Shown here piece after piece: positions 1-64,000 of a stretch of DNA of 64,000 nt. Position numbers and translations under genes: made by a program. The stretch's first letter is position 1. The number at the start of each line of letters is the position of its first letter. The notes under the pieces were generated by a model. It saw only the letters and a program-made list of their open reading frames with translations, did no database searches and was not told where the DNA came from. The stretch spans positions 1-64,000 of the forward strand of contig CANQMW010000006.1 in NCBI GenBank assembly GCA_947625045.1. Direction: 5' to 3'. Origin of the DNA: an uncultured Oscillospiraceae bacterium (GTDB lineage Bacteria > Bacillota > Clostridia > Oscillospirales > Oscillospiraceae).

Positions 1-369
1 TGGGAAGACTCTGAGCTCTATAACTATCTTGCCCCGACGAAATTCCTGTTCGTCATCTTCCAGGAACAAGACGATGGCGAATATGTATTTGACCGAGCGA
101 TGTTTTGGAACATCCCCAACGATGATCTGGAAGAAGTAGGGCGCGTTTGGGAGCGGACCGTGCAGACTATTCGTGAGGGCGTGGTCCTTACATCTACGCC
201 GCAAGGCGTCAGCAATAACCTGCCCAAACAGAGCGAGAGCCGTGTTGCCCATGTTCGTCCTCATGGACGGAGAGGGTCTGATAAGCTCCCCTTGCCGGAT
301 GGCCGCATGATGACGAAGCAGTGCTTCTGGCTGAACAATACATATATCGCAGAGCAGATAAAGAGGTAA
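1..369 (+). CDS. Sau3AI/MutH-family restriction endonuclease, 3' end only
   Basis: The frame is open from the first base, so the 5' part lies outside the window; 122 residues remain. The segment ends with an Arg-Pro-His-Gly motif, then Asp and Leu-Pro, then Lys-Gln-Cys-Phe-Trp-Leu-Asn, which I recognise as the C-terminal domain of Sau3AI-type enzymes. These cut GATC and are built from two MutH-like domains, the C-terminal one serving as an allosteric DNA-binding domain. It is the first visible gene of a same-strand restriction-modification operon with a C5-methyltransferase downstream, which fits a GATC system blocked by cytosine methylation. The specificity is inferred from the family. Confidence 0.75.
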   Translation, partial: WEDSELYNYLAPTKFLFVIFQEQDDGEYVFDRAMFWNIPNDDLEEVGRVWERTVQTIREGVVLTSTPQGVSNNLPKQSESRVAHVRPHGRRGSDKLPLPDGRMMTKQCFWLNNTYIAEQIKR

Positions 370-373
370 TGAT

Positions 374-1129
374 ATGGGACGAGTTAAGTTCAAAATCGCA
401 GAGCAGACATTTTTTAATAGCGGAGAACTTCTATTACCAACGATTAAGGACCGGGATGGAAACGAGCTAGAATGCGGCATCAGATCGTGGCTGGAGCAGC
501 AATACGAACTGGATTCAGAAATGCGTAGCGGGAAAGAGAAATTTAATGCCGACCAATTAAATGTCGTGCTTCGTGAGAAAATGCTGATTCCAGGGATACA
601 CGGGGAAACCTATGTTGAAAATGGTGCTATCCTTGTTAAAGGAAAAGAAGGCTTTGATTTTTCTTTGTTTGATGAAGAATATAATATCATAAAGCTACGG
701 AATATTTTTATTGGTAATCCCGGGCGATATGGCGGAGATAATAATAAAACCGGGATATATTCTATCAATAAACATGTTCCCAACGCCGAAGGAACAGTTT
801 ACAGATATAAAAAAGACTGGCGGGCAAAACTAGACACACTTACTAAAGCGCCTGGTTCAAATATTGTAGCGACTAAACATCAATACACAGTTGTTGGCGA
901 GTTACAGTTTGGGAATTGGGCACTTGCTGAACACGACCTTCTCCGACTGATGAATTCTGCCATCGATGGCGAGATAGACTACTACATATATATTACGGAT
1001 ACTGGACTGTTGACAGAAAGGTTAAGTAGCGGCATCGTAACATATTCAAAAGTGATTGAACTGTTCAAGAAAAATATCCAGCTCATTCGGACCCCAACGT
1101 GGGTGATCGGGTTAGATCTTGATGGTTGA
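374..1129 (+). CDS. Probable type II restriction endonuclease (BglII/BstYI-like)
   Basis: A 251-residue protein starting 4 bases after the preceding nuclease gene, with GAGGT just upstream. Around residue 176 is a Gly-Glu-Leu-Gln-Phe-Gly-Asn segment. The Glu-x-Gln pair followed by an aromatic and Gly resembles the active site of BglII-type enzymes, which use Asp...Glu-x-Gln instead of the usual Glu-x-Lys. Length is close to that family (about 200-250 residues). BglII and BstYI cut AGATCT and RGATCY, both with a GATC core, matching the Sau3AI-like neighbour; shared specificity is an inference. GC content is low compared with the host genes, consistent with transfer. It could be another PD-(D/E)XK-type nuclease. 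Confidence 0.55.
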   Translation: MGRVKFKIAEQTFFNSGELLLPTIKDRDGNELECGIRSWLEQQYELDSEMRSGKEKFNADQLNVVLREKMLIPGIHGETYVENGAILVKGKEGFDFSLFDEEYNIIKLRNIFIGNPGRYGGDNNKTGIYSINKHVPNAEGTVYRYKKDWRAKLDTLTKAPGSNIVATKHQYTVVGELQFGNWALAEHDLLRLMNSAIDGEIDYYIYITDTGLLTERLSSGIVTYSKVIELFKKNIQLIRTPTWVIGLDLDG

Positions 1130-1134
1130 TCATC

Positions 1135-1569
1135 ATGAAACATCCTGTATCATATGACTCTACGCCTGAGACGCGGGAGCGGATGTCGAAAGTGAGACTG
1201 AAAAACGGTAAGGCGGAGACCATTCTAGCGAAACAGCTCTGGCATTTGGGTTATCACTATAGAAAAAACGATAAGCGTTTGCCGGGGTCTCCGGATATAG
1301 CAGTCCTCAAATATCACATCGCCATCTTTGTGGATGGTGAGTTCTGGCACGGAAAGGACTGGGAAACGCGGCGGGAGCGGCTGAAAAGGAACCGGGAATA
1401 CTGGATAGAAAAGATAGAAGAGAATATGGCCCGCGACAAGCGTGTAGACCAGCAACTCCTGGAACAAGGCTGGCTGCCGTTGCATTTTTGGGAAAAGGAC
1501 GTCTTGAAGAATACGGACGCTTGTATTCAAGAGGTCATAAAGAATATCGAGGCTATGAAGGCTCGATGA
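1135..1569 (+). CDS. vsr: Very short patch repair endonuclease
   Basis: Vsr nicks 5' of the T in T:G mismatches left by deamination of 5-methylcytosine, protecting sites methylated by the partner methyltransferase. The 144-residue protein has the family hallmarks: early Thr-Arg-x-x-Met-Ser-x-Val-Arg, a Ser-Pro-Asp catalytic segment, the Phe-Val-Asp-Gly-Glu-Phe-Trp-His-Gly core and the Asn-Arg-Glu-Tyr-Trp helix. It has no Cys near that core, so the zinc cluster of E. coli Vsr is absent; many homologues of this subtype share that. A TTG at 1126 overlapping the previous stop is an alternative start. It lies 21 bases before the methyltransferase gene, the normal pairing. Confidence 0.9.
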   Translation: MKHPVSYDSTPETRERMSKVRLKNGKAETILAKQLWHLGYHYRKNDKRLPGSPDIAVLKYHIAIFVDGEFWHGKDWETRRERLKRNREYWIEKIEENMARDKRVDQQLLEQGWLPLHFWEKDVLKNTDACIQEVIKNIEAMKAR

Positions 1570-1590
1570 CTATTTGGCTGAGGATATGAC

Positions 1591-2820
1591 ATGGAAGGTA
1601 TCCGAACTGTGGAACTGTTTGCAGGCGTAGGCGGGTTCCGTCTAGGGCTGGAGGCGGCGTCTGATAAGTTCCATTTCGTGTGGGCGGATCAATGGGAACC
1701 GTCGATGCGGGAGCAGTATGCCTTTGAATGCTATCAGGCACATTTTGGGAACAGTGAGAACCATGTGTGTCAGGATATAGCGAAGGCAAAGAGCGATGTA
1801 CCTGACCATGACCTTTTGGTCGGGGGGTTCCCGTGCCAGGATTACTCTATCATGAAGAAGAACTCTGCCGGCATCGAAGGAGCGAAAGGTGTCCTTTGGT
1901 GGCAGATAGATGATATCCTGAAGGAGAAACGGCCTCTGTTCGTCGTCCTTGAAAATGTGGACAGGATCATCCGTTCACCGGCGCACCAGCGAGGACGAGA
2001 TTTCTCTATGATACTGCGGAGCTTCTATGAAAAAGGGTACGCGGTGGAGTGGAGAGTGATAAACGCTGCCGACTATGGCAATGCGCAACGCCGACGAAGG
2101 ACGTTCATCGTAGCATATCACAACAAGACACGATGCTTCCAAGACTTGGCAGATGGGGTCTGTACCAAGGGACTCAAATACATGCACCGATACTTAATGG
2201 AGCACGCGGTGCTTACCAAAGCGTTCCCTGTCTCCTCGCACAGCCGGACCTATACGGAGAGCTGGATAGATGAACTTGCCTATATCGATATGCCAGATGT
2301 TGCGGCCAAGCAAAAGGCGTATTTTTATAATGCCGGCGTCATGATGAATGGACGCATCTATTCCGTCGATGTATGCCCTTGCCGAGAGCGAGCTATACCA
2401 TTGGGCAAGATTCTTGAAAAAGGTCCCGTGGACCCGCGATTTTTTATCCGTAAAGAGGATATGCCTCAGTGGGTCTATGCGAAAGGCGCGAAACACGAGA
2501 AGCGAAAAAGAAGAGACGGGAGCGTCTACTGGTTCAACGAAGGGGCTGTGCGTTTCCCGGAGCCGCTGGATGGGCCGTCTCGGACGATGCTCACGTCTGA
2601 GGCGCAGGTCGGACGGACATCACATGTCGTCGCAGATCCTATGACCGGGCGCTTACGCACACTGACTCCCATAGAGTGCGAGCGATTGAACGGCTTTCCG
2701 GATGGCTGGACTAATACAGGTATGCCGGAGAAGATGAGGTATTTCTGCATGGGGAACGCGCTCGTGGTGCCGCTCGTGACACGGATTGGTCTGGCGCTGA
2801 TAGAAGCGGCAGGTCAGTGA
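1591..2820 (+). CDS. DNA (cytosine-5-)-methyltransferase
   Basis: A 409-residue C5-methyltransferase. In order: motif I (Phe-Ala-Gly-Val-Gly-Gly-Phe-Arg-Leu-Gly) near residue 10 for SAM, motif IV with the catalytic Pro-Cys-Gln near residue 80, motif VI Glu-Asn-Val-Asp, motif VIII Gln-Arg-Arg-Arg-Arg, a target-recognition region between about 200 and 340, and motif X Gly-Asn-Ala-Leu-Val-Val-Pro-Leu near the end. All catalytic motifs are intact. It protects self DNA from the two upstream nucleases. The Vsr partner confirms that the product is 5-methylcytosine. A GATC target is inferred from the Sau3AI-like partner only. Confidence 0.93.
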   Translation: MEGIRTVELFAGVGGFRLGLEAASDKFHFVWADQWEPSMREQYAFECYQAHFGNSENHVCQDIAKAKSDVPDHDLLVGGFPCQDYSIMKKNSAGIEGAKGVLWWQIDDILKEKRPLFVVLENVDRIIRSPAHQRGRDFSMILRSFYEKGYAVEWRVINAADYGNAQRRRRTFIVAYHNKTRCFQDLADGVCTKGLKYMHRYLMEHAVLTKAFPVSSHSRTYTESWIDELAYIDMPDVAAKQKAYFYNAGVMMNGRIYSVDVCPCRERAIPLGKILEKGPVDPRFFIRKEDMPQWVYAKGAKHEKRKRRDGSVYWFNEGAVRFPEPLDGPSRTMLTSEAQVGRTSHVVADPMTGRLRTLTPIECERLNGFPDGWTNTGMPEKMRYFCMGNALVVPLVTRIGLALIEAAGQ

Positions 2821-2909
2821 TACATGGTGTCATGTATTGGGAAGGAGCTCTTGAACAAGGGCGAAACTAGCCGAAGATCTATCTTTCTAAACAAAGGAGA
2901 GCGGCGAAT

Positions 2910-3401
2910 ATGACAGATGCAAAAGTGATACATGAGATACCGATATATGCGATGAAAAAAGAGGAATTGCACAGGAAATATGCGAAATTGGCTTCCACAT
3001 ATCGCGCTGAATACAGCCACTCGGACAAAGAAACGGTCAATGCGCTGATTGCACTAGCCTCGTATCCCCAACGGCTTTGGGAGTATAATCACTTGGTCGG
3101 CTTCATCCAGATTTCGGCGACTTGCCAAGATATTCTTTTTGACGTATTTCTTCCGACACCGCCTAGAAAGAGGTATATATGGAGATCTGGCAAAAAAATT
3201 TTCTTTCATAACGTCTCAGCCAATGGAACCCATTTCTATGTAAATGAAAAAACGCCTAATAGTAACATACAAACGAGGGTGGCGGAGATGTTGAGTGGCG
3301 TTATAAAGGAGCACATTCCTACGAGGTACTATGTCGATACCGTAGCGTTTGATAATACAAATCCCGTTCTGGATTATAGGAAAATCATGGATAATGCGTA
3401 A
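2910..3401 (+). CDS. Hypothetical protein of the restriction-modification operon
   Basis: A 163-residue protein I do not recognise. AAAGGAG sits 9-15 bases before the ATG, so it is probably translated. It is mostly soluble, with a charged helical N-terminus, no signal peptide and no membrane segment. It follows the methyltransferase by 89 bases on the same strand and is closed by a strong hairpin, so it reads as the last gene of the defence operon. It might be an accessory nuclease subunit, a controller or an unrelated defence gene; the sequence does not decide. Confidence 0.6.
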   Translation: MTDAKVIHEIPIYAMKKEELHRKYAKLASTYRAEYSHSDKETVNALIALASYPQRLWEYNHLVGFIQISATCQDILFDVFLPTPPRKRYIWRSGKKIFFHNVSANGTHFYVNEKTPNSNIQTRVAEMLSGVIKEHIPTRYYVDTVAFDNTNPVLDYRKIMDNA

Positions 3402-3500
3402 AGCGTCGCGTCAAGGCATGTGGGTCTAACGGTGTATGTAGTATCTGGTAGAGATACGATGTACCTGATCCATAGGACAGAATACTGACAAAATCCAGCA

Positions 3501-3537
3501 TGGGATGGAAGTGTCATATAATGACATCTCCATCCCA
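3501..3537. terminator. Hairpin terminator between convergent genes
   Basis: Arms of 17 bases (3501-3517 and 3521-3537) pair except for a two-base internal mismatch around a 3-base loop. It lies between the 3' ends of the convergent restriction operon and HEPN gene and probably serves both. There is no long T-run. Confidence 0.6.
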
Positions 3538-3611
3538 TAATTGAATACCTACAAAACAGATTTAAAATGGGGCGTTTGTTTTAATGACATATGCGGCACT
3601 TGGTTTGAATC

Positions 3612-5159
3612 CTATATCTTCCATTCATCATCATAATCGTCAAGATATAAATGAGGTATTGTTTTTGTTTCTCCAAACGAGTTATACTTCTTTTTCTCTT
3701 CAATGTGGACAGCGAGAGTCAGCTCAATGATAACTTCTCGGATCATTTGTAGAAGTTCGAGTGTATAGTCCTGCAGATCAGCCTCTGATATATGATAGGT
3801 CATTTCATCATCAACATATGGTTTGTCGATCGGGTATAGTAAATCGGAATGAACCTTAACATATTTGTGTTCGATTGCATTTCGTAATGATTTGAGCCTT
3901 TGTAATTCTGGGAGCGGAGAGTCACCAAATTCCTTTTTAAAGTCTTTGTATATCCAGTTTATTGCAACTATGGCGGAGTTTCCATTCGCTTCAAGCCGTT
4001 TGTGCTTATATTTACTGTTTCCATGCCCACTTTCATCCTTCCAAATACTATGAAAAGAAATGTCATGCTCTTTTATACCTAGTTGCCAGTATGTGTTGAT
4101 GAAGAATGCGACTTTATCAAATAAAGAGTACAAAAGGCGAAAAGATGTTTTTATGCTTTCAACCCGGATAGAATATTGCGGATAGTCATATAGATTGACC
4201 AAATAGGTGTCCTTGTCGGCGTAATGGGGCTGGTCGGTTATTTCAATTCCCCTGTAAAACAAGTATCTTGCATAAATATATTCTTGTTTAAGCTGATTGA
4301 ATAATCCAAAGTAAATAGGTATGTCGGTTTGAGATATGGATGTGACAATGCTTGGTAACTGTAGTGTATCCGCAGCAAATGAGGAGTGTTCAACTAGGAG
4401 ATCATTCAGTGGATTCAAAAAGACATGATTGTGGAGGCACCATCTACGATACTCATATTCATGTGCTATACCCATCGAATACTCTGGCATATTGAGTGGC
4501 TTGTCCAAGAATTCGGTCCTATATTCTGGTTCATAGCCATTGATTATTCTCATAAAATAGTTTTTTACATCCGAAGGTATATGTGAATCTCCCTCTTCAA
4601 TAGCAGATTTTAGGCTATTATAAGCGAAATAATGTAGATAATTCTGATGCCCTGGGTCATGAACTAACGACCCATAAGAAAGTAAAGCAATACCCATATT
4701 GCCCTCTGCCATTTTAAAGCCATTGCTGATGATAAGGCTGCTCCGATAAAAGTGGATAGCAGCAAGTTTTCTTTCGCAGTGACTGAGAGCATTTGCGTAA
4801 TTTGTAAATAATGGCAGTTTGATTCCCTTAACATATGGCATGAATTTATCGTTATTGAGTTCCTTTGCGCGTAACAGTTCAATAGCGATTCTATAATAGT
4901 ATAATGCTCTTTCATATATTTCTTCTGTTGCATATTCCGGGATGTATTTTGCCAGATCAGTATAAGATGTTCCTAACGAATAGTAAATCGGAGCATAATC
5001 ATAGGTCATCTTATCCTTTACAAATTTCTCACACTCATCAATTGTGCATTTTGTTTTGCCCCAGTCTTTTTCATCGTATGCTTTATCAAACGATGCGGCA
5101 TAGTAATTACATTGTTCTGCGAATGGATCTATGTATTGTGTAGAATCCATCATTTTCAT
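3612..5159 (-). CDS. LA2681-like HEPN domain protein with TPR-like N-terminus
   Basis: A 515-residue protein. The N-terminal 200 residues are helical, with repeated Tyr/Ala-rich pairs resembling TPR units. The C-terminal third carries Arg-Asn-Ala-Ile-Glu-His, the Rx4H signature of HEPN ribonucleases, followed by Lys-Tyr-Val-Lys-Val. This layout matches the LA2681-like HEPN family. HEPN proteins commonly act as RNA-cleaving effectors in defence or toxin systems. Several in-frame ATGs (5159, 5153, 5150) follow AGAAAGG; the second or third has better spacing. The gene is AT-rich compared with the host and stands alone beside the restriction operon. No antitoxin partner is adjacent. Confidence 0.75.
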   Translation of the reverse strand: MKMMDSTQYIDPFAEQCNYYAASFDKAYDEKDWGKTKCTIDECEKFVKDKMTYDYAPIYYSLGTSYTDLAKYIPEYATEEIYERALYYYRIAIELLRAKELNNDKFMPYVKGIKLPLFTNYANALSHCERKLAAIHFYRSSLIISNGFKMAEGNMGIALLSYGSLVHDPGHQNYLHYFAYNSLKSAIEEGDSHIPSDVKNYFMRIINGYEPEYRTEFLDKPLNMPEYSMGIAHEYEYRRWCLHNHVFLNPLNDLLVEHSSFAADTLQLPSIVTSISQTDIPIYFGLFNQLKQEYIYARYLFYRGIEITDQPHYADKDTYLVNLYDYPQYSIRVESIKTSFRLLYSLFDKVAFFINTYWQLGIKEHDISFHSIWKDESGHGNSKYKHKRLEANGNSAIVAINWIYKDFKKEFGDSPLPELQRLKSLRNAIEHKYVKVHSDLLYPIDKPYVDDEMTYHISEADLQDYTLELLQMIREVIIELTLAVHIEEKKKYNSFGETKTIPHLYLDDYDDEWKI

Positions 5160-5272
5160 CCTTTCTATACAAGTAACTCACAAAGCAATTTTAACATATC
5201 GCGCTATTAAACGCAACGAACTGAAGGAACGGGGCTTCGTAGTGAGAAACTGGTAGAGCAGTAAACTAAATC

Positions 5273-5300
5273 GCGGCGGCAGTCGAGTGACTGCCGCCGC
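5273..5300 (-). terminator. Terminator of the mobilisation operon
   Basis: A perfect 12-bp GC-rich stem (5273-5284 with 5289-5300) with a 4-base loop lies just past the stop of the 61-residue gene. On the minus strand it is followed by a moderately T-rich stretch. Confidence 0.75.
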
Positions 5301-5305
5301 TGGCG

Positions 5306-5491
5306 TTATCGTGCCTTGGTGTCTTGGAGGTGTCTTTCTGCCTCCCGCTGGGCCTTCCATGCCGCGAACTCCCGCTGGCCCTCCTCGCTCTCGTAGAACG
5401 CGAGGATGTCCGGCAGGAAGCACCGGGCGAGTTTCTCGATCTCGTGCTGCGGGATGTTGGTGTCGTTTATGAGCTTTTTCCTACGACCCAA
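5306..5491 (-). CDS. Small conserved mobile-element protein
   Basis: A 61-residue charged protein beginning Met-Gly-Arg-Arg-Lys-Lys and rich in Glu, Ala and Arg at its end. The start is TTG at 5491-5489, chosen because AGGAGG ends 5 bases upstream; no in-frame ATG has a comparable site. Proteins of this kind are common next to relaxase genes in clostridial mobile elements, but I know of no defined function. It is the last gene before the operon terminator. Confidence 0.65.
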   Translation of the reverse strand: MGRRKKLINDTNIPQHEIEKLARCFLPDILAFYESEEGQREFAAWKAQREAERHLQDTKAR

Positions 5492-5591
5492 TGTTACCTC
5501 CTATGTAGCGCTATGCTAGTAGTGATGGATGAACGGTGTCATGTTCTGCTCACTCCTTTCTGGTATGATCTAAAGCCTGGATCTGCGGTCA

Positions 5592-5631
5592 GGGGTGTAA
5601 GGATACCACCCCTCCGGGTTTTGCGCCCGGA
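5592..5631 (-). terminator. Double hairpin downstream of the Cys-rich VLP gene
   Basis: Two short stems lie in the gap between two minus-strand genes: 5592-5597 with 5607-5612, and 5613-5618 with 5626-5631. They could be a partial terminator or an mRNA processing structure. No T-run follows, so read-through to the next gene is likely. Confidence 0.35.
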
Positions 5632-5644
5632 AAGCCTTGCAGAT

Positions 5645-6082
5645 TCAGGAACTTTGCTGTTCTATCGTTCTACTATTCGCCCTGCGTCGTTTGGCGTACT
5701 CCGCCTTTTGCCGCCGCTGGGCTATGGTCTTACAATCGTCGCAGTATTTTGCCCGGTTGGAGCCGGGTATGAACACTCTGCCGCAGATCGCGCACCGCTT
5801 CATGGTGTCCTTGCCGAATATCTCCGTTTCAAGCTCCCCTCCGGCCTTATCCTTCAGCAGCACCCAGCGAAAAATTTTGCAGCAGACGGAGTAGGAAAGC
5901 ATCTGCGGGCACGGGACGTCCTCGCCGTCATCCAGGTAAAGACAGTTGCCATTATCACAGACGCTGCACAGCTTGCGAATGAGCGTGACCGCCCGCTGGC
6001 GCTGTCTACCGTTCATACGTGGGAGCGAGCCGTTCGGCTTCCGCTCAACGGGCGGGAGCAGTTCAAGATGGAATGAGCTCAT
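5645..6082 (-). CDS. Cysteine-rich VLP-family protein
   Basis: A 145-residue protein with two Cys groups: a central set (Cys-Ser-Val-Cys, Cys-Pro, then Cys-Cys) and a C-terminal zinc-ribbon-like set (Cys-Ala-Ile-Cys-Gly ... Tyr-Cys-Asp-Asp-Cys). The tail is basic. This matches the Cys-rich VLP family, regularly encoded directly after relaxases in Firmicutes elements. The Cys pairs suggest metal binding; its molecular role is unknown to me. It overlaps the relaxase gene by 20 bases, so the two are probably translationally coupled. Confidence 0.8.
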   Translation of the reverse strand: MSSFHLELLPPVERKPNGSLPRMNGRQRQRAVTLIRKLCSVCDNGNCLYLDDGEDVPCPQMLSYSVCCKIFRWVLLKDKAGGELETEIFGKDTMKRCAICGRVFIPGSNRAKYCDDCKTIAQRRQKAEYAKRRRANSRTIEQQSS

Positions 6083-7601
6083 GGCGCTTCTCTTTCTTGT
6101 GGCCCAGTATGTTCTCCAGATTGTTCTTCACAGTCTCCAGTTCCTTCACCCTGCGCTGCTTCTCCCGGTAGTCTTTGTACCGGGCGTTCTTCTCCGATGT
6201 AAGCTGCTGTATCTCCGCTTGCAGCGCCTTGGTGCTGGGCAGCTTGGTGATCCCGTGGTCCTTGAAATACTTGGAGGCGGCGTTGGACAACCTGAACTCC
6301 CGTTCATGCGCCTGGGCGTATTCGGCCCTGGCCTTGGCGCTTTTCAGCGCCTTGTATTCTTGCCGGACAATCTTTGTTTCCCAATATGTCAGAAGCTGCT
6401 TCAACAACTCTTTCTTCCCGGCGATGATGGTCTCTATGGATTTGAGTTTTTCCCGGCTCTCTTGCAACTCGCTCCGGGCAGCAGACAACAACTCGTTCAA
6501 CTCGTCCATGGAGGAAAAGCCGTACTCGGTGTATGCGTTCAGGGTGTTTGCCATCTGCTGGAGATTGAATCCCTGCGCCCATTTCTCGTAGCCGATGCCC
6601 TTTCCCTCGGCGCGTTTGGCCTCAATGTCCACGAGCCGCTGGACGCTTCCGGCTTCATGGAGCTTGTCCAGAACGCTGGAACGGACAGGCCGCTTCAGCG
6701 CGTTTCGCGCCAATGCCTCGTTCACCGCCGCGAGATCATAGGCGTCGCCCAGCTTCCGGGCCGTGATGGATTTCGCTCTGTCCGGCGAGAGATAGGATAG
6801 TCGGCCCCGGCTCTCCTTGACTGTCACACCCTCACGGAGAAGCAACTCGGCAAACGCATCAAAAGAAGTGGCTGTCTCTAATGCCTTACGGATAGTCCGG
6901 CGCAGCTTTTCTTTGTCCGTCTCAAACTTGGTGGGCTTGTCAGACTTGTCCAGTTTTGCCTGTCCCTTTTTCTGCGTCCAATACTCCCGGTCATTGATAC
7001 GGTCCTGGCTGCCATTGAGCAAGTCGGTCTGGTATAGACCTTCCCGGTGGCACATCTCCATGACCTCGGCCTTGAAGTAGTCCATTGCCGCGTTGGTGCA
7101 ACGGTGCTTCATCCCGGCTTTCACGTCAGCGGGCCTGTCCATGTACGGCAACATGGGGACATCTGCGATCCGCAGGCTGTTGATGATGATATGTATGTGG
7201 ATGTTGCCGGTATGGTTGTGGCCGTCCGGGTGGGTACAGACCAACGCCTGGTGGCCGGGGAAATGCTCGCGGCAAAACTGCTCTCCAAGCTCCTGCGCCC
7301 GGTCCACGGTCAGGCCGTTATCTGCGCCATCTCTTGGGTCAAAGCTGATGATGTAGTGGTGGCTCTTTACATCATCCCGGCTTTGATTTTTGCCGTATTG
7401 TAGATTCGCTCTCATGCAGGCAATGGCAAAATCCTGTCCCTCACAGTTGAGCGCGGCGATGCGGTGATCCTCTCTTGGAATGAGCCGCCCGCTTTCATCC
7501 AAAATGGGCTTCATGGTGAACTCGTCATGCTCGAACAGCAGATACTTCTCTGCGTCGCTGTACCGGGCGTTTTTAGAGTTTATGTGTTTGAACGTCGCCA
7601 A
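6063..7601 (-). CDS. Relaxase / mobilisation nuclease (MOBP type)
   Basis: The relaxase nicks oriT and leads the cut strand into a recipient. The first 200 residues form the nuclease: Tyr-His-Tyr-Ile-Ile-Ser-Phe, then the metal-binding histidine group near residue 130 (His-Pro-Asp-Gly-His-Asn-His ... Ile-His-Ile-His-Ile-Ile). The remainder is helical with long charged coiled-coil segments. I chose TTG at 7601 (512 residues): the protein then begins Ala-Thr-Phe-Lys-His-Ile-Asn as its relatives do, and AAGGTGG lies upstream. A start at 7631 would add ten unrelated residues. It overlaps mobC by 29 bases. No coupling protein or type IV secretion genes are visible, so transfer may need a helper. 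Confidence 0.92.
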   Translation of the reverse strand: MATFKHINSKNARYSDAEKYLLFEHDEFTMKPILDESGRLIPREDHRIAALNCEGQDFAIACMRANLQYGKNQSRDDVKSHHYIISFDPRDGADNGLTVDRAQELGEQFCREHFPGHQALVCTHPDGHNHTGNIHIHIIINSLRIADVPMLPYMDRPADVKAGMKHRCTNAAMDYFKAEVMEMCHREGLYQTDLLNGSQDRINDREYWTQKKGQAKLDKSDKPTKFETDKEKLRRTIRKALETATSFDAFAELLLREGVTVKESRGRLSYLSPDRAKSITARKLGDAYDLAAVNEALARNALKRPVRSSVLDKLHEAGSVQRLVDIEAKRAEGKGIGYEKWAQGFNLQQMANTLNAYTEYGFSSMDELNELLSAARSELQESREKLKSIETIIAGKKELLKQLLTYWETKIVRQEYKALKSAKARAEYAQAHEREFRLSNAASKYFKDHGITKLPSTKALQAEIQQLTSEKNARYKDYREKQRRVKELETVKNNLENILGHKKEKRHELIPS

Positions 7602-7971
7602 TAGCTGCCGCCACCTTTTCCAAGACTTCATATTTCAACATAGCGAGATCAACAGCTGCGTCCCGAACCTCTTTTTCCAAGTCGGCATAAGGTGTTCCAT
7701 ATTCGTTCAGGTGCCGTGCGATCTGATTGAGATTGCCGCCGATCTTGCCGTACTGCGCGATGAGGTCGTCCAGCTTTTTCAGCATTTCATCGTTCACCGA
7801 CGTGATCACGATAGTGGGCTTGAGCGTCGTGCCGGTGATGGCCTTGCGGATATATGCGGCTTTGCTGACGCCGCACAGAGCTGCAACTTCTGCAAAGGTG
7901 GCGTATTCCTCTTTGCTTAGCCGCGTTTTCACGGTCAGGTTCCGGTGGGGCGTGTTGTATTTTTTCGGCAT
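7573..7971 (-). CDS. mobC: MobC-like relaxosome accessory protein
   Basis: A 132-residue protein with an N-terminal ribbon-helix-helix-like segment (Leu-Thr-Val-Lys-Thr-Arg-Leu-Ser) and the C-terminal motif Ile-Gly-Gly-Asn-Leu-Asn-Gln-Ile-Ala-Arg, the signature of the MobC family. Such proteins bind oriT and help the relaxase open the nic region. The ATG at 7971 is preceded by AAGGAGA 11 bases away; the longer open frame upstream has no homology-like content. It directly precedes and overlaps the relaxase gene, the usual relaxosome arrangement. Confidence 0.85.
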   Translation of the reverse strand: MPKKYNTPHRNLTVKTRLSKEEYATFAEVAALCGVSKAAYIRKAITGTTLKPTIVITSVNDEMLKKLDDLIAQYGKIGGNLNQIARHLNEYGTPYADLEKEVRDAAVDLAMLKYEVLEKVAAAIGDVQTHKL

Positions 7972-8481
7972 GGGCGAAATGATCTCCTTTGGGAACAAGC
8001 GAATTTGCAGAATGAGCAAACAAGCAGGGTTTGGGGAAGGCACTCCCCAACAAGATTTCATGAGGCAAAAATGAGCGAAAAGCGAATTTTGGGCCCATGG
8101 TAGAATCTTGCTCTGACAAGTGGTGCTCCACAGCGGCGATCCATCGTGCAAAATCATTTTAGATTCTTCTCTCTGCGGAATTTGTCGAAATCCGTCGGAT
8201 GAACAAGAAAAACTGACACGATTTGACGAGACTTGCAAACGCTGACGATGAATGCTTCTCTATTATCTATTGGAACTGAAGTGCCATTTTGAACTACAAC
8301 TTTTCAAAAAATTTTTCTGAAGTGCTTTTGCAGTTTGAGAAACAAACATGCGGACAACCTGGAAACGCTGATTTCCCTAGAGGAAATTCCACTCACACGA
8401 AAAGTTTTGTCCGGCCAAATTGAAATGTCAAAGACAGGGGGGTGCAAGCATTTATCCCTAAAACGCTCCACGCAAAAAGCA
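7972..8481. other. Gene-free stretch with candidate oriT
   Basis: About 500 bases between mobC and the next terminator hold no convincing gene. Immediately upstream of mobC, where MOBP origins usually lie, an inverted repeat TTGGGGA/TCCCCAA flanks a 6-base spacer around 8033-8052. Further up, a short CTTG...CAAG dyad lies near 8107-8120. These fit an oriT. The nic site cannot be fixed by eye. Confidence 0.4.
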
Positions 8482-8509
8482 GCAGAGGCAGGAAAACTCC
8501 TGCCTCTGC
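8482..8509 (-). terminator. Strong intrinsic terminator
   Basis: A perfect 12-bp stem (8482-8493 with 8498-8509) and 4-base loop. On the minus strand a TTTTT run follows closely. It ends the two-gene transcript of the small proteins upstream. Confidence 0.85.
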
Positions 8510-8529
8510 AAGTGTGAAATTTTGGATCG

Positions 8530-8775
8530 TTAGTCCAGCGGTTCGTACCGCGTGACCGCTTTCAAATATTGCTCCGGGTCGCCGTTCAGAACGAGCTCGG
8601 CGTAGCTGAACGGGTCGTTGTAGATGAGATGGTCCAGCTCAGACCGCTGGTGCAAGTTGTCGGCGACCTCGCGTTCCACGGCAGTGCAGTCGATGGCGAT
8701 CATGCTGCCGTCTGTGTATTGCAGCTCCACGCAGCCTGTGTCCATGTTGAACTCACAGGAGATCAGCTTTTTCAT
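8530..8775 (-). CDS. DUF6061-like small protein
   Basis: An 81-residue acidic protein starting Met-Lys-Lys-Leu-Ile-Ser-Cys and ending Arg-Tyr-Glu-Pro-Leu-Asp. I recognise it as the DUF6061-type family seen in clostridial mobile elements; the assignment is from memory. It has no membrane segment and no known role. Its ATG overlaps the stop of the preceding 59-residue gene (ATGA), so the two are coupled. Confidence 0.7.
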   Translation of the reverse strand: MKKLISCEFNMDTGCVELQYTDGSMIAIDCTAVEREVADNLHQRSELDHLIYNDPFSYAELVLNGDPEQYLKAVTRYEPLD

Positions 8776-8951
8776 TTTTCGGCACCCCTTTCATCTTCTT
8801 CCATAGTCTCGATGCACACATCCTCCGCCTCCAAAAGCGCATCCTGAATGACCGTCCGACCGGCGGCGTTTTCCGGCATGTCCGGCAGCACATCCAGCGC
8901 GTGCGACGCCGCTGCACAAAGTATGTGATAGGCCCGCTTGTAGTCCGTCAT
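8772..8951 (-). CDS. Small hypothetical protein (59 aa)
   Basis: A short gene: Met-Thr-Asp-Tyr-Lys-Arg-Ala-Tyr at the start and a Glu/Asp-rich tail ending Arg-Gly-Ala-Glu-Lys. GGGAGG lies 7 bases before the ATG, and the stop overlaps the next start in ATGA. It is predicted helical and soluble, with no recognised domain. It is transcribed away from the divergent XRE gene and shares the dyad operator between them, so the pair probably forms one regulated unit. Confidence 0.65.
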   Translation of the reverse strand: MTDYKRAYHILCAAASHALDVLPDMPENAAGRTVIQDALLEAEDVCIETMEEDERGAEK

Positions 8952-8969
8952 TTTCTCGCCTCCCGGCGC

Positions 8970-9004
8970 TAACCCTTTTGGGTTATTTTAACCCAAAAGG
9001 GTTA
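8970..9004. promoter_or_regulatory. Nested palindromic operator between divergent genes
   Basis: Two perfect 15-base arms (8970-8984 and 8990-9004) flank ATTTT. Each arm is itself a dyad, AACCC-TTTT-GGGTT or its complement. This gives two adjacent half-symmetrical sites of the sort bound by two HTH dimers. It lies between the minus-strand small-protein pair and the plus-strand XRE gene, so that XRE protein is the likely ligand. Confidence 0.75.
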
Positions 9005-9055
9005 AACTTGTCAACAGGAATTGGCTATCCTCATAGGTGAAATGAGGTGGCAAAA

Positions 9056-9298
9056 ATGAATGTGGGAGAAGCGGTAGCGGAGCGGATATTGGAACTGTGC
9101 CGGGAGCGGAACATCTCGGTAAACCGGCTGTGCACAATCAGCGGTGTCACGCAGTCTACGGTGAACAACATCGTCAGCCTTCGCAACAACAGCGCGACGG
9201 TCGCCACGGTAAAGAAGCTGTGTGACGACCTGGACATCGGCATTTCCGAGTTCTTTGCTTCCCCGCTCTTTGACGATTTGGAGCAGGAGATAAGATAA
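9056..9298 (+). CDS. XRE-family HTH regulator
   Basis: An 80-residue protein that is essentially one HTH domain: a first helix with Ala-Glu-Arg-Ile-Leu-Glu-Leu-Cys, then Arg-Leu-Cys-Thr-Ile-Ser-Gly-Val-Thr-Gln-Ser-Thr-Val-Asn as the turn and recognition helix. ATG at 9056 is chosen because GAGGTGG ends 5 bases upstream; a GTG at 9047 would overlap that site. Transcribed divergently from the 59/81-residue pair across the nested palindrome, it is probably an autoregulating repressor that sets expression of this part of the element. Confidence 0.85.
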   Translation: MNVGEAVAERILELCRERNISVNRLCTISGVTQSTVNNIVSLRNNSATVATVKKLCDDLDIGISEFFASPLFDDLEQEIR

Positions 9299-9320
9299 GA
9301 CTTATAGAATCTCCACGAAC

Positions 9321-9355
9321 AGCGCACACGTGCTTTTGGTCGGCACGTGTGCGCT
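9321..9355 (+). terminator. Hairpin after the XRE gene
   Basis: A perfect 13-bp stem (9321-9333 with 9343-9355), 9-base loop, then TTTG. It lies just past the XRE stop codon and is a probable terminator. Confidence 0.65.
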
Positions 9356-9415
9356 TTGTATGTAGCCGCAATTGATGGTTGTTCCCTTTGGCGCGGAATA
9401 ATCTCCAGCGCCTTC

Positions 9416-9608
9416 TTACACTATGATTACCAATCGGTCCTGAAGATTGGCATAGGTGCTGTCATCCGTATTAATGAAATCGGAAGATAGGACATATTTC
9501 TCAATGGCATCGGACTCTTCGCCAATAGTGAAGCGGCTCGTCTCGTGGTATCCAAGGTAATCATCTCTGTTCGCAAACAGCGTCGCCTGCATGTACTCTG
9601 AGGTACAT
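9416..9608 (-). pseudogene. Frame-broken small gene at the end of the NERD cassette
   Basis: The best ribosome binding site here, GGAGGAGG, is followed after 5 bases by ATG at 9608. That frame stops after 15 codons (Met-Tyr-Leu-Arg-Val-His-Ala-Gly-Asp). A neighbouring frame then stays open for about 58 codons, through Asp-Asp-Tyr-Leu-Gly-Tyr-His to Leu-Val-Ile-Ile-Val at 9416. One extra base near 9565 would explain it. Alternatively, an intact gene starts at a weak codon (GTG 9634 or ATG near 9592). The family is unknown. The rest of 9356-9665 holds nothing else I can support. Confidence 0.35.
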
Positions 9609-9665
9609 TGTGTCCTCCTCCATAGATTTGACACGTTTGGTTAATCGGACATCTGGTGTCTTTGG

Positions 9666-9884
9666 TCAGAACTTGAACAGGGTCATTTTTCCACTGTGGA
9701 CCTTGGTGTGGCAATCGTGGCAGAGAGAGATAATATTGTCCACATCGGCGGCGCCAGCGAACTGGTGGTCGATTATATGGTGGCCCTCAACATTGGCCTT
9801 TGAGCCACAGATTTGGCAGGTGCCCAAGTCCCGCGCTTTGCCTTCACGCTGCGCCCTTATGTGGGCAGCTGATCTTTTTGCCAT
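9666..9884 (-). CDS. Small HNH-type nuclease
   Basis: A 72-residue protein with Cys-Gln-Ile-Cys-Gly near residue 23, then Glu-Gly-His-His-Ile-Ile-Asp-His, and Leu-Cys-His-Asp-Cys-His-Thr-Lys-Val-His. This is the HNH fold with two zinc-binding Cys pairs and the catalytic His-His. GGAGGG precedes ATG 9884, chosen over a start 5 codons earlier. The N-terminus is basic. It belongs to a run of closely spaced small genes downstream of the NERD gene. It might nick DNA as an anti-phage effector or help the element; neither is shown. Confidence 0.75.
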   Translation of the reverse strand: MAKRSAAHIRAQREGKARDLGTCQICGSKANVEGHHIIDHQFAGAADVDNIISLCHDCHTKVHSGKMTLFKF

Positions 9885-9885
9885 G

Positions 9886-10083
9886 TTACTTCCCTCCAAT
9901 CATTTTCTGGCCCCGCTGCAGGAGAGCACTTACATTGCTTACCAGGCCAGAGGCGATTGTCCCACGGCTGAGCGGTGCGTATTTTTCTTTTGAGCGCATG
10001 ATTTCCTTTGAAATCTGCGACGCCTGGTTGGTCGTCAAGCCGGAGATAACAGTTACTACAGCCTTATCTTTTTTTCCCGCCAT
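9886..10083 (-). CDS. Hypothetical protein (65 aa)
   Basis: A basic 65-residue protein, Met-Ala-Gly-Lys-Lys-Asp-Lys at the start and Met-Ile-Gly-Gly-Lys at the end, with good ribosome-binding spacing (GAGGAGG). No domain is recognised. It ends 1 base before the HNH gene start, indicating co-translation with it. Confidence 0.55.
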   Translation of the reverse strand: MAGKKDKAVVTVISGLTTNQASQISKEIMRSKEKYAPLSRGTIASGLVSNVSALLQRGQKMIGGK

Positions 10084-10095
10084 GATTTATCCTCC

Positions 10096-10308
10096 TCAAA
10101 ACTTGGTCACAGTAACATCACCGATTGTCTCTTGTATGGTGTTGTTCCCGTATCCGATGGTAACGATTCCTTCCGTATCGACTCGCAGGCCGGACTCGTC
10201 TTTTAACAGTGGGATTACATCCACCTCTCCATTTGTTCGCCGGATAGCAATCATATCGGAATTGACACAAATCACGCTGTCGCCCTTTTTCATAACACCG
10301 ATATACAT
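10096..10308 (-). CDS. Hypothetical protein (70 aa)
   Basis: A beta-rich 70-residue protein with many Val, Ile and Thr and repeated Asp-Gly turns, no signal peptide and no membrane helix. AAGGAG lies upstream. It is spaced 12 bases before the next gene in the cassette. The family is unknown to me. Confidence 0.55.
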   Translation of the reverse strand: MYIGVMKKGDSVICVNSDMIAIRRTNGEVDVIPLLKDESGLRVDTEGIVTIGYGNNTIQETIGDVTVTKF

Positions 10309-10326
10309 ACACTAACACTCCTTTCC

Positions 10327-10473
10327 TTACGTTTCGCTGCCAATCATTTTTTGCGCCGCTATCCCAAGCATGAGGACGATAAGATCGTCTATCGGCCCAG
10401 GGCACAGATCCAACGGGGATACGATGTACAGGAAAACCAGCACGAGAAGCATTCCTTTTGCCACGCCATTCAT
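10327..10473 (-). CDS. Small membrane protein (48 aa), DUF1232-like core
   Basis: A short gene with AAGGAGG 7 bases before ATG 10473. It encodes one hydrophobic helix (Met-Leu-Leu-Val-Leu-Val-Phe-Leu-Tyr-Ile-Val), then Ser-Pro-Leu-Asp-Leu-Cys-Pro-Gly-Pro-Ile-Asp-Asp-Leu. The Ser-Pro-x-Asp ... Asp-Asp pattern recalls the core of DUF1232 (YkvA-like) proteins, here reduced to its minimum. Function is unknown. It directly follows the NERD gene, whose product also ends in a hydrophobic helix. Confidence 0.55.
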   Translation of the reverse strand: MNGVAKGMLLVLVFLYIVSPLDLCPGPIDDLIVLMLGIAAQKMIGSET

Positions 10474-10544
10474 TTTGTTTTACCTCCTTAAGTTTAAATG
10501 ATCATGTTCTTACTTCTGGAATAAGTCCTGCGCAGAGTAGCTAA

Positions 10545-11615
10545 TCAAGGCTTCCTTATAAACCACAGACCGCCGAGAACAGCTGGCACAGCAACGACAG
10601 CTGCACTTGCAACACGGTTTATCGCCTTTTTCCAGCCAGCATGGGGGAGAGCGTTTAACTTAAGTCTCTTCACCCGCTTGGTGATGGGTGTCTTATCTGT
10701 GGCCTTTTCCTGTGCGGATGTGCAGATATCAGGTTCCTCTTTTCCCTGTGCCGCAGCGGATGCATCCTCGATCTGTGCCATCAGAACAGCGTAGTCCTCT
10801 ATGATCTCATCGCAATTGACAGGCGAGGGTGCCTTCTTGACGACATGGTGCGCCCGGATGGTCTGCTCGATGTTCATAATCTGCTCCGCTGTCAAACTGT
10901 CTTCTCCCGCGGTGAACTCTTGGATCTTGTAGGAAATACCACCGCCGCAGCAAACCAGGACGCCATTGAAATGATTCTCGACCTTTACTCTGTCGTCCGG
11001 GAACATCAGGATGCTCTGATAGTGCTTCGGAAAGCTGTCGCCTATGTACTCCTTCAGCAGTGCCTGTTTGATGCTCATCCGTCCGGCGAGGTCATAGGTG
11101 ATCTCCCGGTCATCATCCTTCTTCAGAATGCCGTCCTGCGTGATCACTACAGAAGGCCCCCAGTTCTTGACCTCTATCACGAACAGACCATAGGGAGTGA
11201 TCGCGATGGCATCGTACTCCGCTTCGGCGTCCTCATCCTCAAGCTGTACGTTGTAGAGGACCTTCACGCTCTTATCGAGGGACAGAAGCTTCAGCGCTTT
11301 GCGGGCAACTCGCTCCCCGTTCAGGCCCTTGATGTAACTTCCGATCGTGTACCCGAGCTCATTCAGGTTGCTCTTGAGCCGGAGGAAAGAGCTTGTCTGA
11401 TCGAGCCTATACTCCCTTGCTAGTGCCTCTAGGTGCACCAGGAGGTCCTTGCCCCTCAGGTTCTCGGCGTGGGTCTTTTCAAACACCCCTTTGACAAGGG
11501 CGTTCTGAAATTCTTTGAGCACATCCACGAGCTGCTGGTTTGTGTACATCTCATCTGCCTTGGTTCCGAGTCCGTTCAGGGTTGCTTTGATTTGGTCGAT
11601 TCTTTCGTTATTCAT
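10545..11615 (-). CDS. NERD-domain nuclease-like protein with C-terminal membrane helix
   Basis: A 356-residue protein. Residues about 100-220 carry the nuclease-related domain: Gly-Leu-Asn-Gly-Glu-Arg-Val-Ala, then Glu-Tyr-Asp-Ala-Ile-Ala-Ile-Thr-Pro, then Val-Ile-Glu-Val-Lys-Asn-Trp. That is the Asp...Glu-x-Lys pattern of PD-(D/E)XK nucleases. The C-terminus has a basic stretch and a hydrophobic segment (Val-Ala-Val-Pro-Ala-Val-Leu-Gly-Gly-Leu-Trp-Phe-Ile) that could anchor it in the membrane. The start at 11615 has AAGGAGA upstream, inside the end of the previous gene, so the two are coupled. NERD proteins occur in several defence contexts. Confidence 0.85.
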   Translation of the reverse strand: MNNERIDQIKATLNGLGTKADEMYTNQQLVDVLKEFQNALVKGVFEKTHAENLRGKDLLVHLEALAREYRLDQTSSFLRLKSNLNELGYTIGSYIKGLNGERVARKALKLLSLDKSVKVLYNVQLEDEDAEAEYDAIAITPYGLFVIEVKNWGPSVVITQDGILKKDDDREITYDLAGRMSIKQALLKEYIGDSFPKHYQSILMFPDDRVKVENHFNGVLVCCGGGISYKIQEFTAGEDSLTAEQIMNIEQTIRAHHVVKKAPSPVNCDEIIEDYAVLMAQIEDASAAAQGKEEPDICTSAQEKATDKTPITKRVKRLKLNALPHAGWKKAINRVASAAVVAVPAVLGGLWFIRKP

Positions 11616-11856
11616 GATGTTCTCCTTTCTTTTTGTGGTCATAAAATATTTCAATGTTACTTTCTCTTGCACTGTCTGTTATGTTTGTGGCTTCATCCGA
11701 AGCTAGAACATATGGTATGTACTCAGGATGGCATCTGAGTTTTTCGGTAAGACGAATTGTAAGTATTCTCTCTTTTACAGTCACCTTATACCGCCTCTCG
11801 TTGTGGCCGTAGCTTCTTATGATGTTAGAATACTCTGCTTTTGCCACATTCACCAT
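11608..11856 (-). CDS. Hypothetical protein coupled to NERD gene (82 aa)
   Basis: An 82-residue basic protein whose stop overlaps the NERD start by 8 bases; the NERD ribosome binding site lies inside this frame. The middle reads Arg-Tyr-Lys-Val-Thr-Val-Lys-Glu-Arg-Ile-Leu-Thr-Ile-Arg-Leu. No family is recognised. No clear Shine-Dalgarno precedes ATG 11856, so the start is uncertain. Position suggests the first gene of the cassette. Confidence 0.5.
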   Translation of the reverse strand: MVNVAKAEYSNIIRSYGHNERRYKVTVKERILTIRLTEKLRCHPEYIPYVLASDEATNITDSARESNIEIFYDHKKKGEHHE

Positions 11857-11902
11857 AACAGCAACTGCAAAATAAGCACTAGCTTTTCTGCTCCAACTGC
11901 AA

Positions 11903-11937
11903 AAAAGGCACTGTGGACATTGGCCACAGTGCCTTTT
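11903..11937. terminator. Bidirectional intrinsic terminator
   Basis: Arms 11903-11916 and 11924-11937 pair perfectly with A-run and T-run ends. It lies downstream of the minus-strand XRE gene and just before the NERD cassette, so it separates them or acts as an attenuator. Confidence 0.8.
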
Positions 11938-11957
11938 AAGATGCTATCTTTATACTG

Positions 11958-12473
11958 CTATTTCCTTCGTGTCTTTGCTTGCGCGTATGCGTCCATATCA
12001 ATATCACCACGAGCAAGCTTTTGTTCTACCCACAACTGTAAAGTTTCGACGGTAATGGATATCCGCTCGAGGTCCTCCTGGATATGTATGAAGTCATCGA
12101 CCTCATCTGCCGTAATGATCCCATCAGCAGTTATTTCAATTAAACGCTCCTGCTGGTTTTTTACAGAGTTGAGAGATGCAAGCACTTCCAATACTATCTG
12201 AGATAATTCCTTTACTCTTACCTCTGGAACATACTGTTGTCCGATTTTGCATTCGTTAGCACAAAAGTAATTGCAAAGGTGCGGTGCCTGATACTTGGCT
12301 GCCATTATGATTATCTCGTCTGGATGGGCGGTGAATTTTCCACTTTCAATACGCTCTATGCGCTCAGGCGGAATTGATTCCAACAATTCGCTGGCTTTTT
12401 CTCTGCTCAAGCCGAGCTCCTCTCGCCGGATTTGATACACTGTTTTATTTTGTCTTGCTGATGTACGAGCCAA
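11958..12473 (-). CDS. XRE-type HTH protein with helical C-terminal domain
   Basis: A 171-residue protein. The N-terminal HTH reads Tyr-Gln-Ile-Arg-Arg-Glu-Glu-Leu-Gly-Leu-Ser-Arg-Glu-Lys-Ala-Ser-Glu-Leu, followed by Pro-Pro-Glu-Arg-Ile-Glu-Arg-Ile-Glu. A Cys-rich bit (Cys-Asn-Tyr-Phe-Cys-Ala-Asn-Glu-Cys) precedes a long helical C-terminal domain. TTG at 12473 is the likely start, with GGGGAG upstream and a strong promoter at 12523-12551. It may control the NERD cassette downstream or the element generally. Confidence 0.75.
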   Translation of the reverse strand: MARTSARQNKTVYQIRREELGLSREKASELLESIPPERIERIESGKFTAHPDEIIIMAAKYQAPHLCNYFCANECKIGQQYVPEVRVKELSQIVLEVLASLNSVKNQQERLIEITADGIITADEVDDFIHIQEDLERISITVETLQLWVEQKLARGDIDMDAYAQAKTRRK

Positions 12474-12522
12474 TGATAGTCTCTCCCCTCTATGTTTTAG
12501 AGCGCGGATTAATTATGACTTG

Positions 12523-12551
12523 ATTATAATGTTAAGCCGACGCTGTTTCAA
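12523..12551 (-). promoter_or_regulatory. Sigma-70 promoter for the XRE gene
   Basis: On the minus strand TTGAAA (12551-12546), 17 bases, TATAAT (12528-12523). It points at the 171-residue XRE gene. Confidence 0.8.
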
Positions 12552-12660
12552 GGGCAGAGATGTATTTTCGCCTACAATTTGATATACTTGAGTCTGTTGA
12601 AGTAACATTACACCACAGCAACGAAGTATATTACAGCTATTATATTATGCAAACTAGATG

Positions 12661-12689
12661 TTGATTTATATGCCGTGATATGCTATGAT
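12661..12689 (+). promoter_or_regulatory. Promoter for the XRE-recombinase operon
   Basis: TTGATT (12661-12666), 17-base spacer, TATGAT (12684-12689), about 28 bases before the XRE start. It is near-consensus, so the integrase operon probably needs active repression. Confidence 0.65.
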
Positions 12690-12717
12690 GTAGAAAACTG
12701 ACAAGGGAGGGTCCATC

Positions 12718-13074
12718 ATGCAGATCATGGCAGAACGGCTGCGAGCGCTACGGCTGTCCATCAACGTGTCCCAAAATAAGCTGGCCCCTATCCTGGGGCT
12801 GCGGCAGTCCGGCGTCAACCGCTATGAGAATAACCAGTGTGAGCCCTCCGCCAAGGTGCTGCTCCGCTATGCTGACTACTTTGACGTGTCGCTGGACTAT
12901 CTCTATGGCCGCACGGACGATCCCAAGGGAAAGGTGTATTCCAACGAGCCGGACCTGGGCAAGCTGCACCCGGAGATGAATGAGTTCATTGAAATGTGCT
13001 TTGATCCAAAATCCCCCATGAACAAGCGGTTGAAAAAGACGCTGGTGCAGATGCTGGAGGAGGAGACGAAATGA
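12718..13074 (+). CDS. XRE-family regulator of the recombinase
   Basis: A 118-residue protein with an N-terminal HTH: Leu-Arg-Leu-Ser-Ile-Asn-Val-Ser-Gln-Asn-Lys-Leu, then Gly-Val-Asn-Arg-Tyr-Glu-Asn, then Tyr-Ala-Asp-Tyr-Phe-Asp-Val-Ser-Leu-Asp-Tyr-Leu-Tyr-Gly-Arg-Thr, the typical XRE end. GGGAGGG precedes the ATG. The stop overlaps the recombinase start (ATGA), so both are made together and the regulator probably controls integrase level. Confidence 0.88.
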   Translation: MQIMAERLRALRLSINVSQNKLAPILGLRQSGVNRYENNQCEPSAKVLLRYADYFDVSLDYLYGRTDDPKGKVYSNEPDLGKLHPEMNEFIEMCFDPKSPMNKRLKKTLVQMLEEETK

Positions 13075-14618
13075 CAGCAGTGATCTACGCCCGTTACTCC
13101 TCGGACAGCCAGCGGGAGGAGAGCATAGAAGGGCAAATTCGGGAGTGCACTGCCTTCGCGGAGAAAAACGGCATCACCGTACTGCGCCACTACATAGACC
13201 GGGCGTTCTCCGCAAAGACGGATAACCGCCCGGAATTTCAGGCCATGATAAAGGACAGCGGGAAAAAGCTGTTCGACATAATCATCGTCTGGAAACTGGA
13301 CCGCTTTGCCCGAAACCGCTATGACAGCGCCCGGTACAAAGCCGCGCTCAAAAAGAACGGAGTCAAGGTAGTATCGGCCACGGAAGTTATATCTGAGGGA
13401 GCGGAAGGCATTATTCTGGAATCCGTGCTGGAGGGCTACGCTGAGTATTATTCCGCCGACCTGTCCGAGAAGGTCATCCGGGGCATGACGGACAACGCCC
13501 TCAAGTGCAAATTTAACGGCGGGACCTTGCCCACGGGCTACGTCATTGACAGTGAACAGCACTTCCAGATAGACCCGCTGACGGCACCTTATGTGCTGGA
13601 GGCGTTCAAGAAATACGACGCTGGTTACACCATGACAGCTATCCGGGATTGGCTCAACGAAAAAGGTATGAAGAACACCCGCGGACAGGCGTTCTCTTAC
13701 AACAGCATCCAGCATCTGCTGAACAATCGCCGATACATGGGTGAGTTCCGCTATCGTGATACGGTGGTCCCCGACGGCATCCCCGCTATCGTACCCAAGG
13801 ACTTGTTTGAGCGGGTACAGGAAAAGCTGGCAAAGAACAAAAAAGCCCCGGCCCGGCATAAGGCTGAAGACGACTACCTGCTGACCACAAAGCTATTCTG
13901 CGGCTATTGCGGCAGCTATATGTGCGGCGAGAGCGGCACCAGCCATACGGGAAAAGTCCACCATTACTACAAGTGCGCCACAGTGAAAAAGAAGCGCGGC
14001 GACTGCCACAAGAAGCCCGTCAGCAAGCAATTTATTGAGGATTTCGTCGTCCACGAGACGATGAAGGAAATACGGAACGACAAAACCATTGAAGCCATTG
14101 TTTCTATGGTGATGGACCTGCAGGCGCAGGAGAACACCCAGCTCCCGCTGTATGAACAGCAGTTGAAAGAGGCGGAGACCGGCATCAACAATCTGCTCAA
14201 CGCCATCCAGCAGGGAATACTTACTCCATCCACCAAAACCAGGTTGGAAGAACTGGAGGCCACAAAGGAGGACCTGGAGATCAGGGTCGCAAACGAGAAG
14301 CTGGCGAAGCCGAAGCTGACGGCGGAGTTTGTGACCATGTGGCTGGAGCGGTTCCGCAAGCTGGACATGAGGAAGAAGGAACACCGGCAGCAGCTTATAG
14401 ACACATTCGTCAACTCGGTCTACTTATTCGACGACAAGCTGACGCTCCACATCAACTACAAGGACGGGACAAAGACCGTCACCTTCGACGAGATGAAAGC
14501 GGCCCTGGACGAACAGGCCGTGGGTTCGGATTTGGATTGCCGTGGTGCACCACTGTCAAGCGATCGTTCGCCGGGCTGTGGGATGGACGGATGCCCCTGC
14601 TGCTGGGTGTGTCATTGA
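13071..14618 (+). CDS. Large serine site-specific recombinase
   Basis: The 515-residue integrase/excisionase of the element. Resolvase domain at 1-150: the catalytic Ser lies in Arg-Tyr-Ser-Ser-Asp-Ser-Gln (residues 8-14), with Asp-Arg-Phe-Ala-Arg later. The recombinase domain follows (Gly-Tyr ... Leu-Leu-Asn-Asn-Arg-Arg-Tyr-Met-Gly), then a zinc ribbon (Cys-Gly-Tyr-Cys-Gly ... Tyr-Tyr-Lys-Cys) and a coiled coil. It has the layout of the TnpX/TndX-type subgroup. The last 20 or so residues (Gly-Cys-Gly-Met-Asp-Gly-Cys-Pro-Cys-Cys) lie over DNA that in another frame encodes a Y-family polymerase end. The native C-terminus therefore differs before integration or after excision. Confidence 0.95.
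   Translation: MTAVIYARYSSDSQREESIEGQIRECTAFAEKNGITVLRHYIDRAFSAKTDNRPEFQAMIKDSGKKLFDIIIVWKLDRFARNRYDSARYKAALKKNGVKVVSATEVISEGAEGIILESVLEGYAEYYSADLSEKVIRGMTDNALKCKFNGGTLPTGYVIDSEQHFQIDPLTAPYVLEAFKKYDAGYTMTAIRDWLNEKGMKNTRGQAFSYNSIQHLLNNRRYMGEFRYRDTVVPDGIPAIVPKDLFERVQEKLAKNKKAPARHKAEDDYLLTTKLFCGYCGSYMCGESGTSHTGKVHHYYKCATVKKKRGDCHKKPVSKQFIEDFVVHETMKEIRNDKTIEAIVSMVMDLQAQENTQLPLYEQQLKEAETGINNLLNAIQQGILTPSTKTRLEELEATKEDLEIRVANEKLAKPKLTAEFVTMWLERFRKLDMRKKEHRQQLIDTFVNSVYLFDDKLTLHINYKDGTKTVTFDEMKAALDEQAVGSDLDCRGAPLSSDRSPGCGMDGCPCCWVCH
14520..14565. other. Probable element/chromosome junction (att site)
   Basis: Recombinase-like coding character ends near 14520. Polymerase-like coding in another frame becomes recognisable from about 14562 (Phe-Ala-Gly-Leu-Trp-Asp-Gly-Arg-Met-Pro-Leu). 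The crossover therefore lies between these points. The second copy would be at the other end of the element, outside the window. Confidence 0.6.
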
Positions 14619-14835
14619 TGGGTCTTTCCCGTGGCGGGACGGCGCAGTTATCCCTGTTTGAGGACGAGAAGAAAGAGCGCTCCAGGAAGCGGGACAAGGC
14701 TATGGACACCATCCGGGACAAGTACGGCGCGGACACCATCGTGCGGGCTGGGGCCATGGGCCCGGGGAAGAGTGTGGGCCGCAAGCACAAGGCCCGGACA
14801 GAGCGGAAGAAAGGTATCACGAGCAACACAAAAAG
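14562..14835 (+). pseudogene. 3' remnant of a Y-family DNA polymerase (DinB-like), split by the element
   Basis: In the frame with codons starting at 14618 the DNA encodes Leu-Leu-Gly-Val-Ser-Leu, then Gln-Leu-Ser-Leu-Phe-Glu-Asp, then Lys-Ala-Met-Asp-Thr-Ile-Arg-Asp-Lys-Tyr-Gly and Ile-Val-Arg-Ala. That order is the C-terminal tail of clostridial DinB/UmuC-type polymerases, including the beta-clamp-binding Gln-Leu-Ser-Leu-Phe. Catalytic and little-finger domains are absent and should lie at the far end of the element. No stop codon follows in frame before the terminator; the frame runs on to 15223, so a base change near the end is possible. Confidence 0.75.
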
Positions 14836-14866
14836 ATGGCAGCCGCTTTCGCGGCTGCCATCTTTT
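14831..14866. terminator. Bidirectional terminator between polymerase remnant and leuB
   Basis: Arms 14831-14846 and 14851-14866 pair perfectly, with A and T runs at both ends. It serves both the plus-strand polymerase remnant and the minus-strand leu operon. Confidence 0.9.
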
Positions 14867-14918
14867 TACTGCAGCAGCTTTCCCAAAAGGGTGTGCCTTT
14901 ATCTTTGGTTATTCCGCG

Positions 14919-15989
14919 CTATATCCTGTCCAGGATGGCCTGGACCATCTGGCCGCAGGAAAGAGCCTTGTCTCCGGGCCCCGCGATATCCGCCGTGCGG
15001 CAACCGTCGCTCAGGGCCCTGTCCACCGCCGCCTCCACGTAGCCCGCCTCCGAACCCAGGCCGAAAGAATAACGCAGCATCATGGCCCCGGAGAGGATGG
15101 CGGCGATGGGGTCGGCCCTGCCTGTGCCGGCGATGTCCGGGGCGGAGCCGTGGATGGGCTCGTAGAGCCCCCGGGTCCCGTCTCCCAGGGAGGCGGAGGG
15201 CAGCAGGCCGATGGAGCCGGTGATCTGGCTGGCCTCGTCGGAGAGGATGTCGCCGAACATGTTGGTGGTGACGATCACGTCGAATTGGCCGGGCCAGCGG
15301 ACCAGCTGCATGGCGGCGTTGTCCACCAGCATATCCTGCACCGTCACGTCCGGGTACTGCTCCGCTACCCGGTGGACCGTCTCCCGCCACAGCCGGGAGG
15401 TCTCCAGAACGTTGGCCTTGTCCACGCTGATGACCTTGCCCCGGCGCTTTTGGGCCGCGGCGAAGGCCACATGGGCGATGCGCTCGATCTCCATGACGGA
15501 GTAGGCCTCGGTGTCGTAGGCCTCCGGGCCGTATCGGCCGTCCCGGCGGCCCCGGTCGCCGAAGTAGATGCCGCCGGTCAGCTCCCGGACCATCAGCAGG
15601 TCGAACCCGTCCGCCACGGTCTCCGCCCGGAGGGGGCACTTGCCCGCCAGAGCGGGATAGAGCTTAGCCGGGCGCAGGTTGGTATAAAGGCCCAGCTTGC
15701 TTCGCAGGCCCAGCAGCGCCCGCTCCGGCCGGATATCGCCGGGCAGTGTGTCCCACTTGGGACCGCCCACGGCGCCCAGCAGCACGCTGTCGCTGGCCAG
15801 GCACCCCTCCACCGTCTCCGGGGGCAGGGGCACGCCGGTGGCGTCGATGGCGCAGCCGCCGGCGAGATAGGACTTGAAACGGAAAGTATGGCCGTATTTT
15901 TCGCCCACCTTTTCCAGCACGGCCACGGCGCCGTCCACCACCTCGGGACCGATGCCGTCGCCCTTCACCAAAGCGATGTTGTATTCCAT
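14919..15989 (-). CDS. leuB: 3-isopropylmalate dehydrogenase
   Basis: Oxidises and decarboxylates (2R,3S)-3-isopropylmalate to 2-oxoisocaproate with NAD in leucine synthesis. The 356-residue protein has the family marks: Lys-Gly-Asp-Gly-Ile-Gly-Pro-Glu near residue 9, Gly-Gly-Pro-Lys-Trp, [10 protein letters not shown], the catalytic Asp-Lys-Ala-Asn-Val-Leu, and the NAD-site [11 protein letters not shown]. Length is standard. It is the last gene of leuA-leuC-leuD-leuB, 3 bases after leuD, and is closed by the terminator at 14831-14866. Confidence 0.97.
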
Positions 15990-15992
15990 ATC

Positions 15993-16490
15993 TCATTCCT
16001 CACCTTTCTGCCGGGCCTTCAGATAGGGCAGAAGGCCACCGTTTTCGATGATCCTGCCGATGAACGCCGGGAAGGCCGTGGCCTGAAAGACGGCGCCGGT
16101 GGTCTCGTCGGTGATGAGGCCGGAAGCGAAGTCCACGCGCACCTTGTCGCCGTTTTGAATGGCCTGGGCGGCCCCCGGGCACTCCAGGATGGGGAAGCCG
16201 ATGTTGATGGCGTTGCGGTAGAAGATGCGGGCGAAGCTGGCCGCGATGACGCAGGATGCGCCGCTGGCCTGGATGGCCATGGGGGCGTGCTCCCGGGAGG
16301 AGCCGCAGCCGAAGTTCCAGCCGCCCACCACGACGTCGCCGGGCTTCACTTTCCCGGCATAGGCGGGGTCTATGTCCTCCATGCAGTGCTTCGCCAGCTC
16401 CGCGGGGGACGGGGCGTTCAGATACCGGGCGGGGATGATCACGTCCGTATCCACGTTGTCGCCGTATTTGAATACAGTTCCGGCATTCAT
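15993..16490 (-). CDS. leuD: 3-isopropylmalate dehydratase small subunit
   Basis: Swivel subunit of isopropylmalate isomerase; pairs with LeuC to convert 2- to 3-isopropylmalate. The 165-residue protein shows [13 protein letters not shown] near the start and [10 protein letters not shown], the substrate-binding loop. The length fits the short prokaryotic LeuD type found with split LeuC. It lies 3 bases after leuC. Confidence 0.97.
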
Positions 16491-16493
16491 GGT

Positions 16494-17765
16494 TCAACCC
16501 TCCTTCATGATGTCCGGCGGCGAGGCAAGCACGCCTGCCACGGCGCTGGCGGCGGCCACGGCCGGGGAGGCCAGGATGACCTCGCTCTGGGTGTGGCCCA
16601 TGCGGCCGACGAAGTTGCGGTTGGTGGTGGACACGCACCGCTCCCCCTCGGCCATGCAGCCCATATGGCCCCCCAGGCAGGGCCCGCAGGTGGGCACGGA
16701 GAACACGCATCCGGCCTGGATGAACGTCTCCGCCAGGCCCTCCCAGATGCACTGCAGGCTCACCTCCTGGGTGGCGGGGATGACGATGCAGCGGATGCCA
16801 TCGGCCACCTTCCGCCCCTTCAATATCTCCGCCGCGGCCCGCAGGTCGGAGATGCGCCCGTTGGTGCAGGAGCCTATCACCACCTGGTCGATGGCCATGC
16901 CTTTCACCTCATCGATGGGCTTGGCGTTGCTGGGCAGATGGGGCAGGCTCACGGTGGGCGGGAGAGAGGAAAGGTCGATGACCACTTCTCTCTCGTATTC
17001 CGCGTCCGGGTCCGCCTCATAGGCGGTCCAGGGCCTGTCCGCCCGGCCGGTCACATACGCCACCGTCTTTTCATCCACGGGGAAGATGCCGTTTTTCGCC
17101 CCCGCCTCGATGGCCATGTTGGCGATGGTGAACCGGTCGTCCATGGATAGGGCCGCCACGCCGGGGCCCGTGAATTCCAGGGACTTATAGAGCGCCCCGT
17201 CCACGCCGATCTCTCCGATCAGGTGCAGTATCACGTCCTTGCCGCTGACATACGGGCCGAGCGCGCCGGTGAGGGTCACCCTGATGGCGGCGGGGACCTT
17301 GAACCAGTTCTCCCCGGCGGCCATGCCGGCGGCCATATCCGTGGAGCCCACGCCGGTGGAGAAGGCCCCCAGGGCCCCGTAAGTGCAGGTGTGGCTGTCC
17401 GCGCCGATGACGCACTCGCCGGGGGCAACCAGGCCCTTCTCCGGCAGGAGGGCGTGCTCGATGCCCGCCTGGCCCACGTCATAGAGATGGGTGATATTGA
17501 ACCGGGCGGCAAACTCCCTCGCCTGCCTGCAGAGCTGGGCGGACTTTATGTCCTTGCAGGGGGTGTAGTGGTCCAGGACGATGACGATCTTATCCTTATC
17601 GAATACCTCCGTAAAGCCAGCCTTGTCGAACACCGTGACGGCCACGGGGGCGGTGATGTCGTTTCCCAGCACCAGGTCCAGCTTCGCCTCGATAAGGTCC
17701 CCGGCCTTGACGCTGTCAAGATGCGCGTGGGCGGCCAGTATCTTCTGGGTCATGGTCATGCCCAT
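16494..17765 (-). CDS. leuC: 3-isopropylmalate dehydratase large subunit
   Basis: A 423-residue aconitase-family protein holding the 4Fe-4S cluster. The three ligands are visible: Cys in Ile-Gly-Ser-Cys-Thr-Asn-Gly, and two in Cys-Gly-Pro-Cys-Leu-Gly-Gly-His. Also present are Ala-Asp-Ser-His-Thr-Cys-Thr-Tyr-Gly and the final Asn-Arg-Asn-Phe-x-Gly-Arg-Met-Gly. The short form matches archaeal/clostridial LeuC. AAAGGAGG within the end of leuA serves as ribosome binding site, coupling the two. Confidence 0.97.
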
Positions 17766-17768
17766 GGC

Positions 17769-19304
17769 TCACGCCTCCTTTCGCGCCGTGGCGGCGCAGA
17801 GCTTGTTGACGGCTTTGATATAGGCCACGATACTGGCCTCCATGATGTCGGTGGAGAGGCCCTTGCCCGTATAGGTCCGGTTCCCGGCGGTCAGCTTGAT
17901 GGTCACGTCGCCCAGGGTGTCCTTGCCCTCGGAGATGGAGTGGATGTTGTAGATGTCGAAGGAGTGATCGATGGGCTTGACGATTTTGTCGATGGCGTTG
18001 AAGGCCGCGTCGATGGGGCCGTCGCCCAGGCACACGTCCTCGAACTTTTCCCCGTCCTTCTCCAGGCTCACGGTGCAGGTGGCGGTGGTGAAGTTGCTGG
18101 TGTGCACGGAGAACCAGTCCAGCTTGTAGCCGTGCTCGTCCTGGCTCTCGTCCATGACGGCCCGGTGCTCGGCGATGGCCTCCAGGTCCGCGTCGGTGAC
18201 CTGCTTTTTCTTGTCGCACAGGACCTTGAACTCCTCAAAGCAGGCGGCCAGCTCCTCCGGCGTCAGGGTGTAGCCCAGGTCCCGGAGCCGGTCGTCCACG
18301 GCGTGCTTGCCGGAGTGCTTGCCCAGGACCAGGTTGTTGGTGGATACGCCCACGGACTCGGGCGTCAGTATCTCATAGGTCTGCTTGTTGGCCAGTACCC
18401 CGTGCTGGTGGATGCCCGCCTCGTGGGCAAAGGCGTTCCGGCCCACGATGGGCTTATTCAGCGGCGCGCTCTGGCCGATGATGGAGTAGACGGTACGGCT
18501 GGCCCGGGCGATCTGGGTGGTGTCGATGCGCGTCTCAAAGGGGTATTCGCCCGGCCGGGTGTGCATGGCCATGACCACCTCCTCCAGAGGGGTATTGCCC
18601 GAGCGCTCCCCCAGGCCGTTGACGGTGCACTCGATCTGCCGGGCGCCGCCCTGGATGCCCGCCAGGGTATTGGCGGTGGCCAGGCCCAGGTCGTCGTGGC
18701 AGTGGGTGGAGAAGATGGCCTTGTCGGCGCCCTCCACATGAGTGCGCAGATACTCGAACAGCGCGCGCATCTCCGCGGGGGTGGTATAGCCCACGGTGTC
18801 AGGTATGTTCACAGTAGTGGCGCCGCTGGCGATGGCGGCGGAGATGACCTTGGCCAGGAAATCCCAGTCACTGCGGGTGGCGTCCTCGGCGGAGAATTCG
18901 ATGTTGGAGCAGTATTTCCGGGCATAGGCCGTCATGGCGGAGGCCGCCTCCAGCACCTCATCCGGCGTCATGCGCAGCTTATACTCCATGTGCAGGGGAC
19001 TGGTGGCGATGAACAGGTGGATGCGGGGGTCGGCGGCGTGCTTCACCGCCTCCCAGGCCGCGTCGATGTCCTTCACATTGGCCCGGGCCAGGGACGCGAT
19101 GGTGCAGTCCTTCACGGCGCCGGCGATGGTCTTCACGCTCTCGAAGTCCCCCGGGGACGAGATGGCGAAGCCCGCCTCTATCACGTCCACCCGCAGCTTC
19201 TCCAGGCACCGGGCGACCTCGATCTTCTCCCGCAGGTTCATGGAGCAGCCCGGGGACTGCTCGCCGTCCCGGAGGGTCGTGTCAAAGACGATGATGCGAT
19301 CCAT
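17769..19304 (-). CDS. leuA: 2-isopropylmalate synthase
   Basis: Condenses acetyl-CoA with 2-oxoisovalerate, the first committed step to leucine. The 511-residue protein opens with Asp-Thr-Thr-Leu-Arg-Asp-Gly-Glu-Gln-Ser-Pro-Gly (metal and substrate), has His-Cys-His-Asp-Asp-Leu-Gly and Asn-Gly-Leu-Gly-Glu-Arg-Ser-Gly-Asn, then a linker near Gly-Lys-His-Ser-Gly-Lys-His and a C-terminal regulatory domain (about 390-511) for leucine feedback. AAGGAAGG lies before the ATG. A leader with a Leu-containing peptide and terminator precedes it. Confidence 0.97.
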   Translation of the reverse strand: MDRIIVFDTTLRDGEQSPGCSMNLREKIEVARCLEKLRVDVIEAGFAISSPGDFESVKTIAGAVKDCTIASLARANVKDIDAAWEAVKHAADPRIHLFIATSPLHMEYKLRMTPDEVLEAASAMTAYARKYCSNIEFSAEDATRSDWDFLAKVISAAIASGATTVNIPDTVGYTTPAEMRALFEYLRTHVEGADKAIFSTHCHDDLGLATANTLAGIQGGARQIECTVNGLGERSGNTPLEEVVMAMHTRPGEYPFETRIDTTQIARASRTVYSIIGQSAPLNKPIVGRNAFAHEAGIHQHGVLANKQTYEILTPESVGVSTNNLVLGKHSGKHAVDDRLRDLGYTLTPEELAACFEEFKVLCDKKKQVTDADLEAIAEHRAVMDESQDEHGYKLDWFSVHTSNFTTATCTVSLEKDGEKFEDVCLGDGPIDAAFNAIDKIVKPIDHSFDIYNIHSISEGKDTLGDVTIKLTAGNRTYTGKGLSTDIMEASIVAYIKAVNKLCAATARKEA

Positions 19305-19340
19305 ATTCTTCCTTCCTTTTCTGAATCATTCGATTTGGAT

Positions 19341-19378
19341 AACAAAAACCGTGCGGTCCGAAAAGTCAGACCGCACGG
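19341..19378 (-). terminator. Attenuator-like terminator before leuA
   Basis: A 10-bp GC-rich stem (19369-19378 with 19349-19358) is followed on the minus strand by TTTTTGTT (19348-19341). It lies between the leader peptide stop and leuA, so it can end transcription before the operon. Confidence 0.85.
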
Positions 19379-19414
19379 CTCAGTTCACGATTTTTCCGGT
19401 TCCCCGGCTCGCCC

Positions 19415-19516
19415 TCACACGGTGATCACAGCATGACTTTTCGCGCTATTCCTGACAGAGCACAGTCGGTCAAGCATAGCGCTGGTCAGCAGGTTGGCGA
19501 TGGGGAGGCGACGCAT
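19415..19516 (-). CDS. Putative leu operon leader peptide (33 aa)
   Basis: A 33-codon frame with GAGGAA 6 bases before ATG 19516 and TGA at 19417-19415. Five Leu codons lie in its first 18 (Arg-Arg-Leu-Pro-Ile-Ala-Asn-Leu-Leu, then Met-Leu-Asp-Arg-Leu). A hairpin with perfect 7-bp arms (19476-19482 with 19443-19449) spans the later Leu codons, as the pause hairpin of an attenuator would. No T-box consensus is visible. The reading is inference: ribosome stalling at Leu codons would alter folding and prevent the terminator at 19341-19378. Confidence 0.6.
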   Translation of the reverse strand: MRRLPIANLLTSAMLDRLCSVRNSAKSHAVITV

Positions 19517-19547
19517 AGGAATTCCTCGCTTACAAGATGTTTTGTTC

Positions 19548-19576
19548 ACTATATCATAATCCAGAATGTATGTCAA
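19548..19576 (-). promoter_or_regulatory. Promoter of the leu operon
   Basis: On the minus strand TTGACA (19576-19571), 17 bases, TATAGT (19553-19548). The start would fall about 25 bases before the leader peptide. The remaining 19577-19750 stretch shows nothing else I can name. Confidence 0.88.
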
Positions 19577-19750
19577 ACGATTCTATGCGGTTCTATACTT
19601 CAGGCTGGCAAGTGATTTGCTAAACTAAATGCAGCAGTGAGAGAGTCCAGCTTCCCACAGGTTACGGTGTCCTGCCTCGGCACGGCTGTATACGCTTCTT
19701 TCCCGTTTTCGTATAGACTTGCCCTTGCTGTACTTTCCCCGCGTCTCCAC

Positions 19751-19999
19751 TTACCACTTCTCATAGGGACAGCGGCCCCGCCGGGACGCGGCCCGCAGCT
19801 CCACATAGCACCCGCAGGCCAGGCATGTCCCCCGGGCCAGCCGGTCGCAGCCTTTGCATGTCTCCAGCCGTTTTTCGTACGTCTCCGGCGCGGCGCGGTC
19901 CCCTGCGGGGGTGCGCTCGATGTGCTTCTTCAGAGTGCGGATGTAAGTGTCCTCGTCGAACTCTTGCAGCAGGCACCGCACACAGCGGCGGGTGCTCAT
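19751..19999 (-). CDS. DUF6171-like Cys-rich small protein
   Basis: An 82-residue protein with Cys-Val-Arg-Cys-Leu-Leu at the N-terminus, Cys-Lys-Gly-Cys-Asp-Arg-Leu in the middle and [11 protein letters not shown] near the end, so two or more zinc-ribbon-like knuckles. I recall this as the DUF6171 family; no function is known. Its ATG overlaps the arabinofuranosidase stop by 4 bases, so it is co-translated, though a functional link is not evident. Confidence 0.7.
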
Positions 20000-21492
20000 T
20001 TCAGCCGCAGCGCCGCCACGGAGCAGGGGGGCAGGTCGAATTCCACGCCCTTCTCCGTGACCTTCACCGGCAGCGGCGCCTCTTTCACCACCTCCGGCTC
20101 GTCAAAGGTGTTGTGGGCATGGGCCTCCGCCGCGAGAAGCGTACCGGTCACGGAGGCCGGGCCCAGACCGGTGAGGGACACATGCTGTCCCTCCGTCATG
20201 GAGAGGTTCGCCGCCGTCACGGTGACAGACCCGTCCCCGCCCAGGGAGGCGGAGACGTGCAGCGCCGGGACCTGGGCGTCCCGGCCGCCCGCCGTGCCCG
20301 CGCCGCTGATGGCGAGGGGGAGGAGCTGCGCCCCCTGGTGGTCCCGGTACATGCGGAACACATGCCAGGTGGGGGTACGGACCATGCGCGGCCCCTCGGT
20401 GAGCAGCACCGACTGGAGCACGTTCACCATCTGGGCCAGGCACGCCAGCCGCACCCGGTCGCAGCGGCTGTTGAAGATGTTCAGCGTCACCGCGGCAACC
20501 AGGGCGTCCCGCATAGTGTTCTGCTGATAGAGGAAGCCGGGGTTGGTGCCGGGCTCCACGTCGTACCAGGCGCCCCACTCGTCCACCATCAGGCCGATAT
20601 GCTTCTTCGGATCGTACTCATCCATGATGGCGCTGTGCATGGCGATAAGCTCCTCCATGTACAGGGCCTTTTTCAGGGTGATGTAATACTCGTCCTCGGT
20701 GAAGTCCGTGGCGCTGCCCTTGTGGTCCCAGCCGCCGGGATGGACGTAATAGTGCAGGCTCAGCCCGTCCATATAGCCGTGTGCCCCGGAGGGGTGGGGG
20801 CTGGCATAGCAGGTATCCAGCACCCTGCGCGTCCAGTTCACATCGTCCGCGTTGGGCCCGCCGCATATCTTTGCGATGGGGGCGCCAGGGTCGTATTGGC
20901 GCACATAGGTCTGGTAACGCCGGTAGAGGTTGGCATAGTACTCCGGCGTCATATTTCCGCCGCAGCCCCAGTTTTCGTTGCCCACGCCGAAGTAGTCCAG
21001 CCTCCAGGGCGGTTCATGGCCGTTTTGGGCCCGCAGGTCCGCCATGGGGGACACGCCGCTGAAGGTCATGTACTCCACCCACTCGCTCATCTCCCGCACG
21101 GTGCCGCTGCCCACGTTGCCGTTCACGTAAGCTTTGCAGCCCAGCTGGCGGCAGAGCTCAAAATACTCATGGGTGCCGAAGGAGTTGTCCTCCACCACGC
21201 CGCCCCAGTGGGTGTTTATCATCTTCTTGCGGGTTTCGCGGGGGCCGACGCCGTCCTGCCAGTGATACTCGTCGGCAAAGCAGCCGCCGGGCCAGCGCAG
21301 CACGGGGACGCGTATCTCCCGCAGGGCCTCGATAACATCCGTGCGCATGCCGTTTTCGCTGGGGATGCCGCTGTCCGGCTTTACGAAAATGCCCTCGTAG
21401 ATACACCGCCCCAGATGCTCGGAAAAGTGGCCGTATATCTCCGGTGCGATCCGGCCCTGTGGATGGGACTTATCGATCTGTATGATCGCCAT
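19996..21492 (-). CDS. Alpha-L-arabinofuranosidase, GH51
   Basis: A 498-residue glycoside hydrolase releasing arabinose from arabinan or arabinoxylan fragments. The GH51 pattern is clear: [11 protein letters not shown] near residue 19, Arg-Trp-Pro-Gly-Gly-Cys-Phe, the acid/base Glu in Gly-Asn-Glu-Asn-Trp-Gly, and the nucleophile Glu in Val-Asp-Glu-Trp-Gly-Ala-Trp. A beta-sandwich domain follows. There is no signal peptide, so it acts inside the cell on imported oligosaccharides. GGGAGGT precedes the ATG. No transporter or arabinose regulator is adjacent. Confidence 0.95.
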
Positions 21493-21678
21493 ATGGATAC
21501 CTCCCTGATCACTCGTATTCTCTCGTCACGTTGTTCAGCTATTTGCGGCTGCGGTAATGCGCGATCACCCAAGGCCATTTGACAAACTCATCCGTGCAGA
21601 GCGGGAAGCAGACAGCCAGATGCTGGAGGGGTTCCGATGCGGCCCGCTTCGCCGGGCTTGCATGGGGACCCTGGAAGA

Positions 21679-21703
21679 ACCCGGAGGCCAAAGGCCTCCG
21701 GGT
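21679..21703 (-). terminator. Hairpin between hypB and the arabinofuranosidase gene
   Basis: A perfect 11-bp stem (21679-21689 with 21693-21703) and 3-base loop follows the hypB stop. On the minus strand TCTTCC follows, a weak T-run, so it is a possible terminator. The rest of 21493-21726 shows no gene. Confidence 0.5.
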
Positions 21704-21726
21704 ACGTTCTCTATTGATCCTTCCTT

Positions 21727-22395
21727 TTACCCGTTCCAGGCAGTGGTCTGCTGCCGCAGCCAATTTTCCCAGGCGGGGAAGCCCTCGCCGGTCTTGGCGC
21801 AGACGGGGAAGATCTTGATGTCGGGATTGCGCATCTTTGCGTAGGACACTACTTTATCCATATCGAAATCGAAGTACGGCAGCACGTCGATCTTGTTGAT
21901 GAGCAGCGCCTGGCAGACCTGGAACATGAGGGGGTACTTAAGGGGCTTGTCGTGGCCCTCGGGCACGGAGAGAATGGCCACGTTTTTGGCCGCGCCCGTG
22001 TCGAACTCGGCGGGACAGACCAGGTTGCCCACGTTCTCCAGCACCACCAGGTCAAAATCCTCCGCGCCGATCTCTTTAAGCCCCTGTTCGGTCATAGCCG
22101 CGTCCAGGTGGCACATGCCGCCGGTGTGCAGCTGTATGGCTTTCGCGCCGGCGGCGGCGATGGCCTCGGCGTCCACGGTGGAGTCGATGTCCGCTTCCAT
22201 GACGCCGATGCGCATCTCGTCTTTGAGGTCCGCGATGGTCCTTTTCAGGGTGGTTGTCTTGCCGGCGCCGGGGGAGGACATGAGGTTTATGAGAAAGGTC
22301 TTCTGCGCCTTCAGCTCACGGCGGAGCCTGTCCGCATGGGCGTCGTTGTTGGCAAAAACGCTCTGCTTGACTTCTATGACGCGTACCTTATCCAT
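21727..22395 (-). CDS. hypB: Hydrogenase nickel incorporation GTPase HypB
   Basis: The 222-residue GTPase that delivers nickel to the [NiFe] hydrogenase active site with HypA. Walker A is Ser-Ser-Pro-Gly-Ala-Gly-Lys-Thr-Thr near residue 40. It has Glu-Ala-Asp-Ile-Asp-Ser-Thr-Val-Asp-Ala, the metal-site region Gly-Gly-Met-Cys-His-Leu-Asp-Ala, Asp-Leu-Val-Val-Leu-Glu-Asn-Val-Gly-Asn-Leu-Val-Cys-Pro, and Asn-Lys-Ile-Asp for guanine. The N-terminal His-rich nickel store of some HypB proteins is absent. It overlaps hypA by 8 bases. No hydrogenase subunit gene is in the window. Confidence 0.95.
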   Translation of the reverse strand: MDKVRVIEVKQSVFANNDAHADRLRRELKAQKTFLINLMSSPGAGKTTTLKRTIADLKDEMRIGVMEADIDSTVDAEAIAAAGAKAIQLHTGGMCHLDAAMTEQGLKEIGAEDFDLVVLENVGNLVCPAEFDTGAAKNVAILSVPEGHDKPLKYPLMFQVCQALLINKIDVLPYFDFDMDKVVSYAKMRNPDIKIFPVCAKTGEGFPAWENWLRQQTTAWNG

Positions 22396-22756
22396 CCTCT
22401 TCCTCCTCCGGTCCCGGGACCTCGATCTCTTTGATCATAAATTCGTTGCCCTGTAAAAGCCACGTGTTCCCGCCGCCGCAGTATGGGCAGGCCCGGCCAT
22501 GCTCGATGGTGCCGTACTCCTTTTTGCAGTCGCCGCACCAGCTTATGGCCTTGATGGGCTCGATATTAAGCTCCGCCCCGGCCACCAGCGGCTCCCGGGC
22601 CGCGGCCCATTTCCAGCAGTCGGTGAGGTAATGGGGGATGACCGTGGACACCTCCCCCAGCTGGAGCGTTACGCCGCTTATCCGGTCCACATGGTTCTCG
22701 GCGGCCACCTTTTTCAGGCTGTCGATCACATGGAACACCACGCCCAGCTCATGCAT
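22388..22756 (-). CDS. hypA: Hydrogenase nickel metallochaperone HypA
   Basis: A 122-residue protein beginning Met-His-Glu-Leu, where the amino terminus and His2 bind nickel. The zinc site is Cys-Gly-Asp-Cys and Cys-Pro-Tyr-Cys near residues 74-93. The tail is acidic (Glu-Glu-Glu-Glu-Asp). It partners HypB, encoded next with an 8-base overlap, and its start overlaps the end of the iron-sulfur flavoprotein gene by 8 bases, so all three are one transcript. Confidence 0.94.
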   Translation of the reverse strand: MHELGVVFHVIDSLKKVAAENHVDRISGVTLQLGEVSTVIPHYLTDCWKWAAAREPLVAGAELNIEPIKAISWCGDCKKEYGTIEHGRACPYCGGGNTWLLQGNEFMIKEIEVPGPEEEEDG

Positions 22757-25535
22757 TTTTCTGCTTCTTGCCGAACTTGATGTGGATGGCCTGCTTGGCG
22801 GCGTAGGGGAGTATCTCCTTGAGCTTATCCTCCGCCGGGATCATGTGGGTGCACTCGGGCCGGTCGCGGTGCAGGGTGATGGCGCCGAAGGCGCACTTGG
22901 TTGTGCACACGCCGCAGCCGATGCACTTGTTGGGGTCCACGATGGACGCGCCGCAGCCAAGGCACCGGGCCGTCTCCTTCTTGACCTGCTCCTCGGTGAA
23001 GGGCACCCGCTCATCCTTGAAGGTCTTGCGCAGGGCCTCGTTGTAGCCGATGCGCTGGCGGGGGGTGTTGTCGAAGGAGGCCTCGTCCAGCTTGATGTCG
23101 GTCTTGTCCAGCTCCACGAAATGGTTGGGGTTGCGGCCGATGGTCAGGCTGGAATGGGGCTGCACGAACCGGTGCAGGCTCACCGCGCCCTGGTGGCCCG
23201 CGGCGATGGCGTCGATGGCGAACTTCTGGCCGGTATAGGCGTCGCCGCCCACGAAGATGTCCGGCTCGGCGGTCTGATAGGTCACCGGGTCCGCCTTGGC
23301 GGTGCCGTTGGGATCAAACTCCACCTTCGTGCCGGTGAGAAGGGTCTTCCAGTCCACCTTCTGGCCGATGCAGTAAAGGACCGTAGTGCATTCCGCCGTC
23401 TCGGTCTGGGCGTCATCGAAGGTGGGGGCGAAGCGGCCCTCGGCATTTTTGACGGACAGGCACTTGCGGAATTTGACACCCGCGCACTTGCCGTCTTTGG
23501 CGATGACCTCGGTCTGGCCCCAGCCGGCGTGGATGGTGACGCCGTCCCGCTCGCACTCGGAGCGGTCTTCCTCGCCCATGGGCATGTCGTCGTAGCCCTC
23601 CAGGCAGTACATGGAAACGCTCTCCGCCCCGCAGCGCACGGCGGTGCGGGCCACGTCCGCGGCGATGTTGCCGCCGCCGATGACCACCACCTTGCCGGTG
23701 AGCTTGGCGCCGCCGCCGATGTTGACGGAGCGCATGAAGTCGATGCCGGATATGACGCCGTCGGCGTCGTCGCCGGGCACGCCCAGCTTCCCGCCGGACT
23801 GCAGGCCCACGGCCACGTAAAAGCCCTTGTAGCCCTGTTCCCGCAGCTGCTGGATGGTCACGTCCCTGCCCACCTCGACGCCGCATTTGAACTCCACGCC
23901 CATTTGGCGCAGCACGTCGATCTCCGCCTCCACTACGTCCTTTTCCAGCCGGAAGGAGGGGATGCCGTTCATCAGCATGCCGCCGGGGCGGTATTCCTTT
24001 TCAAACACGGTGGGCCGGTAGCCCTTTTCCGCGAGATAGTAGGCACAGCTCATGCCCGCGGGGCCGGCGCCGATAATGGCGATCTTCTCGTCGAACTCGC
24101 CCTGTACCTTGGGGATGACCTTTTCGGGGATGAAGCGGGTCTTGGCGTCCAGGTCCTGCTGGGCGATGAACCGCTTCACCTCGTCGATGGCCACGGCCTG
24201 GTCCACGGTGCCCCGGGTGCAGGCGTCCTCGCAGCGGCGGTTGCAGATGCGGCCGCACACGGCGGGGAAGGGGTTTTCACGTTTTATAAGCTGCAGGGCC
24301 TCGGTGTACTTCCCCTGGGCGGCCAGCTTGAGATACCCCTGCACGGCGATGTGGGCAGGGCAGGCGGTCTTGCAGGGGGAGGTGCCGGAGTCGTGGGTGT
24401 TGATGCGGTTTTTGTCCCGGTAGTCCACCGTCCACATGTGCTCGCCCCAGCTCTGCTCGCTGGGCAAAGGCTGGCGGGGATACTGTACCTCGCTGCCGTC
24501 GGCCCTGCACAGTTTCTGGCCCAGCTTCACCGCCCCGGCGGGGCAGTACTCCACGCACCGGCCGCAGGCCACGCACTCGTTCTTGTCCACATGGGCCACG
24601 TAGGCGGAGCGGGACATGTTGGGGGTGTTGAAGAGCTGGCTGGTGCGCAGGGCGTAGCACACGTTCACGTTGCAGTTGCAGATGGCGAATATCTTGTTCT
24701 CGCCGTCGATGTTGGTGATCTGGTGGACGAAGCCGTTGTCCTCGGCCTTCTTGAAGATGGCCAGGGCCTCTTCCTTCGTGATGTACCGGCCGCCCTTGCC
24801 CGTCTCCACCACGTAGTCGGCCATATCGCCCACGGCCACGCACCAGTCCATGAAGTCGTCGGCGCAGCCCTCCTCATAGGTTTGGCGGGACCGGCGGCAG
24901 GAGCAGGGACTGGCGGCGTATTTGCCGTCATACTTGTCCAGCCAGTGGGAGATGTGCTCCAGGGAGACGGAGGTGTTCTCCATCTCGATGGCCTTCTCCA
25001 CGGGGATGACGTGCATGCCGATGCCGGCGCCCCCGGGGGGCACCATGGGGGTGACCTTGGTCAGCGGCAGGAAGCTCATCCGCTCGAAGAACCGGCCCAT
25101 CTCGGGATACTTACCGATCACGTCCATGTTCATGTTGGTGAACTCGGCGCTGCCGGGCACATACATGGGCAGGACCCAGCGCTTTTCATGGTCCGGGTTC
25201 TTGCCGTCCAGGTTCTCCCAGTTGTATTCCAGGATACCCAGCCAACTCAGGTGCTCCAGCATCTTTTCAAGCTTTTCCGTCTCCATGCCGGACAGCTCCT
25301 GGAGCTGCTTGAAGGTCTTGGGCTTGCGCACGCCCAATTTCATGGCGAACTCCGCCTCCTCGTCGGTGAGGATGGCGGACAGGGCCCAATACTCCGGGTC
25401 GTCCTTGGTGATCTTCTTGAGGCCCAGCTTCTGGGGGATGCGGTCGGTTATGAGCTTGCCAAGCTTTGCGATGGGCTCGCGGAAGGGCTCTTCCCGCACG
25501 ATCTTATCGGGATTGGGATCATGGATATCAGCCAT
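22749..25535 (-). CDS. Large iron-sulfur flavoprotein oxidoreductase (GltD/NfnB-like core)
   Basis: A 928-residue electron-transfer protein. The N-terminal 300 residues hold unusual Cys groups (Cys-Ser-Cys at 211-213, Cys at 224 and 232, Cys-Asn-Cys near 286-293). A ferredoxin Cys-x2-Cys-x2-Cys-x3-Cys-Pro lies at 321-332. A GltD-type Fe-S domain (388-440) precedes the FAD Rossmann site Gly-Ala-Gly-Pro-Ala-Gly near 489 and an NAD(P) site Gly-Gly-Gly-Asn-Ile-Ala. The C-terminus holds another Cys-x2-Cys-x2-Cys-x3-Cys ferredoxin. The core resembles NADPH-dependent GOGAT small subunit and NfnB. Substrate is unknown; association with hypAB hints at hydrogen metabolism. Confidence 0.8.
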   Translation of the reverse strand: MADIHDPNPDKIVREEPFREPIAKLGKLITDRIPQKLGLKKITKDDPEYWALSAILTDEEAEFAMKLGVRKPKTFKQLQELSGMETEKLEKMLEHLSWLGILEYNWENLDGKNPDHEKRWVLPMYVPGSAEFTNMNMDVIGKYPEMGRFFERMSFLPLTKVTPMVPPGGAGIGMHVIPVEKAIEMENTSVSLEHISHWLDKYDGKYAASPCSCRRSRQTYEEGCADDFMDWCVAVGDMADYVVETGKGGRYITKEEALAIFKKAEDNGFVHQITNIDGENKIFAICNCNVNVCYALRTSQLFNTPNMSRSAYVAHVDKNECVACGRCVEYCPAGAVKLGQKLCRADGSEVQYPRQPLPSEQSWGEHMWTVDYRDKNRINTHDSGTSPCKTACPAHIAVQGYLKLAAQGKYTEALQLIKRENPFPAVCGRICNRRCEDACTRGTVDQAVAIDEVKRFIAQQDLDAKTRFIPEKVIPKVQGEFDEKIAIIGAGPAGMSCAYYLAEKGYRPTVFEKEYRPGGMLMNGIPSFRLEKDVVEAEIDVLRQMGVEFKCGVEVGRDVTIQQLREQGYKGFYVAVGLQSGGKLGVPGDDADGVISGIDFMRSVNIGGGAKLTGKVVVIGGGNIAADVARTAVRCGAESVSMYCLEGYDDMPMGEEDRSECERDGVTIHAGWGQTEVIAKDGKCAGVKFRKCLSVKNAEGRFAPTFDDAQTETAECTTVLYCIGQKVDWKTLLTGTKVEFDPNGTAKADPVTYQTAEPDIFVGGDAYTGQKFAIDAIAAGHQGAVSLHRFVQPHSSLTIGRNPNHFVELDKTDIKLDEASFDNTPRQRIGYNEALRKTFKDERVPFTEEQVKKETARCLGCGASIVDPNKCIGCGVCTTKCAFGAITLHRDRPECTHMIPAEDKLKEILPYAAKQAIHIKFGKKQKNA

Positions 25536-25557
25536 AATTCTCTCCTCATTTCGCAGG

Positions 25558-25585
25558 CCCTATGCCTCCCGGGAGAGGCATAGGG
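25558..25585 (-). other. Intercistronic hairpin
   Basis: A perfect 11-bp stem (25558-25568 with 25575-25585) lies between the DUF5692-like gene and the flavoprotein gene, with no T-run after it. It is more likely an mRNA-stabilising or processing element than a terminator. Confidence 0.5.
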
Positions 25586-25617
25586 TATATGTTTTGACGC
25601 GTTTAAGGGGTATGCGC

Positions 25618-26655
25618 TCACTCGGCGCGGGCCATGGCCTCCTCGAAGTCCTTCGTGCCCTTGAAGACCTCCTGCTTGTAGGGGTTGATGTGCTGCGCCT
25701 TCGCCCGCTTGATGATGAGGGCCAGGGCGGCGCAGTTGATGAGGATGGAGAGTACCGCCACCACGCCCTGGGCGCGGGGATCGGCCAGGGTGGGATGGAC
25801 GGCGGGGTCCATCACGCCGTCGGCGTACAGGCTGGGGATCACGGAGAAGCGGCTGTAGTCCTGGAAGATGGGGAAGACCTGGGCGAACATGCACCAGGTG
25901 GCCAGGGTGTTGGCCCGGTTCTGGATCCAGCCGCCCTTGTTCCAGAAGATGGCCGCCACGGTGGGGGCCAGCAGCAGCGCGAAGCCGCAGTACCAGGAGT
26001 GGGTGGGCAGGTTGAGATACGTATACACGAAGTTCCAGATGTCGTAGGCCAGGATGTAGACCCAGGTCATGTCCGGCCAGAGCATGTCGTCATGCTTTTT
26101 GGAGGAGTAGATGCCCCACCAGCCGGTCATGCACAGGATGTTGATGATGCCGGCCAGGCCGTTGGCCCAGTTCCACCAGCCGCCGTACAGCCACACGCCC
26201 TCGCTGGAAAGCCACCAGCGGCTTCCGGTGTTGGCCAGGGCGATGGAGCCCTTGACGGCGCTTTCAAAGTCGCTGGCCACGGCGATGAGGATGTTGATAG
26301 CCACGATGACGAAGGGGTAGCACTTGAACCAGTCCTTCTTGCCCAGGCAGTGCTTGTACTTCAGCCACATGAAGCCGATGCAGCCGATGGAGGCGGCATA
26401 GAGCTTGGCGTAATGGAACCAGCTGTTCATGTAGATGTACGTGGGGTTGTGCAGGGCCCACTGGGCGCCCTTGGCCGCGCCCACATAGATGGCGATGAAA
26501 TACACCGTCAGCGCGCCCAGGATGCCCACGAAGAAGCCGTAGCCGCCCAGCTTGGACCGGCGCTGGATCTCGTTGGTGATGATCAGACCCAGAAATACCA
26601 GGACCCAGCCCACCACCTGATAGATGGAGTTGTCTCCATAGACCTGGAAAAGCAT
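25618..26655 (-). CDS. Polytopic membrane protein, DUF5692-like
   Basis: A 345-residue integral membrane protein with roughly nine hydrophobic helices, many Trp and Tyr residues, and a soluble basic C-terminal tail. I recognise it as DUF5692-type from its opening Met-Leu-Phe-Gln-Val-Tyr-Gly-Asp and Met-Asn-Ser-Trp-Phe-His-Tyr-Ala-Lys-Leu-Tyr-Ala. AGGAGG lies before the ATG. It is the first gene of the transcript leading to the flavoprotein and hypAB and faces a divergent LysR gene. It might anchor the flavoprotein to the membrane or carry its substrate; nothing visible proves either. Confidence 0.75.
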   Translation of the reverse strand: MLFQVYGDNSIYQVVGWVLVFLGLIITNEIQRRSKLGGYGFFVGILGALTVYFIAIYVGAAKGAQWALHNPTYIYMNSWFHYAKLYAASIGCIGFMWLKYKHCLGKKDWFKCYPFVIVAINILIAVASDFESAVKGSIALANTGSRWWLSSEGVWLYGGWWNWANGLAGIINILCMTGWWGIYSSKKHDDMLWPDMTWVYILAYDIWNFVYTYLNLPTHSWYCGFALLLAPTVAAIFWNKGGWIQNRANTLATWCMFAQVFPIFQDYSRFSVIPSLYADGVMDPAVHPTLADPRAQGVVAVLSILINCAALALIIKRAKAQHINPYKQEVFKGTKDFEEAMARAE

Positions 26656-26756
26656 GTTGTTGTCCTCCTATTATTCTCTTCTTTGTGAAGGTTCGACAAA
26701 AATATCGTACCATAATAAATATATCGTGTGAACAGTTGCAAAACAATTCCAATTGC

Positions 26757-26791
26757 GGTATGATTTATTCGGATACGGAATAAATCATACC
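26757..26791. promoter_or_regulatory. Palindromic LysR-type operator
   Basis: Perfect 14-base arms (26757-26770 and 26778-26791) flank GGATACG. The centre contains the T-N11-A pattern used by LysR regulators. It lies just before the lysR ribosome binding site in the divergent region, so it is the expected autoregulatory and activation site. Confidence 0.7.
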
Positions 26792-26803
26792 GGGAGGCCT
26801 ACT

Positions 26804-27688
26804 ATGGACGTAGATCACATCCGGGAACTGGTGATGCTGGCGGACTGCGGCAGCTTCAGCGAGGCGGCGGCGCGGCTTTTCATCGCCCAGTCGTCCCTGT
26901 CCAAGCACATCCGGGCCATGGAAAAGGAGCTGGGGGCGCCGCTGTTCGACCGCACCACCCGGAGCCTGGCCCTGAGCGAGGCGGGCAGGGCCTATCTGCC
27001 CTATGCCCGGAAGATCGCTAGCTTAAGCATGGAGTCGGAGATTGCCCTGGACGACCTGAAGCGCCGGTCGGCTACGTCTTTGACCATCGCGGTCATGCAA
27101 AACCCTCAGTACTACGGCATGGCAAAGTACATCACCGGCTTTCATCAGGCCTACCCGGAGCTCACCTTCTCCATGGTGGAGGCGGACGAGCCGGTGCTCT
27201 ATGACATGTTCCGAAAGCGGGCGGTGAACGTCTTTCCTGCCTACTCCAACTTCGCCGGGGCGGGGGACTATACCTTCATGCCCATGGTGGCCAGCTCCAT
27301 GGTGGCCCTGCTGCGCCAGGACCATCCCGGGGCCGCCGCCGGGCGGGTGAGCCTAGCGGCGCTGGGAAGGGAGCGGCTGCTGCTGCCCACCCGGGGCGGG
27401 TCACTGTCCTCCCTGACCCTGGCGGCCTTCCGCCGGGAGGGCGTGACGCCCCAAGTGGTGTATGAGGGCAGCTCCATCGGCTGCATAGACCTGGTGAAGG
27501 CGGGGATGGGCGTCTCTCTCCATGCCCGGGAATTCGCCGCGGCCCTGGCGGAGGACGAGGAGGTGTGCTGCGCGGAGCTGGACCCGCCTATCTCCTTCAC
27601 CTACGGCCTGGGCCACCGGCCCCCGGCGGAGCTTACCCACGCCGAGCAGCTGTATCTGTCCTACATGATGCAGTTCGAGATGAAGTGA
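26804..27688 (+). CDS. LysR-family transcriptional regulator
   Basis: A 294-residue regulator. The winged HTH covers residues 1-60, with Gly-Ser-Phe-Ser-Glu-Ala-Ala-Ala-Arg-Leu-Phe-Ile-Ala-Gln-Ser-Ser-Leu-Ser-Lys as the HTH, then a linker helix and a periplasmic-binding-protein-like effector domain. ATG 26804 is chosen because GGGAGG precedes it; an upstream start would run through the palindrome. Divergent from the DUF5692-flavoprotein-hypAB operon, it is its likely activator. The co-inducer is unknown. Confidence 0.92.
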   Translation: MDVDHIRELVMLADCGSFSEAAARLFIAQSSLSKHIRAMEKELGAPLFDRTTRSLALSEAGRAYLPYARKIASLSMESEIALDDLKRRSATSLTIAVMQNPQYYGMAKYITGFHQAYPELTFSMVEADEPVLYDMFRKRAVNVFPAYSNFAGAGDYTFMPMVASSMVALLRQDHPGAAAGRVSLAALGRERLLLPTRGGSLSSLTLAAFRREGVTPQVVYEGSSIGCIDLVKAGMGVSLHAREFAAALAEDEEVCCAELDPPISFTYGLGHRPPAELTHAEQLYLSYMMQFEMK

Positions 27689-27701
27689 CGGAAAACAAAG
27701 A

Positions 27702-27727
27702 ACGGGAGCGCTTCGCGGCGCTCCCGT
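27702..27727. terminator. Bidirectional terminator, lysR / nifJ
   Basis: A 10-bp GC-rich stem (27702-27711 with 27718-27727) followed by TTTT, between two converging genes. It serves both. Confidence 0.85.
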
Positions 27728-27741
27728 TTTTCTGTGTGTTG

Positions 27742-30700
27742 TTATTCCTTAGGCTGCTCGATGGGGTAGTCCTTGAGCACGTCCAGCATGTGGGAATAGT
27801 CCTGGGTGGCCAGGTGATTGTACCGCGCCCAGCGGTCCCGCATCTGGCTTCTCGCCTCTGCCAGCAATGCCTCCGCCTGGTCGGGGAAGGTCCGCAGCAG
27901 GGAGTTGAAGCGCACCTCGCCCATGAAGAACTCCCGCAGGTCGTACTTGGGGTTGGTGAAGTCCAGGATGAAGGGGTTCTTCCCCTGGGCCTTCAGCTCG
28001 GGGATGTACCGGTACAGCACCCAGTAGCCGCTCTTCACCGCCAGCTTCGCCTCCTCCTGGGAGTAGGCCATGCCCTTGACGATGCCGTGGTTGATGCAGG
28101 GGGCGTAGGCCACGATGAGGGAGGGGCCGTTGTGGGCCTCCGCCTCCTGGAGGGCCCGGATGAACTGGGCCGGGTCCGCGCCGATGGCCACGGAGGCCAC
28201 ATACACGTTCTGGTACTGGGTGGCAAGCATGCCCAGGTCCTTCTTGGCGGTGCGCTTGCCCGCGGCGGCGAACTGGGCCACCGCGCCGTAGGGCGTGGCC
28301 TTGGAGGCCTGGCCGCCGGTGTTGGAGTATACCTCCGTGTCCACGACGAGAATATTCACGTCCTCCCCGGAGGCCAGCACGTGGTCAAGACCCCCGTAGC
28401 CGATGTCATAGGCCCAGCCGTCGCCGCCGTACATCCACATGCTCTTTTTCACCAGCTGGTCCTGAGCGGCCCGCACCGCGTCGATGACGCCGCCGGTCTC
28501 CGGGCAGGCCTTCAGCGCGTCTATCACCGCGTCGCTCAGCTCCAGCGTGTGCTCCTTGTCCTCAAAGCCGTCCAGCCATGCCTTCAAGGCCGCTTTCAGC
28601 TTCTCGTCCTTGGTTTCGGCCATCAGATCCGTGACCTCTTTCGCCAGGCGCAGCCGCTGCTGGCGCACGCTCAGAACCATGCCCAGGGAGTACTCGGCGT
28701 TGTTTTCAAACAGGGAGTTGGACATAGCCGGGCCCCGGCCATTGGGGCGAGTGGTGTAGGGGTAGCTGGGCATAGAGAAGCCCCATGCCTGGGTGCAGCC
28801 CGTGGCGTTCGCCACCACCATCCGCTCGCCGAAGAGCTGAGTCATCATCTTCATGTAGGGCGTCTCGCCGCAGCCGGCGCATGCCCCGGAGAATTCCAAC
28901 AGGGGCTGCTCGAACTGGCTGCCCTTGACGGTGAACTTGTTCATGGGGTTTTTCTTGGGGGAGAGGGAGAGGCTGTAATCCCAATTGGCCTGCTGGGGCA
29001 GCTGGCTCTCGATGGGCTGCATGGCGATGGCCTTCCTGGGCGCCGGGCAGGAGGCGGCGCAGGTGCCGCAGCCGGTGCAGTCCAGGGGGTCCACCTGGAT
29101 GCGGTAGCGCAGGCCCTCGAAACCCTTGCCCTTGGCCTCGTTGGTGACGTAGCCTTCGGGGGAGGCCTTCGCCTCCGCCTCGTTCACCAGGAAGGGCCGG
29201 ATGGCCGCGTGGGGGCACATGACGGAGCACAGGTTGCAGCCGATGCAGTTTTCCGGCACCCAACTGGCCACATGGGAGGCAAAGCCCCGCTTCTCATACT
29301 TGGAGGTAGACAGGGGCACGGTGCCGTCGGCCCGGTCGGCGAACACGCTCACCGGCAGGTCGTCGCCCTTCTGGGCGTTCACCGCGTGCATGACCGTGCG
29401 GATATACCAGGGGGAGGCGGTGTCGGTGACTTCCGGCTCGTCAGAAAGGTCCGCCCAGGCGGCGGGGACGGCAACTTCATGCACGCCCTTGAGCCCCGCG
29501 TCCACCGCGGCGCAGTTCATGGCCACTACCTTGTCGCCCTTGCGGCCGTAGGTCTTCTCGATGGCGGATTTCATGTAGCCAACCACCTGGTCCACGGGCA
29601 GGATGCCGGCCAGCTTGAAGAAGGCCGCCTGGAGCACCGTGTTGGTGCGGTTCCCGAGCCCCAGGTCGTCGGCGATATCCGTGGCGTCGATGGTGTAGAA
29701 CCTCGCCTTCCGCTGGGCCAGCAGGCGCTTCACCTTGTTGGGCAGGTGGGTCTCCAGGTCCCCGTCGGACCAGTTGCAGTTTAATAGGAACGTGCCGCCG
29801 GGTTTCAGCTCGGTCACGATGTCGTACTTGGGGATGTAGCTCTGGTTGTGGCAGGCGATGAAGTCCGCCATGGTCACGTAGTAGGTGGAGAGGATCGGGT
29901 TGTGGCCGAAGCGCAGGTGGCTCTTGGTGACGCCGCCGGACTTTTTCGTGTCGTATTCAAAATAGGCCTGCACGTACTGGTCCGTGTAGTCGCCGATGAT
30001 CTTGATGGAGTTCTTGTTGGCGCCCACGGTGCCGTCGCCGCCCAGGCCCCAGAACTTGCAGGAGATGGTCTTCTCGTCGGCGGTGACCACGTTCTCCCCG
30101 ATGGGCAGGGAGTGGTGGGTCACGTCGTCGGTGATGCCCACGGTGAAGTGGTCCTGCTGGGCCCCGGCTATGTTGTCGTACACGGCGATCATCTGGGCGG
30201 GGGTGGTGTCCTTGCTGCTGAGGCCGTAGCGGCCGCCCAGGACCTTGATGTGCCGGCCGCCGTGGATGAGCACCGAGCACACATCCTCGTAGAGGGGCTC
30301 GCCGTTGGCGCCGGGCTCCTTCGTCCGGTCCAGGGCCGTCAGCACCTGGCAGGACTGGGGCAGGGCGGCCAGGAAATGCTCCGCGCTGAAGGGGCGGTAC
30401 AGCCGCACCTGCAAAAAGCCCACCTTCCGGCCCTGCCTGGAGAGGTACTCCACTACCTCCTGCAAACAGCCGGACACGCTGCCCATGGCCACCACCACGT
30501 GCTCCGCGTCGGGGGCGCCGTAGTAATTGAAGAGCTTGTAGTCCCGGCCGGTGAGGGCGCTCATCTTAAGCATATAGTCCTCCACGATGCCGGGCACGGC
30601 CTCATAGTAGGGGTTCACGGCCTCCCGAAGCTGGAAGGCGGTGTCCGGGTTGATGACCGTGGAGCGCATGAGGGGGTGCTCGCTGTTCAGAGCGTTGGCC

Positions 30701-31305
30701 CGGAATTTGGCCAGCGCGTCCATGTCCAGCATATTTTTAAGGTCCTCATAGTCCAGCACGTCGATCTTCTGGATCTCATGGCTGGTGCGGAAGCCGTCGA
30801 AGAAGTGCATGAAGGGCACCCGGCTCTTCACGGCGGAAAGGTGGGCCACCGCCGCCAAATCCATGCACTCCTGCACGCAGGAGGAGGCCAGCTGGGCAAA
30901 GCCCGTCTGCCGGCAGGCCATCACGTCCGAGTGGTCGCCAAAGATGGAGAACGCGCTGGTGCCCACCGTCCGGGCCGCCACATGGATGACGCCGGGGAGA
31001 AGCTGCCCCGCGATGCGGTACAGCGGCGGTATCATCAGCATAAGGCCTTGGCTGGCGGTATAGCTGGTGGACAGCGCCCCGGCCTCCAGGGAACCGTGCA
31101 TGGCGCCGCAGGCGCCCGCCTCGCTCTGCATCTCCATGAGCCGGACCGGCTGGCCGAACATATTGAGCTTCCCGTTGGCGGCCCAGGCGTCCACGTGCTC
31201 CGCCATGGGGCTGGACGGGGTTATCGGGTAGATGGTGGCGACCTCCGTAAAGGCATAGCTCGCGTAGGCGGCGGCCTCGTTGCCGTCCATCGTCTTCTTG
31301 ACCAT
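27742..31305 (-). CDS. nifJ: Pyruvate:ferredoxin (flavodoxin) oxidoreductase
   Basis: A 1187-residue single-chain PFOR converting pyruvate and CoA to acetyl-CoA and CO2 with reduction of ferredoxin, central to anaerobic energy metabolism. Seen: Met-Asp-Gly-Asn-Glu-Ala-Ala and Tyr-Pro-Ile-Thr-Pro-Ser-Ser-Pro-Met at the start; two ferredoxin motifs (Cys-Ile-Gly-Cys-Asn-Leu-Cys ... Cys-Pro and Cys-Thr-Gly-Cys-Gly-Thr-Cys ... Cys-Pro) about two-thirds along; and the TPP site Gly-Asp-Gly-Trp-Ala-Tyr-Asp-Ile-Gly-Tyr-Gly-Gly-Leu-Asp-His. Length is full. Reduced ferredoxin from it could feed hydrogenases. It is transcribed alone from its own strong promoter. Confidence 0.97.
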   Translation of the reverse strand: MVKKTMDGNEAAAYASYAFTEVATIYPITPSSPMAEHVDAWAANGKLNMFGQPVRLMEMQSEAGACGAMHGSLEAGALSTSYTASQGLMLMIPPLYRIAGQLLPGVIHVAARTVGTSAFSIFGDHSDVMACRQTGFAQLASSCVQECMDLAAVAHLSAVKSRVPFMHFFDGFRTSHEIQKIDVLDYEDLKNMLDMDALAKFRANALNSEHPLMRSTVINPDTAFQLREAVNPYYEAVPGIVEDYMLKMSALTGRDYKLFNYYGAPDAEHVVVAMGSVSGCLQEVVEYLSRQGRKVGFLQVRLYRPFSAEHFLAALPQSCQVLTALDRTKEPGANGEPLYEDVCSVLIHGGRHIKVLGGRYGLSSKDTTPAQMIAVYDNIAGAQQDHFTVGITDDVTHHSLPIGENVVTADEKTISCKFWGLGGDGTVGANKNSIKIIGDYTDQYVQAYFEYDTKKSGGVTKSHLRFGHNPILSTYYVTMADFIACHNQSYIPKYDIVTELKPGGTFLLNCNWSDGDLETHLPNKVKRLLAQRKARFYTIDATDIADDLGLGNRTNTVLQAAFFKLAGILPVDQVVGYMKSAIEKTYGRKGDKVVAMNCAAVDAGLKGVHEVAVPAAWADLSDEPEVTDTASPWYIRTVMHAVNAQKGDDLPVSVFADRADGTVPLSTSKYEKRGFASHVASWVPENCIGCNLCSVMCPHAAIRPFLVNEAEAKASPEGYVTNEAKGKGFEGLRYRIQVDPLDCTGCGTCAASCPAPRKAIAMQPIESQLPQQANWDYSLSLSPKKNPMNKFTVKGSQFEQPLLEFSGACAGCGETPYMKMMTQLFGERMVVANATGCTQAWGFSMPSYPYTTRPNGRGPAMSNSLFENNAEYSLGMVLSVRQQRLRLAKEVTDLMAETKDEKLKAALKAWLDGFEDKEHTLELSDAVIDALKACPETGGVIDAVRAAQDQLVKKSMWMYGGDGWAYDIGYGGLDHVLASGEDVNILVVDTEVYSNTGGQASKATPYGAVAQFAAAGKRTAKKDLGMLATQYQNVYVASVAIGADPAQFIRALQEAEAHNGPSLIVAYAPCINHGIVKGMAYSQEEAKLAVKSGYWVLYRYIPELKAQGKNPFILDFTNPKYDLREFFMGEVRFNSLLRTFPDQAEALLAEARSQMRDRWARYNHLATQDYSHMLDVLKDYPIEQPKE

Positions 31306-31363
31306 ATCACAAAACTCCTTCCCCTTACAGTTGCTAAACTTATAAAAAGCCTAAGCAAATCTT

Positions 31364-31392
31364 ATTATCGCACAGCGGCCCGCCGTTGTCAA
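31364..31392 (-). promoter_or_regulatory. Promoter of nifJ
   Basis: On the minus strand TTGACA (31392-31387), 17 bases, GATAAT (31369-31364). It is near-consensus, as expected for a highly expressed enzyme. Confidence 0.85.
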
Positions 31393-31421
31393 GAATGGCC
31401 GGGCCCTTTTTTGTGAAAAAA

Positions 31422-31450
31422 GGCGGGAGCATCCTTGGGATGCTCCCGCC
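31422..31450 (-). terminator. Terminator of the PPIase gene
   Basis: A perfect 13-bp stem (31422-31434 with 31438-31450), 3-base loop, and TTTTTT on the minus strand right after. It ends the gene at 31477. Confidence 0.92.
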
Positions 31451-31476
31451 TGGGGAACGGTATCGGAAGTATCTTT

Positions 31477-33069
31477 TTAGTGGTGCTTGCCCACCATGCC
31501 CATGTGGGCGGTGACGGGCTCGTAGCCTTCCATGTGCTCCTCGATAAAGGCGTCGAAGGCCTCGGTGCGCATCTCGCTGTCGGCGATGGTCCGGGCGTAG
31601 GTCAGGTCGCTCAGACCGGTGAAATATACCACATGGGCGCCGGTGTAGGAGCCCTCGTTCTGGCCGTCATAGGTGACGACGGTGGTGTCGCCGGCCTTGC
31701 GGGCGCTTGCGTATATCCACTCGTCGATGGGCGGGACCATCTGGCCCTTGGGCACGTTCTCGTAAAGGCCGCCGCTGGTGTTGGAGCCGGAGTCCTCGCT
31801 GCGCTCGTTGGCGAGAGCGGCGAAGCTGTCCTCCGTGGCGTCGCCGGCCTTCCACTCGTCCAGGATGGCCTGGGCCTCGTCGGCCGCGGCCTGGATCTCC
31901 TCCTCGCTGTAGACGCCGTCGCCGTCCGTATCCTGGGCGTTCACCAGGATGTGCCGGAAGCCGGGCAGCTTATAGTCGTTGGCGTCCCGGTCCAGGAACA
32001 TGACCAGGTACACGGTGCCGTCCTCGGCGGTGATGGCGTCGGCGTCGCCCGCCTTGCGGCCGGCGTCCAGCAGGAACTCGGAGTAATTGGCGGACAGGCT
32101 GCTGCCGGCCAGGGTCACGGGCGCGACAGCGGCGCCGTCAAAGTTCTCCGCGATATAGTCGGCGAAGGCGTCCTCGTCGGTGCCGTCCACGGCTTCCAGG
32201 AAGGCGTCGATGGCATCCTGATCCAGAGCGGGCTCGGCGGGCGCGGGCTCAGAGGTCTCTTCCGGCTCAGCGGCGTCATCGGCAGCCTCGGCGCCGGCCG
32301 TATCCTCCGCGGTCTCAGCCTCGTCCGCGGGGGCGGAGACGGTGTAGACGGCGTAGGTGATCTCGTCCATCTGGTCCGCCTCTTCGGCGTAGTGGTCGTC
32401 CAGCTCCGCCGTGGTGTACTCAAAGCCGCTCCTCACACTGTCGGCATAGGCGGAGGCCAGGAAGGTGCGGTAAAGCTCCTCGTGGAGCATGTCCGCGTCC
32501 ACGCCCTTGCCGTAGTTGAGGTTGATATACTGCTGGAGGCTCTCGTAGTTCAGGCTGGACCAGTTGCTGGTCAGGGCCTCATACTGCTGGTCAAAGAGAG
32601 CCTGCTGCTCCTCGGAGAGGGTGAAGCCCGCGGCCTCCGCCTCGTCACAGAGCATCTGGACCTGAGCGATGTCCTGCACGGCGGAATCCCGGAAGAAGTC
32701 CCGCCAGCTCATGCCGTCGCCGTAATCCTGATCGGCCAGGCTCTCGTTGGGATCGAAGAACATGCCGTAGTTGATGTAGGTGGCATAGTTGTTGTAGAAG
32801 TTCATGTAGCTGTTGGAGTAATAGAAGTTGGCCTGGGCCACGGAGTAGTCCGTGCCGTCCACGGTGACGGCGGTCATGTGGCGGCTGGGCCAGGAGGAGT
32901 TGTAGATGAAGATGAACGCAAAGAAGACCACCAGCACGATGCCCACCAGGGTATAGGTGATGGCGCTCCTGCGCTGCTTGGCCTTTTCCGCCGCCTGGGC
33001 GGCAGTGCGCTTGTCGGTCCCCTCCGCGATCTGCTGTTTGCGGAGCTTTTTATCCTTGGAAGCACTCAT
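31477..33069 (-). CDS. Membrane-anchored parvulin-type peptidyl-prolyl isomerase
   Basis: A 530-residue protein with a short basic cytoplasmic N-terminus, one membrane helix at about 38-56 and a long extracytoplasmic part. A SurA/PrsA-type chaperone region comes first. An Ala/Glu-rich low-complexity linker follows, then a parvulin domain seen as Phe-Arg-His-Ile-Leu-Val-Asn-Ala ... Phe-Ala-Ala-Leu-Ala-Asn-Glu-Arg-Ser-Glu-Asp ... Gly-Gly-Leu-Tyr-Glu-Asn-Val. It likely folds secreted proteins. The start at 33069 (Met-Ser-Ala-Ser-Lys-Asp-Lys-Lys) matches relatives better than the ATG at 33093. An Asp-Thr-Asp-Gly-Asp-Gly loop inside resembles a calcium-binding dockerin/EF loop. Confidence 0.85.
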   Translation of the reverse strand: MSASKDKKLRKQQIAEGTDKRTAAQAAEKAKQRRSAITYTLVGIVLVVFFAFIFIYNSSWPSRHMTAVTVDGTDYSVAQANFYYSNSYMNFYNNYATYINYGMFFDPNESLADQDYGDGMSWRDFFRDSAVQDIAQVQMLCDEAEAAGFTLSEEQQALFDQQYEALTSNWSSLNYESLQQYINLNYGKGVDADMLHEELYRTFLASAYADSVRSGFEYTTAELDDHYAEEADQMDEITYAVYTVSAPADEAETAEDTAGAEAADDAAEPEETSEPAPAEPALDQDAIDAFLEAVDGTDEDAFADYIAENFDGAAVAPVTLAGSSLSANYSEFLLDAGRKAGDADAITAEDGTVYLVMFLDRDANDYKLPGFRHILVNAQDTDGDGVYSEEEIQAAADEAQAILDEWKAGDATEDSFAALANERSEDSGSNTSGGLYENVPKGQMVPPIDEWIYASARKAGDTTVVTYDGQNEGSYTGAHVVYFTGLSDLTYARTIADSEMRTEAFDAFIEEHMEGYEPVTAHMGMVGKHH

Positions 33070-33114
33070 AGTTTTGTTGACACCCCTTGCCATAGTATTC
33101 GCATAAGCTCAAAT

Positions 33115-33143
33115 ATTATATTACAGGGTATGGCCCGTTTCAA
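33115..33143 (-). promoter_or_regulatory. Promoter of the PPIase gene
   Basis: On the minus strand TTGAAA (33143-33138), 17 bases, TATAAT (33120-33115), about 45 bases before the start codon. Confidence 0.85.
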
Positions 33144-33168
33144 GTTTTTTCTTGCTTTGCAAAGAAAT

Positions 33169-33198
33169 GTTTACAAATGGAAGTAATATTATGTAAAC
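33169..33198. promoter_or_regulatory. Dyad between divergent promoters
   Basis: GTTTACA (33169-33175) and TGTAAAC (33192-33198) form a 7-bp inverted repeat with a 16-base spacer. It lies between two divergent promoters and may be a regulator site; no regulator is adjacent. Confidence 0.4.
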
Positions 33199-33202
33199 TA
33201 AT

Positions 33203-33231
33203 TTGCAAATCTGGCCCCGGTACTGTATACT
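33203..33231 (+). promoter_or_regulatory. Promoter of the NYN-domain gene
   Basis: TTGCAA (33203-33208), 17 bases, TATACT (33226-33231), 30 bases before the start codon. Confidence 0.75.
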
Positions 33232-33260
33232 AAAGTCAAAGAAATTGGAGGGATATTTTC

Positions 33261-34127
33261 ATGCCCATGAACGATAACGACAAAAACCTGCGCCTGGCCG
33301 TGCTCATCGACGCGGACAATGCCCCCCGGGACTGCCTGCAGGGCATCATGGAGGAGGTGGCCATCTACGGCACACCGAATCTCAAAAAGGCCTACGGCGA
33401 CTGGTCCACCCGCAATCTGGCGGGGTGGAAGCAGGTGCTTTTGGACAACTCCGTCACCCCCATCCAGCAGTTTGCGTACACCAAGGGGAAGAACTCCACC
33501 GACTCGGCCATGATCATCGACGCCATGGATATCCTCTACTCCGGCAACACGGACGGCTTCGTGCTGGTGAGCTCCGACAGCGACTTCACGGGCCTGGCCC
33601 GGCGGCTGCGGGAGGCGGGCCAGTTCGTCATCGGCATCGGCGAGCAGAAGACCCCCAGCCCCCTCATCGCCGCCTGCAACAAGTTCATCTACATCGAGGT
33701 CATCCGGGAGAAGGCCGCGAAAGTCACCGGCAAGTCGAGCCAGAACGCCCGGCGGAAAAAGGTGGAGCCGGTGAAGAAGACGGAGCCGGCAAAGAAGACC
33801 GCCGCCCCCGTGAAGAAGGAGCCGGAGCCCGAATCCCAGCCCAAGGCGCCCGCCCCCGGCGAGGCCCGGCAGATACCGGACAGCATCGTCTGGCTCATCG
33901 CCGACTCTATCATGGACCTTTCAGGCGCGGGGGACGACGACTATGTGTCCCTGGGGGCCGTGGGCCAGCTCATCCAGAAAAAGCGCCCGGATTTCGACAC
34001 CCGCAGCTACGGCTTTTCCAAGCTGTCCGGTATGGTGAAGGCCATCGATAGGTTCGAGGTGGAGGAGCGGCAGGACAAATCCGACCCCCGCAGCAAGATC
34101 GTCTATATCCGGGACTTGGAAATGTGA
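33261..34127 (+). CDS. NYN-domain ribonuclease with LOTUS/OST-HTH domain
   Basis: A 288-residue protein. Residues 10-150 form an NYN (PIN-like) nuclease: Leu-Ile-Asp-Ala-Asp-Asn with the first acids, Asp-Ser-Ala-Met-Ile-Ile-Asp-Ala-Met-Asp, then Ser-Ser-Asp-Ser-Asp-Phe-Thr. A Lys/Pro/Glu-rich linker follows. Residues about 210-288 form an OST-HTH (LOTUS) domain, with Leu-Gly-Ala-Val-Gly-Gln-Leu-Ile and Tyr-Gly-Phe-Ser-Lys-Leu. It probably cleaves RNA chosen through the LOTUS domain; the target is unknown. GGAGGG precedes the ATG. Confidence 0.9.
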   Translation: MPMNDNDKNLRLAVLIDADNAPRDCLQGIMEEVAIYGTPNLKKAYGDWSTRNLAGWKQVLLDNSVTPIQQFAYTKGKNSTDSAMIIDAMDILYSGNTDGFVLVSSDSDFTGLARRLREAGQFVIGIGEQKTPSPLIAACNKFIYIEVIREKAAKVTGKSSQNARRKKVEPVKKTEPAKKTAAPVKKEPEPESQPKAPAPGEARQIPDSIVWLIADSIMDLSGAGDDDYVSLGAVGQLIQKKRPDFDTRSYGFSKLSGMVKAIDRFEVEERQDKSDPRSKIVYIRDLEM

Positions 34128-34150
34128 TTTTAAAAACGATTCGGCAAAAT

Positions 34151-34168
34151 CCCGGGCTGGAGCCCGGG
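34151..34168 (+). terminator. Terminator after the NYN gene
   Basis: A perfect 8-bp stem (34151-34158 with 34161-34168), 2-base loop, followed by ATTTTG. Confidence 0.7.
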
Positions 34169-34359
34169 ATTTTGTGCAAAAAATGGAGAGCGACGAAAAC
34201 GCAATTGGGATATTGTGGAAACTGCGAATTTTTCGGGCATTTTGTTTCATTAGACGACGAAATTTTTAGTGGTTTTTGAGCTGGAAAACTTCTGGAAATT
34301 GATTGTTATTATTTGGAAGTCAGTATAAAATAGACAACAGGTAACAGAGAAAGATACCC

Positions 34360-35628
34360 ATGAAAAAGCAGAGCATCCTTTACATGATCCTGGCCGCCCT
34401 GGCACTGTCGGTGCTGGTGGCGGGCGTCCGTTCATCCGAGGCGGCGGGCGGGCCCGACGCCATCCTGGCCGCCTGGGCGGAAGCATCCGCCACAGCGACG
34501 CCCGCGCCAACCCCGAGCCCGGCGCCCACACCCACGCCCATGCCCCTGCGCATGCAGAGCCGGGAGGACCATCCGGCCCTGCTGCACCTCACCGGCGAGG
34601 GCCTCTTCCGCCCGGAGGATGACCTCTCCTACGGGGAGCTGGCCCAGGCGCTGGAGACGCTGCTGGACGGCCTTCCCGAGGGAGAAGACGCCCTGGCGCG
34701 GCTCACGGCCGCGGGCATTCTGGAACCGGGGATGAGGCCTGACCGGAACGTGGGGCGCATGGCGCTCTGTGAGACCCTGGACAGGCTCTCCGTGAGTCTG
34801 GCCGGTAAAGACGGCGACCGGGCGGAGGAAGTGGCCCAGGCCGTGGAGGAGCAGACGCTGCTTACGGAGAGCGAGGCGCGCCTCACCCGCCGGGAGGCGG
34901 CTGTGGCGCTGGTGAAGCTGTCCGGCCGGACGCCGGACGAGGGGCGTCTCATCCTGGGCGAGGGGCTGCCCGGGGATGTGGACGCTGACGATGGGGCCTG
35001 GGCCTGGATGGCCGACGCGGCCACCGAGGGGGAGATACCCCTGCGGGAGGAGGGCGTCTACAGGCTCCACGGGTGGCTCTATGCCGCCGACGAGAACGGT
35101 GAGCTCATCCGCAGCGGGACATATGGCGTGTGGTCCTTCGACGCCGATGGGCGCTACACCACGGGAAACGCTTCTCTGGATGAAAAGCTGCGCCAGGCCC
35201 TTCGGGACAGCGGGGCAGATGAGCTGGAGGGCGAGGAAGCCCTGCAGGCGGTCTATCTCTACGTAAAGAACAACTTTGAGTACATCGTCACGCCCCGGGA
35301 CCAGACGCCGGAGGAGGTGGGCTCCACCGGCTGGGAATTCCAGCGGGCCTCCCGGTTTTTCCGCTACGGCGGCGGCACCTGCTACGGCTACGCGGCCGCC
35401 TTCGGCCTGCTGGCCCGGTGCCTGGGGGAGAATGCCCAGATCGTGGCCGCGACGGTGAACCAGTTCAACGGCCCCCACAGCTTCGTGGTCATCCCCGACG
35501 ATGAGGGGACGGACTGGATATACGACGTGGAGCTGGAGGACACCCGCCCGGAGCGGCATGAGGACCTGGACCTTTTCCACATCCAGAATTTTGCAGTCTA
35601 TAATTATTGGTACACGCCGGATTGGTGA
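34360..35628 (+). CDS. Secreted transglutaminase-like domain protein
   Basis: A 422-residue protein with an N-terminal signal or anchor (Leu-Ala-Ala-Leu-Ala-Leu-Ser-Val-Leu-Val-Ala). A Thr-Pro linker lies at about 46-63, then a helical region resembling S-layer-type repeats. The C-terminal domain has a transglutaminase/cysteine-protease triad: Cys about 341 (Gly-Gly-Thr-Cys-Tyr-Gly-Tyr), His about 372 (Gly-Pro-His-Ser-Phe) and Asp about 389 (Ile-Tyr-Asp-Val-Glu). It may act on cell-wall peptides or cross-link surface proteins. The next gene starts 5 bases later, so they share a transcript. Confidence 0.82.
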   Translation: MKKQSILYMILAALALSVLVAGVRSSEAAGGPDAILAAWAEASATATPAPTPSPAPTPTPMPLRMQSREDHPALLHLTGEGLFRPEDDLSYGELAQALETLLDGLPEGEDALARLTAAGILEPGMRPDRNVGRMALCETLDRLSVSLAGKDGDRAEEVAQAVEEQTLLTESEARLTRREAAVALVKLSGRTPDEGRLILGEGLPGDVDADDGAWAWMADAATEGEIPLREEGVYRLHGWLYAADENGELIRSGTYGVWSFDADGRYTTGNASLDEKLRQALRDSGADELEGEEALQAVYLYVKNNFEYIVTPRDQTPEEVGSTGWEFQRASRFFRYGGGTCYGYAAAFGLLARCLGENAQIVAATVNQFNGPHSFVVIPDDEGTDWIYDVELEDTRPERHEDLDLFHIQNFAVYNYWYTPDW

Positions 35629-35633
35629 GAGTT

Positions 35634-36272
35634 ATGACAGAAGTGTTCGTACTGAAAAACGGCGACGAGCCCATGACGGAGGAGCAGGCGGAGCTGCTGC
35701 CCCGGTGGCGGCGGCGGAGACTGGAGCGGCTGCGCTATGCCCCGGCGCGGGAGGCCAGTCTCGGCGCGGGCCTTCTGTGGCGGTATGTGATGGAGCGCCA
35801 CGGCGTCCAGCCGGAGGAGCCGGTGCGGTTCCTCCAGGCGGGCAAGCCTGTGTTTGCCCAGCGGGACGACCTGCATTTCAGCCTGTCCCACTCCGGGCCC
35901 TACGCCATGTGCGCCATCAGCAGCGACCCCATCGGGGTGGATGTGCAGCAGATCAAGCCCATCCACATGTCGGTGGCCCGCCGGTTCCATTTCCGGGAGC
36001 GGGATTGGCTGGCGGAGCAGCCCCGGGACCAGCAGAACCACGCCTTCTTCCGCATCTGGACGAGAAAAGAGGCGTGGGTCAAGGCGGTGAGCCAGGACCA
36101 GCTTCTGGGCCTGGACCAGGAGGACGTGATGCACGGCCTGGACGGCTGGCAGTTCGGGGAATATGACCTGGGGGACGAGTACGTGGCCGCGGTATGCGCC
36201 CGCCAGGGCGAGAAACTGGCGGAACCCACGGTGCTCACCACGGAGGATGTGGTGGCAGCCCTGAAGGCCTGA
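35634..36272 (+). CDS. 4'-phosphopantetheinyl transferase (Sfp type)
   Basis: Transfers phosphopantetheine from CoA to carrier-protein serines. The 212-residue protein shows the Sfp-type motifs: His-Phe-Ser-Leu-Ser-His-Ser-Gly, Ile-Gly-Val-Asp-Val-Gln-Gln with the metal-binding Asp, and Trp-Thr-Arg-Lys-Glu-Ala-Trp-Val-Lys. ATG 35634 is favoured; an earlier in-frame start would overlap the transglutaminase gene. No polyketide or peptide synthetase is in the window, so it may serve fatty-acid ACP or an off-window cluster. Confidence 0.92.
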   Translation: MTEVFVLKNGDEPMTEEQAELLPRWRRRRLERLRYAPAREASLGAGLLWRYVMERHGVQPEEPVRFLQAGKPVFAQRDDLHFSLSHSGPYAMCAISSDPIGVDVQQIKPIHMSVARRFHFRERDWLAEQPRDQQNHAFFRIWTRKEAWVKAVSQDQLLGLDQEDVMHGLDGWQFGEYDLGDEYVAAVCARQGEKLAEPTVLTTEDVVAALKA

Positions 36273-36287
36273 GAAACGACAAAACGA

Positions 36288-36316
36288 AAGACGGGACCGA
36301 GTTTCGGTCCCGTCTT
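36288..36316. terminator. Bidirectional terminator
   Basis: A perfect 13-bp stem (36288-36300 with 36304-36316) with a T-rich end lies between the Sfp-type gene and the convergent ABC operon. Confidence 0.88.
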
Positions 36317-36328
36317 ATTTTATCTGTG

Positions 36329-36922
36329 TCACGCCGGAATGAACCGGCCGTCCTTGAACACATATACCTGGTCCGCCAGGGCCTGGGCCTCCAGCATGCT
36401 GTGAGTGGCCATGAGAAGGGTCCGCGCTTTGGCGTGCTCCCGCAGCAGGGCCAGCACCTCCTGCCGCCGGTCCGGGTCCAGCTCCTTGGTTGGCTCGTCC
36501 AGAAAGAGCAGGTCCCCGCTGTAGGCCATGGCCCGGGCCAGGTCCACCCGCTGGCGCATGCCGCCGGACAGTTCCTCCGGGAACTTGTTTTCCGCCTCGG
36601 CGAGGCCCACCGCCGCGAGCCATTTTCGGGCCTCCGGCAAGGTCGCCGCCCGGTCAGACAGCACCGCGTTCACGTTCTCTGCCGCCGTGCGCCAGGGCAT
36701 GAGCCGGGGCTCCTGAAAGGCGTAGGCCAGGCGCTGGGCGTTCACCGTGACGCGCCCGGATGTGGGCTTTGCAAGCCCCGCCGCCATGCGCAGAAGCGAC
36801 GTCTTGCCGCAGCCGGAGGGGCCCATGAGGGCCGCCCGGGCCCCGGGGGGCACATGCAGGTCCACGGCGGCCAGCACCGTCTTATCGCCGTAGACAAGGG
36901 AGACGTTCTCAAAGCGTATCAT
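36329..36922 (-). CDS. ABC importer ATP-binding protein
   Basis: A 197-residue ATPase: Walker A Gly-Pro-Ser-Gly-Cys-Gly-Lys-Thr near residue 35, signature Leu-Ser-Gly-Gly-Met-Arg-Gln-Arg, Walker B Leu-Leu-Phe-Leu-Asp-Glu-Pro and a switch His. It is short for the SsuB/TauB type but complete. The start at 36922 overlaps the permease stop (ATGA); the longer upstream frame is the permease in another frame. It powers the importer encoded by the next two genes. Confidence 0.93.
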   Translation of the reverse strand: MIRFENVSLVYGDKTVLAAVDLHVPPGARAALMGPSGCGKTSLLRMAAGLAKPTSGRVTVNAQRLAYAFQEPRLMPWRTAAENVNAVLSDRAATLPEARKWLAAVGLAEAENKFPEELSGGMRQRVDLARAMAYSGDLLFLDEPTKELDPDRRQEVLALLREHAKARTLLMATHSMLEAQALADQVYVFKDGRFIPA

Positions 36923-37683
36923 AGCTGCCGCCCTCCCCAGGCGGGCCGCCGGCCCAGCCGCGTGATGGCGGTGGACAGGAGCTTTTCCAATATGAGGGAG
37001 CAAAGCACCACCACCAGCGTCCAGGCGAACAGGTCCACCGATTCCAGATAGAGCTTTGCTTCAAAGAGCTCCCGCCCGATGGACCGGGCCGGCACGGTGA
37101 GCACCTCCGCTGCCACCCCGGACTTCCACGCCAGCCCCAGGCAGGTATGGCAGGCGGAGAGGAAGTAGGGTCCCACGGAGGGGGCATATATGCGCGTCAG
37201 TGTCCGCCAGGGGGAGAAGCGGTAGACCCGGGAAAGCTCCAAAAGCTCGGCGTCAGTGGTGTATATGCCCGCGGTGACGCTGGACCACACCACCGGGGCT
37301 ACCATCAGCACCACGATGACGCAGGGCAATGTGTCCCGGCCCACCCAGATGAGCACCAGCAGGATGAAGCTTGCCACGGGCACGGCCTTGATGACGGAGA
37401 GCACCGGGCTCAGCACCGCCCTGAGAAACGCGAAACGGCTGGTTCCCATGGCCAGGAGCACCCCCAGCGCCGTGCCCAGGGCGGCGCCCAGCAATATGCG
37501 TCCCAGGCTCACCATCGTAATGCGCCAAAATTGGCCCGTGACCACCAAAGAGGCAAGGCGCTTTGCGACCTCCCAGGGGCCGGGGAGCAGAAGCTCCCTG
37601 TCCACCAGGCTTGCCGAAAGCGCCCATACGCCCAGCCAGAAGGCCAGGACCAGTATACGTCTTGTCCAGAGCTTGGCGTTCAT
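36919..37683 (-). CDS. ABC importer permease (SsuC/TauC-like)
   Basis: A 254-residue permease with about six membrane helices and the coupling loop seen as Glu-Leu-Leu-Glu-Leu-Ser-Arg-Val-Tyr-Arg-Phe-Ser-Pro-Trp, then Ile-Tyr-Ala-Pro-Ser-Val-Gly-Pro-Tyr-Phe. This is the binding-protein-dependent inner membrane component of nitrate/sulfonate/taurine-type importers. ATG 37683 is taken because upstream frame residues are Arg-rich and out of character. It overlaps the ATPase gene and follows the binding protein by 5 bases. Confidence 0.92.
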   Translation of the reverse strand: MNAKLWTRRILVLAFWLGVWALSASLVDRELLLPGPWEVAKRLASLVVTGQFWRITMVSLGRILLGAALGTALGVLLAMGTSRFAFLRAVLSPVLSVIKAVPVASFILLVLIWVGRDTLPCVIVVLMVAPVVWSSVTAGIYTTDAELLELSRVYRFSPWRTLTRIYAPSVGPYFLSACHTCLGLAWKSGVAAEVLTVPARSIGRELFEAKLYLESVDLFAWTLVVVLCSLILEKLLSTAITRLGRRPAWGGRQL

Positions 37684-37688
37684 CGCAG

Positions 37689-38663
37689 TCAGCCGGGACC
37701 CGGCCAGTAGAAGCCGGCGTCGGGGACGGACCCGCCCACGGACTCCGGGGCCACGCCGTAGAGGATGGTCAGATATTCGTCCATCAGCGGCTCCATGTCC
37801 TCGCCGGTGATGAAGCAGAGATTGCAGTGGGGAATTGCCTTCTCGGCCACGGCGGCGTTGGTGAAAACGCCGGTCTGCTCGATGAGCTTGGCGGCCTCCG
37901 CCGGGTCCTCCGAGAGGTAGGCGATGGACGCGCCGTACTCCTCCATAAAGGCGGCCAGCTCGGCCGGATGGGCGTCGGCGTATTCCGTGCGCACCACCGC
38001 GCAGCCCTGTACCAGGCTCCCGGCGGGATAGATCTTGTCCCACTCTGCCGTCAGGTCCAGCGCCACGGAGAGGCTCTCATTGGCGGCGCAGGCGATGGTC
38101 ACCATGGGCTCGGGCAGCACGGCCATATCCACCTCGCCGGCGGCCAGGGCGGTGCGCAGGTCGGTGGGCTGGGCGTAGGTGTCGTCAGTCGTCGCATCCA
38201 CCCCCGCGGCCTGGCAGAGGGCCTGGAAAAGGAAGGTGGGGTTCTGGGCCGGGACAGGCACGCTCATGCCGTCAAGGTCTTCCAGAGACTCCACCGTGAC
38301 TTTTTCGCTGTTCACCACGAGATATAAGACCCCAAGGGTGTTCAGCGCCAACAGCTTCACGGCCCCTTCGGTCTTGTTATAAAGAGCCGCCGCCGCGTTG
38401 GCGGGCAGGGCGGCCACGTCGCAGGTGCCGTTGATGAGGGCGGCGGTGACGGCGCTGGCGTCCGTCTCCACCTGAAAATCGTAGTCCAGGGCGGCCTTGC
38501 CCTCGGCCGCGTCGGCCATGAGCTTTGCCATGCCGAAGCCGGTGGTCCCGTTCAGGACCATGACGTTCATGTCGGCGTCAGGGTCGTGCTCCGCCGCGAG
38601 AGCGCAGCTTGAAACGCCCAGGCATAATGCCAGGGCCAGAAGCGTCGCGAAAAAGCGCTTCAT
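37689..38663 (-). CDS. ABC importer substrate-binding protein (NMT1/SsuA-like)
   Basis: A 324-residue secreted lipoprotein-like protein. The signal reads Met-Lys-Arg-Phe-Phe-Ala-Thr-Leu-Leu-Ala-Leu-Ala-Leu-Cys-Leu-Gly-Val-Ser-Ser-Cys, where the last Cys could be the lipid anchor. The mature part is a type II periplasmic-binding fold: Val-Leu-Asn-Gly-Thr-Thr-Gly-Phe-Gly-Met-Ala-Lys, Cys-Asp-Val-Ala-Ala-Leu-Pro. GGAAGG precedes the ATG. The ligand is not evident; linkage to a TM1266-type hydrogenase regulator suggests a metal- or cofactor-related substrate, which is inference. Confidence 0.9.
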   Translation of the reverse strand: MKRFFATLLALALCLGVSSCALAAEHDPDADMNVMVLNGTTGFGMAKLMADAAEGKAALDYDFQVETDASAVTAALINGTCDVAALPANAAAALYNKTEGAVKLLALNTLGVLYLVVNSEKVTVESLEDLDGMSVPVPAQNPTFLFQALCQAAGVDATTDDTYAQPTDLRTALAAGEVDMAVLPEPMVTIACAANESLSVALDLTAEWDKIYPAGSLVQGCAVVRTEYADAHPAELAAFMEEYGASIAYLSEDPAEAAKLIEQTGVFTNAAVAEKAIPHCNLCFITGEDMEPLMDEYLTILYGVAPESVGGSVPDAGFYWPGPG

Positions 38664-38701
38664 AAGGGGTATCCTTCCTTTCCCGCGCGCCGCGGGACGT
38701 T

Positions 38702-38962
38702 TTATGACCGGGCGATGACGTGGGAGAAGGCGGTCTTCACGTTCACGCCGGGAAGAGCGCCGATCTCGCCGGCCATGGTGTTCGTCACGTCCTGAGGCGC
38801 GTCGATGGCGATGCTGATGACGTTGATGTCCTTGTCCCGGTAGGGGATGCCCATACGCCCCAATATGTAGCCGGAATAGCGGTGCAATATGGCGTTGAGC
38901 TGTTCGGTGCTTTCCAGATTCTCCACGATGATGCCCATCACGGCCACGCGCGTTACCATCAT
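38702..38962 (-). CDS. TM1266-type iron-only hydrogenase system putative regulator
   Basis: An 86-residue ACT-like protein: Val-Ala-Val-Met-Gly-Ile-Ile-Val-Glu-Asn, Asn-Ala-Ile-Leu-His-Arg-Tyr, Ile-Leu-Gly-Arg-Met-Gly-Ile-Pro-Tyr-Arg and Val-Ile-Ser-Ile-Ala-Ile-Asp-Ala. This matches the small regulator family found with [FeFe]-hydrogenase maturation genes. GGAGGAG lies 9 bases before tandem ATGs at 38962; a longer frame from 39028 lacks a ribosome site and would swallow the leader hairpin. It is the first gene of the ABC importer operon. Confidence 0.82.
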   Translation of the reverse strand: MMVTRVAVMGIIVENLESTEQLNAILHRYSGYILGRMGIPYRDKDINVISIAIDAPQDVTNTMAGEIGALPGVNVKTAFSHVIARS

Positions 38963-39075
38963 ATCGACTTTCTCCTCCTTGCGATAATGCCCGCGCCGAA
39001 AGACGCGGGCATAGATATGGCTGTCCATGTTGCCGTGTCTTTCGCTTCAACTCCCCAGTTTTTGCGTCAGGCCAC
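38963..39075 (-). ncRNA. Structured 5' leader, possible riboswitch
   Basis: About 110 bases separate the expected start site from the regulator gene. Just before the ribosome site is a hairpin with 9-bp arms (minus-strand ATGCCCGCG and CGCGGGCAT). Upstream is an A/G-rich stretch with GACGCAAAAACTGGGGAG and GCGAAAGACACGGCAACATGG that could form a ligand-binding core. I cannot match it to a known riboswitch class. Confidence 0.35.
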
Positions 39076-39081
39076 ATAAAT

Positions 39082-39110
39082 ATTATAAAGGCCGGTGGGG
39101 CCGATTGCAA
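39082..39110 (-). promoter_or_regulatory. Promoter of the regulator-ABC operon
   Basis: On the minus strand TTGCAA (39110-39105), 17 bases, TATAAT (39087-39082). Confidence 0.8.
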
Positions 39111-39130
39111 TAGGATTTGAAAAATAAATC

Positions 39131-39169
39131 TTGACAAGCTGCATTATTTGCGTTATAGTGAGTAATGCA
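39131..39169 (+). promoter_or_regulatory. Promoter and operator of the GntR operon
   Basis: TTGACA (39131-39136), 17 bases, TATAGT (39154-39159). A dyad TGCATTA (39140-39146) and TAATGCA (39163-39169) brackets the -10 box. This suits repression by the GntR protein encoded immediately downstream. Confidence 0.82.
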
Positions 39170-39192
39170 AACGACAGGAAGGAGGCGGCAGT

Positions 39193-39564
39193 ATGCTCTT
39201 AAAACTGGACTTCGCCGCGGATAAGCCCATATATCTGCAAATACGGGACCAGATCGTCCTGGGCATCGCCCGGGGGGAGCTGGCCGCCGGGGAGAAGCTG
39301 CCCACCATCCGGGCCCTGGCGGAGGAGTGCGGCATCAACATGATGACCGTGAGTAAGGCATACCAGCTTTTGCGCCAGGAGGGCTATATCGCCACGGACC
39401 GGAGGAGCGGCGCGGTGGTGTCCCCCCGGCAGGGGATGGTCGGTCCCACAAAGGAGACATTGGAGGGCCTGCGGCTGCGGCTGGGCGAGCTGCGGCTGGC
39501 GGGGATGGACGAGGAGCAGGTCCTGGACCTGTGCCGGAAGCTCTATGAGGAGGGAATGGGATGA
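39193..39564 (+). CDS. GntR-family regulator (YtrA type)
   Basis: A 123-residue protein with a full winged HTH (Pro-Ile-Tyr-Leu-Gln-Ile-Arg-Asp-Gln-Ile ... Leu-Pro-Thr-Ile-Arg-Ala-Leu-Ala-Glu-Glu ... Thr-Val-Ser-Lys-Ala-Tyr) and only a short helical tail, as in the YtrA subfamily. GGAAGGAGG precedes the ATG. The stop overlaps the membrane protein gene (ATGA). It probably represses its own operon through the dyad at the promoter. Confidence 0.93.
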   Translation: MLLKLDFAADKPIYLQIRDQIVLGIARGELAAGEKLPTIRALAEECGINMMTVSKAYQLLRQEGYIATDRRSGAVVSPRQGMVGPTKETLEGLRLRLGELRLAGMDEEQVLDLCRKLYEEGMG

Positions 39565-40901
39565 ACGCGCTGATCATGTGGGGGCTGACCCTGTGGGTGC
39601 CCGTTTTGATGTGTGTGCTGAATATCAACGAGACGAAATTCAAAAAGAACATCGCCGTGGGCGTCACCTTTCCCCGGGCCGGCCGGGAGGACGCCGGGGT
39701 GCTGGGGCTGCTGCGGGGCTTCAAGCGGGAGCAGATATGCCTGTGCCTGGCCCTCATGGCGGTCGGTGTCCTGTGCATGGTGCTGACCTGGCCGGCGCTT
39801 CACTTTCTGGCGTACTTCCTGTGGATAGACTTAGTTATCGTGGCCCAGTTCGTCAGCTACGCCCGGTGGAACGGGAAGCTGAAGAAGCTCAAAAAGGAAC
39901 GGGGCTGGACGGTGCCCGCGGTGCGGGCCGCCAGCGTCACCGTCCCGGCGGTGCAGGCAAAGAGGCCTGGCCTGTGGTGGTTCATCGCGGCGGCCCTCAT
40001 CGCGGCGGTCCCGGCAGTACTGGACCGGACGCTGTGGTATGCCTACCTGCTGGACGCGGCTTTGGCTCTGGGTTGCTTTTTCGGCAGCCGGTATCTCTAT
40101 CGGAACCGGGCGGAGACGGTGGATGAAAACGGCGCGGTGACCCAGGCCCTGACCCGGGTGCGCCGCCGGGCCTGGGACCGGGTGTGGCTCCTGTGCGCCT
40201 GGATGATGGCGGTGGTCAGCCTCTGCATATGGGCGAGCACGAAGCTCTCCGCTGTTGGCGGCGGGGCGTTCATGGTACTCACCGTCGTCCTGGCCCTCGG
40301 GGTGTGCGCCGTGGCCATCGTGCTGGAATTCCGTGTCCGGCGGGTGCAGGAAAAGCTCACCGCCGCCAGCGGCGAGGGATTCTATGTGGACGAGGACGAC
40401 CGCTGGATATGGGGCCAGCTCTACTATGACCCCAACGACAGCCGGGTCATCGTCAACAACCGCACCGGCGCCAACTCCACGGTGAACGTGGCCCGGCCGG
40501 GCGGGAAGGTGTTCATGGCCTTCGCCCTGATACTGCTGTTCATTGCCATGCCGGTGATGGGCGTGTGCTTCGACAGCATGGGCGCCGGGCCCGAACCCCT
40601 GGCCGTGGAGGACGGGGCCCTGGTGGCGGCCAGCTGGGGCAAGGACTATGTTCTGCCCCTGGAGGACATAGAGAGCGCGGAGATCATCGATCAGCTTCCC
40701 AAGAACATGGTCCGGGTCATGGGAACCGGGCTGGACAGCCTTTTGAAGGGCCGGTTCAGGACCGAATGGGGCGACGCCACACTTTGCCTGGACCCCCGGA
40801 CGGGGCCCTGGCTGAAGGTGGCCACGGCGGACGGAAAGCTCTACCTCCTGGGCGGCGGAGAGTCCGATATAGTTGACATAATACAAGAAATAAAACAGTA
40901 A
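39561..40901 (+). CDS. Polytopic membrane protein, DUF5808-like with PH-like C-terminus
   Basis: A 446-residue protein with about seven or eight membrane helices. Around residue 275 a soluble insert contains Tyr-Val-Asp-Glu-Asp-Asp-Arg-Trp-Ile-Trp-Gly-Gln-Leu-Tyr-Tyr-Asp-Pro-Asn-Asp, the DUF5808-type motif. The last 110 residues look like a bacterial PH domain. Such proteins pair with YtrA-type GntR regulators and are thought to respond to envelope stress; that role is family-level inference. Translation is coupled to the regulator. Confidence 0.8.
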   Translation: MNALIMWGLTLWVPVLMCVLNINETKFKKNIAVGVTFPRAGREDAGVLGLLRGFKREQICLCLALMAVGVLCMVLTWPALHFLAYFLWIDLVIVAQFVSYARWNGKLKKLKKERGWTVPAVRAASVTVPAVQAKRPGLWWFIAAALIAAVPAVLDRTLWYAYLLDAALALGCFFGSRYLYRNRAETVDENGAVTQALTRVRRRAWDRVWLLCAWMMAVVSLCIWASTKLSAVGGGAFMVLTVVLALGVCAVAIVLEFRVRRVQEKLTAASGEGFYVDEDDRWIWGQLYYDPNDSRVIVNNRTGANSTVNVARPGGKVFMAFALILLFIAMPVMGVCFDSMGAGPEPLAVEDGALVAASWGKDYVLPLEDIESAEIIDQLPKNMVRVMGTGLDSLLKGRFRTEWGDATLCLDPRTGPWLKVATADGKLYLLGGGESDIVDIIQEIKQ

Positions 40902-40905
40902 AATT

Positions 40906-40928
40906 GCCTGCCGCAAAACGCGGCAGGC
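40906..40928. terminator. Bidirectional terminator
   Basis: A perfect 9-bp stem (40906-40914 with 40920-40928), 5-base loop, then TGTTTTTTT. It ends the GntR operon and faces the end of the anti-sigma gene. Confidence 0.9.
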
Positions 40929-40935
40929 TGTTTTT

Positions 40936-41811
40936 TTACTGCGGCAATGGCGCTTCGGACAGCTCTATCATGTCCCGCAGGGTGTCCAATGAGCCATGGG
41001 CGGCGGTGACGGGGGTGTTGCCGTCCCACCAGACCAGGCGCTTTTCGTTCTCATCGGTGGCGAAGGATATCTCCCTGTCGCCGTAGGTGACGCTGAAGAG
41101 GAACTCCCAGTCCCCCTGGGCGCCGCCGATCACCTCGCCGCCCTCCAAAAGGGCGGTGAAGGCGGGGATATCCTCCGCGGCGATGGTCCCCACGTCCCGC
41201 CGGGCCACGTCCATGACGGTCAGGGGCTCGGGCGCCGGCGTGGCGGTGGGGGAGGGGGCAGGCGTCGCCATGGCGGCCTCGGCGGTCATGGGCATGGCGG
41301 CGTCCTCCGCCATATCACTCTCGATGCTGGCGGCCTCCGGGACGTCCTCGGCCTCGCCGGTGCCCGCCACGGGGGCGTTGTCCGCCGCGCGCATCATGGC
41401 CGCCTCGGGGGCGGCGCCGTCGGTGGAGAGGCTCTTCTTATCCCGCAGGAACCAGAACGCCCCGCCGCCTATCACCAGCACAAGGCACGCCGCCGCGGCG
41501 AGGCCTGTCCAGCCACGCCTTTGCCGCCGTTTGGGCCGCTCCCGCTCCAGCTCCGGGCGCTGGACGTGGATGACTTTGGGCCGCTCTTCTTTATCCGCGG
41601 CGATGCGGTCCATGACGCCCCGGCTGAGCTCCGCCGGGGGCTCCGCCATGTCCTCCCGCAGGGAGACGGTCACAGCGGAAAAGGCGGAGAAGAGCTTTGC
41701 GCATTCAGGACAGGCGCGCACATGCTCCTTGAGCTCCCGCTCCTCCTTTGCCGTGAGGCCCTCGTCCAGAAGGCGGCTCATCAGCTCCTGATAGTATTCA
41801 TGGTCACGCAT
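40936..41811 (-). CDS. Anti-sigma factor with zinc-finger domain
   Basis: A 291-residue membrane protein. The N-terminal zinc-binding anti-sigma domain has His-Val-Arg-Ala-Cys-Pro-Glu-Cys near residues 29-36. One membrane helix lies at about 98-117 (Gly-Leu-Ala-Ala-Ala-Ala-Cys-Leu-Val-Leu-Val-Ile). The outer part has an Ala/Pro/Thr-rich linker and a C-terminal domain that may sense a signal. It starts 8 bases inside the end of the sigma gene, so it is the cognate inhibitor. The ATG at 41811 is preferred over longer frames. Confidence 0.88.
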   Translation of the reverse strand: MRDHEYYQELMSRLLDEGLTAKEERELKEHVRACPECAKLFSAFSAVTVSLREDMAEPPAELSRGVMDRIAADKEERPKVIHVQRPELERERPKRRQRRGWTGLAAAACLVLVIGGGAFWFLRDKKSLSTDGAAPEAAMMRAADNAPVAGTGEAEDVPEAASIESDMAEDAAMPMTAEAAMATPAPSPTATPAPEPLTVMDVARRDVGTIAAEDIPAFTALLEGGEVIGGAQGDWEFLFSVTYGDREISFATDENEKRLVWWDGNTPVTAAHGSLDTLRDMIELSEAPLPQ

Positions 41812-42418
41812 CCTCGCCGCCTCCTTTCCTCTCATCCTTGGACGGCTCCGGGGCAAAAATGTTCCCGTCCGCCATCAAATACGCCGCCAGCTTTCGCCGG
41901 GCCCGGAAGATGCGGCTCTTCACCGTGCCGGGCTCCAGGTCCAGGGCCTGGCCTATCTCGTCGTAGGAAAGGCCGCTCACGTCCCGCAGCACCAGCGCCT
42001 GGCGGAAGATGGGGTCCAGTTTGTCCAGCCCCTCCCGCACGGCCCGGCGCACCTCGCTGCGCTCCAGGGCGGTCTGGGGGTCGAAGCGGCTGTCGGGCAG
42101 GGGCATGTCCTCTTCATCCTCCCCGGTGAGGGAGGTCTCGTCGTACCGCCCCGCCCTGCGCAGCATGTCCAGGCACACGTTGCTGGTGAGCCGGTACAGC
42201 CACACGGAGAACTTGCTGTCCCCCCGGAACCTGCCCAGGGCCTTATAGGCCCGGAAGAACGCCTCCTGGGAGGCGTCCAGAGCGTCCTGGGCATTGCCCA
42301 GCATCCGTAAGGCCAGGTTATATACGCCCTTTTCGTTGGCTTTCACTAGCGCCTCAAAGGCCTGGCCGTCCCCGGCAAGGACCCTCTCGATGACGGCCCG
42401 CTCTTCCTCTCTCGTCAC
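41804..42418 (-). CDS. ECF RNA polymerase sigma factor (SigW-like)
   Basis: A 204-residue ECF sigma factor. Region 2: Ala-Leu-Asp-Ala-Ser-Gln-Glu-Ala-Phe-Phe-Arg-Ala-Tyr-Lys and Trp-Leu-Tyr-Arg-Leu-Thr-Ser-Asn-Val-Cys-Leu-Asp. Region 4: Val-Ser-Gly-Leu-Ser-Tyr-Asp-Glu-Ile-Gly-Gln-Ala-Leu and Gly-Thr-Val-Lys-Ser-Arg-Ile-Phe-Arg-Ala-Arg. It is paired with the membrane anti-sigma factor downstream, suggesting an envelope-stress circuit. It starts 6 bases after the dihydrouridine synthase gene, so they may share a transcript. Confidence 0.93.
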   Translation of the reverse strand: MTREEERAVIERVLAGDGQAFEALVKANEKGVYNLALRMLGNAQDALDASQEAFFRAYKALGRFRGDSKFSVWLYRLTSNVCLDMLRRAGRYDETSLTGEDEEDMPLPDSRFDPQTALERSEVRRAVREGLDKLDPIFRQALVLRDVSGLSYDEIGQALDLEPGTVKSRIFRARRKLAAYLMADGNIFAPEPSKDERKGGGEDA

Positions 42419-42424
42419 GGCGTC

Positions 42425-43393
42425 TCACCTCAGCTCTCTCTTGATCCGGGCGACGATGGCCCGGATGTCGTCCAGTGTGTTCACCTTCACGATCTCCCGC
42501 TTGGCGGGCCCGGACCAAGGCACGCCCCGCAGGTACCAGCACAATTGCTTCCGCGCCTCCAGACAGGCGATATGGGGGTCCTTCCAGGCGCAGGCCAGCT
42601 CGAATTGGGAAAGCGCCGTGTCCATCCGCTCCGCCAGGGGCGGCAGTTCCGGCTCCGGCTCCCCCGCCAGGGCGGCGTTGATGCGCTCAAATATCCAGGG
42701 GTCCCCGAAGGCGCCCCGGCCCACCATGCACATGTCCGCGCCGGTGCGCCTGAGGACCCGCGCGGCGGCCTCGCCGGAGAACACGTCCCCGTTGGCTATG
42801 ACCGGGATGGAAACCGCGGCCTTCACGTCCCGGATGATGTCCCAGTCGGCGACGCCGGAATACATCTGCACCCTCGTCCGGCCGTGGACGGTGATAGCGG
42901 CGGCCCCGGCGGCTTCGCAGACCTTCGCGAACTCCACCGCGTTCACGTTCCCGCCGTCCCAGCCCTTGCGGAACTTCACCGTCACGGGCCGGTCCACGGC
43001 CTTCACGCAGGCCTCCACGATGCGCCCGGCAAGGTCGGGGTCCTTCATGAGGGCGGAGCCGTCCCCGCCCTTCACGATCTTCCCAACGGGGCAGCCCATG
43101 TTGATGTCCAGGATGTCCGCCCCGGACAGCTCCAGGGCCATTTGGGCGGCCTCGGCCATGACAGAGGGGTCCGAGCCGAATATCTGGGCGGCCGTGGGCC
43201 CGTCTCCCGGCGGGCAGAAGAGCAGCTCCTTCGTCTTGGGGTCGTTGTACACCAGCCCCCGGCTGGATACCATCTCCGTGCAGGTCAGCGCCGCGCCGCG
43301 GGCACGGCAGATATGGCGGAAGGCGGCGTCCGTCACCCCCGCCATGGGGGCCAGCGCCGCGCGGCCCGGTATCTCCACCTGCCCTATCTTCAT
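42425..43393 (-). CDS. dusB: tRNA-dihydrouridine synthase
   Basis: An FMN enzyme reducing uridines in the tRNA D-loop. The 322-residue protein has Leu-Ala-Pro-Met-Ala-Gly-Val-Thr-Asp, Gln-Ile-Phe-Gly-Ser-Asp, Asp-Ile-Asn-Met-Gly-Cys-Pro with the catalytic Cys, His-Gly-Arg-Thr-Arg and Asn-Gly-Asp-Val-Phe-Ser in order. Length and motifs fit the DusB group. The gene symbol is by similarity to that subgroup. Confidence 0.93.
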   Translation of the reverse strand: MKIGQVEIPGRAALAPMAGVTDAAFRHICRARGAALTCTEMVSSRGLVYNDPKTKELLFCPPGDGPTAAQIFGSDPSVMAEAAQMALELSGADILDINMGCPVGKIVKGGDGSALMKDPDLAGRIVEACVKAVDRPVTVKFRKGWDGGNVNAVEFAKVCEAAGAAAITVHGRTRVQMYSGVADWDIIRDVKAAVSIPVIANGDVFSGEAAARVLRRTGADMCMVGRGAFGDPWIFERINAALAGEPEPELPPLAERMDTALSQFELACAWKDPHIACLEARKQLCWYLRGVPWSGPAKREIVKVNTLDDIRAIVARIKRELR

Positions 43394-43417
43394 CCGTTAC
43401 CTCCGGGGCAAAAAAGG

Positions 43418-43449
43418 CCCCGGCCCATTGTAGTATCAATGGGCCGGGG
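43418..43449 (-). terminator. Terminator of sigE
   Basis: A perfect 13-bp stem (43418-43430 with 43437-43449), 6-base loop, and TTTTT on the minus strand shortly after. It ends the spoIIGA-sigE transcript. Confidence 0.9.
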
Positions 43450-43462
43450 TGTCAAGCTGGGG

Positions 43463-44167
43463 TCAGAACTGGCGTATCAGCTCCCGCCGAAGGCGCAGGA
43501 TGATGCGCTTTTCCAGGCGGCTTATGTAGCTCTGGGATATGCCCAGAAGGTCCGCCACCTCCTTTTGGGTCAGCTCCTCGTAGCCCTCCAGGCCGAAGCG
43601 CATGAGGATGATGGACCGTTCCCGCTCGTCCAGCCTATCCACCGCCTCCATGAGAAGCTGCTTTTCCACGTCGTCCTCCAGAGGCTTGCTCACCTCCTCG
43701 CCGTCGGTGCCGAGGACGTCGGATAAAAGCAGCTCGTTGCCGTCCCAGTCGGTATTGAGGGGCTCGTCGATGGATATCTCCGTGCGGTGGGAGCTCTTCT
43801 TGCGCAGGAACATGAGTATCTCGTTTTCGATGCACCGGGAGGCGTAGGTGGCCAGCTTGATGCGCTTGGCCGGGTCGAAGGTGCCGATGGCCTTGATGAG
43901 GCCGATGGTGCCGATGGAGATCAGGTCCTCGATGTTCACGCCGGTGTTCTCGAACCGGCGGGCGATGTACACCACCAGGCGCAGATTGTGCTCGATAAGG
44001 CTCTGGCGGGCCTCCTGGTCCCCCGCCATGAGGGCGGCGATGGCGGCCTCTTCTTCGTCCTTTTCCAGGGGCGGGGGCAGCACGTCGCTGCCGCCGATAT
44101 AAAAAATGCGCGGCGTGGGCTGCAACTTCATTTGCAGCTGCATCAGAAGCAGGATGAGCTTATTCAT
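43463..44167 (-). CDS. sigE: Sporulation sigma factor SigE (pro-sigma-E)
   Basis: A 234-residue sigma-70 family protein for early mother-cell gene expression. The hydrophobic N-terminus (Met-Asn-Lys-Leu-Ile-Leu-Leu-Leu-Met) is the pro-sequence. Then Gly-Ser-Asp-Val-Leu-Pro-Pro-Pro-Leu, region 2 ([14 protein letters not shown]) and region 4 ([17 protein letters not shown]). AAGGAGG precedes ATG 44167, which is preferred over an upstream start. It is adjacent to its processing protease SpoIIGA. sigG, often next, is absent here. Confidence 0.96.
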
Positions 44168-44180
44168 GGTGTGCCTCCTT

Positions 44181-44978
44181 TCAAAGCACCGCGTCGTAGG
44201 AACCATCTGTGCCGAGCCTGCCGGGGGATACGGCGGCCAGCAGATCCCGCCGCTCCCGGCCGTCCACCGTCACCCGGTCCGGCCGGAAGGCCAGCAGCAG
44301 CCCGCTTTTGCCATCCACCCCCGCGTAGGGGATGAGCCGGGCGCCGGGGATGTGCAGCGCCGCCTCCGCGGGGAGCGCGCGAAGATAGGCGGCGTCGGCG
44401 GGGGAGAAGAGCCCCCGCACTGCCTCCGCCTCCGCCACGAAGGCGGCGCAGCCGGTGATGGGATCTATGAGGCCGTTTCCCGTGTCCTCCAGGGCCCGCA
44501 GACGGACCGTCTTCCCCCGGCGCTCCACCGTCACCTGGCGCAGCCGCCGGGGGGCGGCCCGGCCGGCGCCCCGGTAGAGGAAGCTTATCCCCGCCCAGCA
44601 CACGGCGAAGGCCAGCGCCAGCACCCGCATGTCCAGATGCAGCGCGCTCCCGCCCCGGAACAGGCAGGCGGCATACACCGTCCCGCCGAAGAGGGCTGAA
44701 AGGCCCAGAAAGTACCCGTAGCACCGCCACAGCCGCCGCTCCCCGCCGAAGGCGGCCAGGGTCATGGCAAGGCCCAGCACCGGCCGCATGGCGGGGCAGA
44801 TGAGCCAGCCCAGCCCCGGCAGGAGCCCCAGGCAGTTCCACACCGCCCCCAGCGCCGCCCCGGCGAGAAACCGGCCTCTCCGATAGGGCAGGGCGCATAC
44901 CTTCGCCGTGCCCAGCAGCAGGAAGTAGTCCACCACCAGGTCCAAGAGAAACAGTTCGTCCAGATAGATGGTCTCCAT
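44181..44978 (-). CDS. spoIIGA: Sigma-E processing peptidase SpoIIGA
   Basis: A 265-residue protein with about five N-terminal membrane helices. The C-terminal aspartic-protease-like domain is marked by [12 protein letters not shown]. It cleaves pro-sigma-E when signalled by SpoIIR across the septum. It lies 13 bases before sigE. GC-rich with Arg/Ala bias, but length and order match the family. Together with sigE it shows that the host has an endospore programme. Confidence 0.92.
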
Positions 44979-45072
44979 GGCTCAAGGGTAGCACGAGCCG
45001 GACGCGAAGCCGGTTGAAATCGCGAGGCGGATGTGGTAAAATTTAAGACTGGGAAAAAGGTGCGTTCTGTAG

Positions 45073-45101
45073 TTGAAAATGTAACCTTTGTCCCGTACAA
45101 T
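45073..45101 (+). promoter_or_regulatory. Promoter of the pyrH operon
   Basis: TTGAAA (45073-45078), 17 bases, TACAAT (45096-45101), 30 bases before pyrH. The region also separates it from divergent spoIIGA. Confidence 0.8.
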
Positions 45102-45131
45102 GGAAGAGATGATAAGAGGGGAGAGGGAAGC

Positions 45132-45845
45132 ATGGGAACACCTGTTTATAAGCGCGTGCTGCTGAAGCTCAGCGGCGAGGCCCTGGGCGGCGACAGCGGC
45201 CGGGGGCTGGATTTCGCCGTCATGGCCGAGGTGGCAAAGGCCATCAAAAGCTGTGTGGACGCCGGGGTGCAGATCGGCCTCGTTACCGGCGGCGGCAACT
45301 ACTGGCGGGGCGCCAAGGACGGGGGCGGCAGGATGGAGCGCTCCCGGGCCGACCAGATGGGCATGCTGGCCACCGTCATGAACTCTATCGCCCTGTCCGA
45401 AGTGCTGGAGCAGCAGGGCGTGCCCGCCCGGGTGATGACCATGATCGACATGGTGCGGGTGGCGGAGTCTTACTCCTACGGCCGGGCCATGCACCATCTG
45501 GAAAAGGGGCGGGTGGTCCTCTTTGCCGCGGGCAGCGGCAACCCCTATTTCACCACCGACTCTGCCGCGGCCCTGAAGGCCGCCGAGATCGGCGCGGACG
45601 CGCTTTTGATGGCGAAGCACGTCGACGGCGTGTATACCGCGGACCCGAAGACGGACCCTACCGCGAAGAAGCTGGATCGTGTCGGCTACGGGGAGATCCT
45701 GGCGAAGGACCTGAAGGTCATCGACGCGGCGGCCACCAGCCTTTTGCGGGACAACGCCATCCCCACCATGATCTTCGCCCTGGACCCGCCGGAGAACATC
45801 CTCCGGGTGGTCATGGGGGAGAAAATAGGCACTATCGTTGAATAA
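45132..45845 (+). CDS. pyrH: UMP kinase
   Basis: Phosphorylates UMP to UDP. The 237-residue amino-acid-kinase-fold protein has Leu-Lys-Leu-Ser-Gly-Glu-Ala-Leu-Gly-Gly, Val-Thr-Gly-Gly-Gly-Asn-Tyr-Trp-Arg-Gly, Asp-Gln-Met-Gly-Met-Leu-Ala-Thr and Thr-Thr-Asp-Ser-Ala-Ala-Ala-Leu-Lys-Ala. Start ATG 45132 is chosen over an upstream open frame because it begins Gly-Thr-Pro-Val-Tyr-Lys-Arg as relatives do and follows GAGAGGGAAG. First gene of a conserved cluster. Confidence 0.96.
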   Translation: MGTPVYKRVLLKLSGEALGGDSGRGLDFAVMAEVAKAIKSCVDAGVQIGLVTGGGNYWRGAKDGGGRMERSRADQMGMLATVMNSIALSEVLEQQGVPARVMTMIDMVRVAESYSYGRAMHHLEKGRVVLFAAGSGNPYFTTDSAAALKAAEIGADALLMAKHVDGVYTADPKTDPTAKKLDRVGYGEILAKDLKVIDAAATSLLRDNAIPTMIFALDPPENILRVVMGEKIGTIVE

Positions 45846-45879
45846 CGTTGAATCATTTTACAAAAGGAGGACCTGACCC

Positions 45880-46431
45880 ATGTCTGAGCTGAAAGAGTTT
45901 GAGGAGAAAATGAAGAAGGCCAAGGATTTCCTCTCCGGCCAGTTCGATTCCGTCCGGGCCGGGCGGGCCAACGCCGCGGTGCTGAACGGCATCACCGTGG
46001 ACTACTACGGCACCCCCACCCCCATCAACCAGGTGGCGGCCATCTCCACCCCCGACCCCCGCACGCTGGTCATCACTCCCTGGGATGGCTCCGTGCTGAA
46101 GGGCATCGAGAAGGCCATCCAAGCCTCGGAGCTGGGCATCAACCCCCAGAACGACGGCCGGGTCATCCGCCTTGCCTTCCCCCAGCTCACCGAGGAGCGG
46201 CGCAAGGAGCTGGCCAAGCAGGTGCGCAAGTACGGCGAGGAGGCCAAGGTGGCCGTGCGCAACATCCGCCGGGACGCCATGGATAAGATCAAGAAGCAGC
46301 AGAAGGCCGGCGACATCACCGAGGACGACCAGAAGGACCTGGAAAAGGACCTGCAGAAGCTGACCGACGACAACATCAAGGACATCGACAAGCTCACCGA
46401 CGCGAAGGAAAAAGAGCTGTTCGCCATATGA
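45880..46431 (+). CDS. frr: Ribosome recycling factor
   Basis: A 183-residue RRF that splits post-termination ribosomes with EF-G. The body shows Arg-Ala-Gly-Arg-Ala-Asn, Tyr-Tyr-Gly-Thr-Pro-Thr-Pro-Ile-Asn-Gln, Pro-Trp-Asp, Leu-Thr-Glu-Glu-Arg-Arg-Lys-Glu-Leu and Arg-Asn-Ile-Arg-Arg-Asp-Ala. AAAGGAGG precedes the ATG. The stop overlaps uppS. Confidence 0.97.
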   Translation: MSELKEFEEKMKKAKDFLSGQFDSVRAGRANAAVLNGITVDYYGTPTPINQVAAISTPDPRTLVITPWDGSVLKGIEKAIQASELGINPQNDGRVIRLAFPQLTEERRKELAKQVRKYGEEAKVAVRNIRRDAMDKIKKQQKAGDITEDDQKDLEKDLQKLTDDNIKDIDKLTDAKEKELFAI

Positions 46432-47192
46432 GCGTCCGGAACAAGACCGACCTGGCGGGAGAGTCCGAAAGACTCCCCCGCCATGAGCATATTCAAGAAT
46501 CCGAAAATCTCCCCCGCCATATCGCCGTTATCATGGACGGCAACGGCCGCTGGGCCAAAAAGCGGGGCCTGCCCCGGACGGCGGGCCACTCCGCCGGGGC
46601 GGACAGCTTCCGCCGGGCGGCCCGGTACTGCCAAAAGCTGGGGATAGAGTACCTGACGGTCTACGCCTTCTCTACGGAGAACTGGAAGCGGCCCGCCGAC
46701 GAGGTGGCGGGCATCATGGCCCTTTTGGAGAAATACCTGCGCCAGGCCCTGCGGGACCTGGAAAAGGAGCGGGTGCGCATCTGCATCTTCGGGGACCTCT
46801 CCCCCTTCGCGCCGGAGCTGCAAACGCTGTGCCGGGAGTGCATGGAGCGCTCGGCGGTGTACACGGGGGCGCAGGTGAACATCTGCCTCAACTACGGCGG
46901 CCGGGACGAGATAATTAGGGCGGCAAAGCGGTGGGCGGCGGACGGCTGCCCGGAGATAGACGAGGCGGGCTTTTCCGGCTACATGTGGGGCGGGGCTATC
47001 CCCGACCCGGACCTGCTCATCCGCCCCGGCGGGGAAAAGCGCATCTCCAACTTCCTTCTCTGGGAGATCGCCTACGCGGAGCTTTATTTCTCCGACGTGC
47101 TGTGGCCGGACTTCGACGAGAAGGAATTTGATAAGGCCATCGCCGCCTATCAACACAGAGAGCGCCGCTTCGGCGACGTGGGAAAAGGGTGA
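46428..47192 (+). CDS. uppS: Isoprenyl (undecaprenyl) diphosphate synthase
   Basis: Makes the lipid carrier for cell-wall synthesis. The 254-residue protein has Ile-Met-Asp-Gly-Asn-Gly-Arg-Trp-Ala, Thr-Val-Tyr-Ala-Phe-Ser-Thr-Glu-Asn-Trp, Asn-Tyr-Gly-Gly-Arg-Asp-Glu-Ile and Asp-Leu-Leu-Ile-Arg-Pro-Gly-Gly-Glu. There is an extra 25-residue polar N-terminus before the core. ATGA overlap with frr. The usual downstream gene cdsA is missing; dxr starts 5 bases later. Confidence 0.96.
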   Translation: MSVRNKTDLAGESERLPRHEHIQESENLPRHIAVIMDGNGRWAKKRGLPRTAGHSAGADSFRRAARYCQKLGIEYLTVYAFSTENWKRPADEVAGIMALLEKYLRQALRDLEKERVRICIFGDLSPFAPELQTLCRECMERSAVYTGAQVNICLNYGGRDEIIRAAKRWAADGCPEIDEAGFSGYMWGGAIPDPDLLIRPGGEKRISNFLLWEIAYAELYFSDVLWPDFDEKEFDKAIAAYQHRERRFGDVGKG

Positions 47193-47197
47193 ATGCC

Positions 47198-48334
47198 ATG
47201 GTGAAGTCCCTATCCGTGCTGGGTTCCACCGGGTCCATCGGGCGGCAGTCGCTGGAGGCGGCGGCCCGGCTGGGCCTGCGGGTGGAGGCCTTGACGGCCC
47301 AAAAGAGCATAGAACTGCTGGAACAGCAGATACGCCGCTTTAAGCCCTCCTACGCGGCGGTATATGACCCTGACGCGGCCAAAAAGCTGCGCATCGCCGT
47401 AAAGGACCTGGATATAGAGATAGGCGAGGGGATGGAGGGCCTGCGCCACGCCGCCGCGGCGGTGGACGCGGACGCGGTGGTGACGGCGGTGTCCGGCTCC
47501 GTGGGGCTGAGGCCCACCCTGGACGCCATCGACGCGAAAAAGCGCATATGTCTCGCCAACAAGGAGACCCTGGTCTGCGCCGGGAGCATCGTGATGCGTG
47601 CCGCGGCGGAAAAGGGCGCCGAAATAGTCCCCGTGGATTCGGAGCACGCCGCCATCTTCCAGTGCCTGGAGGGCCGGCGGGAGCAGTTATATAAGATACT
47701 GCTCACCGGCTCCGGCGGCCCCTTCCGGGGCTGGACGCGGGACGAGACCGCCTCCGTCACGCCGGAGCAGGCGGTGCGGCACCCCAACTGGCACATGGGA
47801 GCCAAGATATCCGTGGACAGCGCCACCATGATGAACAAGGGCCTGGAATTCATCGAGGCCATGCACCTGTTCGCGGTGGACCCGGACCACATCCAGGTGG
47901 TGGTCCACCCCCAGAGCGTCATCCACTCCATGGTGGAGCTCCTGGACGGCACGGTGCTGGCCCAGCTGGCGGTGCCGGACATGGGTCTGCCCATCCAGTA
48001 CGCCATGACCTGGCCGGACCGGGCGCCTTCCCCCTATGAGCGGCTGGACTTCTGGCAGATGAAGGACATGACCTTTGAATCGCCGGACCTTCAAAAGACC
48101 CCGTGCCTGGGCCTCGCCATGGACTGCGCCCGGCGGGGCGGCACCGCGCCGGCGGCCATGAGCGCCGCCAACGAGGCGGCGGTGGCCCTGTTCCTGGCGG
48201 GGAAGATCGGCTTCAACGATATCTACGACCGGGTGGCGGACGCGGTGGAGCGCACGGCGTTCATAGCCGAGCCCACCCTGGACGACATCCTGGCCGCCGA
48301 CGGAGAGGCCCGGCGGCTGGTATACGAAAGATAA
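47198..48334 (+). CDS. dxr: 1-deoxy-D-xylulose-5-phosphate reductoisomerase
   Basis: Second step of the MEP isoprenoid pathway. The 378-residue protein has Leu-Gly-Ser-Thr-Gly-Ser-Ile-Gly-Arg-Gln for NADPH, Ala-Asn-Lys-Glu-Thr-Leu-Val, Val-Asp-Ser-Glu-His-Ala-Ala-Ile-Phe-Gln, and the catalytic loop Gly-Ala-Lys-Ile-Ser-Val-Asp-Ser-Ala-Thr-Met-Met-Asn-Lys. A GTG at 47189 overlapping the uppS stop is an alternative start; ATG 47198 is preferred for its spacing from AAGGGTG. Confidence 0.96.
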   Translation: MVKSLSVLGSTGSIGRQSLEAAARLGLRVEALTAQKSIELLEQQIRRFKPSYAAVYDPDAAKKLRIAVKDLDIEIGEGMEGLRHAAAAVDADAVVTAVSGSVGLRPTLDAIDAKKRICLANKETLVCAGSIVMRAAAEKGAEIVPVDSEHAAIFQCLEGRREQLYKILLTGSGGPFRGWTRDETASVTPEQAVRHPNWHMGAKISVDSATMMNKGLEFIEAMHLFAVDPDHIQVVVHPQSVIHSMVELLDGTVLAQLAVPDMGLPIQYAMTWPDRAPSPYERLDFWQMKDMTFESPDLQKTPCLGLAMDCARRGGTAPAAMSAANEAAVALFLAGKIGFNDIYDRVADAVERTAFIAEPTLDDILAADGEARRLVYER

Positions 48335-48387
48335 AACGGTCCTGTTTAGCATAAGCTATTTCCAGCAAAGCATGAGAAGGAAAGCGA

Positions 48388-49467
48388 ATGAGTAATCTCC
48401 TGTACATCCTTTTAGCCATCGTCATATTCGGCGTGCTCATCATGGTCCACGAGCTGGGCCATTTTCTGGCGGCCCGGGCCTGCGGGGTGCGGGTGCTGGA
48501 ATTCGCCATGGGCATGGGGCCGGTGCTGCTGCGGCATACCACGAAAAAGGGCACGGACGTGACACTCAGGGCGCTGCCCCTGGGCGGTTTCTGCGCCATG
48601 GCGGGGGAGGACGACGACGCGGACGACGCCGGCGCCTTCCAGAACGCCCCCCGGTGGAAGCGGCTCATCATCATGCTGGCGGGCGTGGTCATGAACTTCC
48701 TGCTGGGGCTTATCATTCTCTTTGGCTGCTACACCCAGGTGGAGGCCTTCTCCCCGCCCACCGTCACCCGGTTCATGGAGGGCTGTCCCTATGAGAGCGC
48801 CGACGGCCTGCAGGTGGGGGATACGTTTTATAAAGTCAACGGCCAGCGGACCTATCTTGCCAGCGATGTGTCCTTCTACATGGCCCGGGGCGAGGAAGGG
48901 TACGCGGACCTGGTGCTCATCCGTGACGGGCATAAGGTCCGGCTGGACCATTTCCCCATGACATTGCGGGAGTATACCGACGAGGACACCGGGGAGACGG
49001 TCATGCGCTACGGGCTCTACTTTGAAAAGCTGGAATCGGGCCTTGGGGCGAAGCTCAAGTACACCTGGTACGGGGCGCTGGACTTCGTGCGCATGGTGTG
49101 GCTGGGGCTCCATGACCTGGTCACCGGGGCGGCCGGCGCCCAAGACTTGATGGGCATCGTGGGCGTGGTGGACGGCATGACCGAGATCGGCGCGGCATCG
49201 CCCACCGTGTCCATCGCCCTCTTGAACATCTTCTATATGGCGGCGCTCATCGCGGTGAACCTGGCGGTGATGAACCTGCTGCCCATCCCGGGGCTGGACG
49301 GGGGACGCATCTTCTTCCTGCTCCTGTCCTGGCTGTGGGCGGTGCTGTTCCGCCGGGAGCTGGACCCCAAGTATGAGAACTACGCCAGCACGGCCGGATT
49401 CGTGCTGCTGCTGGGCCTGATGGTATATGTGACGTACAACGACGTGGCGCGCATTATCGCACGGTAG
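48388..49467 (+). CDS. rseP: Site-2 intramembrane metalloprotease RseP
   Basis: A 359-residue membrane protease that cuts anti-sigma factors and signal-peptide remnants inside the membrane. His-Glu-Leu-Gly-His (zinc site) lies in the first helix, with a PDZ-like domain at about 120-200 and the second active-site motif Leu-Asp-Gly-Gly-Arg near residue 290. Only one PDZ is evident. It could process the ECF anti-sigma factor encoded elsewhere in the window; this is a guess from function. Confidence 0.94.
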   Translation: MSNLLYILLAIVIFGVLIMVHELGHFLAARACGVRVLEFAMGMGPVLLRHTTKKGTDVTLRALPLGGFCAMAGEDDDADDAGAFQNAPRWKRLIIMLAGVVMNFLLGLIILFGCYTQVEAFSPPTVTRFMEGCPYESADGLQVGDTFYKVNGQRTYLASDVSFYMARGEEGYADLVLIRDGHKVRLDHFPMTLREYTDEDTGETVMRYGLYFEKLESGLGAKLKYTWYGALDFVRMVWLGLHDLVTGAAGAQDLMGIVGVVDGMTEIGAASPTVSIALLNIFYMAALIAVNLAVMNLLPIPGLDGGRIFFLLLSWLWAVLFRRELDPKYENYASTAGFVLLLGLMVYVTYNDVARIIAR

Positions 49468-49469
49468 CT

Positions 49470-50537
49470 ATGAAAAGAGACGCAACGAGAAAAATATATG
49501 TGGGCGGCGTGGCCGTGGGGGGCGGGGCCCCCGTGACGGTCCAGTCCATGTGCAACACCCCCACCCAGGACGTGGAGACCACATTGGACCAGATGCGGCG
49601 GCTCAAAGCCGCCGGGTGCGACATCATCCGGGTGGCGGTGCCGAATATGGCCGCGGCGGCGGCCCTGCCCGCCATCATGGCGGCGGCGCCCATGCCCGTG
49701 GTGGCGGACATCCACTTCGACTACCGGCTGGCCCTGGCGGCGGCGGAGGCGGGGGTCAGCGCCGTGCGGATAAATCCCGGCAACATAGGCGCGGCGGATA
49801 AGGTCGCGGCGGTGGCGGACGCCTGCAGGGAGCGGGGCATCCCCATCCGCATCGGCGTGAATACAGGTTCGCTTGAAAAAAGGCTGCTGGAAAAGTACGG
49901 CGGCCCCACGGCGGAGGCCCTTGTGGAGAGCGCGGCGGGGGAGATAGAGGCCCTGCACGCTGCGGGCTTTGAGGATATAGCCCTGTCCGTCAAGGCGTCG
50001 GATGTGGAGACGGCCGTGGCGGCCTACCGTCTCGCGGCCGAGCGGTTCGGCTGCCCCCTGCACGTGGGCGTCACCGAGGCGGGGACAAGCTATGGCGGCC
50101 TGGTCAACTCCGCCGTGGGCATCGGGACGCTGCTCATGGAGGGCATCGGCGACACCGTCCGGGTGAGCCTCACCGCGGACCCGGCGGAGGAAGTAAGGGC
50201 GGGCCTTGCCATATTGCGGGCCTGCGGGCTGCGAAAAGGCGGGGTGCGGTTCGTGTCCTGCCCCACCTGCGGCAGGACGAAGATCGACCTCATCGGCCTG
50301 GCCAAGAGGGTGGAGGAGGCGGTGTCCGGCCTTGAGCGGGATATCACCGTGGCGGTCATGGGCTGCGAGGTGAACGGCCCCGGAGAGGCCCGGGAGGCGG
50401 ACTATGGCATCGCCGGCGGCCCCGGCTTCGGAAGCCTCTTCATGAAGGGGCAGGTGGTAAAGACGAAGGTGCCGGAGGACCGGCTTTTGGACGAGCTCAT
50501 GGCCCTCATGGAGATGGGCGGAAAACAGGACATCTGA
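49470..50537 (+). CDS. ispG: 4-hydroxy-3-methylbut-2-enyl-diphosphate synthase
   Basis: The iron-sulfur enzyme of the penultimate MEP step. The 355-residue protein shows Thr-Val-Gln-Ser-Met-Cys-Asn-Thr-Pro-Thr, Asp-Ile-His-Phe-Asp-Tyr, Arg-Ile-Asn-Pro-Gly-Asn-Ile-Gly, and the cluster ligands Cys-Pro-Thr-Cys-Gly-Arg and Cys-Glu-Val-Asn-Gly-Pro-Gly-Glu. It starts 2 bases after rseP. With dxr and uppS, this places isoprenoid supply in one operon. Confidence 0.96.
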   Translation: MKRDATRKIYVGGVAVGGGAPVTVQSMCNTPTQDVETTLDQMRRLKAAGCDIIRVAVPNMAAAAALPAIMAAAPMPVVADIHFDYRLALAAAEAGVSAVRINPGNIGAADKVAAVADACRERGIPIRIGVNTGSLEKRLLEKYGGPTAEALVESAAGEIEALHAAGFEDIALSVKASDVETAVAAYRLAAERFGCPLHVGVTEAGTSYGGLVNSAVGIGTLLMEGIGDTVRVSLTADPAEEVRAGLAILRACGLRKGGVRFVSCPTCGRTKIDLIGLAKRVEEAVSGLERDITVAVMGCEVNGPGEAREADYGIAGGPGFGSLFMKGQVVKTKVPEDRLLDELMALMEMGGKQDI

Positions 50538-50582
50538 TATGTCAGGATAGAGGAAAACACCTGGCATAAGGAGTACATAGCA

Positions 50583-53500
50583 TTGGAAGAAGTAGCGTTT
50601 TTGGAGATGTTCCCCTTCTGCGAGCCGCTGCAGGTGAGCTACGGCTCATTGGAGGGCGTGGCGGTGCAGGAGGCCACGGTGAGCCGGGAGCGGATGAGCA
50701 TGGCCATCCGGGCCCGGTTCCCGGCTATGCCCGCGCCGGCGGAGCTGTCCGCCATGGAGCGGGCCATCCGGGAGGAGTACGGCCTGAGCGAGGTCTCCAT
50801 CGCGGCCCAGTGGCCCCATGAGGAGGCACCCAAGCCCGGGAAGAAGACGGGAACAGGGAAGGTGCTCATGGGCCGGGCCGTCAAGGGCAGCCCCATCCCC
50901 ATGCGGGAGGCCTCCCCGGAGATGAAGACCGTCACCGTGTGCGGCAGGGTGTTCGCCGCGGACAGCCGGGAGATCCCCAAGCGGGGGGCCGTGGTGCTCC
51001 AGTTCGACATGACCGACGGCGACGGCTGCATCCGGGTGAGCCGGTTCTTCTCCAAGGAGGAGGAAGCGGAGCACGCCATCATCAACAAGATACAGCCGGG
51101 GATGTACCTGGCCGTATCCGGCCGGATGAAGTTCAACAGCTTCAGCCATGAGGCGGAGCTGGAGCCCCGGAACATCCAGCTGGCCCAGCCGCCGGAGGGC
51201 CGCAGGGACAATGCCCCGGTGAAGCGGGTGGAGCTGCACCTGCACACCCAGATGTCCTCCCTGGACGGGCTCACCGACCCCGTGGCCGCCGTGAAGCGGG
51301 CGGCGGAGTGGGGCATGAGCGCCGTCGCCATCACCGACCACGGGGTGGCCCAGGCCTTTCCCGCCGCCTCCAAGGCGGCCAAGGGCATCAAGGTCATCTA
51401 CGGCATGGAAGGATATTATGTAAATGACGTGGATGAAAGCCTCGCCGTCATCGGGCCGAAGGACGGCCCCATAACGGGGGACTATGTGGCTTTTGATATC
51501 GAGACTACCGGCCTTTATGAGCAGCGCGACCGGATCACGGAGATCGGCGCGGTGGTGTTCCATGAGGGGGCACCCGGCGAGGTATTTCAAACTTATGTAA
51601 ACCCAGGAATGCCCATCCCGGAGGACATCCAGCGCCTGACGGGCATCACGGACGCGGATGTGTTCGACGCGCCAAACGAGGCCGAAGCCGTGGCGGCCTT
51701 CCTGGCCTTCGCGGGGGACAGGCCCCTGTGCGCCCACAACGCCAGCTTTGACGTGGGGTTCATCGCCGCCGCCGCGGAGCGGGCGGGACTTATATTTGAC
51801 CCCACCTATATCGACACCCTGCCCCTGTCCCAGGCCCTGCTGCCGGACATGAAGAAGTTCAAGCTGGACATGGTGTCGGACAGGCTGGGCCTGCCCGCTT
51901 TCAACCACCACCGGGCCAGCGACGACGCGCTGGTATGCGGGCGTATCCTGGGCCGGTTCCAGCCCATGCTGGCGGAGAAGGGCGCCCAGAAGCTTTCCCA
52001 GGTGGATGAGCTGTGCCGGTCTCTTCGGGCCAAAGCCGGGCGACACGGCCGGACGCGGCACATCTCCCTGCTGGTAAAAAACCGCGTGGGCCTGAAAAAT
52101 CTCTATGAGCTCATCTCCAAGAGCCATCTGGAGCACTTCAACAAGGTGCCGACCATCCCCAAGAGCCTGCTCATGGCCCACCGGGAGGGACTGCTGGTTG
52201 GCAGCGCCTGCGCCGCGGGGGAGTTCTATCAGGCCGTGAGCCGCCGCCGCAGCCGGGCGGAGCTGAAGCGCCTGGGCGCGTTCTACGACTACTTCGAGAT
52301 CATGCCCCTTTGCAACAACGCCTTCATGGTGGAGAATGGCATGGTGAAGAGCGAGGAGGAGCTGAAAGCATTCAACCGCCGCGTCATCGAAATCGCCGAT
52401 GAACTGGGCAAGCCGGTGTGCGCCACGGGGGACGTGCATTTCCTGGACCCCGCTGACGAGCAGTTCCGGCATATCCTCCTGAGCGCCAAGGGCTTTTCCG
52501 ACGCGGACAAGTCCCTGCCCATCTATTTCCGGACCACGGAGGAGATGCTGGCGGAATTTGCGTATCTGGGCGAGGAGCGGGCCTATGAGGTGGTTGTGAA
52601 AAATACAAACGCCGTGGCCGATATGATAGAGGGCCAGGTGGCCCTGCTGCCGGAGCTGCGGCTCTATCCGCCGGTCATCGAAAACTCCGACGGGCAGCTC
52701 AAGGACCTGGTCTACGGGCGGCTGAAGGAGCTCTACGGCGAGCATCCGGAGAAGATCATCACCGACCGGGTGGAGATGGAGATGAACACCATCCTGGGCC
52801 GGCACTTCGACGTCATTTACATGTCCGCCCAGAAGCTGGTGGCGGACTCTCTGGCCCACGGCTACCTGGTTGGCAGCCGGGGCAGCGTGGGGTCCAGTTT
52901 GGTGGCGTATCTCGCGGGCATCACGGAGGTGAACAGCCTCCCTGCCCACTATCTCTGCCCCAAGTGCTACCACACGGATTTCGAGTCCGGGAAGGGCTAC
53001 GGCTGCGGAGCGGACATGCCGGACAGGATGTGTCCCGTATGCGGCACGGAGATGCGCAAGGAGGGCTTCGACATCCCCTTCGCCACGTTCCTGGGCATCA
53101 AGGGCGACAAGGTGCCGGATATCGACCTGAACTTCTCCGGGGAATACCAGGCCAACGCCCACGCCTACACCAAGACCCTCTTCGGCGAGGACCACGTGTT
53201 CAAGGCCGGCACCGTGGGCACCATCGCGGACAAGACCGCTTACGGCTATGTGCTCAAATACGCCGAGACTCACGGTCTGGAATACTCCTCTGCGGAGAAG
53301 AACTGGCTGACCCAGGGACTGGTGGGCGTCAAGCGAACCACCGGTCAGCACCCGGGGGGTCTCGTCATCATCCCCCAGGACATGGACGTGACCGACTTCT
53401 GCCCGGTGCAGCACCCGGCGGACGCCGAGAACCAGGACATCATAACGACCCATCTTGAATACCATTTCATGGAGGACTATCTGCTGAAGCTGGACGAGCT

Positions 53501-54557
53501 GGGCCACGATAATCCGACCATGATCAACATGCTGGAGCGCCTCACCGGCACCGACGCTAAGACCATCCGCCTGGACGACGGGGATACCATGAGCCTGTTC
53601 TCCTCGCCCAGAGCCCTGGGCCTACCGGACGACGACCCCATTATCGGAAAGACCGGCTCTTTGGGCATCCCCGAGTTCGGCACCGGCTTCACCCGCCAGA
53701 TGCTTGTGGACACAAAACCGGACAAGTTCGACATGCTGGTGCGCCTGTCCGGCTACTCCCACGGCACCGGCGTGTGGCTGGGAAACGCCCAGGATCTTAT
53801 CAAGGCCGGCATCAAGGTCACCGACACCATCGGCTGCCGGGACGACATCATGCTCTACCTGATGCATCAGGGCATCGACGCCAACACCGCCTTCAAGGCC
53901 ATGGAGAACGTCCGCAAGAAGAACAAGCAACTCACCGACGAGCAGGTCCAGGCCATGAAGGACCACGGCGTGCCCCAGTGGTATATCGACTCCTGCCATA
54001 AGATAGAATATCTGTTTCCCAAGGCCCACGCGGTGGCCTATGTGCTGATGGCCTTCCGCATCGCCTGGTACAAGGTCCATTACCCCCTGGCCTTCTACGC
54101 GGCGCTTTTCTACCGCCGCAGCCAGAAGGGGGGCTTCGACGCGGAGATGATGACCGGCGGGGCCAATAAGGTCCGCAATAAGATCAAGGAGATCAACGCC
54201 GACCCCAACGCCACCGCCAAGGACCAGGACCTGGTCACCACCCTGGAGATGGTGTATGAGTTTTACATGCGGGGCTTTGACTTCGCCCCCATCGATATCT
54301 ATGAGTCCGACGCCCTGCAGTTCCTGCCCGTGGGGGAGAAGCTTTTGCGGGTGCCCTTCGTGGCCATCGCGGGCCTGGGCGCCACGGCGGCCCAGGACCT
54401 GGCAAAGGCCCGGGAGGGGGGCCGGGACTTCGTGTCCATCGAGGATGTGGCGGCGGCCTGCCCCAAGGTGAGCATGGCCCACATCGAGACGTTGAAGAAG
54501 ATGGGCGCCTTCGGTGCTCTGCCGGAGGCCAGCCAGATGACCCTGTTCGATATGTGA
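50583..54557 (+). CDS. polC: DNA polymerase III alpha subunit, PolC type
   Basis: The replicative polymerase of low-GC Gram-positives. The 1324-residue chain has an OB-fold near 110-215, a PHP domain beginning Glu-Leu-His-Leu-His-Thr-Gln-Met-Ser near 218, and a proofreading exonuclease inserted near 300 (Ala-Phe-Asp-Ile-Glu-Thr-Thr-Gly-Leu). The polymerase core follows (Gly-Ser-Arg-Gly-Ser-Val-Gly-Ser-Ser and Pro-Asp-Ile-Asp-Leu-Asn-Phe), with a tail ending Gln-Met-Thr-Leu-Phe for the clamp. Typical PolC is near 1430 residues; the N-terminal domain is shortened. TTG 50583 is the start, with AAGGAG 9 bases before it. Confidence 0.97.
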
Positions 54558-54610
54558 GAGCGTCTCCCGGGGCCGGGAGAGTTAAAAAACTTGAAATGGG
54601 AGGGACCTGT

Positions 54611-56761
54611 ATGTCTGAAACTGCGCGCAAGAGACTTGCCCTGCTGCTGCTCGCGGCGGTGCTGTGCCTGCAGCTTGGCGCGGCGCCGGTGCGCCTTCGG
54701 GGCGATGAGCCGCCCGCGGCCGATATGCCGCTGACCGACGAGCCCGTCACCGGGGAGCTTGCCCCGGAGGGCGGCTACATCCCCGTGGAGCAGGGGCCTG
54801 TGGTCACAGACCCGCCCGCGGCGGATGTGTTCACCGAGGCCGGGCCTGCCGACATGCCCGCACCCGAGGCGCCCCCCACGCTGGAGACCGCCTATGACGC
54901 GGACTACTTCGACCCGGTGGAGGATACCCATAAGACCGCCCCGCAGGCCTGGGTGATGACGGACGCCGTCACGGACCTGACCGAGGGCTGGTACGTGGTG
55001 AAGGAGCATGTGACCATAGACGCGCCCGTCACCGTGGCCGGGAAGGCGAACGTCATCCTGACCGACGGCGGCGTGCTGGAGGCGAAGCAGGGCCTGTACC
55101 TGCCCGAGGGCAGCGAGCTGACTCTGTGGGGGCAGGAGATGGGCTCCGGCACCATCACCGTCACCGCCCCGGAGGGGAAGGAGCCTGTGGGCGCCGGGAG
55201 CCCCGGCGCCAAGTGCGGCAAGCTCACCATCAACGGCGGCACCGTCACCCTGGAGCGGGAGGCCACAGACGCGCCCCCCTTCTATGACGGCGAGGTCATC
55301 GTGAACGGCGGCTCCGTGAAGGGCCCCCTGGGCTGCGTGCCCAAGAACGCCGGCGGCCAGGGCCTGTACCTGCTGACGCTGTCGAACTCCTGGCGGGAGA
55401 ACGTGACCGTGGACGGCCGGCAGTGCCGCCCCAATGACCACATGGGCAGCGCCGACGGCACGGACTCGAACCTGTATGTCTACGTGACCGGGGACGTACA
55501 CACAGTCTATGTGGGCAGCGCCATCCAGGAGTACCGGTTCATGGACGGGAGCTTCGAGCTCTTCCATGCCTGGGGCGCGCCGGAGTGGGCCTGGTCTGAA
55601 GACGGCCAGAGCGCCGAGGCCACCTTCACCTGTATGAACGACGGGACCCAGGACGTGGTCACCGCCCAGGTGACCACCGAGATCACCGACGCCACGTGCA
55701 CGGAGCCCGGCGTCAGCAACAGCACTGCCTCCGTCTTCCATGATGGGGTGAACTATACCGATACCATGAGCGTGCCGGGCCCGGAGCCCTTGGGCCACAG
55801 CTTCACCAACTACGTCTATAATAACGACGCCACCTATGAGGCGGACGGCACCGAGACGGCCAAGTGTGACCGCTGCGACGTGACCGACACCCGGGTGGCG
55901 GCGGGGACCATGCTGATCCCCACGGCGACGCCGGAACCGACCCCTGAGCCCACTCCGGAACCCACACCCACACCTACGCCGACACCGACGCCGACGCCCA
56001 CACCTACACCTACACCTACGCCCACGCCTACACCCACACCCACACCTACGCCAACGCCGACGCCGACGCCCACACCTACACCTACGCCAACGCCTACACC
56101 CACACCCACGCCTACACCCACACCCACACCTACGCCGACACCTACGCCTACGTCTACGCCGACGCCGACGCCGACGCCAACACCGACGCCGACGCCAACA
56201 CCGACGCCGACGCCAACACCGACACCGGAACCTACGCCTACGCCGACACCAACGCCGACGCTAACACCCACGCCGACGCCCACACCTACGCCGACGCCCA
56301 CACCTACGCCTACACCTGTGCCGACGGCAACGCCTGTTCCCACGGTGAACCCGGCGGCGATACAGCCGGCGCCTACGGCGACGCCCACCCCGGTGCCCAC
56401 GGTGACGCCCACGCCGGTACCCACCGCCACGCCCGTGCCCACGGCTACCCCTGTGCCCGCGGCGCCTGTGACGGCGGTGCCCACGCCCACGTATATGCCC
56501 ACGCCTACGCCGACCCCGACACCGACGGTCACGCCCACGCCTGAGCCTACGGCGACGGTGACGGCGGAGCCCACGGCCACGCCCGTGGCGGCGGAGACGG
56601 TCACCTCCGTGCCCGCCACGCCCCAGGCTGCGCCCCAGCCGGAGCCCGTGCCCCCGCAGGAGAGGAGCACTACCGGCCTTCTCATCGCCCTGGTTGGCTG
56701 CGGAGCCGCACTGGGGGCCGCCGTGGTCATCCTGGTTCAGATACTGCGCAAGCGGCGGTAA
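54611..56761 (+). CDS. Surface protein with long Thr-Pro tract and C-terminal anchor
   Basis: A 716-residue secreted protein I cannot assign to a named family. The signal peptide is near 1-24 (Leu-Leu-Leu-Leu-Ala-Ala-Val-Leu). The middle (about 110-420) is beta-rich with Gly-Gly turns and includes a Cys-pair segment, Ala-Lys-Cys-Asp-Arg-Cys-Asp. From residue 437 a Thr-Pro tract of well over 100 residues forms a stalk. The C-terminus has a membrane helix ([10 protein letters not shown]) and Arg-Lys-Arg-Arg, but no LPxTG. It is likely surface display on a rod-like stalk. GGGAGGG precedes the ATG. Confidence 0.8.
55919..56332 (+). repeat. Degenerate hexanucleotide tract (ACNCCN)n
   Basis: Imperfect tandem hexamers encode alternating Thr-Pro, with occasional Glu, Ser, Leu or Val. 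Third bases vary, which limits slippage, but selection keeps the dipeptide. The reverse strand gives a spurious Gly-Val open frame. Confidence 0.9.
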
Positions 56762-56780
56762 GATACGAACGATAAAAACA

Positions 56781-56806
56781 GCCCCTCCGTCTCGTGACGG
56801 AGGGGC
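56781..56806. terminator. Bidirectional terminator
   Basis: A perfect 11-bp stem (56781-56791 with 56796-56806) and 4-base loop lies between the surface-protein gene and the convergent malic enzyme gene. A-rich sequence flanks one side. Confidence 0.75.
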
Positions 56807-56824
56807 CTTGCTCTATGTATGTAC

Positions 56825-57997
<1,173 letters not shown>

Positions 57998-58012
57998 AGG
58001 TCGCTCCTTATA

Positions 58013-58546
58013 TCAGAGATAGGGGGAGTAGATGTGGCCCTTGCAGTCGCAGAAGACGCTGACGGGGAAGTTCTCCACCGTGAGCCGGTGTACCGCCTCG
58101 GTGCCCAGCTCCGGGAAGGCAACGACTTCGCAGCTCTTCACGTAATTGGCCAGCAGCGCCCCGCAGCCGCCCTCGGCGGAGAAGTAGACGCAGGTGTGCT
58201 CCTTGATGGCGTCGATGACCGCCTGGCCCCGGCGGCCCTTGCCGATGAGGCCTTTGAGGCCCGCTTCCAGCAGGGCGGGGGTATATTTGTCCATGCGGTA
58301 GGAGGTGGTGGGGCCGCAGGAGCCGATGGGCCGTCCCGGGGGCGCCGGGGTGGGACCGGTGTAGTAGACGATCTGCCCCGCCGGGTCAAAGGGCAGGGGC
58401 TCGCCCGCCTCCAAAAGCTCTACCAGCTTCTTATGGGCCGCGTCCCGGGCGGTGTAGATGATGCCGGTGATGCGCACCTCATCCCCGGCGCGGAGGCCTT
58501 TGATGGCCTCGTCAGTGAGGGGGGTAGATATATGTTTTTCCATCAT
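58013..58546 (-). CDS. fumB: Class I fumarate hydratase beta subunit
   Basis: The C-terminal half of the oxygen-sensitive Fe-S fumarase/tartrate dehydratase family. The 177-residue subunit has Gly-Pro-Thr-Pro-Ala, Ile-Gly-Ser-Cys-Gly-Pro-Thr-Thr-Ser-Tyr-Arg-Met-Asp, Ile-Gly-Lys-Gly and Gly-Gly-Cys-Gly-Ala-Leu-Leu. Its start overlaps the alpha subunit stop by 4 bases. L-tartrate dehydratase is an alternative; the malic enzyme neighbour favours fumarase. Confidence 0.9.
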   Translation of the reverse strand: MMEKHISTPLTDEAIKGLRAGDEVRITGIIYTARDAAHKKLVELLEAGEPLPFDPAGQIVYYTGPTPAPPGRPIGSCGPTTSYRMDKYTPALLEAGLKGLIGKGRRGQAVIDAIKEHTCVYFSAEGGCGALLANYVKSCEVVAFPELGTEAVHRLTVENFPVSVFCDCKGHIYSPYL

Positions 58547-59307
58547 ATCACCTCCGAAGCGTATCTGAGGCTGTGGCAGCCGACGCTCACGGCGCAGGGC
58601 AGGCCCGCGATGTGGGTGGGGGCGGCGAGGATATGCACGCCGATGGAGAACTTCTTCGTCGCCTCGTAGAGCTCCTGCTCCAGCGCGGCGTAGAAAGGGT
58701 CCGGGTTGGGCTCGGTCCGCAGGGTCGCCTTTTTGGCGAGAGCGGGCGCCCGGTCGAAGCTGCCGCCCAGGCCTACGCCGATGCTGACCGGTGGGCAGGC
58801 GTCGGGCACGGCCAGACGGGCTGTCTCCAATACGAAGGCCTTCACGCCTTCCGCGCCGTCGGCGGGGGCCAGCATGGCGATGCGGCCCTTGTTCTCGCAG
58901 CCGAAGCCCCGGGGGACCACGGTGACCTTCACCCTGTCCCCGGGCACCAGTTCCACGTTCAGCAGGGCGGGGGTGTTGTCTCTCGTGTTGGTCCGGCGCA
59001 GGGGGTCCGCCACGATGGAAGAGCGCAGATACCCCTCCTTCACCGCCCGGCGCACGCCCTCGTCCACCGCGGCGGGGATGTCGCCGGTGAGGTGCACGTC
59101 CTGGCCCACCTCCAGGTACACCGCGGCCATGCCTGTGTCCTGGCAGAGAGGAAGATTTCCATTTTTTTCAAAATTTTCGATGATATAGGGGTTGCCGAAA
59201 GCATAGAGCTTCTCCTTCACCGCCTCCGGCAGCTCCAGGCAGGCCTTTACGTACAGCTTTGCCACGGCGTCGGCCAGCCGCCGGGCGTCCAGCTCCCGCA
59301 CGCTCAT
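58543..59307 (-). CDS. fumA: Class I fumarate hydratase alpha subunit, shortened N-terminus
   Basis: A 254-residue subunit carrying the 4Fe-4S ligands: Cys in Pro-Leu-Cys-Gln-Asp-Thr-Gly, Cys in Gly-Phe-Gly-Cys-Glu-Asn-Lys, and Cys in Pro-Asp-Ala-Cys-Pro-Pro-Val. Typical alpha subunits are near 280 residues; the missing part is a helical stretch between about residues 28 and 50, leaving the ligands intact. It overlaps nadE by 4 bases. Together with the beta subunit it forms a heteromeric dehydratase. Confidence 0.9.
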   Translation of the reverse strand: MSVRELDARRLADAVAKLYVKACLELPEAVKEKLYAFGNPYIIENFEKNGNLPLCQDTGMAAVYLEVGQDVHLTGDIPAAVDEGVRRAVKEGYLRSSIVADPLRRTNTRDNTPALLNVELVPGDRVKVTVVPRGFGCENKGRIAMLAPADGAEGVKAFVLETARLAVPDACPPVSIGVGLGGSFDRAPALAKKATLRTEPNPDPFYAALEQELYEATKKFSIGVHILAAPTHIAGLPCAVSVGCHSLRYASEVI

Positions 59308-60032
59308 CCGGGATAGGTGACCTGGGGCAGGCGCTTGTGCTCGCTTATCCGGTGGAAGCGGTCGATGACGGCCTGGTCGCGTTCGCTGGCCTCGCCGGTG
59401 AGGAGGAACCTGTCGATAGCGGCGTAGGTGACGCCCATCTCGCCCTCGTCGGTCTGGCCCTCAAAGAGCCCCGCGGAGGGGGCCTTGGTGCGGATGGACA
59501 TGGGCGCGTCCAGGTACGCCAGGAACTCGTATATCTCCGTCACGGTCAGGTCCGCGATGGGGTCGAAGTCATAGGCCCCGTCGCCCCACTTGGTGAAGTA
59601 GCCCATGTAGGCCTCGCTGCGGTTGCCGGTGCCCGCTACCAGGCGGCCCTCGGCCCCGGCGATGGCGTACAGCGTGGTCATGCGAAGGCGGGGGGCGATG
59701 TTGGCCACGGCGGCGTCGGTCATGGCCGTGACGCCCTGGAGGGAGGCAAGCTCCGCCTCCCGCACCGGGGTCAGGTCCACCAGCCGGGTCTCGATGCCGT
59801 ACTTTTCGGCTACGGCTTTTCCGTCGTCCAGATCGATATTGAAGTTGCGCTTTGAGGCGCAGGGCATGAGCACGCCCACGGTGTTATCGCAGGCGGCCTT
59901 GCAGAGGATGCCCACCAGGGTGCAGTCTTTGCCGCCGGAGTTGCCGTAAACGATGCCCTTCTGGCCGCTGGCGGCCAGGGTGTCTTTGATGAACGCCACC
60001 CGCTTGTCGAATTCTTCCTTATAGTCGCGCAT
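59304..60032 (-). CDS. nadE: NAD+ synthetase (ammonia-dependent)
   Basis: Last step of NAD synthesis. The 242-residue protein has the PP-loop Gly-Asn-Ser-Gly-Gly-Lys-Asp-Cys, Asn-Ile-Ala-Pro-Arg-Leu-Arg-Met, Gly-Thr-Gly-Asn-Arg-Ser-Glu-Ala-Tyr-Met-Gly-Tyr-Phe-Thr-Lys and Asp-Leu-Thr-Val-Thr-Glu-Ile-Tyr-Glu. The family pattern is Ser-Gly-Gly-x-Asp-Ser; the final Ser is Cys here. There is no glutaminase domain. AAGGAG precedes the ATG. First gene of the fumarase-malic enzyme transcript. Confidence 0.95.
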   Translation of the reverse strand: MRDYKEEFDKRVAFIKDTLAASGQKGIVYGNSGGKDCTLVGILCKAACDNTVGVLMPCASKRNFNIDLDDGKAVAEKYGIETRLVDLTPVREAELASLQGVTAMTDAAVANIAPRLRMTTLYAIAGAEGRLVAGTGNRSEAYMGYFTKWGDGAYDFDPIADLTVTEIYEFLAYLDAPMSIRTKAPSAGLFEGQTDEGEMGVTYAAIDRFLLTGEASERDQAVIDRFHRISEHKRLPQVTYPG

Positions 60033-60055
60033 AGTAGTTTCTCCTTATCATTGTA

Positions 60056-60167
60056 AGCCTCCCCTGTGCAAGGGGAGGTGGGCGGCGTCAGCCGCTCGGA
60101 GGGGTTGTCAGACAATCCCTCAGTCAGCGCTTCGCGCTGCCAGCCCCCTTTGCACAAGGGGGCCTCC
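60056..60167. repeat. Palindromic interspersed-type repeat (MITE-like)
   Basis: A roughly 110-base unit with imperfect terminal inverted repeats (GCCTCCCCTGTGCAAGGGGAGG-type at the left, its counterpart with CCCCCTTTGCACAAGGGGGCC at the right), an inner GCGCTTCGCGC hairpin and a small TTGTCAGACAA palindrome. I recognise this style of element from GC-rich Clostridia genomes, where it recurs between genes. It carries no gene. Confidence 0.75.
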
Positions 60168-60176
60168 AAAATGAGA

Positions 60177-60201
60177 AAAGCCCGCTCGCGGAGCGGGCTT
60201 T
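60177..60201 (-). terminator. Terminator of the pyrG-purB-purA operon
   Basis: A perfect 11-bp stem (60177-60187 with 60191-60201), 3-base loop, and TTTTCTC on the minus strand after it. Confidence 0.9.
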
Positions 60202-60205
60202 TTCT

Positions 60206-61480
60206 TTATCCCATGTAGATGTATTCGTCCCGATCCGCGCCGACGGAGATGTAGGTGAACTTGCAGCTCACCGCCTCCTCCAGGTAGCGGATATAGGCCT
60301 GGGCGGCCTTGGGCAGGTCCGCGAACTTCCGGCAGCCGGTGATGTCGCCGGAGAAGCCCTCGTGGTACTCATAGATGGGCTTGCACTTTTCCAGCACCGG
60401 CTCCAGGGGGAAGCTGTCGAGGCGCTGACCCTCGTACTCATAGCCCACGCACACGGGGATCTTCTCAAAGCCCGAGAGCACGTCCAGCTTCGTGAGCGCC
60501 AGCTCCGTGGCGCCCTGCATCGTGACGCCGTAGCGGGTGGCCACCACATCGAAGCCGCCTACCCGCCGGGGCCGGCCGGTGGAGGCGCCGTACTCGCCGC
60601 CGGCCTCCCGCAGGTCATGGGCCTGCTGCCCCTCGAACTCGCACACGAAGGGACCTCCGCCCACGGCGGAGGAGTAGGCCTTGGTGATGCCAACCACGCT
60701 GTCCAGCTTCTTGAAGGGGATGCCCGCGCCGATGGGGGCGTAGGAGGCCAGGGTGCTGGAGGAGCTGGTGTAGGGGAAGATGCCGTAGTCCAGGTCCCGC
60801 AGCGCGCCCAGCTGGGCCTCCAGAAGGAGGCTCTTTCCGCTGTCCACGGCCTGGGTCAGATACTGAGTGGTGTCGGTGATGTGCTCCATGAAGGGGCCGC
60901 CGAACTTCATCACCCAGTCGTACATGGCCACCGGGTCCAGGGGCTCATGGCCATAGCCCTTGGCCACGGTCAGGTTCTTCCAGTCCACGATGTCCGCGAT
61001 CCGTTCCTTCAATACCTCCGGGAACAGCAGGTCCCCCATGCGGATGGACTTTCGCATGTACTTGTCGGAGTACACCGGGCCGATGCCCCGGCGGGTGGAG
61101 CCCTGCTTCTTGGCCCCCATCCTGTCTTCCTCCAGGCCGTCCAGCAGGGGGTGGAAGGGCATGCAGATGGTGAGCCGGTCGCTGATCTTCAGGTTCTCCG
61201 GGCCGATCTCGACGCCGTGGGCGCGCAGGTCGTCCACCTCCTTGGCAAACTGCTCCAGGTCCACAACCATGCCGGGGCCCATCACGTTCACCGCGTCGGG
61301 CCGCAGGATGCCGGAGGGGAGCAGGTGCAGTATGAACTTGCCCCGTTCGTTCACCACGGTGTGGCCGGCGTTGTTGCCTCCCTGGTAGCGGGAGACGATG
61401 TCATACTGGCTGCTGAGCAGGTCCACCATGCGGCCCTTGCCCTCGTCGCCCCAGTTGATGCCAACGACTGCTGTGATCAT
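60206..61480 (-). CDS. purA: Adenylosuccinate synthetase
   Basis: Joins aspartate to IMP with GTP, towards AMP. The 424-residue protein has Gly-Ile-Asn-Trp-Gly-Asp-Glu-Gly-Lys-Gly, Gly-Gly-Asn-Asn-Ala-Gly-His-Thr-Val, Gly-Ser-Thr-Arg-Arg-Gly-Ile-Gly-Pro, and Thr-Gly-Arg-Pro-Arg-Arg-Val-Gly. The usual Trp-Gly-Asp-Glu-Gly-Lys catalytic loop is intact. AAGGAG precedes the ATG. Confidence 0.97.
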   Translation of the reverse strand: MITAVVGINWGDEGKGRMVDLLSSQYDIVSRYQGGNNAGHTVVNERGKFILHLLPSGILRPDAVNVMGPGMVVDLEQFAKEVDDLRAHGVEIGPENLKISDRLTICMPFHPLLDGLEEDRMGAKKQGSTRRGIGPVYSDKYMRKSIRMGDLLFPEVLKERIADIVDWKNLTVAKGYGHEPLDPVAMYDWVMKFGGPFMEHITDTTQYLTQAVDSGKSLLLEAQLGALRDLDYGIFPYTSSSSTLASYAPIGAGIPFKKLDSVVGITKAYSSAVGGGPFVCEFEGQQAHDLREAGGEYGASTGRPRRVGGFDVVATRYGVTMQGATELALTKLDVLSGFEKIPVCVGYEYEGQRLDSFPLEPVLEKCKPIYEYHEGFSGDITGCRKFADLPKAAQAYIRYLEEAVSCKFTYISVGADRDEYIYMG

Positions 61481-61518
61481 GTTCGTAACTCTCCTTATCT
61501 CTGTCCGCGTGAGCGGTC

Positions 61519-62949
61519 TTATACGTTCGTCTCGGCTTCCACGCCAAGCTCGGCGGCGTACTTTTTGAGCACAGGCCGGGCGTAAGTGTTGAGGAAGGTC
61601 TCCGTCTGCTCGGGAGCCAGGCCCACGAATTTCCGCACATCCAGGACCTTTTCAAGGTCCGCCTGGGTCAGGTGGAAGGCCGGGTCGGCCAGGAGCCGGT
61701 CCAGAAGGTCATTTTCGCCGCCCTCCAGCTTCACCTTCACCGCGGCGGCCTGGGCATGCTGCCGGATGGCCTCGTGCAGCTCCTGCCGGTCCCCGCCCAG
61801 AGTGACGGCGTGCATGAGGATGTTCTCCGTGGCCATGAAGGGCATCTCCTCGCCAAGGTGCTTCTCCATGACCTTGGGATAGACCCGCCCGCCCCGGATG
61901 ACGTTGATGACCAATGTCAAGGCCCCGTCGGTGGCGAGAAACGCCTCCGGCAGGGAGATGCGCCGGTTGGCGGAGTCGTCCAATGTCCGCTCCAGCCACT
62001 GGGCGGCGGCGGTGTCGGCGGTGTTGCGCACGGCGTTGATGACGTACCGGCTCAGGGAGCATACCCGCTCGCAGCGCATGGGGTTTCTCTTGTAGGCCAT
62101 GGCGGAGGAGCCCACCTGCTCGGCCTCGAAGGGCTCGTCGAACTCCTTCATGTGGGCCATGAGCCGCAGGTCCTGGGCCATTTTGTACATGCTCTGGGCG
62201 ATGCCGCCCAGCACGTTCAGCATGAAGGCGTCCACCTTCCGGGAATAGGTCTGGCCGGACACGGGCATGCAGGCGGCGAAGCCCATCTTTCCGGCGATCT
62301 TCTTCTCCAGCTCTATGACCTTTTCTCCGTCGCCATTGAACAGCTCCAGGAAGCTGGCGCCGGTGCCGGTGGTGCCCTTGCAGCCCAGGAGCTTCAAATG
62401 GTCCAGCTCAAATTCCAGCCGGTCCAGGTCCATGAGGCAGTCCTGCAGCCACAGGCAGGCCCGCTTTCCCACGGTAGTGGGCTGGGCGGCCTGGAAGTGG
62501 GTGTAGGCCAGGGTGGGCATGTCCTTGTTGGCCTCGGCGAAGTCGGTGAGCGCCCCGATGGCGTTCACCAGCAGGGTGCGGATGCGAAGGAGTGCCTCCC
62601 GCATCTGGATGATATCGGTGTTGTCCCCCACATAACAGCTGGTGGCCCCCAGATGGATGATGCCCTTTGCCGTGGGGCAGGCGTCGCCATAGGTGCGGAT
62701 GTGGGCCATCACGTCATGGCGCAGGCGCTTTTCATAGTCCGCGGCCTTGGCGTAGTCGATGTCATAGATATGGGCGCGCATCTCGTCCAGCTGTGCGTCG
62801 GTGATATCGAGGCCCAGCTCCTTCTCGCTCTCCGCCAGGGCGATCCACAGCTTCCGCCAGGTGGAGAACTTGAAGTCGGGGGAGAAGATGTGCTGCATCT
62901 CATGGGACGCGTACCGGGCGCACAGGGGATTTTCGTAGATGTCCTTCAT
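61519..62949 (-). CDS. purB: Adenylosuccinate lyase
   Basis: Cleaves adenylosuccinate and SAICAR in purine synthesis. The 476-residue fumarase/aspartase-superfamily protein has His-Asp-Val-Met-Ala-His-Ile, Ile-Ile-His-Leu-Gly-Ala-Thr-Ser, Thr-His-Phe-Gln-Ala-Ala-Gln-Pro-Thr-Thr, and the signature Gly-Ser-Ser-Ala-Met-Ala-Tyr-Lys-Arg-Asn-Pro. It overlaps the pyrG stop by 4 bases and is followed by purA, so consecutive AMP-branch enzymes are co-expressed. Confidence 0.97.
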   Translation of the reverse strand: MKDIYENPLCARYASHEMQHIFSPDFKFSTWRKLWIALAESEKELGLDITDAQLDEMRAHIYDIDYAKAADYEKRLRHDVMAHIRTYGDACPTAKGIIHLGATSCYVGDNTDIIQMREALLRIRTLLVNAIGALTDFAEANKDMPTLAYTHFQAAQPTTVGKRACLWLQDCLMDLDRLEFELDHLKLLGCKGTTGTGASFLELFNGDGEKVIELEKKIAGKMGFAACMPVSGQTYSRKVDAFMLNVLGGIAQSMYKMAQDLRLMAHMKEFDEPFEAEQVGSSAMAYKRNPMRCERVCSLSRYVINAVRNTADTAAAQWLERTLDDSANRRISLPEAFLATDGALTLVINVIRGGRVYPKVMEKHLGEEMPFMATENILMHAVTLGGDRQELHEAIRQHAQAAAVKVKLEGGENDLLDRLLADPAFHLTQADLEKVLDVRKFVGLAPEQTETFLNTYARPVLKKYAAELGVEAETNV

Positions 62950-64000
62950 GCCTCGGCCTTTCCGCTCTGGGACCGGTCCAGGGCCGCGGACACGAACCCC
63001 AGGAACAGGGGATGGGGGTGGTTGGGACGGCTCTTGAACTCAGGGTGGAACTGCACGCCCACGAAGAAGGGGTGGTCCGGCACCTCGACCGTCTCCACAA
63101 GCCGCCCGTCGGGGCTGACGCCGCTGACAATAAGGCCGGCTTCGGTGAGCTTGTCCCGGAAGTCGTTGTTGAACTCATAGCGGTGGCGGTGGCGCTCGGC
63201 GATCTCGGGCTTGCCGTAGCACTTTTCCATCATGGTGCCCGCCGTGATGACGCAGGGATAGGCCCCCAGGCGGAGGGTGCCGCCCTTGTCGATCTCGTCG
63301 TTCTGGCCGGGCATGAAGTCGATGACCCGATAGGGGGCGTACTCGTCGAACTCCCGGGAGTTGGCGCCCTCCAGTCCCGCCACGTGGCGGGCGAACTCGA
63401 TCACGGCCACCTGCATGCCCAGGCACAGGCCCAGATAGGGTATCTTATGCTCCCGGGCGTAGCGCACCGCGGCGATCTTTCCCTCGATGCCCCGGTTGCC
63501 GAACCCGCCGGGGACCAGAATGCCGTCCACGCCGGCGAACACCTCCGCGGCGTTGTCGTCGGTGACGGTCTCGGAGTCGATCCAGCGAAGGTCGATGCTG
63601 GTGCCCTTGGCGTAGCCCGCGTGTTTGAGGGCCTCGTTCACGGACAGATACGCGTCGTGCAGCTGCACATACTTGCCGACCAGGGCGATGGTGACGGTGT
63701 GGGAGAGATCGTGGATGGACTGGACCATGGCCTTCCACTGGGAGAGGTCCGGCGCCTTCGTCCACAGGCCCAGCTCCCGGCACACGATGAGAGAGAAGTC
63801 GCTCTCCTCCAGCATCAGGGGAGCCTCGTAGAGCACCGGCACGGTGCGGTTTTCGATGACGCACTCGGGCTTCACGTTGCAGAACATGGCGATCTTGCGG
63901 AAAATGCCGTCGTCGGTGATGGGTTCGTCAGAGCGCAGCACGATGATGTCCGGGGCGATGCCCATGCCCTGCAGCTCCTTGACAGAGTGCTGGGTGGGCT
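62946..64000 (-). CDS. pyrG: CTP synthase, 5' end outside window
   Basis: The visible 350 residues cover the end of the synthase domain and the whole glutaminase domain. The frame stays open to base 64000 with Lys-Pro-Thr-Gln-His-Ser-Val-Lys-Glu-Leu-Gln-Gly, a CTP synthase hallmark, so the ATG at 63965 is internal. The glutaminase nucleophile lies in Gly-Leu-Cys-Leu-Gly-Met-Gln, with the His/Glu pair in Gln-Phe-His-Pro-Glu-Phe. It makes CTP from UTP with glutamine and sits upstream of purB-purA in one transcript. Confidence 0.97.
   Translation of the reverse strand, partial: PTQHSVKELQGMGIAPDIIVLRSDEPITDDGIFRKIAMFCNVKPECVIENRTVPVLYEAPLMLEESDFSLIVCRELGLWTKAPDLSQWKAMVQSIHDLSHTVTIALVGKYVQLHDAYLSVNEALKHAGYAKGTSIDLRWIDSETVTDDNAAEVFAGVDGILVPGGFGNRGIEGKIAAVRYAREHKIPYLGLCLGMQVAVIEFARHVAGLEGANSREFDEYAPYRVIDFMPGQNDEIDKGGTLRLGAYPCVITAGTMMEKCYGKPEIAERHRHRYEFNNDFRDKLTEAGLIVSGVSPDGRLVETVEVPDHPFFVGVQFHPEFKSRPNHPHPLFLGFVSAALDRSQSGKAEA

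Follow-up and report, generated by a model that had tools for sequence, protein, structure and literature searches.

We describe an integrative mobilizable element (IME) of an uncultured Oscillospiraceae bacterium whose serine recombinase gene is probably cut by its own attachment site; integration would swap the conserved C-terminal tail of the enzyme for one read from host DNA. Most of the element lies in the 64,000-nucleotide stretch of DNA that was analysed (hereafter the window), and the evidence comes from comparing its ends with those of related elements in other genomes.

The recombinase frame at the right end

The recombinase open reading frame (ORF) of the window (13071..14618, plus strand) encodes 515 residues with Resolvase (PF00239), Recombinase (PF07508) and zinc-ribbon (PF13408) domains, all above the Pfam cut-off. 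These three domains, a length of about 500 residues and, in an AlphaFold2 model, long helices between the zinc-ribbon strands fit the large serine recombinase class. Comparison with 20 relatives places the last base of the element at 14552, where the conserved part of the recombinase stops at ...GSDLDCRGAP (DNA ...GGTGCACCA); the match to the two closest homologues, which are 94% identical, is lost at residues 496–497, and that to the next homologues at 494–504. At the DNA level, the right ends of 21 copies have a common end, which is GGTTCGGATTTGGATTGCCGTGGTGCACCA in the window, and diverge right after it. An earlier sequence-only reading had proposed that the tail and stop codon of the recombinase overlap DNA coding for DinB in another frame; our comparison confirmed this and traced the last 21 residues to the flank. 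In the AlphaFold2 model, which is of modest quality (mean pLDDT 65.8, pTM 0.38), residue 484 closes the last ordered helix and confidence is low from there on; the cut falls at residue 494. As the folded domains are predicted to end by residue 484, the integrated enzyme should keep them. The features of the window are collected in Table 1.

Table 1. Features of the element and of its right flank in the window.
Feature	Position	Strand	Basis
Right 14.55 kb of the integrative mobilizable element	1..14552	+	Left 2.7 kb on C31, another contig of this genome
Sau3AI-type restriction endonuclease, C-terminal part continued from C31	1..369	+	C31 part matches Sau3AI model
Vsr endonuclease (cargo)	1126..1569	+	Pfam
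C5-cytosine methyltransferase (cargo)	1591..2820	+	Pfam
MobA/VirD2-type relaxase	6063..7631	-	Pfam Relaxase PF03432; sub-cut-off match to TraI/MobP model
MobC/NikA-like mobilization protein	7573..8238	-	Pfam
Helix-turn-helix (HTH) regulator, stop overlapping recombinase start	12718..13074	+	ORF list, Pfam
Element-encoded part of recombinase, 494 codons, without own stop	13071..14552	+	ORF, Pfam, relatives, right-end comparison
Element half of right attachment site, GGTTCGGATTTGGATTGCCGTGGTGCACCA, doubling as code for GSDLDCRGAP	14523..14552	+	Motif in 30 right ends; inverted counterpart at left ends
dinB (Y-family polymerase) 3′ fragment, in another frame, without 5′ part and stop codon	14551..14815	+	Protein and DNA homology
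Host-supplied 21 codons and TGA closing the integrated recombinase ORF	14553..14618	+	ORF and right-end comparison
Terminator-like hairpin with A- and T-runs between dinB fragment and leuB (by eye)	14830..14867		Similar hairpin beside leuB in G023
leuB, chromosomal leucine cluster outside the element	14919..15989	-	TIGR00169

Right ends were taken from the window and from 40 further loci (L049–L068 and L108–L127; 41 in all), and those counted were distinct, carried a motif ending in ..ACCA and had at least 100 open codons ahead of that motif (n = 30). In all 30 of these the recombinase frame is open through ACCA into the flank, indicating that the integrated recombinase of this family has no stop codon of its own. 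The stop is supplied by the flank 0–579 codons after ACCA (median 33.5), so that the earlier proposal that integration supplies the tail and stop of the recombinase from host DNA holds in 30/30 distinct right ends. The first 12 bases of the flank differ among all 30, with L067 and L068 differing by one base only. Outside this count are L120, which has the variant core GGTGCACAG and a frame likewise open into the flank, and G038, one of the 21 compared recombinases, the end of which is not ..ACCA. DNA following the right ends resembles the DNA usually found downstream of tRNA genes and often contains a terminator-like hairpin (by eye). Intrinsic terminators were considered as the target of the element on account of these hairpins and dropped, because the left ends show the 3′ end of a tRNA gene as the target and such hairpins normally follow tRNA genes.

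Left ends, tRNA targets and a coding-like tail

Left ends were found by reverse-complement motifs, using a pattern that includes CACCA and not the tRNA. A complete tRNA-Leu gene lies directly beside 32 of the 39 distinct left ends (five anticodons are represented) and tRNA-Glu beside three; the other four have no complete tRNA next to them. In genome G027, which has both ends on one contig, the element is preceded by tRNA-Leu(CAA) on the left (L114) and followed by the flank AATAGAAACGG on the right (L115); in the window's genome, tRNA-Leu(CAA) is free of the element and is followed by the flank found at this occupied site. The flank also occurs after tRNA-Leu(TAA) in G012 and is thus not tied to one tRNA gene. 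From the element ends we infer a quasi-palindromic attachment site of 49 bp, with arms GGTTCGGATT/AATCCGAACC and centre TGGTGCACCA, which fits the size of large serine recombinase attachment sites (~50 bp).

The left end on contig C31, read in the recombinase frame (..GCA CCA | AAC..), encodes a conserved peptide, NQHNPNPRPAGPYPVGDGFGFVFYFEPYEATHFRNGVVKRPTSKPRGPKKKKR, followed by a stop codon. A survey of the 36 left ends having at least 200 bp revealed a basic tail with the motif K-P-R-G/E in the recombinase frame of 21, with a length of 46–58 residues in 19 and longer in 2. The remaining 15 are without the motif, and their frames stop after 18–32 codons in 13, after 41 in one and after 82 in one; the 13 short frames indicate that some subclades can do without a long tail. 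The net charge of tails shorter than 60 residues, counting K and R versus D and E, lies between +3 and +9. The stretch KPRGPKKK may resemble an AT-hook. No match to the tail was found in phage records, plasmid records or Pfam.

A codon test was applied to 33 codons beyond the inverted repeat, using 17 distinct sequences that represent five genera. Comparing these in pairs gave 1053, 927 and 2466 differences at the first, second and third codon position, respectively, and pS was 0.775 against a pN of 0.208 in the recombinase frame, whereas pN exceeded pS in the other five frames, bar one reverse frame (0.57 versus 0.25). None of 100,000 column shuffles reached the observed third-position excess. 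By this codon-position bias, the left end looks like coding sequence in the recombinase frame. Moreover, in 11 elements that are complete on one contig (6.2–13.2 kb; two of these, G073 and G135, are 99.9% identical), both ends are in compatible frame, giving circle tails of 20–54 residues. An open frame at the right end and a conserved tail at the left together suggest that the recombinase gene contains the attachment site. Excision would then change the end of the protein, as had been suggested from the sequence, the circle encoding a conserved tail that belongs to the element.

The split may be real but neutral, with any C-terminus tolerated and the tail acting merely as a stop for the circle. 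The short frames of 18–32 codons at 13 of the 36 left ends, the spread of host tails from 0 to 579 codons and the predicted disorder past residue 484 are all consistent with this. However, some 50 conserved basic residues with constrained codons at 21 of 36 left ends are more than a stop needs, and we regard neutrality as possible but rather doubtful.

The window's copy and the dinB fragment beside it

The whole element is about 17.2 kb long when the parts on C31 and in the window are added. The final 77 bases of contig C31 in reverse orientation are identical to the start of the window, and across this exact 77-bp overlap the Sau3AI-type ORF continues in frame; the overlap sequence occurs at only two places in the assembly, C31 and the window contig C6. 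The piece of this ORF at 1..369 gave no Pfam match on its own. On C31, the left end of the element directly follows an intact tRNA-Leu(TAA), which places the element between tRNA-Leu(TAA) and the dinB fragment, a link made by assembly overlap only, in a draft assembly, where contigs normally break at branch points. An exact left-end pattern matched this one left end and no second in the assembly. The element carries its own recombinase together with Relaxase and NikA-like/MobC proteins, as expected of an IME, and no complete conjugation apparatus was found among those element proteins that were scanned (part of the ORFs).

Beyond the right end, the flank codes in another frame for the final ~88 residues of DinB. 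It matches the DinB C-terminus encoded on contig C17 of genome G023 with 75% identity over 89 residues (E = 9.7e-37), and the DNA of that dinB with 79% identity across window positions 14551–14814. An intact DinB paralogue in the window's own genome is 62% identical to the fragment (E = 4.2e-28), and these two E values indicate that the match did not arise by chance. The homology reported at 14562–14830 by the sequence-only reading is thus real, its limits being slightly off (14551–14815 instead). At most 2 bp separate the element end from the start of the DinB homology. The fragment is one codon short of the aligned relatives and lacks the stop codon that is present in G023. Next to it, leuB is 96% identical in G023, where a different gene, neither dinB nor a tRNA, comes next. 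When up to 1.5 kb of each of the 30 right flanks was searched, DinB was matched in the window only and in none of the other 29.

The sequence-only reading had put this copy inside an otherwise functional dinB gene, with the 5′ half of the gene at the left end and excision restoring the polymerase. Such an insertion would agree with the start of DinB homology so near the element end, with the C31–C6 join lying at contig ends, where assemblies normally branch, and with the tRNA-Leu(TAA) sites of relatives: of 15 listed, five carry the element (the window's genome included), one is at a contig end and nine are followed by other DNA, and the window's right flank was found at 0 of these nine element-free sites. 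However, the left flank established by the assembly overlap, unique and with a gene continuous in frame, is tRNA-Leu(TAA), so that dinB sequence was not found at both ends, and the exact pattern matched no second left end. Also against it, the window's genome contains no orphan N-terminal half of dinB; its Y-family polymerase genes give four IMS matches, all with open frames. Last, the missing stop and codon of the fragment and the 29 of 30 right flanks without DinB speak against this model. Excision would leave tRNA-Leu followed by the dinB fragment and no polymerase gene; we consider both the insertion into a working polymerase gene and the switch built on it unlikely.

The target of the window's copy is most likely tRNA-Leu(TAA), judging from the C31 sequence. 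As the window's flank is absent from all nine element-free tRNA-Leu(TAA) sites and leuB is followed by another gene in G023, the junction here is rearranged. The dinB fragment is perhaps a downstream relic: since the homology to dinB starts right at the attachment core, we suspect that an element once inserted into dinB and that element copies later recombined with each other. The native-looking flank of contig C57 raised the possibility that the tRNA-Leu(TAA) copy has its right end there; this was dropped, because flanks of this type are dispersed after several tRNA genes and cannot decide the matter.

Joined sites, proposed mechanism and known systems

A pattern for the joined site matched four viral and 17 genome stretches, some of the genome matches lying in chromosome-like contexts. 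On three viral contigs bounded at both ends by exact 127-bp repeats, a feature of circular genomes, the intact site lies inside a recombinase ORF that crosses the site and reaches its own stop 16–30 residues beyond. Their recombinases are distant relatives, 37–43% identical to the window enzyme. For the window's own tail-bearing clade, neither a tailed circle nor an attP joint was found in 400 family genomes or in the viral and genome collections: the joint pattern matched twice in the 400 genomes, both times in divergent form, and scans of the collections yielded no K-P-R-G-tailed joint. Several candidate circles were rejected. An attP-like joint in G433 comes from two different elements in tandem, as shown by left ends that disagree at 201 of 332 positions. 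In OY725851, a 25.7-kb circular record, a terminator-like hairpin and genes of chromosomal type come after the core, and small 'Bacteriophage sp.' scaffolds show no end repeats (0/8) and, in several cases, the core followed by a hairpin.

It is unlikely that the left-end frame reflects DNA-level constraint from the attachment inverted repeat, or a separate small gene, instead of a recombinase tail: the start of the tail (NPN..GDGFGF) does overlap the inverted repeat AATCCGAACC..GGTTCGGATT, no tailed protein has been observed, and an in-frame ATG, GTG or TTG precedes the K-P-R-G motif at 18 of the 21 tailed left ends, where start codons alone would thus allow a small gene, but the codon test shows constraint in the recombinase frame past the repeat, such a start is absent at 3 of the 21, and the left-end frame always agrees with that of the recombinase end.

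We propose that the element integrates at the 3′ end of a tRNA gene through an attachment site within the gene of its own recombinase. Once excised as a circle, the element would have its two ends joined across a palindromic attP of ~49 bp and would encode a recombinase of 547 residues (494 + 53) that ends in a basic tail. This tail would be lost at each integration, and an arbitrary, host-encoded one left in its place. The tail would most likely help the circular stage. It may adjust the enzyme to that stage, perhaps by promoting attP × attB integration or by altering stability, in which case the product of the reaction would rewrite the enzyme. A further and more tentative suggestion, to which we give somewhat less than even chances, is that the circle makes a tailed, integration-competent enzyme and integration strips the tail, forming a directionality or stability switch that replaces, or works alongside, a recombination directionality factor.

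Archaeal suicidal (SSV-type) tyrosine integrases carry attP inside the integrase gene, which is split on integration (PMC8371274). Both groups have the site within the integrase gene, a gene that is split, and attachment site and enzyme in one compact module; in the window family, this position of attP is deduced from both ends and seen intact in the three viral contigs of distant relatives. The archaeal enzymes, however, belong to the tyrosine family, whereas the window enzyme is bacterial and, by Pfam, of the serine family; integration also divides their gene into an N-terminal and a C-terminal part, the latter holding the catalytic domain, whereas the window enzyme loses only a tail past its last predicted ordered element. 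In mycobacteriophage integration-dependent immunity, attP lies inside the repressor gene (PMC9262239) and, as here, integration at a tRNA gene alters the C-terminus of an element protein. That system alters a repressor, uses a tyrosine integrase and involves an ssrA-like degradation tag, whereas the window family alters the recombinase itself and has a basic tail. In phage phiRSS0, attP likewise lies within a coding gene, ORF13, and integration truncates the protein C-terminally (PMC3816273), but ORF13 is a possible regulatory gene and integration is described as proceeding via host XerCD at dif.

Serine recombinases at tRNA genes are found in Mycobacterium AICEs (tRNA-Leu), in a report that calls such use of tRNA genes rare (PMC3218068), and in phage phiRSM1 (tRNA-Ser; PMC3816273), both of which are similar to the window family in this respect. 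In phiRSM1, by contrast, attP is described as lying between ORF14, the recombinase gene, and ORF15. Tn4451 and its relatives are also clostridial IMEs with a single large serine recombinase, but are described as integrating with low specificity (PMC5704250), whereas the window family was found at tRNA-Leu and tRNA-Glu ends. The main text of a large serine recombinase survey (PMC10083194) does not contain the word tRNA. Neither the accessible passages of that survey nor those of the other open-licence literature searched describe a serine recombinase that carries attP within its own gene. We class the element among the IMEs with a large serine recombinase, as one whose attachment site is probably self-splitting, and not as a member of the archaeal suicidal group.

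Stop codons and lengths as annotated for these recombinases would be artefacts of the host DNA, and a tool made by cloning such an annotated ORF would be the wrong protein. The choice of a serine integrase between integration and excision is usually ascribed to a separate directionality factor. A recombinase family whose C-terminus changes on integration would be a natural experiment on that choice, performed with many host tails. Finally, the self-splitting integrase principle, called exclusively archaeal in a 2021 review (PMC8371274), would extend to bacteria and to a second recombinase family.

Right ends, tandem elements and joined sites

The recombinase frame remains open into the right flank even where the attachment core itself has changed, as at one family right end (L120, G012:C83), which carries the variant GGTGCACAG in place of GGTGCACCA. 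Elements that share 99.8% identity across 7 kb were found in two species (L067, G000:C48, the window's genome; L068, G023:C42). Their right flanks are almost the same, and the first flank codon is a stop in both, but a differing one (TAA and TGA, respectively). The stop can also lie within another element: in G433:C19 (L212/L220), two different family elements stand in tandem at a single tRNA-Leu(TAG), and the recombinase of the first, which is split into two ORFs, ends two codons beyond the core, inside the second element. Closely similar recombinases at L206 (G426:C61) and L208 (G428:C63) both retain an intact joined site within the ORF. Their surroundings are chromosome-like and differ from each other, and a search for tRNA genes on these two contigs found none.

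Left ends and cargo

Immediately within the left ends of the elements lies an inverted repeat, AATCCGAACC..GGTTCGGATT, for example at the left end found from position 12240 of L108 (reversed), the locus on contig C31 that bears this end of the window's element. This repeat is a second copy of the attachment arm and might serve as an additional recombinase-binding or regulatory site. At L110 (G023:C56:833), the tRNA-Leu preceding the left end appears to be reduced to its 3′ half, which may be the displaced tRNA fragment belonging to another island.

The window's element carries a restriction-modification block comprising a Sau3AI-type endonuclease, two C5-cytosine methyltransferases and Vsr (window 1–2820 together with L108 on C31), and additional cargo is spread over window 3612–11672.

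Additional cargo genes of the window's element
Product	Window position
LA2681-type HEPN protein	3612–5159
DUF6061 protein	8530–8775
HNH protein	9666–9899
NERD-domain protein	10545–11672

tRNA genes at empty and occupied sites

Downstream of several tRNA-Leu and tRNA-Ser genes in the window's genome (for example, L149, L152, L155 and L156) lie members of one dispersed family of terminator-like sequences starting CGTC(A/G)GAA, and similar sequences likewise trail tRNA-Leu in relatives. In the same genome, the contig that carries tRNA-Leu(CAA) ends directly after CACCAAA (observed at the ends of G000:C56 and G000:C4; L154 and L204). This is the exact point at which the empty (AATAGA) and occupied (AACCAA) forms of the site would part, and the break may stem from a population in which the element is in for some members and out for others.
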